Below are positions 1-64,000 of a DNA stretch of 64,000 nucleotides, in pieces. The translations under genes and the position numbers were made by a program. Under the pieces are notes generated by a model, which saw nothing but the letters and a program-made list of their open reading frames with translations, did no database searches and was not told the origin of the DNA. Every line of letters begins with the position of its first letter. Position 1 is the first letter of the stretch. This DNA is from Sipunculus nudus. Its lineage: Eukaryota; Annelida; Sipuncula; Golfingiida; Sipunculidae. The DNA lies in assembly GCA_026874595.1 (NCBI GenBank), contig CM049310.1:31869558-31933557 (forward strand), written 5' to 3'.

Positions 1-1326
1 TATGCATATATGCTGGGAATATTAAATCAACAGTGCCAAAGTTGGACAAAATTTAAGGTATTGATTTTTTATTTATGCTAATACCTTGAAAAATTTGCAA
101 AATTCAGATCTAATTTTGGGTAAACAATTGAATCTTGATTAAATAGTTATATTCCTGAAAAAAAGTCTCTAGGTTCAGCAATTCTCATGTGAGGTGAGTA
201 AATATATTTCCTGATTTTTTAAAAAAATTCATTATGTTTTGGCCAATAACTTCAAAATAATACCCAATACTGACCTAAATTTTGGTATGTTCATAGAAAA
301 TGTATAAAAGAATGTGAATACTAAATACGATCAAAAACAGATCAGTGGTTTTGATATTAGGCAGCCTTGAAGTGTAACAATGGCTTTTTTTATGGAAAAC
401 GAGAGTTTTTTTCCCTTAATATCTCGAAGGAACAAAGTCCTAATGACCCAATTTTCGGTATGGTAGGAGATTTTGGGGACATCTAAAATTATGTCAACAG
501 CCTGGGGAGCATAGAGATGTGCACTGAATGACCTACAGTCATCAAAGTGGATTGCTTGACAATGTAAGGGAATACAACAAGAGCCTCCAAAAAAATTCAA
601 TGTCTAGCCTAATTTTGCAGCTTTTATTTTCAAATTTCAGATTTTAACAGATTAAATCCTTATGTATACATGGTGTGAAAATTAAATCCACAGTACTTAC
701 AGGAAAAAACGTGCCATGGCCAAAGTTGGGCAAAATTTAAGGTATCAATTTTATATTTTTGCCAATATTTAAAAAAAATTAACAAATTTTGATCTAATTT
801 TTGGTATACAATTAAATTTTGATTAATTAAAGTTGTATTACTGGAAAAAAGTCCCTACCTTTAACACTTTTGGTCTTAAGTGACCAAATATCTTCCTGAT
901 TTTTTTACAAAGTCCATTATGTTTGGGCCCATAACTTTTTTAACTTATATAATACTGACTTAATATCTGGCATGTTCATAGGAACTATATAGAGGAATAT
1001 TTATGGTAAATATGAAGAAAACCAGATGGGTGGTTTTGATATTAGGCAGTCCTGAAGTGTGAATATAGATTTCTAATAAAAAATTGAGGTTTTTTCCTTA
1101 ATATCTCAAAGGAACGAAGTCCTATTGACCCAATTTTTGGCATGGTAGGAGATTATGGGGACATCTAACTGTATGCCGAAATTCAGATTCGTAGGTCCAA
1201 CGGTGTCGAAACGTGCCAGTCTTACGGACGGACATCCAGACGGACAGACAGACAGACGGACGGACGGACGACGGACAATGGACCATGACTATAGCTCAGA
1301 TGACTTATAGTCAGCTGAGCTAAAAA
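1..1326 (+). repeat. Right end of a tandem-repeat mobile element
   Basis: Two diverged copies of a roughly 690-bp unit are visible. For example, the phrase TTTTGATATTAGGCAG recurs near 350 and 1035, and a GGACATCTAA phrase recurs near 477 and 1158. The units lead into a GGACGGAC-rich tract (1215-1275) and then a terminal hairpin, AGCTCAGATGACT with a matching right arm, followed by CTAAAAA. The same terminal module closes the unrelated-looking array at 40605-43779, so one end module is shared by elements with different inner monomers. Another scrap of the 690-bp unit lies at about 4375-4465. The left end is outside the window. Reading frames inside it are not genes. Confidence 0.75.
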
Positions 1327-3046
1327 TGATCAAGGCAGCATCCTATAGCCCCAACAACAACATGGCACACAAAGAAGAATTGGATACCACCTGGGTAACC
1401 TCAATTAGTAGGAATATTAAGTAAGTTTGAATTTTTATACTTTTTAGGGATAAAATTATACTTTTTAATCCTTTTTATTTCTATAATCATCATCTTCAGG
1501 TGGTGATTATAGGCCGTTTACCTGAACCAACTGAGTGCAGGGACATGCTCTGTCATTATTTCATCATATTGTCCATTTAACTAGCGATAATATTTCTTTA
1601 ACCTGATTTAACAGGTAAATCTAAGTTAATTATTAGCTCAGCATACTGTAGGTCACCTGAGATATAGTGATCAGCCTTTGTCCATTGTTTGATGTTTTTC
1701 TGTTAACAGCTAGGACACAAATCCAAAATGTTTGACCTGCAAATTATTACGTAACATCTTGGTAGGTCTTTGGTATATCACATGCCAAATAAAGTCATTG
1801 TAACCTATAATCTGCAAGTTATGTGCTTCTGTGTGTTTTGAGTACTTTAAATAAGGCTTTAAACACATCAATTTTGCATTCATCTCAAAATGAATGCATG
1901 GTTAAGAATTATCTGCACATATATCCATATCACGATTCAAATAGTAGGACTAATCAGCCCCGCCAGATCTTTAGAACTGTTGCTAACACAATCGCAAATT
2001 AGTAACATTTTGTGCTGATGCTGTATGAAATTCATACATCAGATATGTCGCTTTTGATTGTATTGAATTTTCTGATTTTTTTAATATAAGCATCATAGAT
2101 AGCCCTTCCAGTTGTGCATAATTGGTGTGACCATGATCACCATTTACATTCTCTTTATTTTTATGCATTTTAATGATATGTTTTCAAACCTAGAAATCAG
2201 AGTTGAAATGTCACAATATCGATCCAGCTTAGAAATAAGTTTTTCGTTGTGAAGCACAAATTGAAAGAACATGCATCCTTTAGGCATGTGCATCATTCCT
2301 CTTACCTGCAGTGGACACATTTGCGAAAATTCTAAGAAAGCAGCAATCTAAGTAACTGTTGATAAATTTCAATATTTTTGTATACTGGTACCTGAAATAT
2401 GTAGATAATTTACATATTTAATCTGTCTTCAAGCATATTGTTATACTAGGGCTCATTCATTTTTTAGATGAGGTCATTCAGTGTCCGAGGCTATGTAAAA
2501 GTTTGGGTAAAATTGTGGTATGACTTCAGAAAGCAGGAATATGAAGTGGTGTAGTCTTTGTTCTGTTTGGCAGATTCCTGAAGCTAGGATGCAAAAGCAG
2601 GTTGAAGTTAAACTTCCGAAAATCTACATAAATTGCAGCAACACACGATTGGTCAAGTACACCAAACACGCTAGATGCAGGAAATTCAAGATTACTACCA
2701 GTTATAGGTGTGTCCTTCATTATATCATTGAGGTTGGTATTGACTATCCAGGTAGAAAACACATTATCCTAATTTATCAATGTAATTTTAATAATGTAAT
2801 TTTCTTCAGGGCATATATAGATAAGGGCCCGAAAATTAGTAAAATTGTTCATAGTTTGTCTAGAATTTAATTTTGAGCAACGGGACTTGAATTTGGACCT
2901 TTAAAAAAAAATATTAATATACATATTTCCAGTGTGGTTTAAGAATTTGGTACCATCCTTGAAATAAAATAATTCATGTTTAGTGCTTATTAAAATGTAC
3001 TAACAAGGCAGACATATATACTGCCAATAAAAGAATAAGATATATC

Positions 3047-3051
<5 letters not shown>

Positions 3052-3095
<44 letters not shown>
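3052..3095. repeat. (TA)n microsatellite
   Basis: Uninterrupted TA dinucleotides, 22 units. Confidence 0.95.
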
Positions 3096-3098
<3 letters not shown>

Positions 3099-4602
3099 TG
3101 ATGTAGCAATGGTAACTTATTATGAATAAATTAAGTCTAACCCAAAGACTACCATTTCTGATCCATACACACCTGTATAAATGTTAATATGATTATGTAT
3201 ATATCTTATAATATTTCAGAGGAAGTGTTTGAACTTGCACTTGAACTCCCTCTAACCCGAAGAAGAGAAGCTTGTCATGGTGGCAGAAAAGAAGGTAATA
3301 CACTGTAAAACCTGATAAGTTGTCTCAACTTAAATAAAAGGCGGCAATGATGCTTCAATTTTTCAAGTTGAGATAACTTATCTTTCTCAAGTTACTAAAC
3401 TTGCATAAAACAAGAGACGCAAATTGATATTGCAATGTTTTAAGTTGGGATGACTGAAAAAAAATAGATTACTCAATCTTATCTCGCGAATGAGGTGTAA
3501 TATATAAATTCAATTTAATACAATACGTTCTGCAAGACAATAGTAAAGCTTTGAAGTTTATTTACCAGAGAAATATATTGGAAGTCCTAGAATACATTAA
3601 ATACATGCATAAACAAGATATTTGCATACATATATTTAAACAAGTTATTAATTAATATACATAACAAAGATCAAGTTGGCACACTACAACAAGGGACCCA
3701 TAGCATAGGTCGACTCATTCAGCTGAAAATTGTAAATTTTAGCAAATGGAAAATGTACTTATTCTCATTTTTTTATATTTTAGTATTTGAAAAGTTATGG
3801 GGTCAAACATTTGTAAAATTTTCAGTATTTCAATTATGTGACTGTTATAGGTGTTTTAAATACCCACTGGGGGTATATAAGACCATGTAAATATAAATAA
3901 GGAAGAAAGTGGAGATAAGCTGTTGTATAATAATAGTTTAATTTATAAACTGAAATTTAATGTTGTAAAAATTTTGAAATTTTACATTTAAATTATCATG
4001 AACTAAATTTGATATTAAAGTATATATTTCACTCTATAATATATGAAAATAGTGGCCTGAAACCAATCATGAACAAGGGGAAAAGGTGATGGGCTCAGAG
4101 TTATATGATGGGATATATTTGATAATAAAAAAGCTTGATGATAACAGGTATATATGATATGTTCTTCCAAAACTTGGAGAATAGATGCAGTTTTTATCAC
4201 TGCTCGAATTTCAGATTTTTCCTGCTATTGCAGCCCCTTAAAGTTATTACTGAGCCTTTCTGGCCTTTCTGGCTCTGTGCACTGGGCTGGCTTGTAAAGC
4301 ACACTTGGGCTTCCATAACTCTATACAAGCTTAATACTTCACAAGTGTTTTTAAATTCTATGTTATGAAAGCTCAACACTTTTATTGTAAATCAAGTGTA
4401 AATAAAATCAACAGTGCTAAGAGGAAAATAATGTGCCATGGTCAAAGCTGGGCAAACTTAAAGGTTATAATTTGTATGGTGGGGTATGACTTAGATACAA
4501 GTCCCCCCCCCCCCCACCCCGAAGTAGGTTTGTATGTCTGTTATCTGATATTTTTACACTTACATATTTATATACAGGTGTTTGTGTGTCATGTAATATA
4601 TC

Positions 4603-4604
<2 letters not shown>

Positions 4605-4640
<36 letters not shown>
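4605..4640. repeat. (TA)n microsatellite
   Basis: Uninterrupted AT/TA run, about 100 bp downstream of a C-rich homopolymer (4501-4516). Confidence 0.95.
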
Positions 4641-4644
<4 letters not shown>

Positions 4645-5365
4645 ACAGACTCCATTGATACATTTAGGGATGTTACCCCAACAGAAGATAATCTGAAACA
4701 GGGAAAATATTTTGTATTCTTGTATTATATATAAAATTTGGTTTAGATGCATACATAAAAGTTTGAATGATCAATATCATCATATTGTTAACACATCAAT
4801 TTCCAATTTCAGGTAAATATTATAATTCAGACTAGCATATATGTCTAGAATTAAAAAAAATTTTTTTACTCTTTGATTCTGTTTCTGTTTTATAGAATAT
4901 ATTATCCACATGTACTAACCAGTTTTGAATAAATCAGCTTATTAACAAGATTGAGTAATTTATATTTAACGTGACTATTGTTCTTTTCTCTGTTGTCCCA
5001 AAACAGGTTAACAATATTAATGTTAAAAATATTTAGAGAGATTTGTTCATCTAAACATTTGTTAGGTCAGTTAAATATGTCACCATAGCTAAAATTGAAA
5101 ATTAATATAATAAACATAATAATATAATAGATTTAATATTATTTATTAAAAGGGACTTCTCCAGAGGAAGTAGGATAACACGGGAACCGTTTTTTTGTTG
5201 AAACAGATAAACACAGTTGTTAAACTAATGTGGTCTTCACTGCCAGCGTTAGAAATCTCCTTCGTTTTAACCGCTGATTTTTATGGCAAGATTCTCTGGG
5301 ATCCACCATCAAGGCCTGGAGAGAATTTATCAGGCCAATGGAATTGTTGTTTCGCGTTATGCATC

Positions 5366-5487
5366 CATTTAAAAATTCTGAACACGCGACACCCGCTCTC
5401 ATTGGTCTGAATACACCCGCTTCTGGCACAGGGTCAAAAACCGGACAAACGTGAGCGGGTGTCGCATTTTCAAATTTTTGCCCTGCA
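5366..5487. repeat. Imperfect long hairpin with perfect 13-bp core arms
   Basis: GCGACACCCGCTC at 5386-5398 is the exact reverse complement of 5453-5465. The pairing extends imperfectly outward through an A/T-rich stretch to arms of about 30 bp around a loop of about 54 nt. The phrase CATTGGTCTGA also occurs twice nearby as a direct repeat (about 5399 and 5491). It ends about 60 bp before the first visible ketosynthase exon. It is probably a small foldback element; a structured regulatory element is less likely. Confidence 0.6.
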
Positions 5488-5546
5488 AACGCATTGGTCT
5501 GATTACTAGTATTTGCTTTCCTGATAAGTGTCAATCATTGTTTCAG

Positions 5547-5750
5547 GTGCAATGAACAATGATTATAACTATGTCCTAAACAAGGACCTGGACAATGCCG
5601 ACGCCTACAATGCTACAGGCGGAGACTTTAGCGTGCTCTCGGCCCGCCTCTCCTACTTGTTCAACCTGCTTGGCCCGTCTATATCCCTCAACACCGCCTG
5701 CTCTTCTTCTCTGGTTGCTGTACATCTGGCGATTCAAGCTTTACAGAGCG
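5547..5750 (+). CDS. AFPK exon with the ketosynthase active-site cysteine
   Basis: A 204-bp exon between TTTCAG and GTGAGT. It encodes the middle of the KS domain, including DTACSSS-type sequence (here [12 protein letters not shown]), with the acyl-accepting Cys at 5699-5701. It starts with two bases completing a Gly codon, so an upstream exon ending in phase 1 is expected but not found. It joins in phase to the next exon (GECSLAICGRVN). Confidence 0.85.
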
Positions 5751-6567
5751 GTGAGTTCAGTAATTTTTTAAACTTATCCCTTATATAACAGGGAATAATA
5801 CTTCGTTATGCCACGTAAAATAAGGTTTGGAAGGTATTTAACGCCTTTAAACTTTACATGTACGGTGTAGCTGATTCAGATAAATGTCCCTTTGTTAGGG
5901 ACAATATAAATTCCGGCACCTAGAGAGTAAGTTTTGACAGAAAATGGTTCAGAATGACCTTGTTTACAATACAACATAAACTGATAACGGTAAAGTATCA
6001 TATATCAAATCATATACGTGCAATGCATAAACTTATGTGACTATTTAGAAAACATGCGCCTTTTCTCTTGTTTGGATATTGGCATCCATTTTGCTTTTTA
6101 AGTACACTTTTTTACTTGAAATGTAAGCCATCAGAGGCCTCCTGGTACCAACATTTACAGCTGAAACATTATCATATTAAAATCAACTACTCTACATACA
6201 GCCCATTCAAGAAAAACGTTTCTGGCCGCAATTTTGGTCCCCATTCATGATTTTGCATATTGCGGTTACTTTCTTTTATTCTGTTAACATCTAAAATGTG
6301 TTAAAGGGCATTAAAAGTGACCCAGAATATAGATATCATCTAGTTCGTGCACGTTTCATATGCTTCAGCGCCCCTTCTCCTCCCTCCAGGTTCACGACTA
6401 AATAGGAATTTTAGAATATACATTTGACCCCCCCCCCCCTCCCCGTCAAACAATAACAGTTAACACGCACATAAAGGAATGAAAGTATTCAAAAACATGA
6501 CTTTGTTTTCATTTAGGTTAAACTTTTTTCATGTCTTAGAGCATTTCAATATATATGCCTTTTACAG

Positions 6568-6749
6568 GTGAATGTTCGCTGGCCATTTGTGGCAGAGTTA
6601 ATTGTATGCTGTCTCCAGACATGTTCATCACCCTGTCCAAAGCGCGAATGTTGTCCCCAACTGGACAAAGTCAAGCGTTTTCTTCAAAAGCAGATGGCTA
6701 CGCCCGCGGTGAAGGATGCGGCGTACTTATTCTGAAATCCCTTGGAAAG
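6568..6749 (+). CDS. AFPK exon, ketosynthase middle part
   Basis: A 182-bp exon from TTTTACAG to GTACAT. It encodes typical KS sequence including LSKARMLSPTGQ and DGYARGEGCGVLILK. The usual Gly-Gly before VN (AxxGGVN in the family) reads Gly-Arg here, a substitution at a normally conserved spot and possibly an early sign of decay. It ends in phase 0, matching the next exon. Confidence 0.85.
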
Positions 6750-7024
6750 GTACATTCATTTCTTATATATGGCTATACACTCGAAGGTTGCAATAAGAGG
6801 ATATTGCTGACTCCATTTAGTTTCACAGACAATTCGTTGTTCCGATTATTCCGCATTTCAAATATTGTTCATAAGCTAAGTTTTCGCATTGTCTGTCTAT
6901 CAGTCTCTCTCTATTCAAAATTAAATGCCTCTTAATGTCTCCGAATGGCTCAATAATTGTTTAACTAATTATTGCAAGGATTTTATATTTTGATTTCACC
7001 ACATATATTGCATTTGTTCTGTAG

Positions 7025-7199
7025 TCCCTCAAGGACAAGGATCATATCTGGGCAACAATTGGCACAGGTGTTAATCAAGATGGCCGGACAACATCCCCGA
7101 TCACAGCTCCATCTGGCGAGCAACAAAAAGCTTTGATTCATCAGGTTTACGATAGATACAATGTAGATCCGAAAGATATTCAATAGTTCGAAGCACATG
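7025..7199 (+). CDS. AFPK exon with first KS histidine and an in-frame TAG
   Basis: A 175-bp exon from TTCTGTAG to GTAAAT. It encodes DHIWATIGTGVNQDGR, ITAPSGEQQ and then the EAHG motif holding the first catalytic His (codon 7196-7198), completed across the splice as EAHGTGTPVGDPIE. An in-frame TAG at 7184-7186 sits three codons before that His, where family members usually have a Tyr or Val. The exon is otherwise fully colinear with the family. Confidence 0.85.
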
Positions 7200-7516
7200 G
7201 TAAATGTTTTCCCTGGGACTTCATTTATATTTAAAAAAGTAAACTGTGTTCCTGTAGACAGGAAAATCGTATATTTTAATACGGTCAAGTAAGTTAAGCT
7301 ACAAACAAAATAGGGTCGAGGGAACTGTAGTCTTGGCAAATTAGCCGTCGAGGTTCACTGATATCACACTTTGAATTCAATGATGTAGTTCAAACTATGC
7401 CGTTTGATATTTCGAGTTTTAAATTCTGAACAAATTATTTTTACTCAGTTATCCTGTCTTTAATTTTTATATAATCCAAGTTAAGGACACGCATCCTTAT
7501 ATTTTACAATTGATAG

Positions 7517-9488
7517 GTACAGGCACACCTGTTGGGGATCCTATTGAAGCAACAAGTATCGGTCACGTGATTGGTCGGGCCAAAGCAGCTGCCTGCCAGG
7601 GCCCGTGTCCGGTAGGTTCCGTTAAGACAAACATAGGTCACACAGAGTCAGCATCCGGGATAGCCTCTGTCATCAAGGTCCTTCTGATGATGAAGCATGG
7701 TAAGATCGTCCCATCATTGTTTTCAGAACAACTGAACTCGAAAATCAACACCCATGAACTGCATCTACATGTGCCGACTATGGTAACAGACTGGACAGAT
7801 AAACATAAGTTGGCTGCGGTGAATCCGTTCGGCTATGGCGGAACCAATGCTCATGCTATTTTGAAAGAGTACATAGCACCCAAGCATAGTGACTCGACGG
7901 TCCCAACACACGTGCAACGGAAAAATGAGATCATATTGTGTTCAGCACCTAAGCAGGACCTTTTGGTAAAAACTGCTCAGTCCTATGCTGAGCGACTGAC
8001 CTGCTGCCAGGAGGATAATAATATCGCTGACATTTCATATACGACCACAGCACGACAACACGCATATCAGTACCGAAGCGCTTTCACGGTAAAATCAGCG
8101 AAGGATGCGATTCATCAACTGAAGCACTTGACTACTCACAATGTCAGCTTGCTCCAGGACAAGGGAATACACACGGTGTTCGTGTTTAACGGTATGGGTA
8201 CAAGTTGGGAGGGAATGTGTGCAAAGCTGATGCAAACAGAGCCAAGGTTTGCTAAAAAAATTAGAGAGATCGATAAAGAGCTCTCCAAATACGATACCTT
8301 GTCGCTGGCTGAAGCGATTCTAAATAAAGAGAACATCACCGATCCAGCAAGATCCCAGCCTATGCTATTTGCATGTCAGGTAGCATTAGCCACTATGTGG
8401 AAACACTGGGGAGTCAACCCTAATGTTGTACTTGGTCATTCAGTGGGAGAAGTGGCAGCGGCACATTTCGCGGGAGTTTTAGAAATTGAGGAAGCTGTAA
8501 GAATCATTTTTCATCGCGGACGGCTTTTGTCAAAGGTGACTGGCGGAAAAATGCTTGTTGTAGGTAACTATGAGGTAGAAAAAATACGGAATCTTCTGAT
8601 AAGGTTTGGTGATCATGTCGAAATCTTCGCTGAAAACAGCGCAACATCTTGCACTCTTTCAGGGGACTCTAAATCCATTGAAGAAATACACAAGGAAATT
8701 AAAAATATTCAGTCCTCAGATATATTTCTGAGAGAACTCTTGGTCAATACGGCGTTTCATAGCCACCATGTGGATCCAATCCTCCAAGAATTCAGACAAT
8801 GCCTGCACAACATCTGTGGAGGTAAAGCCAACTGCAATTTGATCTCAACGGTAACAGGCAAACCTGCAAATGATTCTGACTTCAGAACCGTTTCTTACTG
8901 GGAGAAAAACATAAGAAAAACAGTGAAATTTGGAAAGGCAATTCAGGAAGCGATAGATAAGGAAAAAACAAATATTATCATTGAAATAGGTCCAAGACCT
9001 GCATTATCAGCAAATATAAAAGAAAACCTCTCAGATTTGCGATTCAAAGATTTCCCGTCTATGAAACCTGGATCAGAAGTGTTATGTCTACAACAAGGAC
9101 TTTGTCAGTTGTATTGCCATGGAATGATGATCGACTGGGCAGCTTACCACAGCGATACTGGTGGTAAATTTATAAAGGAAAGTCCACAGTTGGCCTTGGC
9201 TTCCAAACAATTATACTACCAACCTGAAGCCTGGATCAGGAAGACACAAGAGGGAGAGCACGAATCAAGGAATGAACATCCCTTTGTGACACCGGTCACA
9301 GATTCTAGAATATCTGCTAGGGTGGGGTTAAGCAAGGAAACAACTCCATTTGTGTATGATCACAGACTCGGAGATTCAATCGTGGTACCTGGAGCAACCC
9401 ATGTGGAAATTGCTACTGCTACGGTTATGGGTGTGACTGATGGTAAGACACCACTAAAAAGACTTCGAATATCGGTTTATTTACAGAA
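7517..9488 (+). CDS. AFPK long exon, part 1: KS end, malonyl acyltransferase, DH start
   Basis: Begins with GTGTPVGDPIEA and ends the KS with the NIGHTESASG motif (second catalytic His 7639-7641) and NPFGYGGTNAHAIL. A linker follows, then the AT domain from about 8178: GHSVGE with the nucleophilic Ser at 8440-8442 and TAFHSHH with the His at 8758-8760. The AFH form is the signature usually linked to malonyl rather than methylmalonyl choice. The DH domain starts near 9280; its catalytic His is in YDHRLGDSIVVPG (His 9361-9363). The frame is lost near 9478-9490, where the reading moves back by one base. Confidence 0.88.
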
Positions 9489-11573
9489 GAGGATCACGGT
9501 TTCCGCAAGCGGAAAATGCAACTAGGTGTTAAAATGGAGAAAGAAAATAAAATGTTGAACTTGGCGGTGGAGGCCCAAGGAGATCAGTGTGCTTATATCT
9601 CAGTTGACACGATCCATCATACCTCCGGCATTTCCAATCTGAGTCTCGAGACCCTAAGGAACTCTTGTTTGAATATTATCACCTCTGAAGGAATATACAC
9701 TATTCTTCGTAGTGGTCAGTTCCGCTACGGGGACAAGTTGTCATTAATCACAGGAGGAAGATACTCTGCGAACGAGTGCATAACTGAACTTTGTTTACCG
9801 GAGAGTGTGCTCGCAGCGACACGGAAAACTTTTGCACACCCTGCTGTCCTAGACGCCATGAATCAGAGCGTTGTGATATTGGTCAATGACATCAAAACAA
9901 ATATCATGGTACCCGTTGCTATGGAGGGATGTAAAATACTTGGACAATTTGAAAAAGAAATGACTGTCTATTTGAAATTAATAAAGAAAACTCGCTCTGA
10001 TGCCCTGCATCGCGGCGTTATTTGCAACAAAGATGGTACCATAATATTCATCTGTGACACGATACAGTTGGTGAGTATATCTAGCGAATCAAACCAGCAG
10101 CGTCTGAAATTCGAGCTCGCATGGGAAGAAATATCAGAATCCGACATTACTCCTGAACAAGATGGCAACGAATATCTGAAATATCTGATTCTGGAAGATG
10201 TTCCAGGTTCGGGAAAAAATCTCAAACGACAACTGCAATATAATTGTACAGAAATATTGTCTTTGTCAACCGAGGATCAAGGGTTGTTCGAAACAATTGG
10301 AAAAATAGTCACACCAGGTGAACAGTCTCATCATTGGCGTATCATCATTGTTTTCTCGCCGACAGTTTTCTGTCCTGAAGAAGAAAGCAACACAGTTCAC
10401 ACCGAGGTCATAAAAAAATGTACGGTGCTGGGTGATCTTCTTAAAGGTCTCCAAGGCATGCACTTGGACGTCCCCATGTTTGGGGTCACATGTTGCAGCC
10501 AGTTTATTTCAAACAATGATGTACATCATACTAATGCCATGAATTCCCTGTCTTCGGAGCCTATATGGGCGTTTGCAAGGTGCGTGTTATGGGAAATGAT
10601 GTACAAGAACTTGTATTTGATTGATATTGGATCCATGGACGAGACAGACCTTTCAGCTCTAACAAATGTAGTACAGAACCAGATAGCGCAATTCCCTGAA
10701 TGGACAGTGCGTACAGGCCGAGTGTTCGTTAACCAAATATCTCAGATCAGAGAACCAGTGAAGTGTCAACTGCGTAGAAAGCAGCTGTTTGATCAGTCAA
10801 CCAATGTCCTTCTTTGTTCGGCTTCCGCGGACACTTTGAATGACCCTCACTTTGTATTACAAGAGGAAATGCCCGCCAAATGTTCAGATATCCATCTTGT
10901 GGATATAAAGGTGAAAAAGGCAGTCATTCCTGCTGCATATGAATATCCTGTGACGGTTCATGCAGAACAACTCTGTTCCAGCATTGAGACACTAAACAGT
11001 TTAGGAAAGCATCCAGTCATAACCCTCTCGGTGGTAGGAAGAGAAACGAACGGGAATGCACCTTTGCACTCAGATGTTGCAACTTTGTATCCAGCCACAT
11101 GCCAGTCTTTCATTAGTGTTCCTCGTGGGTGCATCGTTAAGCTGAGAGATATTCCTCAGGGTTCTGAACTCATCCTACCGAAGCTCTTTATCGTCTATCA
11201 TCTGCTACAGGCTGCCAAAGATCGGCGTTATAAGCATGTATTACTTCTTCAGACTTCCAATGACCCAACGGATTTGGAAAAGCTTGTTATTACATTGTTA
11301 GAAGAGCATCTAGGAACGAGGTTTGAGGCGACAACGACCCACATGTTACTAAAATCGCCATCGCTAGATCAGAACACACTTGTCATAATTACCTCATCGG
11401 TCAGAAATATCGACCTCCCAGAGCACCTATCCCTGCTTGTATTGGAAGAAAGCGTCAACAAAAATCTCACAGGTTATATGAGTTTCATGGGGCACGAACT
11501 GAGAAGTGTTAGCACAACAAATATATTTGCCCCATCGTTTCTGCTGAAGGGGGCACCTGTTTTCTTCAAATGA
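9480..11573 (+). CDS. AFPK long exon, part 2: DH end and ER-like region
   Basis: Continues the same exon in the next frame. Open sequence upstream of the first Met (reading FTEEDHGFRKRK) shows that the Met at 9516 is not a start. DH second-half motif HPAVLDAMNQS holds the catalytic Asp (9852-9854). From about 10080 to 11570 the sequence is a non-catalytic linker plus a region placed where FAS has its enoyl reductase, but I see no glycine-rich NADPH motif, so any ER is degenerate. It ends at TGA 11571-11573, which lies within the first copy of a 77-bp duplication; the same TGA recurs at 11648-11650. Confidence 0.8.
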   Translation, partial: FTEEDHGFRKRKMQLGVKMEKENKMLNLAVEAQGDQCAYISVDTIHHTSGISNLSLETLRNSCLNIITSEGIYTILRSGQFRYGDKLSLITGGRYSANECITELCLPESVLAATRKTFAHPAVLDAMNQSVVILVNDIKTNIMVPVAMEGCKILGQFEKEMTVYLKLIKKTRSDALHRGVICNKDGTIIFICDTIQLVSISSESNQQRLKFELAWEEISESDITPEQDGNEYLKYLILEDVPGSGKNLKRQLQYNCTEILSLSTEDQGLFETIGKIVTPGEQSHHWRIIIVFSPTVFCPEEESNTVHTEVIKKCTVLGDLLKGLQGMHLDVPMFGVTCCSQFISNNDVHHTNAMNSLSSEPIWAFARCVLWEMMYKNLYLIDIGSMDETDLSALTNVVQNQIAQFPEWTVRTGRVFVNQISQIREPVKCQLRRKQLFDQSTNVLLCSASADTLNDPHFVLQEEMPAKCSDIHLVDIKVKKAVIPAAYEYPVTVHAEQLCSSIETLNSLGKHPVITLSVVGRETNGNAPLHSDVATLYPATCQSFISVPRGCIVKLRDIPQGSELILPKLFIVYHLLQAAKDRRYKHVLLLQTSNDPTDLEKLVITLLEEHLGTRFEATTTHMLLKSPSLDQNTLVIITSSVRNIDLPEHLSLLVLEESVNKNLTGYMSFMGHELRSVSTTNIFAPSFLLKGAPVFFK

Positions 11574-11676
11574 CTCAAAGGATTGAAACACATTAAGCTA
11601 TATTTGCCCCATCGTTTCTGCTGAAGGGGGCACCTGTTTTCTTCAAATGACTCAAAGGATTGAAACACATTAAGCT
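11522..11676 (+). repeat. 77-bp exact tandem duplication inside the AFPK coding exon
   Basis: Positions 11522-11598 are repeated immediately at 11599-11675. Because 77 is not a multiple of three, the second copy shifts the frame. Each copy contains a TGA in the frame read from its own upstream sequence. Removing one copy puts the sequence before and after into a single frame, interrupted only by that TGA. The near-perfect identity points to a recent event. Confidence 0.93.
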
Positions 11677-13082
11677 ACCTACTGTGTCTGAGGTTACCAT
11701 TAATAGTTCCTCAATTGAAACACAGGACCCCGAAAGTTCCCTGAAGGTAGTAGATATCGACAACCAAGAGGTGGACTTTTATGCTGAAGCCGAGGAAGAG
11801 CAACTTTTCAGGGGAGACGCCATATACGTCCTAGCTGGAGGACTTACTGGATTAGATTGGGATCTTGGTTGTTTAATGGCAAGAAACGGTGCGGGTACAC
11901 TTGTCTTTTTATCACGCAGTCCTCCAACGAATACAAAGATACAAGAAATGTTAGCTTTGGAAGAAGAAACAGGAGCAAAGCTTGTATGAGCGCAGTGTGA
12001 TATCGGTGACTATAACATGACGATGGCAGTGATGAGAAGTATTCGTCAAACGCACCAACCAAAACTCATAAAGGGTATTTTCCACAGTGCTGTTGTCTAT
12101 GCCGATTCTTTCTTGCTTCAATTGTCACCTGAAGAATTCGAAAAAGTAATGGTCCCGAAAGTCAAAGGCAGATGGAACCTTCACCTTCTAACAGTGGAAG
12201 ACAAACTGGACTACTTTGTTATGCATTCATCCATTTCCTCTTTGTTAGGCAATGCGGGACAAACCAATTATGCAGCGGCTAACGCTTTCGTGGACGCGCT
12301 TGTGCATTACCGTCGAGCACAAGAACTCCCAGGGCAAACTATCAACTGGGGTGCTCTGGACACGGGGGTTCTACAACGCTCTTCAAAGACGCAGGAACTC
12401 TTGACATCCTTCGGCTGGGGTTTAATGAACAAAAATGTCATCGAAGATTGCTTTATAAACGCACTTCTGGAGAACAGGATAAGAAGCATCTATATTGATG
12501 TGGATTGGGATGTGTTTCCTAAGACTTTGGCACAAGGGAATACATATATAGACGTCATGTCTCAAGGCCAGAGAGTGATGAACGGGCCCGAATTAGGTGC
12601 AAGACTCGCAAAAGTACTGAGCGTGGACCGTATTATTGCAGATGGCATGAAAGGAAAGGCAGCTGAAATACATAGAAATCTAAGCGCCTTAGACAAAACA
12701 GAAAAACACGAGGCTCTTGAGCTAACTATCAAAACATTAGAAAGCATAGTGGGGTCTGTGCTTGGGGAAGTAGTGTCGGAAAACGGACCAGCCACATCGC
12801 TTACCCAGATGGGACTCGACTCAATGTTTTCCATGGTGCTTCGAACTCAGATAAAACAACTACTGAAGGTAACAATTCCTCTTGAGGTGATTTTAAATCC
12901 AGATACCACCGTACGATCCCTTGCTTCCTTTCTCCGAACTAACAGCATGGAACAGAACATCAGTGAAGAAAGTTTACCGGAGAACCTACCGTCAATGTCC
13001 AGCCAGCTACCTGCTCCTGATCAAAAAGGCACCGCTGTGTCAGAACCTGGACACAAAGACAAGGGGAAACGGACCGACAAAG
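11599..13082 (+). CDS. AFPK long exon, part 3: ketoreductase and acyl carrier protein
   Basis: KR starts near 11815. The NADPH motif reads LAGGLTGLDWDLG, with Asp (11855-11857) where the third Gly of GGxxGLG normally lies. A TGA at 11987-11989 interrupts the conserved stretch before AQCD. Catalytic features follow: HSSISS Ser, QTNYAAANAF Tyr (12269-12271), and PKVKGRWNLH with a Lys. The ACP at about 12700-12930 carries GLDSM, whose Ser (12821-12823) is the phosphopantetheine site. A charged, Pro/Ser/Lys-rich stretch ends the exon at a GTAATT donor in phase 1. Confidence 0.87.
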
Positions 13083-13542
13083 GTAATTTTGTTTAAAAAA
13101 AACAAAGAAGTGTTTCACTTCATTAAGGCCTACATTAAAACCATTGTAATTTCTGTTAAATACCGTATATTTATTGCCTAGTTGAAACGAATTCTTGTTT
13201 CATTAGATAAGTTTTGTTTGAGGAGGCGCTGCATATACAATACAAGTATTCATATGAATATGATGTTTAGCTTATATTTTGCTTTATATGACCTTAGTTA
13301 TAACTTCTTTCTACATCTGAATTCCTTTGACATGTAAATTCACTAACAAATTGTATATTGACACTTGATGACAATAGATTCATAAAGTATCTTATACATA
13401 ATTAGACAATCTTTGAAACAATTTAGCAAAACTTAGACAATTAGTGTCCCTTGCCATGACGATACAGATGCAAATTATCCCTACGTAAATAAAGTAAAGA
13501 ATTGCTTTGCAGACCTGTCACATAGTTATCATTTTTCATCAG

Positions 13543-13698
13543 ACGAGGAACAGCATTTTGTGATGACACGGGGTAGAAGAAGTAAGACGGTACTACAACA
13601 GCTCCGGAAGGAATACAAGCATCGCTGGCTGCAATGGGGCAACCGAGGAGCTGTCAAAACGCTTCCAATGAGGGACATCTCCTGCAGAAGCCTAAACG
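13543..13698 (+). CDS. AFPK C-terminal tail exon 1
   Basis: A 156-bp exon (TTCATCAG to GTCAGT), phase 1 at both ends, that splices in frame after the ACP. It encodes a basic peptide including RGRRSKTVLQQLRKEY and KHRWLQWGNRG. I recognise no domain. Thioesterase motifs are absent, so release would need another enzyme or mechanism. The exon call rests on splice sites, phase agreement and an open frame. Confidence 0.65.
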
Positions 13699-14040
13699 GT
13701 CAGTCTATTATTGATCTCTTACTTATTTTCTTTTTCCGCAACATAGCTATTAAATGTGCATGCATAAACCAAAACCTGTATACGACCAAACAGTACCATT
13801 CAAGAAGATACTTGTAACATAAAGACTTTGATTGTCAGGGATCTATAGATCTGACAGCAGAAATTGTGGGAATGGCAGCTTTCTATGCAGCAAGTTTCCA
13901 TGGCAGCCTTTGTTATTTTGTATCGCTGCTAAAGCGATACCGGCAATGGATTTATACATAAAAAATGTTTTAATACTTAAATGTGCATATCTGCACAATT
14001 TATAAATAGTTTTCACGTGATTTATTCACATGAGCTTCAT

Positions 14041-14044
<4 letters not shown>

Positions 14045-14101
<57 letters not shown>

Positions 14102-14123
14102 ACAGATTTATATATATATATAT
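14045..14123. repeat. (TA)n microsatellite in an AFPK intron
   Basis: A long TA run (14045-14099), an interruption TTGACAGATTTA, then a second short run. Confidence 0.95.
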
Positions 14124-14564
14124 CTAACTTGGAAGGAAAGGTACAAAGTGGTTTACTATTAGTTAAATCTAACATGTTAACTTAACATATTATCTCTGCT
14201 GCAATGGCAAAATTATCACAATTTATTTGTATCAAATATCTCTTTGGATAACACTCTAATCAGGAACAGCATATAATCCAATTTTTCATAGTTATATTAC
14301 GGCTTTATGATTTACCATTATAACATTACAAATAACTTCGATGGTTACGTAAGCTAGAAATAGACTTGGATTCTAACTTACAATATTGTTCCTTTGAGAA
14401 ACCAGACTGGCATCGTTTGATTAGTTTAGAACATGCACGCCTCGTCACTGAAAACCCTGAAATCTTCAGATTTCAATATTTTTTGTTCTTTATTTGAACA
14501 CACTTTTGTATGTTAACGGGTAATTCTCAATATTTCAGTGATATTCATGCAAAAAAGAAAGAAA

Positions 14565-14897
14565 TCAAAGATTCTGTATCTTCAATGATGGAGGATATTG
14601 TAGAATAAAACGGCAAGGCCAATAGATGCTATATTCTTCTCGGATAATAACGGTCTGGTCTTTCCGTGTACAGTATAACGGACCACGGAGACTTCCATCC
14701 ATTATTGGAGCACCTGTACATGTAACATATGTTCCGGTTAATGTTTTCGTAACTGGTCCTGAAAAGCATGATCTCAGATTTAAAAATAAAACACAAATGC
14801 TCCAGCCTCCTCTTAAATCACCTGCAGATGTCAAATAACATTTTTCTGTAACTGTTTCAGAAGCGGGTCCTGGGTTTGTCGTGGAATATAGCGGCAA
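14565..14897 (-). other. Unexplained antisense open frame inside the last AFPK intron
   Basis: A 110-codon frame on the - strand. It looks protein-like rather than random, with phrases such as YLTSAGDLRGGWSIC, GTYVTCTGAPIMDGSLRGPL and YCTRKDQTVIIREEY and several spaced Cys. Its ends lie in two similar stretches (about 14597-14617 and 14879-14899, 17 of 21 bases alike), so it may be an insertion or duplication between short direct repeats. No family is recognised. A chance frame is possible. Confidence 0.3.
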
Positions 14898-15150
14898 GGC
14901 TTATACCTTCAAGCACCGACTAGAGGAAATAGTTGCGGTGTGGATGGAAACCTTAGAGAGGGCTTACAAAGAAGATAGACTGGTCGCGTCATTCATTTGG
15001 GCTGACGGAGAGAAAAAGTTAGATTCCCCTAAGAAAGATTCCAAGAGTACAAAAATATCAGAATCATCAAACGGACATGCGAAACTCGCTAAATATCGTT
15101 CTTTTGACACTCTGCAATATCAAGCCAGAGATACGAATGCCGTATCATAA
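14861..15150 (+). CDS. AFPK C-terminal tail exon 2, with stop codon
   Basis: A 290-bp exon starting after CTGTTTCAG in phase with the previous exon (joined Glu codon). It encodes EAGPGFVVEYSGKAYTFKHR, then an amphipathic LEEIVAVWMETLERAYKED stretch and a Ser/Lys-rich end finishing at TAA 15148-15150. No known domain is recognised. An ATTAAA at 15267-15272 is a plausible polyadenylation signal 117 nt downstream. Confidence 0.65.
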
Positions 15151-15266
15151 AAAAACTTGCATTATCGCCATTCTTGTAAATTAATGGAGACGTACTGAAA
15201 GTATAGCCTAAAAAAATTGCCCCTTAATAATGGGCAGTGGTAAAGGCAAAGCTTTCCTGTAAATAT

Positions 15267-15272
15267 ATTAAA
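15267..15272 (+). terminator. Candidate polyadenylation signal (ATTAAA) for the AFPK locus
   Basis: The common variant hexamer lies 117 nt after the stop codon. No canonical AATAAA is seen closer. Weak on its own. Confidence 0.35.
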
Positions 15273-15639
15273 ATGGTTATTATTAAGGTTAAATGTTTGT
15301 TATGCTTAGTTGAATTATAAAACCTTAACATTGGAGGAGCTTCCCCGTTAACAGCATGGCATGAGACCTGCTACCAAGGAACAGTTTACCTGCATACATG
15401 CATGAAAAAATAGGGCATTTATTTGCATTTACAACTTGGTGCGTATTGTCTGCATAGCTGAATTCACTGCAACAATGTGCCTACAAAAGAAAACTACTAT
15501 CCATTTGTACGTTGAAATCTGAAACCTTAACTCTCCCTCATTTCGACACGCACTGCAATAAGTGGTTATAGTATGACGGACTATCAAATACTAAATTTAA
15601 GAAGGTGTACTTACCTGGGCTGTTGGTCACAAGTGGATG

Positions 15640-16180
15640 GATTGGGGGGGGGGGGGGGGGCGTGTTCGGTGGTTTCCCCTGTGGTCAAAGCGGGATGGCC
15701 GTGTCGTAGTCGTTATATATGTGACAGTTTTCCAAATATCGGCGTCTAGGCTTAGTTGCGGTTGACATGTCGTGGCTTCCGTGTTGCGGGGTGGGTCGTC
15801 ATATAGGAGGGTTCAATACCGCGGTTGTCAAAGAGGAAAGTTGTAGTCCTTACAGGCGTGACGGCGCAACTATGACGGGCGTGATTTTAGATGGGAGTTC
15901 GTATTACCACGGTCTTCATCTTCCTCTTTCTACTGGGGTGGCCGTGTTTCAATGGCCGTTACAGGCGTGACTGCGTTACCACAATAGCCGCCATAGTTGT
16001 GTGACCATTATCCGGAATGGTGGCAATATCGGGACGACCCTGTAATTGGGTGGTCGTCATAGGGGTGTGTATGTGTTGTCGGAATGGTAGACATATCGGG
16101 TGAAAACCCTAACCGGGTTTTGGGTTCTTCATGGCGGGGTACCCGCGTACAACTGGCGGTAGGTTGTCAGGTGATTGATA
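15640..16180. repeat. GC- and GT-rich degenerate tandem repeat
   Basis: Composition jumps from AT-rich to G/T-rich with many CpGs, starting with a G run (15645-15661). Phrases recur with drift: TGGTCGTCATA-like motifs at about 15695, 15797 and 16050; TTACAGGCGTGAC at 15849 and 15958; CGGAATGGT..ATATCGGG at about 16013 and 16080. It looks like an old minisatellite or the remnant of an element. I see no gene in it. Confidence 0.5.
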
Positions 16181-16489
16181 ATCTCGGTCCTGCAAATCCA
16201 TGACGAGTAATTGACTTTGTACATAAACCAGTATCTCATTGTGCTTTGTATGTGTGTAGGAGACCACACAGTTTGTTTGAAATGTTGTTATATATTTGAT
16301 GTGTATGTTTTTTTTCCATACCTATATATTTATAAATATATATTCATATTGTTTAATTAAGTTTGGATACTAAATCTATTTTTCCAGTAAAAGTAATTAT
16401 AAATATAAAATTAAAAGACCACAGTCTCCGCCAGGATCCTTATCATACCTATTTGTGTGATATAAAGGAACGTGTGTGTCAGGGGTTCC

Positions 16490-16880
16490 TCAATCTCATG
16501 GCTCTTTACAAGCCGGCTCTAGAAAGGTCCCTATAGGGAACAGTTCTGTCTCCCGGCAAGGATAGAGAAATTGTGTATTTCACTATGGCAAGAAATATGC
16601 TCGGGGGAACATATATTTACGTGACACCAGCCACCCTGGCCGGGAGTTACTCCCGGCTTTTACCCATTTTGCAAACATCAGTTATAACAACTCTGTGGTT
16701 AAAGATCGAAATAGCGAATTTCTTTTTAGGGCTAATACAAAAGGGTATATGTGCTTTAATTATTGTATAGCAAATTGAGCATGTGTGATACGGTCCGCTT
16801 GCAAATCCTTAGTTCCGGCTTTTCCCGGGAATCGGGTACTCCCGGCTCCTGGCCGGGACTCCCGGCTTTTACCCAGTACC
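16490..16880. repeat. Short dispersed CCCGGCTTTTACCCA repeats
   Basis: The phrase CTCCCGGCTTTTACCCA occurs at about 16650 and again at about 16860 beside GGCCGGGA-type motifs, ending just before the Tigger-like element. Nature unknown; probably nested repeat fragments. Confidence 0.4.
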
Positions 16881-17307
16881 AGTACCAGCTGGCACACAAG
16901 ACCCTCCGTGACATCAATCAAGGCATTAGATCAAGATGTACAGTCGGACCCCGTTAATCCGGCACCATCGGGGATTAGGAATTATGCCGGATTACGCAGT
17001 TTGCCGGATTACGTATCAGGGACACCCACAGCTAAAAACACAAACACAGGGAAGAGCAATATTTGCCGTATCTGTGATTATAATTAAAAATGAATTATAT
17101 TATGCATAAGGTAAAAATTGAGTGATAATAAAAGTGAATAAAACACTTCAAACAATGTGCAAATTAACTTTATTCAAAAGTTCCAGCAGAATGTATCGAT
17201 ACAAAAAATAATGCAAATCGGAGGAATTACAGAATCATCACCTATATACGATGTCCATATACATTTTTACACAGTGTGACTAGTTTTCATCAGGGTAAAT
17301 GGCTGAG

Positions 17308-17604
17308 TTACTTTGCACTGAAGTATCTGTCCAATGTGCACTGCTTGTTGTCACGGAGAGCGGCTGAATTGAGTCTAGACAGCATGTCTCACAGTAGCAG
17401 CAAATCCCGCTCGCCGAAATCCTGGGGCTTCGTCTCCGCGTATCTGACCTCGTTGCAAGCCTGTCTTATGAAGTAGATTGCATCTTTCACAGACGTTTTC
17501 TCTATTGTCCCACGGTCCTCAACTTGTGCAATCCAGTCCTTTGCCTGTATCTTTCTGTAGTGACATTTGAAGGCTTGAATAACCTCCGCGCCCAGTGGCT
17601 GTAA
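17308..17604 (-). pseudogene. C-terminal fragment of a pogo/Tigger DDE transposase
   Basis: About 99 codons. It opens with LQPLGAEVIQAFKCHYRK, matching the LQPLDxGVIxxFKxxYR end of the DDE_1 domain; the family's catalytic Asp after PL is Gly here. One in-frame TGA interrupts it (LLLL then stop, DMLSRLN). It closes with QCTLDRYFSAK and a stop. Q-x-x-L-x-x-Y-F is a PCNA-binding (PIP-box) pattern, known at the end of pogo-type transposases. The enzyme would have cut and moved the element; this copy is dead. Confidence 0.82.
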
Positions 17605-17754
17605 CTTGAATCAAAACAAGTAACTAACATAAACACAATGTTTAAATCTACTCAACATTGACACGTTGTTTATGTTTGCAATCAACAAGCGAGACCAATA
17701 CACCCTTTCATGTATGATGGGTCGACGCTTCCGACCAAACAATCATTCGGTCAA

Positions 17755-17965
17755 AGCTAATTAATTATCAGTTTACACCGAAACCGCGGGTCTGTTTGCT
17801 CTGCACGCATGACCGCCAGTGAGCCGTATGATGTTCACCGGCCGGGAAGTCACAGCTAATTAATTATCAGTTTACACCGAAACCGCGGGTCTGTTGCTCT
17901 GCCGGGCGTGCGACTTATGCATGACCGGCAGTGAGCTGTTTGATGTTCACCGGCGGGGAAGTCAC
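17755..17965. repeat. Tandem duplication of about 100 bp inside the Tigger-like element
   Basis: The phrase AGCTAATTAATTATCAGTTT followed by CACCGAAACCGCGGGTCTGT occurs at about 17756 and 17852, and each copy leads to GATGTTCACCGGC. The second copy carries an extra short GC-rich piece. Confidence 0.85.
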
Positions 17966-18162
17966 TGAGGCGTGCCGGATTACGTAGATGATGTTTATCA
18001 TAAATAGGGATGTTGGTTCTCGGTAATTGTGCCGGAGCCGGATTACGCAAAAAGCCGGATTACGACCTAAAAATATAATGTGGGAAATCCGTTCTCAAGA
18101 AATGTGCCGGTTTACGCCGAATGCCGGACTATCGAAGGCCGGATTAGAAGGGTCCGACTGTA

Positions 18163-19596
18163 TTACATCTCCGCCAGGTGGGAGGTATTATGTTTTCCCA
18201 AGGCTAATTACTTTATCACTTGGTTGGTTTGGTTGGTTGATTTGTCTGTTATTAACTTAACTTATGAACGCTGGAAATTGATGTATTTGGATGAACTGTT
18301 TTTGGAGAGTTAAGTTTGCATCAAAGGAACAGTTAATTCAGATCACCATATTTAATTCGGGATACAATAATTTTTTTCATCAGATAATTATGTGTCGTTG
18401 TCATATGAAGGAATCAGGAACTTAAAATCATGATCATAGCTCCTTGTTGCATTTTATAATTTGCCAACTTTGTTCTTTTGAACTCTGCCAAAAGAGAATA
18501 CAGTGTACCACAAGACAGTTGTTTTAGAATTACCTCACAAACTGGAAAACTTACTATCATTCTTGAATGTTAACTCTGGCCACAACGAAAAGTAACACAC
18601 ACACACACACATATATATATATAACGATTGTCATCAGTTGCATCAATAGATGAATATACTTACGGAGTAAAAGTGTATATGTCATACAGCACTGGAAATT
18701 AATCGATAGGTATGCATGAAACAGAGAAAACAGGCTGTAAATGGTGTAAAGGCACAGCAGCGAAGTTGAGCCTAAATGGCAGAAGATATACAATGATCCC
18801 TGAGTGCCCGTTAAGAAATATGTAACTTTGATTTTGTTGGTATTAGGTAATGGCAATTTTATGATAATTCTGCCTTGGTCGTGCCCACTTGATTACCGAA
18901 GATAATACGTTAATCCAAATATCCATTTAGGAATATTTTATTCTAATAACATCCCCGCCACCTTGTGACAGAATATCGTTAAATAGATTTTAAGAAAAAA
19001 TTATCAAAATATCGATCTTCCCATTTCTGTATGGTTTAAAATTACCTTTATTTTGTTTTTCATAAAAACGTACCGACTGACGACGGACAAAGGGTGATTG
19101 CTATAGGTCAGATGACTTAAAGTCATTGAGTGTAAAGGCTTTTGATGTCAATTATTACGGCATGAAGACACGTTTACTTTAGATGTGACGATATTGAAAT
19201 CTTGTAGGTGAATGTCTTTCTATGCTAATAACTTAGGAGAGGGAAAGATGAGGCCCGAGCAGCATTGTTGACTAGGCCGGATCCATACCTAGCCAGCTCT
19301 GTCGGCGTTTCCGAGTTAACCTCTCTTTCCGTGTGCGCGTTTATGGTTAAAAAGCGGGGTTTTTTTTGCGCGAATATTTGAGTATTTGCCTGAAATAACT
19401 GACTGATTATACTTTTATAGTGGACTAGGCAGGCCTTCCCATAAAAGATTTAGAGTGACGTCATTTAACCTAGAAGTACACGCTACTGTGGCCACATTCG
19501 CATCTAAGCTGGCCCCTGCATAGAAATACTCAAGTAATTAAATCATATGGGCGGATTTTCACACATATGTATCACGGAAAGACAGCTTAAATGTGG
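18163..19596. other. Gene-free stretch with one degenerate repeat end
   Basis: No exon recognised. At 19065-19135 a worn copy of the GACGGAC...GATTGCTATAGGTCAGATGACTT end module is seen, matching the tails at 1326 and 43779 but without the final hairpin arm. A short CA/TA microsatellite sits at about 18595-18622. Confidence 0.5.
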
Positions 19597-19677
19597 ATAG
19601 GTTTTGGTTTCCCATCGACATTGAACCGACTTTTCTGTGTATTCTACTTCCAATTCTATATACAATAGGCCAGCGTG

Positions 19678-19740
<63 letters not shown>
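19597..19740 (+). mobile_element. SINE, 3' part, ending in (CT)n(TA)n
   Basis: From a worn B-box-like GGTTTTGGTTTCCCAT it runs through TTGAACCGACTTTTCTGTGT and ATTCTACTTCCA to CAATAGGCCAGC, then a CT run followed by a TA run. The same order is found at 63640-63820 and, reversed, at 47745-47880. The tRNA-like head is mostly missing. Confidence 0.65.
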
Positions 19741-19742
<2 letters not shown>

Positions 19743-20489
19743 GTATCGTATACAGGTAGTGTTATACGACAGAACTGTTGCGTGAGTACAGCTGACTAGC
19801 CGGCTTACTAACTGAACTGATCAGTATGCGGGTGAAGTTCGTCATAACAGGGAGTATTATTCTGGGGTTATTAGACTGACTAAAGAAGTTTACGTTCGTC
19901 GAGCAGCTACAGGTTGCTGTGGTCAAGACCTTAAACATGTTCTCTGAGCCAACAGACGCGGTGCCACACCAAGCGAAGCATAGAGCCGCGAGAGGCCGCC
20001 ACCGTACATCCCCAGCCGGTGACTTTTGAGGAAAGCCACAGCATACACAGCAGCAAAGGCAGAAGCAACCCGCATTCCCTCCACCGATCCCAGCAGCGGA
20101 CACCAAGCCATGCCATTCGAGAGCCAAACTCGATCTTGTGAACGACCCTGTTTCGAGACGCATCGCCATTGTACTTGCAGTTTCGACCATTTAGACCGTA
20201 TTAATCTGGTTGCCCAGTTTTGCAATTGTTTTCGTCATCAGCAGGGGTTATAAGGTTTGGTGAGGTTGTTATTGGGGGCCTGGTGGCTACTGTGTTGTGC
20301 TGGTTCCGTGGGGATTTGTGTGATTACTTAACGTGACAAAGCAGATGTGTTTACATATGAAGGTCAGTTCGCTTCTATTGTTCAAAGTGCTCTTTCTGGT
20401 CTGTGTATAATAAAATATTTTTCCGTGTTGCATAGGTTACCTTTTAAGGTTTTGCGTTTGGTGATAATTTTCCATTTCATGACATATGG

Positions 20490-21405
20490 CGCTTTTATCT
20501 TCTTTCAAGGTTGGGTTGTTGTGGTTCGGAGTACTCTAGTTTGTGGTCATATCCGCTTTTACTTAACGAATCTTGGAATGGTCGTGCAACTATTCAAATA
20601 CTTCTGCGCTGGATGAAATGGTGGACAGTCTTTTCTTGATACTCGCTGGTATATACTTTATTAAGGAGGGCGTGGTTACCTTGCTTATGGATATAAGTTG
20701 GGATATTGTTCGGTTTCATGTATGGTTTTCATTGTCCTTTATTCAGATCCAATGAGATGTCCAAGAAGTCTATTGTTTTTTTATTGGCCTCGGTTGTGAA
20801 TTTTAGTCCAAGTTGGCTAAGTATCTTGCAAATTTTCTTTTTACTTGTTCAGCGTCTCTAGTTTTCAAGTCGCAGGCGGCTAGGCCGTCATCTCTGTATA
20901 ATCCTACGTCAATCCCATCAATATTTCGCAGTTCAGACAGCAAATATGGTCTAACCAGCTCAAAAGTTTCTGCCCCATCATAGCTGTCCATTCTCAGGTC
21001 AAACCGCTCTTTGTTATTTCTTTTGTTCCAGGCGGTGTTGTTGTGGAGCAGCAGGGATTTCTTTGCTTGCATTATTACTTCTTTTGTCGCTTCTGGTATG
21101 TGTTTGATTTTTATGCGAAATCGATGGACGTTTTTAGTAGCTTCAGAGTCATCGAAGGACAGAATTCACATATATCGAATCCTATAAATGTTGTGTTGTC
21201 TTTGCCTTAAGTTCTTTTGAACCATTCTATTACATCCTGTGAGATTTTCGACTGGTGTTTTTCGGTCGTTGATGTTGATTTTTTTTCTAGTATTTGTTTG
21301 CTGATTCTGCAAATTTGGAGTTTAGCTGGATTGATCAGTCTGCAATTGGTTTTATGGTCTTTCAGTGTTACAAATGCTTCATTTTCCGCCATGGTTTCCA
21401 CTCAG
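20490..21405 (-). pseudogene. Retroelement reverse transcriptase relic
   Basis: On the - strand, in order, are FVTLKDHKTNCRLINPAKLQ (about 21385-21320), SQDVIEWFKRT, then after a gap RFDLRMDSYDGAETFELVRP, GLYRDDGLAACDLK (the catalytic Asp pair of an RT palm) and, past a stop, KFTTEANKKTIDFLDISLDL followed by KPYMKPNNIPTYIHKQGNH. This order is typical of an RT palm and thumb. Stops, frame changes and a missing middle show it is dead. I do not assign a clade. Confidence 0.75.
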
Positions 21406-24400
21406 TCTGAAGCTTGAGTCTTGTAGCTATTTTTTTGTTTTCCAGGTTGGTTTCTTGTGCTGCAGTTTTGCGGCGATTTCTTGTAGGTTTTGTTATATTT
21501 GCTTCAAGGAGTTTGTTTTAGGTTTGTGGTTCTAGTTTGAGAAAAAGGTGTTGGTCTTGTCGGCGGGGGTCGTTCTTGCGTCTTTTCCTAATTGTCTTAA
21601 GAAAATGGTTTTATTTTACAAAAGAAATAATATATTAAATAAAATATTCAAGGATGGAAAAAGCGTTTTCGTCGTAGTATTTACGCGGATGAATAAAATG
21701 AGTGATGTCGATCCTGAAATATAATTACAGATGGGCGGGGGAAGTGGAAGCCAGCGGGGGGGGGGGGGGGGCTTAGTAAATATATGGACACCATAAATAC
21801 GTTTATGTTTTTGTTTATTGGGACTAGCATGGCATTTAGTATCACATTAAGCGGAACAACATTTTTGTTTGAACTTTTGATGAAGTTTAACAATGCGACA
21901 GGAAACCTTCATAACAATGTTATCATTCATTGTCAGGTGATGGCAGGGTTAAAACAGTCACAAGAATATCAGCTCTCAGTCCCAAATCCATTGAGAACTG
22001 AGGTAAAACACAAATATAAAGTTGCAACAATGATGTCATATTTCTAAAGTAAATCTCGATGTATATATATTTGAGAGTTTGGCGATTTGGTGAAAATTAC
22101 AACCTAAAATAGGCAAAATGCAATGAACACCAAATCTATAGATTAACTGTTCTTTAAGTGCAACCATAGAAAATAAACATTACTATATCATAAATGATTT
22201 TGAAATGAGCTGGTAGGGACTGAATGTTGCATATTTTAACCTGTGCTTTTCGCAGGAACTGTTGTTCATGATATAAAAACAACTTGTGCTAGGATTCTCC
22301 AGGAAGCCCCCTTCCTTAAATGAGTCGGAAAAGCATGACAAAAGTAAAATTAACGAAAAAAAGATCTATCCCTACTTTTTGCATAAAATTTGCAGAAGGT
22401 TCGTATGAACCGTGTGAACAATCAATTGAATTTGTAGGTAATCAGAATCAGCATAATATATTTTTTTCTTCTATAACATTATCACAAAAGAATTCCTTTT
22501 CCGCCTATTCGTGTGCGTTCGTTTTACCACTCGCCAGGTGAAACCGATGTCTGATATTCAATGCGTCTGTCATTATTTAGCTTCCAAAAGTATAGAGATA
22601 GTGCCTTCTCGACACAAGGGGAATTCCATATCCTATGAAACCCATGTTATGCTTTAGACAGAGGCATGACTACTCCATATTGGTATGCCAAACCGTCCAG
22701 TTGCTTATCAAGGACGCTTTTTTATTGCTGTATTACGCATTAAAATGCCATAAAAACTATATCGTTGTGATCTCAAATAATTTGCAATATATTCGATCAC
22801 TCAGCAAACAAGAAAAACTGTGGAATTTCTGTCCTTCGCTTAGGCCTCTTGTTATTTTATCCTTCTGTGATCTTCATGCTAACTTTATCAATGATTTAGT
22901 GTTTTCCTCCCTCAAGATGTCACATGTCATAGTGTCTGTGATTTTGTTTTCATTTTCCCTAGAGATGTCTCCACATGTCATAATTTTTTTGTGTGAATTA
23001 GGAACATAAGGGAAAATTCTTGTTTGTTTTGGAGCTGGTGATGATAATTTTTCAGACAAACACTCCAAAACCAATCCCAAACAAGATACGCATGAGAGGA
23101 ATCACTGACTCAAATTTGAATGAAATCGCATAATATTTAACAAATTTATCGCACGGAAACAAAAATCTTACAGAGGGACAGACAGACAGGCAGACAGACA
23201 GACAAAAGGACCGACGGACGGATGGACGGACTGACAGACTAACCCGATTCAATGTCCTCCATTCCGCGAAAGCGGGGGAGAAAAATAGACAACCATTTTG
23301 TCCAACTGGGATAAAACATCACCGGTAAAATGTGATTTTGCATACAACACCAAAGTAGTTCCTATGTTCTTCATGCAAAATCTCACCAAGAGTAATCAAC
23401 TTTTCCCCCGCCAGGTCGAACAATTTCAGTGCCAGTATTTATGTTTTCTTATTGAAAGACAGGAGGCTTGACAAAGATGTATATATACCGTAAGTCCTGA
23501 ATCATACGAAGCTTATTTTTCAGCAACACTATTCAGTGGTAATTAATATTTTGTCAGATAACTTCGTACCTCGAATACAAAAGAGTGAGGAAAAGAGGTG
23601 TCTTTATAAATTATTTCACTGTAACTCTTACTTTTATTCATCGTACCAATACAATGGCATATAATCTGCGAGTTGGAAGTACCGTGACTGAGAAAGTTAG
23701 TTAACTCATGTGATATTGGAGAAGTGTTGTAATGAAAAAATACCTTTTGGTTTATTTGGCATATTTATCAGCCATTATTTTAGATCCTGTAGACAATGCA
23801 TGCATTGTTTCTGGTTCCTATTTATTTAAATTGCATTCAAGAAATAGACGGGTCTTTTCTACGTTTGGATAAAGCTTAAGTTTCTGAACAAATATTAAAA
23901 TTAAAATAAATAATTTTGCATATGTTAAATTAAGAAGCTCCAAACAACCGTTTGTAAAACAATGTTATTCAAGGAAAATGAATATTTGGAACAAAAAGCA
24001 AACGCATTATCGACTGTATGATAGTTTTATTTTCATATAAACATATTGCAAATAATAATGACTTCACTCTGAACAAAAGCATTGGTGTTTTAAACACGTG
24101 CTTTCATGGACGGATGTTTACCCCGGATATTATGACATAGCATGCTTCTCTGGCAGTACCGATAGGCCGCTTGAGCTACAGATGATTGAACAACGTACCA
24201 ATCGGAGCACGGCAATGTACAAATATGGAGGGAGAAGTCCCCGTCTCTTTAAAGTCTGATATTGTTCACTTCAAACTTGGATAGAAAGTGGTAGACGTCA
24301 GTCAATTCCTTGGCTACAAGGTGCAAAAGCATTTCATGTCTCCATTGCGGTAAGGTATCTAGCATAACTCTTCTAACACTTATAAATACTCTTTTGGGAT

Positions 24401-24844
24401 GGCATGTTTCAGCGACTTCACTCAGGGGTCGCGGTGCAGATACTTTCCCTTACGTAATGTGCAAGAATGATTCTCGGTTTTGTCACAGGGAAAGTTTTGC
24501 CGTGGCCCTAACGTGTCAGCTAGTCGGAATTGGGTAAGTTATGAGTATTCGTGCTCGCATAAGTCAGTGTTAGTCGGCTGATATAGCAGATGCCGCTAGG
24601 ACTTTAAATGAGTTCAGAGATTTAACACTTGTACAAGTGACTCGCCACATTTTTCTAACCTTGTTATGGCGGACATGTATTGGTAAAGTAAAGGGAGCTG
24701 ATTTTTTTCGAACGGTCTAGCCACACATATGCCTAAAACTTGTTTAGAGGCGGGTGCGACACCCTCGAAACACTTTATAACGGGCCCGTATAAAAAAAAG
24801 AACCGGACAAAGCGTTAATTGGCGACACTGTCTTACTTTTATCC
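21406..24844. other. Gene-free repeat-rich stretch
   Basis: No exon recognised. A G run lies at 21758-21772. A dispersed repeat at 22200-22330 (GAATGTTGCATATTTTAA ... ATTCTCCAGGAA) recurs at about 59770-59880. A GACA/GACGGAC-rich simple tract at 23175-23250 is followed by CATTCCGCGAAAGCGGGGG. A short ATGTC-type duplication near 22910-22980 explains the 124-codon frame there, which I do not accept as a gene. Confidence 0.45.
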
Positions 24845-26045
24845 TAGTACCCGGGCGATATCTTCATTAACTCCCTTGAGTTGTTTGGCCGCATGGCGGC
24901 GGCAAATAGAATTTTCAAGATGGAAGTGTCTATAGGCAGCCGGCAATGTTGGCTGCTTAGACTCTCCAGGCTCTGACACTCCGGAGCTGTGGCCTGCATA
25001 GACTTTCCCCAGTCCAGCCCCTGCGCAGATGACAATGCTTTAACTGATATTCTATAGCTGATATTACTGAGTGTCAGATATGTGACGTTCTAGTTCTAGA
25101 GGTATTGGTTAGTAAAATGTTGCTGAATAAAAAAAAAGGTAACAGAATTGGATTTTTACTTGGATATTAAAAAGATGAAAACACCAGAATGCAACATCAC
25201 ATTGCATGTAATATAAATCAATTTTTATGGTCAAAAATTTTAACTCTTATGTACTGGAATATATACAGCTTCACTACATGTATTTTCATGATTAGTTAGT
25301 TGGTTTGGCAATCAGTTACAGCAATGATTTCACAAGTTTGTATCTCATGTGGTGGGAGAGAAGATTCTAACTTCTTGGTGAATAGTGAATGAACAGATAC
25401 TGAATATATGCTGGTCTTACAAAATTTCCTCACAAGCCATGGTAATACTGTGTGACAATTTATTAGTAACTTTCAACATGTAATATAGTGATATACTCTG
25501 AGCAGCGGTGGTTCAAAAGTTAAGGTTATGAGTTTGCAAGGATTGGTATGTTTCAGTAACACCCTTCAAGTAATATTGGAACTTAACATATTTGGTATTA
25601 AATCATTGCTTCAGTGTCATGTATGGTATTAATATTTATCTATGCAATATGTATAATTTGTACAATAAAATTTCAATTAAATATTATGAAAATTTTGTTC
25701 ATTATGATTTAATGTATGATTTAATCCATGTATCCAGACCATAGTAAGTCTAGAATGTCACAGATCTAGCAGATGACACTCAGTAATAGCATTTAAAAAC
25801 ATTATCGGCTGCCTTGACACCTCCTTTCGGTAAGACAATAACACGGTGTTGTTGCGTTTTTTGCGAATATAAGGGGTGTCACCTACAAATAACGAATCCA
25901 ATTAGGTCTGCCAGATGTAAGAATCGAGGTAGCAAGGAGTAACACGCCTTTATTAAGCTGACGTGGCCTGTCTATAAAAGCGCTATTGGCGACACGCTCA
26001 CCCGGCATGTAAACAAACCACAAGTGCATTCCCGAATGTGTTGTG

Positions 26046-28079
26046 CAGTGGCGGATCCAGAGGGGGAGCTTTGGTGGCTGAAGCCCCCCCCCCCCCCCCG
26101 TAAATCACTGTTATTGGCCTTTTTATCAGAGAAATATGTTTATATTCGTTATGTCCTTATGTCATTTGCATTATTTTATTTATAATTACAATATAGCATT
26201 AAACAAAAGACCAATTCAACATAAAAAAACTGGGAAAAAATGGAACTAAAAGCGTGTGTCTGTGCAATGCCCATATCTATTTATATTTTAAAAGAATAAA
26301 TTCGAATACCCACAATGGATGCAGACATTAACTTCGTTTTTATATAATAGAGGAATGCTTATATATAGATGCGTTCTTGCATGTGCACGGTTCAATTTCC
26401 ACTCCTTTGATATGATCACAAATGATAATTGATAGCGCATATATAGGTTATGGGGTTGGGTATATAACTGCTCCCCCCCCCCAACCAAATTCTCAAAATA
26501 TGCGAATACTATGAAGTTATATGCAAATTCGCAACAACAAAAAAGTCTTTTCGTACATAAGGATCACGATAGGAATTTTTTTGCTCATGTTTATGCACTG
26601 GTATTTGTGTAATTTTACCCAAATAAAGAACAGCTGTCATAAGTTATATACATCCATGCGTGTTTTTACAGATTAATATATTCCATCAAGCCTGCATTTA
26701 TAACACACTAGCTGATAAACCCGGTATACCGGGCTTTTTACCGGGGTTTGGGAGATATATTTACTAAGATATTGAATGTTGGCTCATTTTTTATTATGAA
26801 AGTTAAAATAAAATATAGATTTTTAGTGGGGTACTCTCGGAATACGATATGTACAAATATTTTTTTACTGTTATTTTGTGGCGCTGTGCTCGTGGCAAAA
26901 ATCATACCCCGGTATGTTTACCTTGAAGACCTGGTCAGTGATGGTTTACATTGCGAACCGGAATGAGACGCGGAGGCATACAGTGTTTCGTTGATATTTG
27001 ACTGGTTTCTATCGTTGGACGTATAAAGAATAGGTTGATGTGAGGAACACATGAAAGATTACGTTGCAAGGAAACTGTTCCTGAAGAAGGAAACAGAAAT
27101 ATGCATACATCGTAAGTAGCAGTTCTGAGCGGACCCAGTGGGACTCCATGCAGTGGGTCCGTATCCCATTTTCAGCCACCGTGACCTTTTTTTATCGTAT
27201 TAGACAAATTTTGAGGCCTGAAACCCCCGACACCACCCCAGCCCTGTTCCTGAAATTGGGACCTTGATTTAGGTTTTGTCATTGATCCTCCTGGGTTGAA
27301 CTCTCCATTTCATAAAGCGAGAAACATGTGTTTTTCTCTTTTACACACCATGCACGTGGGTAAAATCCCCCATTGAAAGCAAGCGTTATTCATATGAACA
27401 ATAGTTTTAGTGTTAGAGGTTAAGTGACCACGATGCACGCATTCCGGTGATTGCAGAAGGCAGTTCGGCTGTGCTCGGTAAAGAAACGGAAAAATCACAC
27501 AAAATTATATGTATATTAAAAAATATTTATTTTCATATCGCCTATGTCACTGCGGGGATAATAACCTTTAAAATGATGTATGGCACAATATTGTATACAA
27601 CGCGGTTTAGAAAAGATTGCGAAAAAACGTGAACCGAATTCCTTTTATAAGTATTAGATACTGGAGGTTATCTTAATCAAGAAAATGTTGCTTCTTTATT
27701 ATATATTGCGCCAAATTATTAAGCTGTTATGCTTTTTGTAATTTATTTAGTATTTCCTGCCTGTCAAGCATTGTACAGGAGTATACAACGGAAGAGCGAG
27801 TTGCAAGAACTTCGGAAATATATTTTCAAAAAAAATTACCAATAATCATAATATGAAAATTTTTACTTTTTAGTCTACATTTACGTTTCGTCCATTGCCC
27901 ATGTTTTTACACTTCTGAATAGTATATATATATATCTATATATCTATATATATATATGTATATATATAATATATATATATATATATGTATATATATTATA
28001 ATTTGCACTTTATCTGTATCAAATTAAACCCAGTTTCTGATTCTAGCCCCCCTGTTGAAAAATCCTGGATCCTCCCCTG
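26046..28079. mobile_element. hAT-like DNA element inserted in the left inverted-repeat member
   Basis: Begins CAGTGGCGGATCCAG and ends, reverse complemented, CAGGGGAGGATCCAGG, i.e. short terminal inverted repeats of the type known from hAT elements. TTGTG directly flanks both sides (26041-26045 and 28080-28084). The inverted partner near 33950 reads across this point without the insert, giving an unoccupied site. No transposase is recognisable in the 2034 bp, which hold a C run at 26085-26099 and TA tracts (27926-27990). hAT duplications are normally 8 bp, so the class is tentative. Confidence 0.7.
27926..27990. repeat. Interrupted (TA)n microsatellite
   Basis: TA dinucleotides broken by single CT, GT and AA steps. 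Confidence 0.9.
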
Positions 28080-28177
28080 TTGTGTCCCAGTGACAACTGT
28101 AGTTGGTACAGGATATTACCGTCAGACACATACATGAATTTTCACTTGTTATATAACTGGGTATTTTCACTTAATGC

Positions 28178-28225
<48 letters not shown>

Positions 28226-28276
28226 CTATATATATGCAGATAAATGCAGATATATATATATAAATATATATATATA
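28178..28276. repeat. (TA)n microsatellites following the inverted repeat
   Basis: A TA run at 28178-28223 and further interrupted runs to 28276. Confidence 0.9.
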
Positions 28277-30254
28277 TTGATACAGGCTACAGTTATCAAA
28301 ATATTAAATATAGTTTCCATTCCTTATATAGCTACAGTAACATTCATGGATGCTAATGTTATTTCATATTATATATAATATTATTTTATTTTCTTTTGCA
28401 AATCAGAATACCTTTTCAGTCATAACTATAAATAAATGGCCAGCATCTCCCTCAGAAAATCCCATGCCACTCGTTTTTGTGGGAAGGTCTCTATCTGTAA
28501 GAAGAAATAATGATAATCTGTTTCTTTCAGCTTAAGAAAGTTAGGCAAAAAAATATGGTAACATCAAACACTAGGTTCAATAAAGATGATTCTCGTCCTG
28601 ATGGACCTATATTCTATGAAATATGTGATTGTAATCACCTTGACAGCCAGACCCATCTGAGTTTTAATCCCTGCGGCGCTAAAACTGAAATTTGAACAAA
28701 AATTGCCCAAGTTTCACCATAATGTTTTTTTTAAGTTCATAAGGAATTCCATTTCTCAATAATTAATCCAAACATTTCTTTGAAATTTGCTATAATCCAT
28801 CTTAGATAAATTTATTTTTTTGTACATGAGCCACCTATAATTAATATTTTCTTTTGTAATGAGTACTCTTGTAGGGATTCACATTGTACATTTAAATGAC
28901 ATTCACAACTCTCAAGTTATTTGTCTTATTCTGACAACAAAATTCATCCTGCATACCCATTTTCTTGTCATCATTAAAAGTTTTTTTTACAAAATTAGAC
29001 AAAATATTGCTTTTAAAAGGGGCTATCGGATTTGAAATCTAAAAAGTTTGAAAACAGTAAACCTTTTCATGGTCCATTTCAAGTAAAAATTTATACGATT
29101 TCTCAATGATTATTGCATTGATTATCTTATAATTTGCACAATGAAATTGGAGTCATGCATTTTTATATTTTTATAGAGCCTGGTCTGTTCTTTGAAAGTG
29201 TCCATATCATTTAAAATGTAGTTATTAGACTAATATTTTGAGTATGAGAGTGACTGTATATCTTCATACATTTCATAATAAATGTTTTCAAGCTTTTGTG
29301 AATTCAGGACAACATTGAGAACATCCATATCCCAAATGCAAAACTGTTCTTGTGCCAAATTCAGTGAACCACATCTTTTGAGAGGTATGTACATGAAGGT
29401 TGGTCAGAATAAAAGATTCTAACAGAAATATTTCAGCCATTTTTTTAATCCCCACATATAGGAGGGGTAAGCACAGAAAACTTTGATTAACACGCCTCAC
29501 AACGTCTTTATTATGTAATGTAAATTATTTTCTTTAATGAAAAGCAAATATAGGAAAAAAAACTAGTAAAAATATAATGTTAGTTATATAAATTGCCAAA
29601 AATATTTTTAGTTTGGTCGGTTTACAAGTCCGTAAAAAAGGAAAACTAGATCTTTGCAATCACTCTTAACGATTATGGAACACCCTTTTGAGTCTCCCAA
29701 CTGAGAGAAAATCGGGAATCAGCTATAACGTGTGTGACCATTGAAATCCGGCAAGGTCAAAGGTACATATCAAGTACAACCCTGTCACCTCAGACTATTA
29801 TTATGCACAAAGGTCAGTTTTTGAAAAGCAGTCATATGTGAGATCTAGCACAAACATGTCGGAAGAAAGAAAAACAAATAAAAAACAACCCCTAAAGGAG
29901 AGAAAAAAATATTTAATAGTAATGTACTCTGGGTCACCGGACAGAGTCCTTACACAAACAATGGAATAGTAAGGACTCATCAACCCTTGTAACCCTTGTA
30001 TCCTTATAAGAGTTGTCTTTATGATGATTTTCACGTTTTTCACGACTTCACAGCTTTCAGAGGCCATGTACAGGGGGTTACACTACTTTAAAATAAAAAA
30101 AAATCAGATACATATCTTAGGGGGATAACACAGGAAGTTAGTATTAATACCCATCCCTTTTATAATGCCACTATGATGTTGCTTTTATACGTAGCTTAAT
30201 ATAAACTTAAATTAATTTACATTGATTGTACGGCTAGTTATAATAACTCATATG
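28277..30254. other. Gene-free AT-rich stretch
   Basis: No exon recognised. Short frames such as 28510-28695 and 29288-29500 lack splice context and known motifs; parts (for example CCAAATTCAGTGAACCACAT near 29355) resemble dispersed repeats rather than genes. Confidence 0.4.
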
Positions 30255-30440
30255 AGGCACTCCTCAAGGCTCGGATGTTGAGAGCCTTGTAATCTGTAAG
30301 GGTACAGGAAACCGGAGCACCCCTAGAAAACCACGGCCTTTGACGGGCAATTACAACCCACTCCCATGGCAACGCCGAGAATCGAACCCAGGTCGCCTGG
30401 AGAGAAGGCCGAGCATTTTACTGCTCAGCCTTCCATGACT
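30255..30440 (-). mobile_element. tRNA-derived SINE with CTCCGGTTTCC-type core
   Basis: On the - strand it reads GGCTGAGCAG (A-box-like), then GACCTGGGTTCGATTCTC (B-box), then GCCATGGGAGTGGG, and a core with GGGGTGCTCCGGTTTCC. A tRNA-like head joined to such a core is a SINE layout found widely in animals. The exact superfamily is not asserted. Confidence 0.72.
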
Positions 30441-33052
30441 CTTTCAACACTTTATAGAATTTATAAAGACCAAACAGCAACTTTTATTAATAATTTTCAT
30501 ACTTGAACCAATGATCAACTGAAAGCAACAATAAACAGTTAAAAAGAGCAGAATAACTGCATTATTTCTTCGGCAACTTAATTGTTGAATTTTAAAAATC
30601 TCACCTGAAATATGCCTGCAGCTAATTATATGTAACGGGTGAAAAAAAGAAACCAGGCCCGAATCCGTTACCTGTGACACACAAGTCAGACGTTCTATCG
30701 CTTCGCTAATAAAGAATGCTTCACAAGCAAGGCTAGTAGGAACGCTTTTGTGTGTCCGGTCACATATATAGTCATTCGTCTATTACAGAATGTACAATCA
30801 TTATACAGTGCACTTTCTAAGGTATAATCTAAAGGTATAATAAAATTTTAAAATTGACCTTGAAACTAGGTTTAACCAGTTTCACCATACATATTTATTC
30901 CAGGAAACATCAGAAACCGTTGCATTATTATGGAACTGCTACTGAGGGCAGTCATGTAATGTAGCATTGTTATGGAACTGCTCTTGTAATTTTACTGAGA
31001 CCAGTCATGTAATGCAACATTATTATGGAACTGCACTTATTGAACTGCACTTATGGAACTGTAAATACAGAGGCCAGCCAGTCATAACAGCTGAAAAATA
31101 TCATAAAATAGTTGCTATCATCACAATTGTAGGTAGACGTTCAAAGGGCACTGTTAATCCATTACTGGAATAATAATGTAACGTTAGATTCAGTCATCAC
31201 AAACTGAAAAGCTATCCTTATCAGACCTCAGTTTAACCCAGAACCGACCTTATAGATACCATCAGGTTTGGGAGAGGGGATCTGGCTGTATATATTTTTG
31301 TGTATTGTTTTGTGAATAAGGGCTACTCGGAGGGCAGTTCTGGAACAACCTATAAAACTCAACTTCACAGAAAGTCTTCATGCTGGTTTCATGTCAATAT
31401 AGTTAATTCTACATATGGGCCCAAACCCAGACATTAAAGCCTGTAAGAGATATCTGTGAAACCCCAACTGTCCAATGATACGTAAACATCTAAATGTGAG
31501 ATATGTTTTTATGCTAGCCATAGCTTACATAATTGAAAATTGAAGTATATAAACATCGAACAATCCTTTTCTAGCTATTTCACTTTTTGTCTTCATATTT
31601 GTTATAGAGGCAAACATGTTCAAACGCAAGTAAATTTATAGCTGAGTTACACTGCGTTTTTTAGTCTAATGATTTATATACAGTCTCCTAGGCATAGTAG
31701 TCTCTCTCAGACAATTTAAGGACAGAAGAAGATGTGATTCAATGCTGAAGTAACAAATCATTTTAATGCCTGTTTCTAAAAGTTACTTGAACTGACAAGA
31801 TTCTTCAGTCATCCATGTAAAAAATAAATCACTTTATCGGGGGAAAAAACACTTAATACTCACATGAAAGATTTTTTTTTTGTTCTTAAATATTTACATA
31901 ACCTTTTCTATTTCATTTCGCATATCGGGTTTAATTTTGTTTATCATGCAGTGTAATCTTCACGGAAGTCAATTGTGGTAGAGTCTGTTATTACGTTTAT
32001 TTTGACTATTTAAAAATTAAGTCAATTATAGATTGTTCAGATTTAAAGTATGATGTCAAATGATGAAGTTAACATGTACATTCTTCTTCAGTTTATTGTA
32101 TAATATTTATTTAATTTTTATGTGAAGAATTTGATGCAAATTTTAATTAAATGTTCAGCGTAAAAATTATTTATTATAAAAGAGTATATTTTGTTCATCG
32201 ACCCAGAGTGGTTGGCAAAGCATGCACGGCAGCTGCTCCTATTAAAGTTTTAATATAAGCATAACTTCATTATCTCCGATGTTAAATGTGTATACAAGGT
32301 TATACATCGTCTTGTGCTCTCGTCTTGAACGCTTAACTGACCATTTTTTACCTACCACGTCTACTGTAACATTTTGTACTGGTGCCTCGTGTAATATATG
32401 AACTACATCTGAACTAACTCTCACAACGTTACCTGTAAGTGCATGTTTCTTTTCGGCCCTCGCCCTGTACTAAGCCGCATGTGCACAAGTTATGATTACA
32501 TCATGCACTCATGTACTCTGTTATGCTTTTATCGTACCCAGAAACATTAAATATCACGTCCTTTAATTTCTCTCTTAGACTCTCTGGCCGATTGCTCTCC
32601 ATGATGTAGTGTGTTGACTATGATAACCTGAGCAACTGTCAACCCTATTATTTATTATGTAACAATGACTCACCGTCATGTGACCATCAAAGATCCCTGT
32701 TAATTCCCTCCCAACCCGTAATGAATTCGCCACCCCCACCCTACCCCACACCATACACTCCCCTTTCATTACCATAATGAGAAAAAAAAATTTTCTCCAT
32801 AAACAACGACTCTATTTAATCTGTTAACGCTATTTAACTAGCTTCCGTTTATTGATGTTTACCTTTTTATTAAACATTCAAAATAAAATATCTTATAATC
32901 CCGATATCACCCACGATTCTCACAAGAGAGTCGTCCCCTCCTCGGTTTTACAAAACTTGTACTGTTGAGTCAATAGAGGTCGCTTCTGTGGTTTCACATG
33001 GGATTTCACAGACAGTAAACTTAAGTACCCCGACTTTTCGCTCGCTGGCAAC
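30441..33052. other. Gene-free stretch
   Basis: No exon recognised. Between 30920 and 31075 the phrase TTATGGAACTGC recurs four times with drift (about 30929, 30969, 31024, 31052), a short irregular tandem repeat around GTCATGTAATG. Otherwise AT-rich and plain. Confidence 0.45.
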
Positions 33053-33125
33053 TTGCCTTCGTGGCACAGTTGGTAACGGAGCCGGCTTCTGAGCGTGCGG
33101 TAGGGGGTTCGAGAATCGTCCTTTC
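33053..33125 (+). mobile_element. tRNA-like sequence, probable SINE head
   Basis: TGGCACAGTTGG (33062-33073) fits the A-box consensus TRGCNNAGYNGG exactly, and GGTTCGAGAATC (33106-33117) resembles a B-box at suitable spacing. A clean cloverleaf with acceptor stem is not seen, so a functional tRNA is unlikely. Confidence 0.5.
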
Positions 33126-33847
33126 ATGATATCATTGCATGTTCTTCTCAATGTACCAATAATTCATATGTCTCTCTTTCATCCCAGTATACCAGCTTCA
33201 GAAATACCATTAGCTACACAATGAAGATCATAGAATTAAGAAATGATATCGATATACAAGTCTTTATTGAAAATATGCCCCCCCCCCACTCCAGCCCTAA
33301 AAAACTGAAACCCTGTTTTTCTCTATCCCAATTAAATATTCAATGCAAAACCGTGAGGTAAATTTAGAGTACAGGTATTTAAAAAAGTAAAACAAAAACC
33401 AACGAAATTAAAAATCTCTAGGCTTGTTATATTTAAATATGGCTCAAAATGTCAAAATTAAAAGCCACAGCAAGATTATTTTCTGTCAATTTGTAACAAA
33501 TTTTCCAATGTAGAAAAATTATACCTGAACGATTAAGAATGACCTATTTTATCTCATGAACTTATACAATTAAGTGTTTGTGGACTGGTCATTCATTAAT
33601 GTCAGTGATCATAACATGGAAAAGATCATAATATCAAAAGCCTTTTTTTATGAATTTTATCAGTAAATTACATATTTAACAATTTTGCGCTGTCACTCTT
33701 GTCCTTTTTGTAAGGACTCGACTTTATCTATTTATCCTTTTATTGATTTTTGTTGACGTTAACTATATTTGCATATATGGCCTGGATGACATCCCATGTC
33801 ACATGGTTTGGATTGATCAATAATAAGAAAATAATAAATTAAAAAAA

Positions 33848-34690
33848 AAAACTGCATCAAGGGAAAATACCCAGTTATACAATAAGTGGAAATACATGTA
33901 TGTGTCTGCCGGTCATATCTTGTACCGACTGTAGGTATGACTTGACACGTACAACATATTCAAGGATACACGTGTTGTTTACATGCCAGGTGGGCGTGTC
34001 GCCGGTAGCGCTGTTAAAGACGGGCTGGGTCATGCTATCAATGTCGGGTTACTCCTTCCTGCCTCCACAATACGGCTTTTCACATCTGGCAGACTAAATT
34101 TGAATCGTCATTTGTAGTTGACACCCCTTAGAATATTATATCCGCGCAAACACACCAAGCCCAGTTTGTCTCGCCGAGCCGTAGACAACAACACTGCACT
34201 AATCGTCTGACCTGGTCAGTCAATGAATTACAAATACCTGCTAATGTAAATACATGGAGTGTAGTTGTATATATTACAGTAAATAAGAATTACAATTTTT
34301 GACCATGCAAGTTGATTTTTATTACATGCAATGTTATGCAGCATTTTGGTGTTTTCAAATTTTCAATTTCAAAGTTAAAATCCAATTTTGTTACCTAATT
34401 TTTTTAATTCAGCAATATTTAACTAACAAATACCTCTAGGTCTAGAATGTCACATATCTGACACTCAGTAATATCAGTTATATCATATCAGTTAAAGCAT
34501 TGTCATCTGCGCAGGGGCTTGACTGAGGAAAGTCTAGGCAGCCGACAGCTCCGGAGTTTCAGAGCCTGGAGAGTCTGAGCAGCTGTCGGCTGTCCGGATA
34601 CCTCTATCTTGAAAGTCCCATTTGGCGCCACGCGGTCAACAAATCCAAGGCGTGAATGTAGATGTCGGCCGGGTACGATGTGTTGATGTC
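33848..34690 (-). repeat. Right member of the long inverted repeat pair
   Basis: The uninterrupted, oppositely oriented copy of the unit at 24845-28172. It contains a strong hairpin: AGCCGACAGCT near 34540 and its complement AGCTGTCGGCT near 34582. It gives the empty site for the hAT-like insertion and lacks the other extra piece. Confidence 0.82.
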
Positions 34691-35882
34691 CCCCGGCTGT
34701 CAGGATGGTTTTCTTTCAAATCTGCAGGGCAGAGTTAGAAAATAATATTAATTAGCTGTCGCCTTCCCAGGGGATGATCTCCCACAACGTTGGCCAGATG
34801 TTGACCTCCTGAACTTCCGATATTACAGGTCCTCCCGTTGGGTAGAATATTGCCTGGGAATGCTCACAAAAATATAACTGACAATTCATGATAGACCATG
34901 TGAAATATGACGCCAGATAACTCTCTTGTAGAACCGTGTCTTCTACGGAAATGTTAAATTGGTTCACCCTCGGAAATAGTTATCCAGAGGAACAAACTAG
35001 TTCTTATACAAAACCCTACTACATCTTTGGTAACTGATCAGGGACAGTAATATATGAATATTAGGGCGGTGGGTCAACAACTCGTTTCCGTGTTATGGTT
35101 TAAATGATAGCCGGAGTACTTAATAATAATAGTATTATTTAGAACCGGTTATGCAGTTTTGACTCAGACGTGGATCATTTGATAGCCATGTGTCATCATG
35201 GTCAAACATGTTCATTGTGGACCACAGGACCTATAGTCGTGGATACCGTGCTGGTAACGTACAGTTGTGCAGGCTATCAGAGTCCTTTTAGATAATAATA
35301 TGAACCAGGGCCTTTATTGGCGGGCTTTGGAAAAAACGCGGTAGAGAAGGTCAGCTGGCTTTCAGTGGAATACTTAGAAAATAAGCACAGAGTGTAGACA
35401 GTGAAAAAACGTTAAACACTTAGACAATATTATTACGTTTTATTTTTTATTCATCGCTTCCTAGACTTATTAGATTTGTCAAATTGGACTTGTGGTTATA
35501 TGAATACCTTGGGAGAAGTTTGTGTAACCTAAGGTTACATGAGGTCCTTTCTCACTGTTTGATAACAGTTCAGTTAAACATTAAATGTTTATTTCCCTAT
35601 CCTATTTATTGAATAATAGAGAGCGTGTCATGAATAGTTAATTATGTTTCCTTTCCCTTACTCTACCTAATTTCTTCACTGCGACAGTTTCCTGATTACA
35701 TCATATTTTCTATATCCCATTTTTTGAGTTGTCTGATAATTTGCCCTTACAGTTTGGCTGTACTTGGAGGGGAATAACTTGTTAATTTTCAAGACCATTT
35801 CATTTTATTTTTGCGGGAACTATCCTGGATCCGCCCCCTCTCTTACGGGTTCGTCGTTCGGTGGCTGCCCCGAAAGGAACAT

Positions 35883-35884
35883 AC

Positions 35885-35915
<31 letters not shown>

Positions 35916-35920
35916 GTTAT
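35883..35920. repeat. (ATT)n microsatellite
   Basis: About 12 ATT units with one variant. Confidence 0.95.
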
Positions 35921-36584
35921 TATTTATTAACTTTCATTATTTGGTAATGTTTGAATTCTCATTATTTTATTTTTTTTTTCTTAATTTTTTATATTTATAT
36001 CAAATATTAACTAATTAGAACATTAATTAGTAAAAAACCCATCCGTAAGCAGTTTTGTCTAATTTTGATTGTTTCACCTTTTATCTTACTACATCTGTAT
36101 ACACACTGACTTTCATTAAAGGTTTTTTTTTAAATTGTCAAATTATTGTAAATCATAAAACTTTTTTTCCCTAAAATTCGTACACTTATCTCAAATCGTC
36201 AACACAAGTCTGGTAGGGTATATATACATTAGCATATACAAGGATATATAATCTATAGCAGTCAACATAAAAGATATGTATACATAACCACAACCATAAA
36301 AGCGCCATTATTTACAGCAATCTTTATTTTAAATTGCATTGAATTGCAAGATGAGTGATGCATTTTGACAGTGTGACCAAAAGTAATAATTATCTATAAA
36401 CATGTATACACCATTTGAAAGAATATTATAGTAACTAAATTTGATGACATGTAAACAAAATGTCCAACAGAGATTCGGATGTTTGCATTATTCACCTTAT
36501 GACTGATATTTTTCGGTTTATTATTACCGATGATTATCATGATATGAATATCACGGAATGAACCTATTGTAATTCACTGGCAAA

Positions 36585-36587
<3 letters not shown>

Positions 36588-36632
<45 letters not shown>
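36588..36632. repeat. (TA)n microsatellite
   Basis: Uninterrupted TA dinucleotides. Confidence 0.95.
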
Positions 36633-36634
<2 letters not shown>

Positions 36635-37716
36635 GTTTCAAGACCTGTGTAAGACCTCTTCAGCGATCACACATCAAAACTGCTGCAAGTCGAAATAAAA
36701 AAAAAACAAACAAAAAACATGCAAATTGAAAATAACACTTGTACAAGATAAATAAATATAAAGTATGATATTTGCAGGATAAAACCAAATGAAATTTAGG
36801 ATTATCAATAAACATTACATAAATTACTGCATACGCAATGCTTTATATAGAAATACGTCCCAAATCTGCGGATACCAGTGACAGGAATTTCATTATTGTA
36901 TTTTATAAAATTAAATACAAAGTATATTAATCAGAAACAGGATAATCAAAAATTTAAAAAAATATCAATTTAAATAAATTCAGTGCAATCCTGGTAACCT
37001 GAGAAACATGTAGCCGTTAGATTAAGGCTGAGCCTTTAACGACATTTTTAATCTTATTAAGACGACCAGCACTGCGCCAACACTTTTGATAAATGTTTGC
37101 TGTGGCCATGTTACTGAATTTATGATATGCATTATTTCGAAATTGTTTGATTCTTGATCTTGAAAAGGTAACGTGTTAAATTAATCATTAACTACTGGTG
37201 CGGAGCCGACCAGACCGCAACCGGTTGTGCGATCCTCACTCACAGCGGTCCTGCTGCATGTCCGGTTTAGCTGTAAGTGGTCCGGTACTAAGGGCTATTT
37301 ATTTAATAACTATTAGAAAATAATTATTTAAAATTTCAAAGATTAAAATAAAATTATAAAAGCTGAGATTAATAAGAATAATAATGATAGTAATGATAAT
37401 GATAATAATAATGATTAATAAAGAAACAAGTAGACTAAACCAACCCCATTTATAGAATTATCAATTGCATTTTAAACCATCTAGAACATCTGGCTTAAAA
37501 GAAATTTCCTGACAGTGGTTCAAGTACATTTCCTTTTTTTTTTGTTTAAAATTTTTATGATATGTACAAATACAAGCAGGTGAAAGAATTGCTGCAATGA
37601 AAGAAAGTAAGCCATTATATAAACCATTTTATGTCAGAAGTGGCGGTCAGGACCACTGTCCGTTATTTTGTGATGCAAAGATCGTGAACCGGTCCGGTCT
37701 GCACCTCTATGATGAA

Positions 37717-39335
37717 TCATTTTGGGCCCTTGGCGGACTTGCAGCAAAGCCCCAGTCCAGGTCCTATGAAAGAAAGTACCGCCGGAAGAAACAGCAATGC
37801 GTGTGTCACACCAAAGAATGCCACCAGAAACATGGTTTTGAAGAAAGACTGGAATGTGTAAGATCTTGCAAAAACCAAAAATATTACTCCGATAATTGAC
37901 GTGAGGGCGCCATTGAGGATTGCCGTCGCCATCTTTTCTAAAGCGTTAATTGCCCGAGTCTTTCTAGAACCATCCTTAACAGCCATGAATGCATGACAAA
38001 TATGTGCGCTGAAGTCTACAGAAAATCCAATACTAAGAACTATTTGAATCATGGTGTTGAAACTTAAAGTCAAACCCCAAAAATGCATGAATCCAAACGT
38101 TCCAATCATAATCATCACCATTGTTAAAGTGACGTAAACAGCTGATAGAGGATGAGGGATGAATATCAAAGCGATCACAAACATGGCTGCTATGGCAACC
38201 CCACAAATCTGTAGAGTCTCAGGGAGTATGGTCACATACTGCTCAAAGAATATAAATGTCGCGCTGAAGGCAAACACGGGCTGACCTGAAGCGGACATGA
38301 CGTCACGAATGGAGACCATCATGTCACCTTGAAACTTTAAATCATCACTGCCTGCTCCCTGGACATATATCCGGGAACTCAGAATACTACTGTTGTCTTG
38401 ACTGAACACCACATCCGTTTCAAATATTGCAGACAAAGGGAGGAATTCCTCCCGGAGAATTTTCAGATAATCCATACCAGTAACATTTGGACGGCGAGTA
38501 ACTTTTAGATACTGTCTAAATGAACTGACCCAAGAAAGAGAGAAATCATCCAAAACGTATCTACTTGCCTGTACCCTTTCTATCAACTGTTCCATGTTTT
38601 TTTCCGTAACCTTTTCCCAATAATTCAGAGGTTGTGTAAATACAATCTGAACGATTGGACCTCTAAAACTAAAATATTTGGAGTTCCAGTTAGCAAACTT
38701 ACGCCAGTAAGAGTCATCATTAGCCAGGTTCTTTAGATCAAGGCCCTCTTTCATTTGTGTTGCCCCCCAGGTCGACAGACCGAGAAGCCCAAGAAACACT
38801 AGTACTATGATTGGTCTACTGATATTATGCAAAATAACTTTTGGGAAATTTTTGCTGAAATTCTTCTCACAGCTCCAACCAATTTTATTATACCCGGGGA
38901 GGTTGTTTTTACAAAGACATTTTGCATCGTTTACAGAAAAGGTGATTGTATTGATTTTGGAGTTGTTAGACGCCGTGAAATCCTCCTGAGTTCGATGTGA
39001 ATTTTTATTTAATTCGATTGTTGATTTAGTAGGATATATTTTGCCAGACATTCCCTTATATTGGGTAGACCTAGAACCGTCGTTATTTGCATTTGCACAT
39101 TTGGTTTTACTTATCTTTGAGTCTTTAAATTGGATTCCATTGCTTGACACTTTCCCATTATCGGGTACTGGAATCACTGGGTCCACCCAGACATCTTGGA
39201 TATTCACTCGGTTTATTACTGTATTGGGACTTCCCTGTTCTTTTTGGCCATTTATGTTGTAACGGCTGTAGTAGATTGCCACAAGAGCGCCGAAAGTAGT
39301 GATCATGTTGATATAACAAAACAAGAGCGTCAAAC
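37717..39335 (-). CDS. Patched-related gene, last coding exon
   Basis: Follows a TTTTTTCAG acceptor. It encodes the sixth helix (LTLLFCYINMITTFGALVAI), the polar linker, the second large loop and the final helices with GFSVDFSAHICHAF, ending in LCCKSAKGPK and a stop. It joins the previous exon by a shared Gly codon (IFTG-LTLL), in line with family sequence. Confidence 0.9.
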
Positions 39336-39390
39336 CTGAAAAAAGTAGATCAAGAATGTATTAATTACCACAAAGTCTGGTCCTCACTCT

Positions 39391-39448
<58 letters not shown>

Positions 39449-42400
39449 CTACTCATTTGTTTATAAAATGAATATTTGAAGAATTTATTTCAAATCTCCT
39501 GCAAAAGATACATTTAGAAGGAAAAACATATGTCAGATTACCGGAACATTAAAGCTTCACCAATGTTCATGTCAATAAAACTAGTTAAACTAATAGCTCG
39601 TGCACTGCTATAAATGTGCCGTTTTATGATTGTCAGTCATTATTGTCAGATGTAGTTACAAAAATGATATTATTTCTTAAACATTTTTTATGCCAGTTTA
39701 TTGTTTGGTTACCTAATTATATGTGTATAGATACTAGTAATTACAAGTGGCCGGTAATGCATTGCCGTTAAGAAGGCTAGATGGCGCCACTTAACAAGGA
39801 TTCACGTTTACAGAATTTCATGAATAGTGATCAGTTCTTTCTGATTTATGTATCTTTAAGACTGAAAGTTAAATCAGCATAAAAGAAAGGAAATGGCTTA
39901 TACAGATAGGTGGCGCCATCCATATCCGACACTTGACACTTCCAAAGATAGAATCAATGTTGGAGCCTCAGGAGAATAACTCATATTGTATGTTGCATGA
40001 ATAAAGAAGTAAATTACTACAATGATAAAAATGGCAGGTATTAAAGAGATTTGATATCAATATGACTCATATGAAGCAACTATGGTTCCTTGAAGGTTTA
40101 TAGGTCATATTTTGTAAAATACTTTCCTTCATAAAATAAGAATGTTTAACATAGAGAAAACAAACGGCAAATTTAATCGTTATGTGAAACATAAGGAGCG
40201 TTTTTTATCTTGAGTCTATTTTACTAGAGGATAATAATAAGTCCAGTTATGGTTCTTTATACCGTGGTTAATGCAATGTAATTTTCTATCGAAACATATA
40301 ACATTGTCTCAGTTTTTTTCCCTATCGGCCCAAAGTACACTTTTCTGTCACATATGCCAATCAATTTCCAATAAGAATGTATCTGTAATGGAAGGATCAG
40401 AAAAAGCATATACTTTAAAAGTTGTAAAGTCAGTATACAACTTTTCAAAAATTATTTTAATAATGAAGGAATACGGAAAAAGGACTCAATTTATAAAATA
40501 AATATTAACTTTGCGTGGATAAAATTGCAGATTATCAACATATAGAACAATATTCTAATTAAAAAATAGTTGATAATGATCGAGGCATAGTGAATCAGCG
40601 AAATAAACAAGTGACCCATGGGTCATGACGCTCAGCTGACTGGGAAGAGATTCGCAAAAGGAAATTTTATCATCAAAATGGTAGTATATACCCATTCAAC
40701 TGAAGCATCAAACAGATTAACCAACAGGCCAAGATTGAGTCTGTATTTATATATCTCAAAAATAGAGAAAAATGTGTAAAATTTTAAAACTAGAATACGG
40801 GTAACCGACAAGTGACTACATGTATCTGCCAAAATCGGATAGTGAGGCATGGATTGAGTGGCAAGGGGAAATAGAGTGAGGTATGTTGCATATTAGCATG
40901 GATGTCTGCAGCCTTAATGTGTATGTAGGTTGTGCCACCTACGACAAATCCAGAAAGCTGTCCAAGTTGTATACACCTGCAAAATTTTAGGCAGAAAAGT
41001 CAAACCACTACATGTATATGAGCGATTTTTGCCCATGGCAGACAAACAGACAAACACTGTGCAAAAATCTTTGCAGGTAACCCCTCCAGTTTTGTGTAAG
41101 ATAAAGACCTATGTGAGATCTAAAAACATGCACAATTTTGGCCCAATCGGTCAAATGGTTCCTGAGATATGAGCTTGGATGTGTCCAGCGTTAACTAATA
41201 TTGTAGGTGGCGCCACCTGTCATAAAATCAAGAAAGCTGTCCACGATGTATAAACCTGCAAAATTTTAGGCAGTTATGTCGAACCACTACAGAGAAATGC
41301 GTGATTTTAGGCCACGGCAGACTAACAGACAGACGCTGTGCAAACATTGTTACAGGTGGCGCCACCATTTTTTGTGTATGTTACAGAGCTATCAAAGGGC
41401 TACATTTGTATAAATTTTATTTCCTGATCGGTCAAACGGTTCCCGAGATATAAGCTTGGATGTCATCAGCGTGAACGTGAACGTAGGTGGCGCCACCTGT
41501 CATAAAATCTATCCTGGATGTACACACATGACGAATTTCAGGTGAATTAGTCAATTCACTGCAGATATATGAGTGATTTTAACCCAAGGCAGATGAACAG
41601 ATGGACACTGTGCAAACATGGTTACAGGTGGCGCCACCATTTTTTGTGTATGTTATAAAGCAATCCAAGGGCTACATTAGTATCAATTTTATTTCCTGAT
41701 TGGTCAAACGGTTCCCGAGATATGAGGGTTTATGAGTGGAAACAGACCCACAAATGGACACTGGATAGAGAGGAAAGGTCAGAGGTCAATGCAAATTGGT
41801 TAGGCACCAGTTCACATGTGACCCGATAATAGGTGTAAGTTTGGGAAAAATCTGTCCATTAGTCTCCGAGGAGCTCTCTGGAAACGAACGCCGCCGCGGC
41901 GGAGGAACTCGGTCAAAAACATAGTATCCGCAAAACTTCGTTTTGGCGGATACAAAAATACAGGTGGCTCCACCAGTCTGCAGAAACTAATAAAAACACT
42001 TAATGGTCAATATCCATGCAAAAAATCATGGTGATCTCTGCATTAGTTGTTCAGATACTTCAGTTTTTGTATCAAATTGTCCATTATTCTGAGGGATACT
42101 TCGGAGTCCTATAGCTTGAAGGATATGGGTAACAGAGACCTAATTTCAAGTTTCCACAGGCACCTTTCATGGGCCTCCTTGCATGACAAGAATGAAGATT
42201 CTAGGTCCAGTTGTTGTGATTTGTACCCTGTTGACAGATAACCACATCTTTAAAGGTCTCAAAAAAAAAGAAAAAAATTCGTAAAAATTTGAAAAAAAAC
42301 AGAGGTGGCACACCCAGTCTGCAGAAACTGATGGAACAGCTCATGATCAATATGTATGCCGAAAATCATGACCATCAGTGTTGTAGTTATTGAAATACTG

Positions 42401-45400
42401 CAGTTTTTGTATCAAATTTTCCATTATTCTGGGGGGGGGGGTATTTTGGACCCATACAGCTTAAAGAATATGGGTAACAGAGACCTAATTTCAAGTTTCC
42501 ATGGAGACTTTTTATGGGTCTCCCTGTCTGTCAAGAATGAAGATTCTTGGTCCAGTTTTTATGATTTGTGCCCTGTTAACAGATGTTCATATCTTTAAAG
42601 GTCTCAAAAATACAGAAAAATTTCGTAAAAAAAAACGAACAAATACAGGTGGTGCCACCAGTCTGCAGAAACTTATGAAACACTCCATGATCAATATCCA
42701 TGCAAACAATTATGGTTATCTCTGCATTAGTTGTTCAGATACTTTAGCTTTTGTATCAAATTTTCCATTATTCTGAGCTGTACTTTGGAGTGCCATAGCT
42801 CAAAGGATATGGGTAACAGAGACCAAATTTCAGGTTTCCATGGAGACTTATCATTGGTCTCCCTGTGTGTCAAGAACGAAGATTCTAGGTCCAGTCGTTA
42901 CGATTTGTACCCTGTTGACAGATAACTACATCCTTAAAGGTCTCAAAAATGGAGAAAACAATTCGTGAACATTGAAAAATACATTTTGATTACACATTAC
43001 GATTTGTGCCACGCTAACAGATGACAGCATCCTCAAAGGTCTCAAAAATAGAGGAAAAAATCGTAAAAAAATCAAACAGTACAGGTGGCGCCACCAGTCT
43101 GCAGGAACTGATTGAACATCTCATGATCAATATGTAAAAAAATGAAGACCATCAGTGATGTAGTTATTGAGATATTGAAGTTTTTGTATGAATTTTTTTA
43201 CTATTCTGGGGGGTACTTTGGGGCCCCATAGCTCAAAGGATATGGGTAACAGAGACCTAATTTCTGGTTTCCAAGGAGATTTTTCATGGACCTCTCAGTG
43301 TGTCAAGAATTAAGATTCTAAATCCAGTCTTTATGATTTGTGCCTTGTTAACAGATGTTCACATTTTTAAAGGTCTCAAAAATAGAGAAAAAAATTCGTA
43401 AAAAATCAAAAAATACAGGTGGCGCCACCAGTCTGCAGGAAGTGATGTAACATCTCATGATCAATATGTATGCCAAAAATCATGACCATCAGTCAAGTAG
43501 TTAATGAGATATTGAAGTTTTTGTATGAAATTTTTGACTTTTCTGGGGGGTACTTTGGGGCCACATAGCTCGAAGGATATGAGTAACAGAGACCTAATTT
43601 CTGGTTTCCAAGGAGATTTTTTATGGACCTCTCAGAATCCCAAGTAACAAGGTTCTAGGTCCAGCGGTTACGATTTGTGCCTGGTTAACGGACGGACAGA
43701 CGGTTAGACGGACAGACGGACGACGGACAAAGAGTGATCGCTATAGCTCAGATGACTTTCAGTCAGCTGAGCTAAAAAACACAATACAAGATAAAATAAT
43801 GTTTTATTTTAATACCTACTCCAGAAAATGATGCGAACTTTTTTAATTTTTTTTAACTGATTGAAAAATAATGGTAATATTTACACGAAGAACTGACCGG
43901 TAAAGATTGAGAAGTTTCTGATGCTATTGTAACTGCTGGCGGCGCCGACCCCAAACGCCGCCAAGTCTGTCAGTGTCGTCACAGTGATGGCGGTGGCAGA
44001 GTTCTCAAACATCTTGCCGATTTGGTCACGTGGGCTCGATAAATTATCAGGTAAGCCCGCCAGCAAAACGAACATGTCACCGATGCCTTTACCTGAAACA
44101 ATAAAGTTCATTCATTCTAGTGATTTGCTTGAGATACTCATAGATAATTTAAGTTTGGAAAGTCAGGTGTTCACTGATATATGGGGCCTATATCGAAGGG
44201 CATTTGCTGTATTTAATGTCGAAAATAAACCAGCAAGAATCAATAGAAATGCTCTGTGTTGGAGATAAGATACACTAAAATTAAAGATATATTTTTATAT
44301 ATTACCAAAGATACAAAGACCTTTCAAATAAATTTTATCTCTTTAACTTAAATATATATTTATGTTTCGCAAAGATAATACATAGTGACTTCCTTGCGCC
44401 ACCTCCATTTTCCAGTCATGCTTTTTCTGTTTCCAATACTTTGATATTTTCAATGGTATTGGTGTGTTTCCCTACAGCATCCAGACATCTGGTAAATTAC
44501 CGAAAAAGTAAAATATGTTCTTCAGGCCTTTTTAATCCGTATAATCATGCAAAGATTGAAGAAAGACAGTCTGCAAACTAAAGAATCGTTCTTTGCATTT
44601 TCTGCACGAAACGTACATTAAAATCCAAATCATTTAAAATTCTTTGTTACTTATAAATGTCTTATTGATTTCATCTAGGAGTTTATAGTATAAAACAGAA
44701 TAATTATCCCTATTTTATGTTTTGCCTTATGCAGTATAGTCACTCACATGTGAGCATGAGACTGATGTTCCATTTTTTTTATACCTGTATGAATTATATT
44801 CTGAAGGAGGCTTTTGCGGGGGAATTCTATGAATTTGCTTTACTTAGAATATACAAACTAACACTTACTTACCAAGCACAAGAAAGGGCGCTACACCAAC
44901 TATGTTTACAAACTTGAGTCCACACGCACACAGAAAGCCGAAGGCGGCGACTATTGCTAGGACTACGGCAACGACTCCAAACCGTGCAAGATTAGCTCTG
45001 GCGCTGAAACACCCGCCGTCTTCAGAGACGATGGAGACATAGGTTATCATTGCTGTAAATGTCAGGGAGATCCAAATGATGTCCCCTGTCGTACTTTTGT
45101 CTAGTTCAGTGTTCATGGAGTTAGATGCTTGGTAGGCAAAATCTATTGGATTTATAGATTGTCTTGCCATAAATCTCAGGAACGCTTCCTCCCACGTGGT
45201 TGCTCGGGATTTATCTGCCGTTGTTTCGTCCCGCAAGAAAAACGTCAGACGAATAGCCTTCATTCTGATCAGGAACCCTTTTTGTACAGTTGGTTCTGCT
45301 ACGTTTTGTCTCAAGTCATGCTGTTCTCCGTTTTTATCGGTGTAGAGAGGATAAGAAACATTTCCCGCCAAGTAGTCGGACTGAAACTCTTGTGTTGTCA

Positions 45401-46078
45401 AGTATTCACCTTCTACCACGCAGGAGTTCTTTCTAAAGGCACAAAGGTCACGGTACATGTACAGGGAACCACTTTGTTGAATGCTGATATTCTTTATGTT
45501 ATTGGACAGTTTGCGAATGCTAGCTAAGTTGTGTCCTATAAAATATTTCTCATCCTCAAAAATGACATCTCCAAACAATCCAAAGGTTGGAAGTTTGTAG
45601 GAGTAAAAGTTCGGATCTGATTTAAGAGGAAAGATCGTGATTAGTCGTTGCCGGTCAGCTGAAGCTTGGCTACCCTGAGGTGTATACAGTTTTTCAATGT
45701 CCGACTCAACTTTGAGTGCCAAAAATCCTAAGCCAAGTGCACAAGATATAACCAAGGGAATCACCAAAAATATCTTCCTGTGGTCATAAAGGAATCTTCC
45801 ATAGGCTGAGAAAGCTTTGCCAAATGTTTTGTCTACCACATCTACTTGCCAATTCTGTAAAAGAAACAACCTTTTAAATGCCAAGCAATATATAAAAGCG
45901 TTGTTAGTGTACCAATCAAATGACCCTTACATGAGCAAGAAATAATTTTGCTATTTTATTATCAACATTTTACTTTTGTTTTTTTTTATGTCAAAGATCA
46001 ACATCTGTTGCAATTTGTATCTATCTATCTGTCTATTATAATTATCATTATTGTTTTTTTTAATTTTTATTATTATCA

Positions 46079-46111
<33 letters not shown>

Positions 46112-48076
46112 CATTATTATTATTTTTATTATTATTATTATTATTAGGTCAGTGGTCAATAGGTCAATGAGCTGTAGCATTTACCCCTTGTCCGTCGTAG
46201 GTCCGCACCTAGTACAAACCATGACCGTTTGACCTACCGACATCCAGCAAAATATCCTGGTAGGTCTTAGGTAAATCTCCGTGCATACCAAAACTAGGTC
46301 ATTGTTAACTGTAGTCTGTGACTTATGCACATGTTTGTGTGGTTTGAGCCAAAATCAGAATGGTGTTAGTGTTTTTTGCTGCAAAATCAATCTACACATG
46401 AACCATCCACACATATAGCATTGGAGAAAATCGGTCAAGCCAAATGTTCAGCACTTTTGCGGGCGCAATTTCTTAATGTTAAAATTATTCCCTGTAGATG
46501 AGCAAAATTCATACTATAGATAAGTTAACTGAGTAAAATTGCATTCCTTCCATTAAATGCACAAGTTGAAAACGTGCATGATTCACACACATTTCTAGCA
46601 ACATTCGGATTTTATTAAGATAGGCACTGTACAGCTGTTGCGAACATAGTTCCAAAATACAGATGTGGTAGATAATTTATGAATGAAATGCATACTTTTG
46701 TAAGATCCCTCGGTATTGATGGCGTTGTATGTTTTTTTTTTTTCAAATTTGGTAAGCTTTTTGGATCATAGATGGTTCTTTCACCTTGACAATCAGAGAG
46801 ACACCAATGGACACCTATATTCTGCGACCCTCGCACGTTTTCGTGCGTTCTGAGCACTTAGAAATTAAGATTTGTGTTAGGATTTAGACCGCTAATGAAA
46901 CATTTTGTATTCAGCAAAAAATGTAGAGGTTCCATTAGCAATGCACATGCAATCTTAATACCGTTTGAAATATCTAAAATCTCGGCCAAGCCAGACTTAG
47001 ACCATGTTCCCGAGGCAATTACATATTTAACATCTTCGGGGGCTGTATGAAAGTCATACTTCAGATGTGATATATCATGGATGAATACATATGTTAATGA
47101 TCATGAACGGGCCTTTCAACAACGAGAAACTAGTTGCGCCATCTTCATTTTCTTTTTTTTATAATTTAATAATAACTTTTAATAATATTTTTATCTAGAT
47201 TAAGAAATCCGGGTTGACATTATACAATGGATACATGAAAATATTTGTTTTCCTTAAATGCACAGATTCAGAGAAAGTGCATCATTTACACGTTTCTATA
47301 GCCATGGAAATTCATTGGATTAAACAATCGCAAAAATGCTAAAATGTCGGTAATCTAAATCACTGAGCTTCATGACTCCTGGGTCATTTACTATTAGTAT
47401 TATTGATCTTTTTTTATTATATAAAAATAAATAAATATAGCAAGCGCTCATAAACTGTCCATTCAAGAATATTTTAGAAGCAGTTGAGAGTTGCGTATGA
47501 CCCTCGATATCCGTTTATAATATAAGAGAAATAAGTATCGTTGCGAATAAGTTGTGACTAAAAAAGGTTAATACGAAAAAGAACATGAGGATTTCTTAAT
47601 TTCATTGACAAGGTGAAACTGGCAGATGAAAAGTTACACAGAACATTGGTTTACTTTGATTTTACAGTGGCGTATCCAGGATTCGAACAGTCGGGGGGAG
47701 GGGAGGGCAGAGGACCTTTTCCTCTTTTGTGCTAGTATGCTAGTATTTATATATACATATGTTTAGAAAATGAATACACAGAAAAGTCTGTTCCCTGCCT
47801 ATGGGAATCGAACCATTGACCTTACGATTGCCGGTCGCTTGCTCTATCCACTGAGCTACAGCCGATCCCCGACCCCCCTGTGTATTTGCACACTTTGATA
47901 GGAACCAGCTAAGTGACGTCACGGTAGTGACATCAGAGTACTACCCACTACATCGGTCGGCACAGAAACTTTGCATGCAGCAGGGAGACTTGGTAGCCTT
48001 ATATGGTGTGCAGCATATATTATATAGAGGGATGAATGAATATCCGTGCTGATTCATTGTACGTAGAAATGGAACA

Positions 48077-48145
<69 letters not shown>

Positions 48146-51100
48146 ACTGTTAAATAAATACCAAGGAAAAAAGCTCCGTGTCCTGTGGGAAAGTATATTT
48201 CACTTTGCCAAAGAGAGATTCCATGGTCTCATGAGATTCTCGCAACATGATTTTGTCTTATCAGAGCACTCGGAAGTAAATATTGATAAGTAACTAGTAT
48301 GAACCAAAAACAAATTATAATACGAACAAATCAACCACATTTCTAGATTGATTTAAATCAATGGATATTTGGACCAATTCTGTTTTTAAAATTGACAAAT
48401 GATCTTCCAGCTGAGCTAAATACTGATCGTACTCCGATGTACGCAGATAATGTCACTGTAGACACTATAGACTGCCGAGGAAGCTGATATTAAATTACAG
48501 GGTACTGTATAGATCACGTGAAAACCTGGTCTGACGAAAACTTACTCACTATAAATTATAATAAATCTAGTGCAGTTCTCCTTGGATATTCCAAAAGGAT
48601 TACTTATCAGAAACTTCAGATAACAGGATTGGATTTAACTATTTCTTGTTTACATAGCTAATTGACTCATTTACATGGCGTGATCATAGATGCAAATTTA
48701 TCATTGAGACCTCATGTTAACTCATTATGCAAAATCTTTCTCCAAACGCTATACATAATATTGCAGTTCTAATATACAAATGTTTATATTAACGGTTCCT
48801 GGTTTCACAAGGGGATAGTTTTCATTTGTTAATGACGCTCAAAATAATTGTCGTTCCTAAACGAACTATTTGCCAAAAAAATTCTGCACTATCTGCCTGG
48901 CTAAATGTCTGGAAAAATTTATCAAGTAAATCTAGATTTGATACATCATCTATTACTGCCAAAAAACGAATTAAACGAGATATTTTAGATAATGTATCGG
49001 TTACATGATAAATGGTGGAGTTGCATATTTCTGTGTTGGTGTATGTAGTCCTCTTTTCACGTAGCGTCCATTGATCATATAAGAATAATAATTAACTTCA
49101 TTCCATATTGCTTTTTCAGAATGTTGCTATGGTGTCAATGTTACACACTATCGCATTATATCTCCTTCTTATCTGACATATAGATATATACTGACTGTGA
49201 TATTTTAGTACTCTGCTTGCGTTTAAACGAATACATATACTTTCTAAATATATTTGTATGTTTTAGAGTTCATATAATATAATGTTAATGTTTTATACTA
49301 TTAGTATTGGTATTTTGAATTTATTGAATTTATATCTTAAATAATGTTTTTTTTTGTTTGTTGATGGTACAAGGCACCAAGGTAAACAATCTTGATTTCA
49401 GCTGATGGACATATTATCATCTTTATATAAGAGTTGAATAAACAAATATAATAGATTATTGTTTGCGTATACCTAAATAGTCAAAAATAAAATAAATTTA
49501 AGTCAACGAATATAACACTATGGCGCAATTCTGCACGTCTGGCATACGATAAGCTATCATGATGTAAGAGTGTCGTTTAGAAATAAAGATAACGGCACTG
49601 TAAGGTTCCATTAAAATTTAAAATGTTTGCATTTGTAAAAAGTCCGCGGGCTGGACAGTCCCACCTTGACCCCCCGCCCCCCTCCCCCCGCACACACACA
49701 CACAATCATCTTAACCTATATTTTCTTATCGCAGTACGTTGAATGGTGGGGGGGGGGGATGATGAGTCAAGGTGTGTGTCTCCAGCCCACGGACTAATAC
49801 GACCGTCTCACGGTCCGTCCGTCCGTTAACTTTAAGTATCGCCATGGAATCTTATATGGATTTTTCACGATAATCACCATAACTTCTAACCGAAAGATTT
49901 TCTCGCCCGAGTTCGATTAACGGCAATATCCACGTGTATTTGATAATGCCAGAGGTTATGAGCCTACCCTTTGGCGTCGCAGCGATAACTTATAAAGAAT
50001 AAGATGGATTTTAATGAAACCCGACAGAAATATTAAACAATATTATATCTTGTGTAAGTTTATTCCCTGCAAAATCCATGCATGTTTGATATGATCAGAG
50101 GTCACCAGACTTTGGTTGCACCGTGATGACTTACCTAAAATTTTAACGAAAACTTTTATAAATATTAACCAATACCGTTTCTCACCTGAATTTAATTCTC
50201 GGCAAACCTAATGCATATTTTATGAGGTCCGAGGATATAAGACATTAGACGAGCGTATTATGCACGTTTGTTATGCACTCTTGTTTACAACTCATGGTTT
50301 ACTGGTAGGCTACGTCCTGTGCAACTGGCATTATTATAAGGACCATTATAACCATAATTATTATATTTTGATAATATTTTTATATTTATGTCTAATGTTG
50401 GGAATTTCTAAACTTTAACTCGAGATTCTGGCCAAAGCTTACGAACAAATTTCATTCTCTTCAAAGACATACAATTCTCCCATCTATCACCACTAAGGTC
50501 TAAGTTTGTGCTCAGTTAACTGAGGCGAGCATATACCATTGAAATAACGGTCATTTATGTAATAAAACTACTAGTCACTTATATTAGGCTTAAGAAGGGT
50601 CATCTTGGAGTACAACTGTTATTTCTATAGTCAAGTGTAAAATATTAAAAACTGGTGTAAAAACTAACTTTATTAATCTGAATACGTTGCATCCATCCTT
50701 CCGTTATTTTTATCATTATGATCATCGATATCTATTACAAATGTGAACCTTATCACAAAAGTGACCGCGTCCAGCAACTTTCACCATAATAACAGTCAGC
50801 AATGTGATGATAACCAGATGTCTTTTGTACCCCTTTTAAAGAAATGGGTCTCTCTTTTTTACATTTTTGTATTTTCAAATGTAGAAGAGAATGTTATTCT
50901 CTATATGTTAAATATATATGTAATTCTCATTTATTTTAAATAAAAATGACAAATTTCATTGAACATTTAATCCCAATTAGTTGCTATTTTATTTATATAA
51001 CTACAATGATTGGTTTATTAATATTAAACGCATCCAACGTGTTATTATTAATAATAATTTTTTCATCAATGGCTGCATTTGCAAACAATATTATATTCAT

Positions 51101-54100
51101 AAAATAAAATAAATAAGTTTTTGAATTTATATATAAGGCCTAATTGCAATGCCATGTGAATAATCTTGAAATTTCATTTGAGTTCCTCTAGTGTCCGCTG
51201 CAATACAATAGTGGTGACCATTTGTTAGTCGCCAGCCCAATCGGCCTCTTGGTCGCCAGTTTATTAAAAATCGTTATAATTTAAAACTTGATGTTGCGTC
51301 AAGTCATTATGAAATTTCCTTTACATAAATTTACGTGCCAGCTTAGTTTTATTCATTTATTTTATGTATTTTGCCTGAATTTATACACTTTAAAATCTAA
51401 CAATAGTGCAAAACCCTAAGCAATAGGGACTGCTTGCGCTTACACTCAATAATTAATAAGGTGTCCTACCGTATACATATATAGATCACTCTGTATCAGG
51501 ATTGAGAAATTTAATACTGTTTGTGGCTGGTTTCAGAGGGGACATGGCAACATGTTATCCTCACTTTATTAGGATGTTCAAGAAAAAGTACCTATTTTTG
51601 TCCCATTCTCTTTCTAGGGGAACAAAATACGCCATTTATTCAGAGATGGATCAAAATACTTCCTCCAAGGCCGTACAGTCAACTTGTCAGGACCGCGAGA
51701 CGATTTTTACGAGTTTGCATATGCTGTGAAATCATAATATTAGCGGAGCCATCTCTTGGATGATTCTCTCATACTTGGATGAACAGATATACTGATATAT
51801 TTTGACACGTACGAACAGTCCTGACCCATCATTACCATTGTGCATGAACTTTGTTTTGTAATTTAGGCAGCGATCACATATTTATATAATTTTACACACT
51901 TCTAGCAGTTTAACAACTTCTTGATAAAAATAACTTACATATTTATCATTGTGGACAATGTTTTTATGATAGATTCTGTCCCTCTCAGCTCTCAGCATTC
52001 ATTGGTTTGTGTTAAAGCAGTGTAACCCGCAGATACGTTAAAACTGATTATCAAGTCCAACAATATATTTGTCATAACGAAGCCTTAAAAGAAAAAAAGT
52101 CCGTGCTTTTCAAGGCCGTTGCAAAATTGGAGCCTGTTTAAAGCAGATTTCCTGATAGTACGCAAGTTAAATTTACAAATTTGTCAAAATTGCAGTTAAT
52201 TTATGTCTAAATTCCCTGCATCAAATAGTAAATCTTTGGCCGGTTTTAACTGAAATGAATTGTTAGTTTTTAGGAATCTTTACAGTTTGATAAAATCCTT
52301 TAAATTTATAGTACTGTTATATAAATATGTTGACAGGTGAGCTTTGGATACTTGGGTCTTTGTTTTGAAACTTAGCACCGGGTTAAAGCACATCAAAGCG
52401 ATTCATAAATTTCATAAATAGTAACGTTAATTTCTAATGACAGTTGTCTCAACAAAGCAATGTCCAGGTCATACTCATATGTCACAAGTCATATATTATA
52501 GTCATCAATTCATTAGGACGTTTGTCTCATCAATGCCCAGGTCATACTTAAATGTCACTGGTCATATGTTACAGTCAATGTGAAAACCAGACAATTTGTA
52601 AAAATGTCTGATAACAGACAATTTATAAAATGACTAAAATGTTCAGGTATTTTACATATTGAATATACAATAAGTCAGTTTATTTGATACATTGACTAAA
52701 TTGTAAAAACAACGAAATACCATGGTTATAAAAAAAAAAAAAGGTTTAAATGACTTTTCATTAGTTTAATATAACGTACTCTCACAAAATATTTGTATAT
52801 TTTATATCAAATTATTGCACTTTTTAATGTTTCATATTTTCAAAAGCTTTCATTTGGCTTGATTATGGTTCGATTTGCACTTTGGATGTGGGTATGGGTG
52901 TAGGCGGGGTTTAACCTTGCTCGGTGTAGGAAAATTGTTTCAATTTTCTTTCAATATCTCAGCAATATTTAAGCAAGTTTGTTATAAGATATTCACATTT
53001 CAGAAACCAACTACACATGAAAGTGTTTGACCTTAAATGATTAGAACAGCGAAAGTATCTTGAGAACCCTACCCCTTAAATATAGATATTACTGAAATAT
53101 TACAAATATTTCGGGAAACTGTCACATTTTTGTAAATAAATCATATTTTATATTTTGAAATAAGAGCCTTTAATGTTGCAAAATAACATTCTACTATTTG
53201 ACAATATAGGGGTGTGGAGGGGGAGGCAAAATATGGTGTGTCCAGTATGGCTGGCAAAGTTGCTTGATGTCCCCCTGTTTCCTACCAAATTTTGCTATGT
53301 ACCGTCTCATTTAAAGATGACTACTCAAAACTATCAACCATCAGTTTGAATCCTGAGTCCCTCAAAGAAAACTCATTAAACCTCATTAACATTAACAAAC
53401 ACAGTTGGTCACTGTGAATACACTCACCAAAATCTTTGTAATTGTTACCGTACATCATCATGAATTTCAAATATGACACTTGCACATGTTACCATTACAA
53501 GCTACTATTAGACTTGATTTAGATTCTCATTACACAAGCAAAGATGTAGTCATAAAAGATGTAAAACAGTCTTCATATTTCACTTATTCTTAATCTGGTT
53601 ACCCCTCACGAGTCTGTGTAGTTAAGTCTGATAACATGATCATAAAAAAGCCTAGAAAGATGAAACAGGCATAAAACCAAAAGTTGTAGTTTATATTCTG
53701 TGACAAAGCCTGATTCTAAATAATAAGATATGTGAAACAATAGATTTCATATCGATTCAGTCAATCTGTCAAATAAACTGTGAATCAGGCCGGTTGTTAA
53801 CTGACTGAATATTTCAGGCAATTACCAATTGACTGATTTTATACATTGACTGTAACGTATATAAATACATGCAAAGAAATATACATTCATTTTATCTATA
53901 GCACTTTATATATGTAATTTTAGCAGTTAACTACATCAATTGAACACTTTTTACCGGCGTCAGCTGTGATCTACTCGCCATGTTTGACAGCAAAAGGAGA
54001 CAGATAAATAAATCAGTTTGCCAAACTCCACTTGGCAAACCTTTGCTCCTCTCCTAATAAATACGTCACAAAGATTACCTTGTTTTGACCCATCTCGTTC

Positions 54101-54138
54101 TTGCGTGTTTCTGGTGTTGCCTGGATTCGGTTGTTCAT
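37717..54138 (-). CDS. Patched domain-containing protein (PTCHD3/Ptr-like)
   Basis: Coding exons, in order on the - strand: 54138-54079, 45854-44873, 44092-43898 and 39335-37717; phases 0, 1, 1 all fit and give 951 residues, a usual length for the family. It is a multi-pass RND-type membrane protein. First membrane helix at about residues 48-68; large extracellular loop to about 275; sterol-sensing-like bundle about 276-430; a 140-residue polar cytosolic linker; a second half with the same topology. GKGIGDMF (about 348) and GFSVDFSAH (about 849) are the paired GxxxD motifs of the helices that carry the proton or sodium path in RND proteins. The family exports or moves sterol-like ligands; the exact substrate is unknown. 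It is not Patched itself, being too short and lacking the long C-terminal tail. Confidence 0.9.
39392..39441. repeat. (TA)n microsatellite in the last intron
   Basis: Uninterrupted TA run about 55 bp from the splice acceptor (on the intron side). Confidence 0.95.
40605..43779 (+). mobile_element. Composite element of GGTGGCGCCACC-centred monomers, copy 1
   Basis: Starts with AAACAAG and the 14-bp palindrome TGACCCATGGGTCA (40612-40625), then GCTCAGCTGACT. It ends in the hairpin AGCTCAGATGACT..AGTCAGCTGAGCT plus CTAAAAA, so GCTCAGCTGACT is present in inverted form near both ends. Inside are two monomer types: a left series (about 280 bp, CACCTGTCATAAAATC ... GTCAAACGGTTCCCGAGATA) and a right series (about 340-430 bp, CACCAGTCTGCAG ... 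AGGTCCAGT). Each starts or pivots at a GGTGGCGCCACC palindrome or a worn form. A GACGGACA tract precedes the end. No protein is encoded. It lies in the last intron of the Patched-related gene. Layout resembles pearl/Helentron-like non-autonomous elements of bivalves (inference). Confidence 0.85.
43898..44092 (-). CDS. Patched-related gene, coding exon 3
   Basis: A 195-bp exon after TTGTTTCAG. The donor is G|GTCAGT, a less common form chosen because it alone keeps the frame; the nearby GTGTAA and GTAAAT do not. It encodes GKGIGDMFVLLAGL and the ITVTTLTDLAAFGVGA helix of the sterol-sensing-like region. Confidence 0.88.
44873..45854 (-). CDS. Patched-related gene, coding exon 2
   Basis: A 982-bp exon from TTTCTTTTACAG to GTAAGT. 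It begins NWQVDVVDKTFGKAFSAYGR and holds the first helix, the first extracellular loop with Cys pair DLCAFRKNSC, and the start of the sterol-sensing-like bundle. The Met a few codons upstream (45884) is intronic sequence ahead of a strong acceptor, so it is not taken as the start. Confidence 0.9.
46074..46146. repeat. (ATT)n microsatellite
   Basis: ATT units with a few substitutions, in intron 2 of the Patched-related gene. Confidence 0.93.
47667..47705 (+). mobile_element. Isolated hAT-like end
   Basis: CAGTGGCGTATCCAGGATT followed by a G-rich run, related to the end at 26046. No partner end was found nearby. Confidence 0.4.
47745..47880 (-). mobile_element. tRNA-derived SINE with full head
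   Basis: On the - strand it reads GGCTGTAGCTCAGTGGATAG (A-box), then GGTCAATGGTTCGATTCCC (B-box), CATAGGCAGGGAACAGACTT and TTCTGTGTATTC, ending in TATA-rich sequence. The anticodon stem is poorly paired, so it is a SINE rather than a working tRNA gene. Same family as 63640-63820 and 19597-19740. It lies in intron 2 of the Patched-related gene in the same orientation. Confidence 0.75.
48076..48142. repeat. (TA)n microsatellite
   Basis: Uninterrupted, over 30 units. Confidence 0.95.
48355..49456 (+). pseudogene. LINE-type reverse transcriptase 3' fragment
   Basis: Translating with frame changes gives FGPILFLKLTNDLPAELN, then PMYADNVTVD (the YADD palm motif with Asn for the second Asp), VKTWSDENLLTINYNKS, LLGYSKRITYQKLQ, LGVIIDANLSLRPHV and a C-terminal SALSAWLNVWKNLSS ... 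KKRIKRDI. This is the palm-thumb-tail order of non-LTR elements of the Jockey/CR1 kind. An untranslated tail reaches AATAAACAAATATAA near 49456. It is 5' truncated and inactive, inside intron 2 of the Patched-related gene. Confidence 0.78.
49620..50330. repeat. Repeat-derived stretch with C/G runs and GTCCGTCCGT motif
   Basis: A C run (49674-49690), a CA repeat, a G run (49747-49757) and then CACGGTCCGTCCGTCCGTTAA, the reverse-strand look of the GACGGAC tracts that sit near the ends of molluscan repeats in this window. It continues as AT-rich sequence with no frame of note. Confidence 0.45.
50331..54078. other. Gene-free intronic stretch (Patched-related gene, intron 2)
   Basis: No exon recognised. 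Two near-repeats, CATACTCATATGTCACAAGTCATAT-like at about 52470 and 52545, form a short duplication. The 51500-51765 frames have no motif or splice support. Confidence 0.4.
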
Positions 54139-54180
54139 ATCATCGGTCCTTCTTATGTTCTTGAAACAAATCCGGTAAAT
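54079..54180 (-). CDS. Patched-related gene, first coding exon with start codon
   Basis: A 102-bp exon between CTGTCTTTACAG and GTAATC. ATG at 54138-54136 opens MNNRIQATPETRKNEMGQNK, joined in phase 0 to NWQVDVVDK. The frame upstream has a stop (TAG) in the predicted first exon and no earlier Met, which supports this start. The polar 20-residue start fits a cytosolic N-terminus. Confidence 0.75.
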
Positions 54181-54331
54181 CTGTAAAGACAGTGACACAT
54201 GAAATAGGCGCAAGGCAATAAGATACATACAGATTGATAACTTCCAGAGAAGAATAGAAAAACAACAGTCTAATAGCAATTAATTTGTAATCACAGTAAA
54301 CATTCAGCGTGTAGTTGAAGAACACCTTACC

Positions 54332-54460
54332 TTGCTGTTTTCACGATTTTTCGACCACCAGATGAGGCACGTTATCTATGCAGCGATATAGCATTTGATC
54401 AATAAAAGTACGATTTATGACCAAACATGGTGCTTGATCGAAGCTCGAGTCCAAACCGTC
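54332..54460 (-). other. Predicted 5' untranslated first exon of the Patched-related gene
   Basis: Ends with a strong donor, AGCAAG|GTAAGG, and starts about 30 bp after a TATA box. It contains a short upstream frame (ATG TTT GGT..., nine codons) that could dampen translation. Start point is an estimate. Confidence 0.55.
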
Positions 54461-54485
54461 TTGTCCGTTTCTAAATGCCTGATGT

Positions 54486-54493
54486 TATTTATA
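54486..54493 (-). promoter_or_regulatory. TATA box of the Patched-related gene
   Basis: TATAAATA on the - strand, placed about 30 bp ahead of the predicted first exon. A CACGTG E-box lies at 54617-54622, about 125 bp further upstream. Confidence 0.55.
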
Positions 54494-54929
54494 CAACTTT
54501 GAACAACCTTGGGGTGCTTATTTTTTGCCTGCGTTATTGACCGTAACCAGTCACATGAAGCGCAGCATGGCGCAACAGGATTCGCGGAAAACAGGAAGCC
54601 ACTGGATTGACTGGTCCACGTGACTGAGACAAATTGACCTGAAAATTCTGCGAAGTATGATAAGGGATAGTTTATTTTTTAAGCTTCATAAATTTTTGAC
54701 GGATTCTGATACCATTGGGTAATGTTTGTTTCATGTTTACCGGTTATAATAACTTTCTTGAAACAGATGTATGATGCAACAATAATTAGAGGTGCTGGCA
54801 GGGCCGCTTCGGCCGGTCTACAATTTTGACTGGACAAGACCGGACCGCAAACACAAAATACCGGACCGCCTTACCCTGGACAATATCCCTGCTACATTAT
54901 TTAAGGATTATGCCAAACATATCATTTGA

Positions 54930-57900
54930 TGGAGTTGGTCTCAACTTAGAAATCTTATAATGAACAAGGTGGAATGAACCTCTCAAGGAAAGGTTTTTGT
55001 AAACCTTTTGGTTTAACCCAGTAAATTGATTTTAAACTTCGCCTTCTTCTTATAATTTTCCTTACCCTTATCTACATATATATTTATGATAATAAGCAAT
55101 TATTACAAAAGATATGGAGATTTTTGTTTATAATGAACTCTTTCGTGTTCAAAAGATACCGGACTGTTATGGGCTTTAAGCGGGAGAAAAATAAGTTCAA
55201 GTATTGACTTTAAAGTTAGGTAAAGCAGATTAAATTTTTATCGATAAAAAATGGTACAATGCTACCAGTGTCACCTGACTAATTATTTGAAAGATTGTTG
55301 ACTTAAACTGAAAGAGACTTGCATATTTTATGTGTGAACCAGCCTTTCTAATTTCGCTGGTCTAATAAATATCAATAATAATGATACTTTAAGCTCTCTG
55401 GTCGTGTTATTAATAATACTGTTAATATGTTGAAGTGTAACTGATTAACCCTTGCTATATCGCTTCCAAACGCGTCTGTATCTTAAGTACACGACGTCAA
55501 GAGGTTTTATAATTGACTGCATGACCACTCCGTATATCTCATTTTATATTCTTGGGAACAATTACTTCCTTCTCTGAATAAGCTCATAATAAGGTCAACG
55601 TACCAGTTCATTTGAACCTTGACAATGCATAAATCATTTAAATTTTAGGTTTTTGTAACGTGTATAACGGATAAAATTTGCCGTTTTGTTTTATTCATTG
55701 CTTTAAACGGAGGGAGAATTTTCTGACAGGTTGTGTGTTTTAGAACAAACAAGTGACCCATGGGTCATGACGCTCAGCTGACTGGGAAGAGATTCACAAA
55801 AGGAAATTTTATCATCAGAATGGTAGATACCCATTCAACTGAAGCATCAAACAGATTAACCAACAGGCCAAGATTTAGTCTGTATTTATATATCTGAAAA
55901 ATCGATAAAAAATGTGTAAACTTTAAAAACTAGAATACGGGTAGCCGACAAGTGACTACGTGTATCCGCCAAAATCAGAGTGGAACGGGTCAAGTGAGGC
56001 ATGGATTGAGTGGCAAGGGGAAACAGAGTGAGGTATGTTGCATATTAGCATGGATGTCTGCAGCCTAAATGTGTATGTAGGTTGTGCCACCTACCAAAAA
56101 TCCAGAAAGCTGTCCAAGTTGTATACATATGCAAAATTTTAGGCAGAAAAGTCAAACCACTACATGGATATGAGTGATTTTAGCCCACGGCAGACAAACA
56201 GACAGACGCTGTGCAAAAATGGTTGCAGGTGGCCCCTCCAGTTTTGTGTATAATAAAGACCTATGTGAGATCTAAACACAAGCACAATTTTGGCCCAATC
56301 GGTCAAATGGTTCCTGAGATATTAGCTTGGATGTGTGCAGCGTTAACTAGAATGTAGGTGTCGCCACCTGTCATAAAATCAAGTAAACTGTCCAGGATGT
56401 ATAAACCTGCAAAATTTTAGGCAGTTATGTCAAACCACTACAGAGAAATGAGTGATTTTAGGCCACGGCAGACAAACATACAGACGCTGTGCAAAATGTG
56501 CAAAAATGTTTGCAGGTGGCCCCTCCAGTTTTGTGTATGATAAAGACCTATGTGAGATCTATACACATGCAAAATTTTGGCCCAATCGTTCAAACGGTTC
56601 CCGAGATATGAGCTTGGATGTCATCAGCGAGAACTAGAAAGTAGGTGGCGCCACCTGTCATAAAATCAAGAAAGCTATCCAGGATGTATACGCATGCCGA
56701 ATTTCAGGTGAATTGGTCAATTCACTGTAGAGATATGAGTGATTTTAACCAAAGGCAGATGAACAGATGGACACTGTGCAAACATGGTTACAGTTAGCGC
56801 CATCATTTTTTGTGTTTGTTATACAGCTATCCAAGGACTACATTTGTATAAATTTTATTTCCTGATCAGTCAAACGGTTCCCGAGATATAAGCTTGGATG
56901 TCATCAGCGTGAACGTGAATGTAGGTGGTGCCACCTGTCATAAAATCAAGAAAGCTATCCAGGATGTATAAAACTGCAAAATTTTAGGCAGATATGTCAA
57001 ACCACTACAGAGAAATGAGTGATTTTAGGCCTCGGCAGACAAACATACAGACGCTGTGCAAAATGTGCAAAAATGGTTGCAGGTGGCTTCTCCAGTTTTG
57101 TGTATGATAAAGACCTATGTGAGATCTATACACATGCAAAATTTTGGCCTAATCGTTCAAACGGTTCCCGAGATATGAGCTTGGATGTCATCAGCGTGAA
57201 TGGGAATGTAGGTGGCGCCACCTGTCATAAAATCAAGAAAGCTATCCAGGATGTATACGCATGCCGAATTTCAGGTGAATTAGTCAATTCACTGCAGAGA
57301 TATGAGTGATTTTAACCAAAGGCAGATGAACAGATGGACATTGTGCAAACATGGTTACAGGTGGCGCCACCATTTTTTGTGTATGTTATAGAACTATCCA
57401 AGGGCTACATTTGAAAAATTTTATTTCCTGATCAGTCAAACGGTTCCCGAGATATGAGCTAGGAAAGGTCATAAAATCAAGTCCCAGAGGAGCTTTCTGG
57501 AAACGAACGCGGCAACGGCGGAGGAACCCGGTCAAAAACATAGTATCCGCAAAACTTCGTTTTGGCGGGTACAAAAATACAGGTGGCTCCACCAGTCTGC
57601 AGAAACTAATAAAAACACTTAATGATCAAATATCCATGCAAAGAACCATGGTGATCTCCGCATTAGTTGTTCAGATACTCCAGCTTTTGTATCAAATTGT
57701 CCATTATTCTGAGGGCTACTTCGGAGTCCTATAGCTTGAAGGATATGGGTAACAGAGACCTAATTTTAAGTTTCCACAGGCACTTTTCATGGGCCTCCTT
57801 GCATGACAAGAATGAAGATTCTAGGTCCAGTTGTTGCGATTTGTACCCTGTTGACAGATAACCACATCTTTAAAGGTATCAAAAAAAAGAGAAAAAAATC

Positions 57901-59060
57901 GTAAAATTTGAAAAAATAGAGGTGGCGCACCCAGTCTGCAGAAACTGATGGAACAGGTCATGATCAATATGTATGCCGAAAATCATGACCATCAGTGTTG
58001 TAGTTATTGAGATACTGCAGTTTTTGTATCAAATTTTCCATTATTCTGGGGGTAAGCCATACAGCTTAAAGAATATGGGTAACAGAGATCTAATTTCAGG
58101 TTTCCATGGAGACTTTTCATGGGTCTCCCTGTGTGTCAAGAATGAAAATTCAAGGTCCAGTTTAAATGATTTGTGCCCCGTTAACAGATGTTCATAACTT
58201 TAAAGGTCTCAAAAATAGAGAAAAATTCGTAAAAAAAACCCGAACAAATACAGGTGGTGCCACCAGTCTGCAGAAACTGATGAAACACTCCATGATCAAT
58301 ATCCATGAAAACAATTATGGTGATCTCTGCATTAGTTGTTCAGATACTTCAGCTTTTGTATCAAATTTCCATTATTCTGAGCTGTACTTTGGAGTGCCAT
58401 AGCTCAAAGGATATGGGTAACAGAGACCTAATTTCAGGTTTCCATGGAGACTTATTATGGGTCTCCCTGTGTGTCAAGAATGAAGATTCTAGGTCCAGTC
58501 GTTACGATTTGTACCCTGTTGACAGATAACTACATCCTTAAAGGTCTCAAAAATAGAGAAAACAATTCGTAAAATAATCGAAAAATACAGGTGGCGCCAC
58601 CAGTCTGCAGGAACTTATGGAACATCTCATGATCAATATGTATGCTAAAAATCATGACCATCAGTGATGTAGTTATTGAGAGGGGAACTGAAGTTTTTGT
58701 ATGAAATTTTTTACTATTCTGGGGGGTACTTTGGGGCCCCATAGCTCAAAGGATATGGGTAACAGAGACCTAAATTCTGGTTTCCAAGGAGATTTTTCAT
58801 GGACCTCTCAGTGTATTAAGAATTAAGATTCTAGGTCTAGTCTTTACGATTTGTGCCTTGTTAACAGATGTTCACATTTTTTCAGTCAGCTGAGCTAAAA
58901 ATGAATAAAATATTTCAAGCATTTACTACTTTAATTGAATTTATCAACATGAAGCATTGTAATTAATATTTTATCATTTAAAATTAAGGCGTCAGGTTTG
59001 TCAGGGATAATCCATTAGGAAAACAATTAAATTGAATCTTTAGGGCTCTGATGAGATTTT
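54930..59060 (+). repeat. Local repeat unit, direct copy A (interrupted)
   Basis: Left part to about 55748 and right part from 58902 match copies B and C. Landmarks are CTTTCGTGTTCAAAAGATAC, CTCTCTGGTCGTGTTA, ACCCTTGCTATATCGCTTCC, TTACTTCCTTCTCTGAATAA and GGCGTCAGGTTTGTCAG. The 3.15-kb palindrome-rich element sits between the two parts. No coding potential seen. Confidence 0.8.
55749..58901 (+). mobile_element. Composite element of GGTGGCGCCACC-centred monomers, copy 2
   Basis: Same start (palindrome TGACCCATGGGTCA at 55754-55767) and same final hairpin arm and CTAAAAA tail as 40605-43779. It has more left-type monomers but an internal deletion at about 58880 that removed the last right-type monomer, the GACGGACA tract and the left hairpin arm. 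Frames such as 56452-56637 and 57019-57309 are near-identical only because the monomers repeat; they are not genes. It interrupts local repeat copy A. Confidence 0.87.
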
Positions 59061-60069
59061 GCTAAACGTTTTGTTTTGGCAAGTCTGCTTTTTGACAGAA
59101 AAATTTCTGTAGATTCTACAACCTAAAGTAAAACTGATTTCTCAATGTAATTTGGTTTGAAGCTGTGAATAGACTTTATTTAAAAAAAAACTAGTGGATT
59201 ATTTTGATTATAAGACCAACAGAATTGGAAAAAGGCTAATTGTTTTTTGGTGACCCTCCCGGGACATACTGAATGAACATTTGTCATGTGTATGTGCAGG
59301 AAACTATTAACATAATATAAGGTTACAAGACTAAAACAGCTGGAAAACAACCGAGAATAAGCATAACATATTGCAGCCCATTTTTATCATCGTGTTATAA
59401 ATTCCAAACATGGGAAATAAAAGTGATTGCAATATACCATTTTATTATTTAGATACGGGGCAATTTCGTTATTCCTGTTATTGCTGTGCTATTCCTGGTA
59501 AAATGACTAATACTACGTGATAACACCTAATATTTTATCATGTAAGTCAAAAGTGTAATTTGTACATATTTCCGATCAGTCAAAATTGTTATTGTGATAA
59601 AAAAAGTAGTTATGCTATTTCGAATAAACCTATATATAAACCTTATGTAAAGATTATACATTCTATGAACAATATTTTCCTGTTATTAAAATGTTCACAA
59701 TTGGGAATATGATTTATTAGACGCACCCGTGGAAAAATCAAGGCTATTTGAGATAAAAGGGATTTGTAATGAGGTGGTACAGGCACAGAATGTTGCATAT
59801 TTTAATCCTTCGCTCTTCCCGGGACTTTTTTCAGGTGATGCACCCACATGATATGACAATTACTAAAATTCTCCAGGAAACCTCCTCCCATAAGTCTACA
59901 AAGAATGGCAAGTTATGCTGTTCAAGAAATCACACGAAGAAGTACTTTTTGGGGGAATGTTTTTTCCTCCGATCAAAATGGGTATATTATCATCATTGCC
60001 AAAGTCATTAAAAATAAAATGGATATAAGGATTGTATATACACGCCATATACTGTGAAAGAAATTTCTA
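59061..60069. repeat. Repeat-derived stretch between local repeat copies A and B
   Basis: Contains ACCTTATGTAAAGATTATAC (about 59640), matched at about 60963, and a copy of the GAATGTTGCATATTTTAA ... ATTCTCCAGGAA repeat seen at 22200. No gene recognised. Confidence 0.5.
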
Positions 60070-61010
60070 GGAATTACAAAACTATAGCAATGTGAAAATT
60101 TATGAAAATTAATGTTTTATAAATTAAGGCAATGATCATAAATAGGATGGCGATTTTGGTTTATAATTAGTTCTTTCGTGTCCAAAAGATCCAGGACTGT
60201 TATAGGCTTTAAGGAGGATAATTTAGTACAAGTATTAAAAAGCAAATTAAAGTTTTAACGATAAAAAAAGGATCCAATGCTGCCAGTGTCACCTGTATGA
60301 CTAATCATTTGAAAGATGACTAAAAGAGAATCGCGTATTTTATGTGTGACTCAGCCTTTCCAATTAAGCTGGTCTAATAAATATCAATGATAATAATACG
60401 TTAAGCTCTTTGGTCGTGTTATGAATAATGGAATATCTTGTTAATATGTTAGGGTGTAACCGATTTACCCTTGCTATATCGCTCCCGAAACGCATATGTC
60501 TCTAATGTACAGGAACGTCAACATGTGTTATAATTCATTGCATCACCACGCCGTTTTTCTCGTTTTATATTCCTGGAAACACTTACTTCCTTCTCTGAAT
60601 AAGCTCATTTTATGGTCAACGTTCCAGTTCATTTGAACCTTGACAATAGTTACATCATTTATATTTGAAGGTTTCATGACTTGTATAACGGATACAATTT
60701 GCCGTTTTGTTTTATTCAAATCTTCAAACGGACGGAAAATTTATGACAGGTTGTGTGGTTTGGTACAACAAAGAATGAAATATTTTAGACATTTACTACT
60801 TTTATTGTATGTAGGATCATTAACATTGTAAAAGATAATTAATATCATGTAAAAGGCGTCAGGTTTGTCAGAGATAATACATAAGTAAAACCAATAAATC
60901 GAATATTTAGGCCTCTGAAGAGTTTAACGCACCATTTTTTTTTTAATATTGTAATATTATAAAAACCTTGTGTAAGGATTATGCATTCTATTAACATTTT
61001 TTATATATAT
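60070..61010 (+). repeat. Local repeat unit, direct copy B
   Basis: Carries the same landmarks as copy A and, at about 60765-60775, the uninterrupted sequence where the large element sits in copy A. Confidence 0.8.
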
Positions 61011-61396
61011 GAAAATCGCATTGGTGCCTCCTGAAAAAGCGTGACATGTTTGGACGACCTTGAAGCACAATAGAAATACTAATGAATCGGTTATATTTTG
61101 TGTATCATACAAGTATATTCCAAATAACATCATGCATGTGCCCGATTCGGTAAAGTATTTTATAAACTTTAGTCTTATATTTTAATTTGCGAAGCTATTG
61201 GCAATCTGTCCCAGTCACTTTGGTTTATATTAATTTATTATAAACAAAATTACAATCAACATGCACACATTTGATTCCGGTCAGCTTTGTATCTCATAAC
61301 TTTATCTGATATATACATGGCTATCAGTTGCTAAATCTTTCACCTACTGGAAGACTACTTTTCATTATACTTGAAAATCCCTTAATTTTTTTTAAA

Positions 61397-61398
61397 AA

Positions 61399-61436
<38 letters not shown>
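61397..61436. repeat. (TA)n microsatellite
   Basis: Uninterrupted TA dinucleotides. A C run follows at 61586-61596. Confidence 0.95.
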
Positions 61437-61442
<6 letters not shown>

Positions 61443-61879
61443 GTTCAGTTACTTTGATTTCGTCCTTTCGTAGGGAGCAGCGTTCAGAGTTTTTTAACAA
61501 CTGCTTTGATGTGGTAATCGGAATAGTAGGGGATAATCTGAAATCGATTGCATGTTACCTGGGGATAGTCAAAATCGGTTTTTAATCCCCCCCCCCCAGT
61601 AATCTGAAAAGGGGATAATATGAAATCGCTACACCGGGATAACGTTATACTCACGCAGTAAATCATTACCTTGAGAACATGCAGGTTTCCATTATTTCTT
61701 CAATATATAGTAATGTTCATGTATGGTTACAGCAAAATATTTATCTGATGTTGTAATAAGATTCTTGAACACAAAAGCCTTATCGCTACAAAGGCGAGAT
61801 AAAACATTTCTGTGGCACTGCATTTCCATTTTATTAACAGTTAAAAGCTAACATAATATTTCGCAGCATTACCTAAATG

Positions 61880-62900
61880 TTGATATAGAGCGAAAGGTTT
61901 ACTTTTAATAAGCCTTTAGTTTAAACCAAGTAAATTAATTTCAAACTTTCTCTTCCTCTAATAATTTCCTTTATCGAATGACTATAACTACATATATGTT
62001 ATATACACTGTTGTGCTTACATATATATCAAGGTTAAACTTTAAGGTTAACAGCGAGTTGATTAAGGTCTAAGGTAAGCAATGTTCGCAAAAAGTATGCA
62101 GATTTATGTTTAGAATTATATCATTCGCATCTCAAAGATATTTGACTGTCATTGGTTTAAAGTGGAATATTCTAGTACAGGTAAAATGTTGACTTTCAGA
62201 TTAGGTAAAGCATTTTAAATTTTGAACGATAAAAAATGGTACAGGGCTACCAGTTTCACCTTTACGACTAATCATTTGAAGCATTGCTGATATAATTTGA
62301 AATAGACTTGCATATTTCATGTGTGACTCAGCGCAGCCTTCAAGTTTGTATGATGGCATACACTAACGTATATCCAATAAACAACCACATTATATATATC
62401 AGCATTTCCACGTACTAAATATACCACTAGAAAGACATTCATTTCTCTGATCGTGTTAGGACTAATGCAATATCATGTTAGTATGTTGTTTAGCTGATGA
62501 ACCCTTGCTATAATTGTATCCCGTCACGCAACGGTGCTGAAGTACACGACGTCAACATGTTTTATAATTGATTGCATGACCACTCTGTTTATCTCATTTT
62601 ATATTCCTGGGAACACTTACTTCCTTCTCTGAATAAGCTCATAATACGGTCAACGTACCAGTTCATTTGAACCATGAAAATGCTTACATAATTTAAATCT
62701 GAGGGTTTCGTGACCTGTAATATTGGTAAAATTTGGTTTTGTTTTATTAAATGCTTTAAACCGAAGGAGAGGTTTCTGACAGGATTTGTGGTTTGGTACA
62801 ACAATGCATAAAATATTTTATACAGTTATAATTTACTTATTTTAGAATTTAAATGTCATCATCAAGAATATCTTATCATGTAAAAGTAAGACGTAATAAA
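61880..62900 (+). repeat. Local repeat unit, direct copy C
   Basis: Same landmarks as A and B, with a second unoccupied version of the insertion point at about 62798-62806. Confidence 0.78.
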
Positions 62901-63300
62901 AGGAAGGAAGTGTTTCCAGGAATATAAAAAGAAATTAACGGAGTGGTAATGCAATCAATTTTTGATGTACATGTACATCAGATACAGATGCGTTTCGAGA
63001 GCACAATAGCAAGGGTTCATCAGTTATACTTTAACATTTTAACAGGATCTTCAATTATTCATAACACGACCAGAGAGCTTAACGTATTGTTACTGGTGGT
63101 TTTTATTAGAACTGATACGTTGAGCTTATTATGAGCTTTATCAGACGAAGAAGTATATGTTTCCAGGGATATAGAATAAGATAAACGGCGGTGAAGCAAT
63201 CAATTATAAAACATTGTGGCGTACATGCATATTTTTCCAATTTAGCCGAATATTATGAGACAATTATAGCAAGGAATAATTTTTCCTGATGTATGGAGTA
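62895..63300 (-). repeat. Local repeat unit, two inverted partial copies (D, E)
   Basis: Read on the - strand, 63125-62895 and 63300-63118 each contain ACCCTTGCTAT or CCTTGCTATAATTG, a TTGATTGCATTACCACTCCG or TTGATTGCTTCACCGCCG form, and TATATTCC(C)TGGAAACA, i.e. the conserved core of copies A-C. With copy C they form a fold-back. Confidence 0.7.
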
Positions 63301-63639
63301 CACGTTGAAGTTATCATGTGGATATATATAGAATATACGTCAGGTTATTCGATCAGTTAAACTTGATATCTTGATCCATGAATGGAATATAAAGCCTATT
63401 TCAGATTATGATATCAGCAAGTTTGATTCCGAGATTCATCCAATATTTTCCCCTGAGCAAAAATGTGTAGGTGACAACAAACACACATATATTATTTTTC
63501 TTTCAATAATGAGCAAAATATTGTATATTATCAGCAATTTTAAATATATTAGGTCACGGACAATTTTAGAGAATGGTTTTAATTAAATAATTAAATTATT
63601 TTAATTTAAATACATATATAAATAGAGAGAAAGAGAGAT

Positions 63640-63747
63640 AGAAATCGGAAGATTATGGGTTCGAATCCCATAGGCAGTGAACCGACTTTTCTTTGTATTC
63701 TAGTTCCATCCCTGTATACAATGAACCAGCATATTATTCATACATCT

Positions 63748-63820
<73 letters not shown>
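63640..63820 (+). mobile_element. SINE, B-box to tail, ending in (CT)n(TA)n
   Basis: GGGTTCGAATCCCATAGGCA, GTGAACCGACTTTTC, TTTGTATTCTAGTTCCATCC, AATGAACCAGC, then CT and TA runs (63747-63820). Direct relative of 19597-19740 and of the - strand copy at 47745-47880. Confidence 0.72.
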
Positions 63821-63825
<5 letters not shown>

Positions 63826-64000
63826 TACACATATATATGTGATGAAACTATTTTCCAATTAATGATAGTCTAATTAGCAGTTTAACTGAATCTGGAATAA
63901 AGAAATGGATATATCATTGGTATTCTGTTAGTTATTATAAACATTACAAAAAGGACCATAATAATATTATATGACCGTTTAGAATATTATATTAGACGAG
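63821..64000. other. Right edge, nothing recognised
   Basis: AT-rich sequence without features. Confidence 0.5.

Follow-up and report, generated by a model that had tools for sequence, protein, structure and literature searches.

This Sipunculus nudus locus is very probably a composite, non-autonomous Helentron on the minus strand: a Helentron-associated INterspersed Element (HINE; PMC4067079) carrying A monomers, nested within an outer HINE carrying B monomers. The window, that is, the whole 64,000-nt stretch of CM049310.1 analysed here, holds two copies of the composite. Copy 1 lies at 40605..43778 (minus strand), where the terminal A/T bases at both ends may be target DNA. Copy 2, at 55747..58901 (minus strand), is older, has more numerous A units and is without the 5' inverted repeat (IR) and the microsatellite. 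The composite is non-coding (no stop-to-stop frame of at least 110 aa lies within either copy) and is of a known Helentron-type class, with one transposon sitting inside another. What is new here is the assignment of the two arrays to separate HINEs, one nested in the other; the element class itself was already known.

The ends are fixed and common to both copies, two monomer families follow each other in constant order, and 12-mers resembling GGTGGCGCCACC mark the monomer boundaries, as an earlier note on this DNA had described. The note had placed the ends correctly and the orientation wrongly, as the element lies on the minus strand and the supposed start is its 3' hairpin. Read on that strand, the outer element runs from a 5' TTTTTAG through 13-bp subterminal inverted repeats (subTIRs), a GTCC-type microsatellite (copy 1) and the tandem arrays to the 3' hairpin; on the forward strand, ...CTAAAAA terminates copy 1 at 43778 and copy 2 at 58901. 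The following features are all on the minus strand. The outer 5' subTIR occupies 43761..43773 in copy 1 and 58884-58896 in copy 2, and the 3' subTIR 40630..40642 and 55772-55784, respectively; at 13 bp (GCTCAGCTGACTG versus CAGTCAGCTGAGC), they exceed the 11 bp expected at least of a HINE. An IR complementary to the 5' subTIR, which together form a 5' hairpin, is found in copy 1 (43745..43757), as is a GTCC/GTCT-type microsatellite beside the 5' end (43691..43729). Both are present in the genome copies whose ends were inspected and absent from copy 2, which counts against the HINE account. The 3' palindrome TGACCCATGGGTCA (40612..40625 and 55754-55767), a presumed rolling-circle terminator hairpin, stands 7 nt from the outer 3' terminus, in keeping with the 3' hairpin of HINEs; hairpins were folded with RNA parameters. 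Within the window, exact TGACCCATGGGTCA matches start at 40612 and 55754. When up to three mismatches are allowed, there are 3 window matches against 2.05 expected, and this count alone is therefore no better than chance.

The outer ends recur throughout the genome. The 31-mer at the outer 3' end has 3,349 exact occurrences, and the 38-mer, with up to three mismatches, has at least 10,000 matches against 0 for the reversed control. At the other side, 39 right ends (including a few from a third family that shares the subTIR) were found among 32 of 60 sequences, and the DNA beyond them varied. Viral contigs contained no exact match to the end pattern. Two paralogous empty sites for copy 2 lie inside the window, at 60239..60925 (a 706-bp alignment at 81% identity, spanning the joined flanks) and at 62444..62894 (461 bp, 79%), and they show insertion into A/T-rich or T-rich DNA with no target duplication. 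These many-copy fixed ends, subterminal inverted repeats, hairpins and empty sites bear out the description of the locus as a mobile element of pearl/Helentron-like type. Canonical Helitrons have 5' TC and 3' CTRR termini and insert between A and T; the ends here are TTTTTAG... and ...CACTTGTTT, and that class was rejected. TIR transposons and MITEs carry inverted repeats at their very termini and duplicate their target site. They were rejected too, as the repeats here are subterminal and target duplication is absent.

In copy 1, the A monomers span 40928..41740 (minus strand) in units of ~130-150 bp, or pairs of ~280 bp, with palindrome boxes at 40928, 41206, 41355, 41486 and 41627. The B monomers, of ~337 bp, span 41963..43690 (minus strand) with boxes at 41963, 42304, 42648, 43084 and 43418, and one of them is largely deleted near 42997-43076. 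With up to two mismatches, the window contains 23 matches to GGTGGCGCCACC, of which 9 fall in copy 1, 12 in copy 2 and 2 outside both; shuffling predicts 0.52, and no shuffle out of 100 reached 23. More worn boxes stand in register at 42304 in copy 1 and at 56795 and 57082 in copy 2, so that the earlier counts of ten or more palindromes and fourteen, respectively, were right. At two further palindrome-like places, 39780 and 39909, the palindrome-masked profile did not recognise monomers.

An old monomer family, made up of A and of old kin of A found in other arrays, has GGTGGCGCCACC as its boundary box; shuffles support the kinship of A with the old monomers of loci L009 and L010. From alignment, A and B had at first been held to be one clear family, a position since given up. 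When B variants were compared with A-family right flanks, the match score was reached in at most 2 of 400 shuffles in 4 of 21 comparisons, backing only one of three B variants, and kinship between A and B is thus now a weak claim. B monomers carry the GGTGGCGCCACC box and are otherwise, at most, distant relatives of A. This slightly raises the odds that the palindrome is a working part under selection, for example as a candidate host protein site or as a place where monomers pair for exchange.

That the palindrome works in some such way is unlikely, and would be compatible with nesting, since it concerns the box. The proposal that palindromes are kept while their flanks drift holds in a weak form, as a slight excess. 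Within monomer types, the box is slightly better kept than columns in general, although not significantly (P 0.07-0.40), and its advantage over composition-matched columns has P 0.03-0.09; matches with a gap inside the box (1 Aa, 5 Ab, 1 B) were omitted. For 15 old monomers that a palindrome-masked search recovered, box retention was 0.811 versus 0.697 (matched P 0.015). These were the new masked-profile matches at E<1e-7 (n=17) minus one that ends before the box (L090 at 3032) and an A-type unit (L068 at 1787); they were picked after their boxes had been seen, and six come from one locus, L079. Between diverged monomer types, retention is 0.72-0.89 for the box and 0.29-0.63 for the flanks, with seeds mostly picked for carrying the box. 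The exact 12-mer has 111,729 genome occurrences, against 14 for its reversal. On the other side, retention of other boxes of the monomer equals or exceeds that of the palindrome, both within types and in the 15 old monomers, and the palindrome's exact self-complementarity is frequently lost. Strong conservation far above the surroundings was therefore rejected on the within-type and old-monomer retention.

Because retention within types is only modest, a palindrome-driven mechanism is unsupported, while the fact that A and B monomers share little besides the box in their right flanks leaves room for some role. In our reading, the box spread mainly because the arrays carried it along as a passenger. 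It is doubtful, if conceivable, that GGTGGCGCCACC is a binding site, selected on otherwise diverged monomers, for some architectural or silencing protein abundant in the host. The consensus site of CTCF includes an upstream half besides a AGGTGGCGC-like core; the half-box AGGTGGCGC resembles that core, but the upstream half is missing here. AGGTGGCGC also occurs in CTCF-site oligos in the available portions of two published papers, and the literature text open to searching yielded only an unrelated chitinase match for the 12-mer GGTGGCGCCACC. If the box were such a site, Helentron arrays would have sowed ~112,000 identical sites in a 1.43-Gb genome, where they may organise chromatin, and the nesting of two box-bearing HINEs would have increased the number of sites per jump.

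The A part of the composite is a HINE-like element in its own right. In copy 1, it spans 40790..41958 (minus strand), with its 5' end TTTTTGTATCCGCC at 41958 and its 3' end at 40790, subTIRs at 41941-41953 and 40822-40834 (one mismatch), and an IR at 41924-41936. In copy 2, it spans 55930-57577, with subTIRs at 57560-57572 (one mismatch) and 55962-55974. The single mismatch in each window copy counts against the assignment. The inner element nonetheless has HINE anatomy of its own: subTIRs, 5' IR, 3' hairpin and T-rich empty site. Its subTIRs differ from those of the outer element, in an A-tract of which it is inserted. The junction of the A and B arrays is therefore a Helentron-type insertion that adjoins the palindrome rather than falling within it, and the notion of monomers switching at the palindrome was rejected; pivoting or monomer exchange there is unsupported.

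Genome copies document both states of the outer element. Among 30 copies drawn by an exact match to the outer 3' end, 12 are uninterrupted at the insert position, 16 have the inner left junction, and 2 have a different body; the window locus (L001) and a locus overlapping another (L016, overlapping L004) had been dropped before counting. For 9 of the 16 composites, the reading also covered the inner right junction. In both window copies, and in the 10 composites (of 16) whose sequence extends into the two arrays, the A monomers have the TGACCC end on one side and the B monomers on the other. The fixed order claimed earlier thus stands, and reflects the nested second element. Of 28 loci drawn by a B monomer, 19 have the same junction between the inner element and B1. 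In one composite, L080, the inner 5' hairpin end is absent although the sequence covers that position. The outer flank adjoins 831 of 957 exact inner 5' ends and 1,560 of 1,731 exact inner 3' ends. The remaining 126 and 171, which are counts only, are by estimate about as many as point changes would yield, and these end counts did not reveal a clear population of solo inner elements sharing those exact ends. The two elements appear to have been copied through the genome together, as a single unit.

The history of the pair can be read, with some caution, from a tree of 186 columns. In this unrooted tree, a single branch sets apart all 16 composites together with the two window copies, with support of 93/95 (just short of the tool's star) and 88% of 200 bootstraps (a bootstrap that had not settled). 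Since the composites all lie on one side of one branch, a single nesting event followed by joint spread would fit these sequences. Eight young composites lie 0.7-1.6% off their own consensus. Pairwise differences in the 3' module are 2.6% among these eight, 3.4% among the 10 other composites, and 8.7% among the 12 outer-only copies, so that the spread of the composite looks more recent.

Alternatively, and without nesting, two HINEs with flanking modules in common could have recombined, or a satellite junction fragment could have been captured, bringing the two arrays together. The available text of PMC7492417 proposes both routes, along with insertion of filler DNA, for the double-array Cg_HINEs of the oyster Crassostrea gigas. 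Such a joining is improbable here: the A part has its own subTIR pair and hairpins, outer-only copies are uninterrupted where its two boundaries would fall, and the target is T-rich and of Helentron type.

There is next to no chance that the arrays are ordinary, immobile satellite DNA caught between unrelated repeats. In its favour, some loci (L004, L006, L008, L020, L024) hold long B arrays whose higher-order period covers three monomers (~1,009 bp), and single-type arrays are common: the first 2.9 Mb of C1 has 34 clusters of at least three exact boxes, 22 of them A only, 4 B only and 8 both. Against it, dozens of copies have constant ends with differing flanks, and there are empty sites for the outer and the inner element; as satellite, copy 2 is refuted by its empty sites and copy 1 by fixed ends common to other copies.

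Movement of the nested HINEs would depend on an autonomous Helentron partner. The Rep profile PF14214 has 143 genome matches, 7 of them in open frames of more than 2,000 aa. Examples of full-length Helentron frames are those at C11:50385293, C13:66180677 and C7:71189229. The S of the Helentron motif RGSPH is present in 27 of 30 Rep loci, whereas the F/Y-x-R given as diagnostic (PMC4067079) is present in only 4 of 30, most having VIR. Within these 30 loci (~±1.5 kb), no convincing autonomous element with the outer ends was found; the only end-like match, at L058 with 5 mismatches, is taken as chance. The partner's Rep/helicase/endonuclease would act in trans, copying from the outer TTTTTAG end through the inner element, whose hairpins would be bypassed, and stopping at the outer TGACCCATGGGTCA hairpin. 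The copied strand would then go into T-rich DNA, with no target duplication.

These copies provide a copy-by-copy case for how a double-array Helentron can originate, with one element jumping into another's A-tract and the pair multiplying. They also indicate that arrays carried by transposons can bring a single perfect 12-bp palindrome to over 10^5 copies in one genome, which offers a natural substrate with which to ask whether satellite boxes bind host proteins.

The earlier note knew of no named element with this layout, yet the layout is that of HINE, DINE-1 and Cg_HINE, and the element matches the HINE definitions of PMC4067079 and of the accessible part of PMC7492417. With HINE/DINE-1 (PMC4067079), it shares subTIRs, a 5' IR and microsatellite, tandem repeats, a 3' palindrome, a T-rich target without duplication, and no coding capacity. 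It differs in its nesting of two HINEs, from separate subTIR families, that occur together in many copies, and in the distance from 3' subTIR to 3' end, which is 25-37 nt here and 38-60 in the mite HINE. The sections of PMC7492417 that were available describe Cg_HINEs with satellite-like central repeats, a GTCY/GTCC microsatellite at the 5' end and genome-wide dispersal, and two C. gigas elements with two arrays in fixed order (clusters 10+13 and 11+12), for which several routes of origin are proposed. Monomers average 140-180 bp in those elements, compared with ~337 and ~280 bp (130-150 x 2) here, where the double array is traced to nesting and a GC-rich 12-bp palindrome marks the monomer boundaries. 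Bivalve pearl, as described in the same portion of that paper, is likewise short with a tandem-repeat core and has been reclassified as a non-autonomous Helentron; by description rather than sequence, its ~160-bp repeat is unlike those here. In the shuffled Helitron loci of C. gigas, according to the available part of PMC12628747, Helitron parts and satellite arrays are also interinserted, with different arrays per element. Those loci are described as complex, whereas here the nested unit is itself multi-copy.

In the window, inspection and repeat comparison bear out the earlier note's description of the sequence at 40605–43778 (copy 1) and 55747–58901 (copy 2). Both copies lie on the minus strand, share 90.6% identity across 2,663 aligned bases, and contain no stop-to-stop frame of at least 110 aa. 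Read on that strand, the element starts with TTTTTAGCTCAGCTGACTG, followed in copy 1 by the near-complement AGTCATCTGAGCT (a hairpin) and then by a GTCC/GTCT-type microsatellite, and its terminus is CAGTCAGCTGAGCGTCATGACCCATGGGTCACTTGTTT. In the accessible text of PMC4067079 and PMC7492417, non-autonomous Helentrons (HINEs) have the order 5' subterminal inverted repeat (subTIR), inverted repeat, microsatellite, central repeats, 3' subTIR, and palindrome. The element has this same order on the minus strand, so that what had been called its 'start' corresponds to the 3' hairpin and its 'CTAAAAA end' to the 5' end. With up to 3 mismatches, the right end gave 39 matches, distributed over 32 of 60 sequences, and the DNA beyond them varies; a few of the 39 come from a third family that shares this subTIR, and most of the other 28 sequences end short of this position.

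The segment between the 3' end and the array of B monomers (~337 bp) has a terminal structure of its own. This inner segment, which carries the A monomers, begins with TTTTTGTATCCGCCAAAACGAAGTTTTGCGGATAC in copy 1 and ends with TTTTGGCGGATAC in copy 2, then a hairpin and CTAG; its subTIR pair has one mismatch in each window copy. Among 30 copies sampled solely through an exact match to the 3' end (the first 30 hits along C1, a sequence of the same genome), the inner segment is present in 16 and absent from 12 (L082 counted among these), and two (L066 and L073) have another body. The 12 outer-only copies run uninterrupted across an A run (e.g., GTGTAAACTTTAAAAAAAATACAGGTGGCTCC), and in all 16 composites, that is, outer plus inner elements, the left boundary of the inner element falls inside that A run. 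That run also holds the right junction, in both window copies as well as in the 9 of 16 composites where it could be read; most stretches of the other seven stop before that point, and one of these seven (L080) lacks the inner 5' end. The same right junction recurs in 19 of 28 loci sampled by B monomer, with a changed TAC in L002, and the other nine have longer arrays, other insertions, or sequence stopping short. Genome-wide, exact inner 5' ends number 957, and 831 of them adjoin the same outer flank; for exact inner 3' ends the figure is 1,560 of 1,731.

In a tree of the 3' module, a single branch (support 93/95; recovered in 88% of 200 bootstraps) separates the 16 composites and two window copies from the rest. 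The tree is unrooted and based on 186 columns, and its bootstrap had not settled. Mean pairwise difference in this module is 2.6% among eight young composites, 3.4% among the 10 others, and 8.7% among the 12 outer-only copies. The simplest reading is a single nesting event, followed by the joint spread of the pair. Inner segments range from 0.86 to 1.64 kb (11 copies with both ends read), and some loci have long B arrays with a three-monomer period of 1,009 bp; the arrays are therefore still growing and shrinking.

Further insertions were also observed. In L030 (2237), L012 (2253), L078 (1500), and L066 (1500; all positions oriented), outer-type elements have inserted into the A-rich stretch immediately before a monomer palindrome, indicating that the arrays repeatedly serve as targets for elements like those that carry them. 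Window 1–1326 contains one end of a third HINE. It shares the 5' subTIR and microsatellite of the outer element, but its monomers measure about 685 bp, and GGTGGCGCCACC does not occur there within 2 mismatches; ends of this type have also inserted into B monomers of L028 and L030. Palindrome-bounded monomers adjoin the end-like AACAAGGCCTACAGGCCTAATG in L010 (about 2528–3110) and L082 (about 1716–2100, both oriented), which is perhaps the end of a further HINE family.

The joined flanks of copy 2 align in one piece to window 60239–60925 (706 bp, 81%) and 62444–62894 (461 bp, 79%). These are two empty sites of copy 2, with an A-rich target and no target duplication; five bases at the junction (AACAA) are assignable to neither element nor host. 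Their source is a repeat at about 55.2, 60.2, and 62.2 kb, inverted near 63.1 kb (55194–63212). The same joined-flank search found no empty site for copy 1. Copy 1 is flanked by a Patched-domain frame (44865–45926, minus) and a long frame without a Pfam match (37717–39360, minus), perhaps one gene with copy 1 in an intron. Elsewhere in the window, the stretches 24952–25302 and 34231–34583, each about 350 bp, are inverted repeats of one another with 83–91% complementarity, and a perfect 77-bp tandem duplication (11522–11675) in a polyketide/fatty-acid-synthase-like gene region sits at the point where one long frame gives way to another, being either a recent mutation or an assembly error.

The 3'-end 31-mer has 3,349 exact copies in its own genome (1.43 Gb), and a 38-mer with up to 3 mismatches has at least 10,000 matches (reversed control, 0); for the B-monomer query, 40 of 2,031 first-look candidates were scored. 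PF14214 has 143 genome matches, seven of which lie in open frames exceeding 2,000 aa. The S in RGSPH/HGSPH is a Helentron trait in the accessible text of PMC4067079. Among 30 Rep loci, this position is S in 27, L in one, and W in one, and no such motif was found in the remaining locus; F/Y-x-R, as given in that text, occurs in only four. The autonomous Rep-helicase partner with the same ends that the earlier note suggested looking for did not emerge within the stretches covered by these 30 loci, which contain no convincing outer ends; an end-like match in L058, with 5 mismatches, was taken as chance. From established Helentron biology, a Helentron enzyme would move the composite.

With up to 2 mismatches allowed, the window has 23 occurrences of the 12-bp palindrome at monomer boundaries (the box, GGTGGCGCCACC), against 0.52 expected. 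Exact copies of the 12-mer number 111,729 across the genome, compared with 14 of its reversal, and a literature search found it in one unrelated paper only. Right contexts AGTC (19,956), TGTC (28,962), and ATTT (15,674) cover at most 64,592 boxes, 58% of the exact total, as a site may be counted twice. Along the first 2.9 Mb of C1 there are 70 clusters of exact boxes in these contexts (44 A-only, 16 B-only, 10 both), including 34 with at least three boxes (22, 4, and 8, respectively). Near copy 1 (39780–39920), DNA that looks unrelated contains two palindrome-like 12-mers at a distance of 129 bp; a masked monomer profile does not recognise them.

Beyond the box, A monomers are clearly related to older monomers of L009 and L010: right flanks were compared in 12 pairings, and in 9 of them no more than 2 of 400 shuffles reached the observed score. 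For B, this held in 4 of 21 comparisons, all involving one variant, which makes the case for kinship with A-family monomers weak. A and B therefore have the same box and little else in common, through distant descent or other means.

The earlier note held that palindromes are kept while flanks drift. Searches were run with a masked box, and near-copies were collapsed at 93%; retention in box versus other columns was then 0.952 versus 0.899 for Aa (14 clusters) and 0.901 versus 0.870 for Ab (16), the A types, and 0.877 versus 0.859 for B (47) and 0.879 versus 0.866 for B3 (42, mostly the same matches as B). P values for Aa, Ab, B, and B3 were 0.07, 0.25, 0.36, and 0.40 against random columns, and 0.030, 0.085, 0.045, and 0.078 against composition-matched columns. 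Old monomers of other arrays, 15 in all, which were found by a box-masked search and picked after their boxes were seen (six come from one locus), gave 0.811 versus 0.697 (P 0.05 and 0.015, in the same order of controls); here the box ranks 27th of 116 twelve-column windows, and TTTCAGGCCAAT and CTCCTGAGATAT outrank it. Exact boxes make up 34 of 62 usable matches for Aa, 23 of 55 for Ab, and 125 of 236 for B. The box is thus slightly better kept, but not distinctively so, and is an old component of the monomer that has been kept moderately well; these retention tests demonstrated no importance of its symmetry.

Our literature search, with thin coverage of subscription journals, found no published HINE in which one HINE is nested in another and the two have multiplied together. 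In the accessible text of PMC7492417, double-array HINEs are present in C. gigas, recombination, junction capture, or filler-DNA insertion is discussed for them, and the authors could not tie Cg_HINEs to autonomous elements. Helitron parts lying inside one another also form complex loci in C. gigas, according to the portions available of PMC12628747 (related, PMC11136912).
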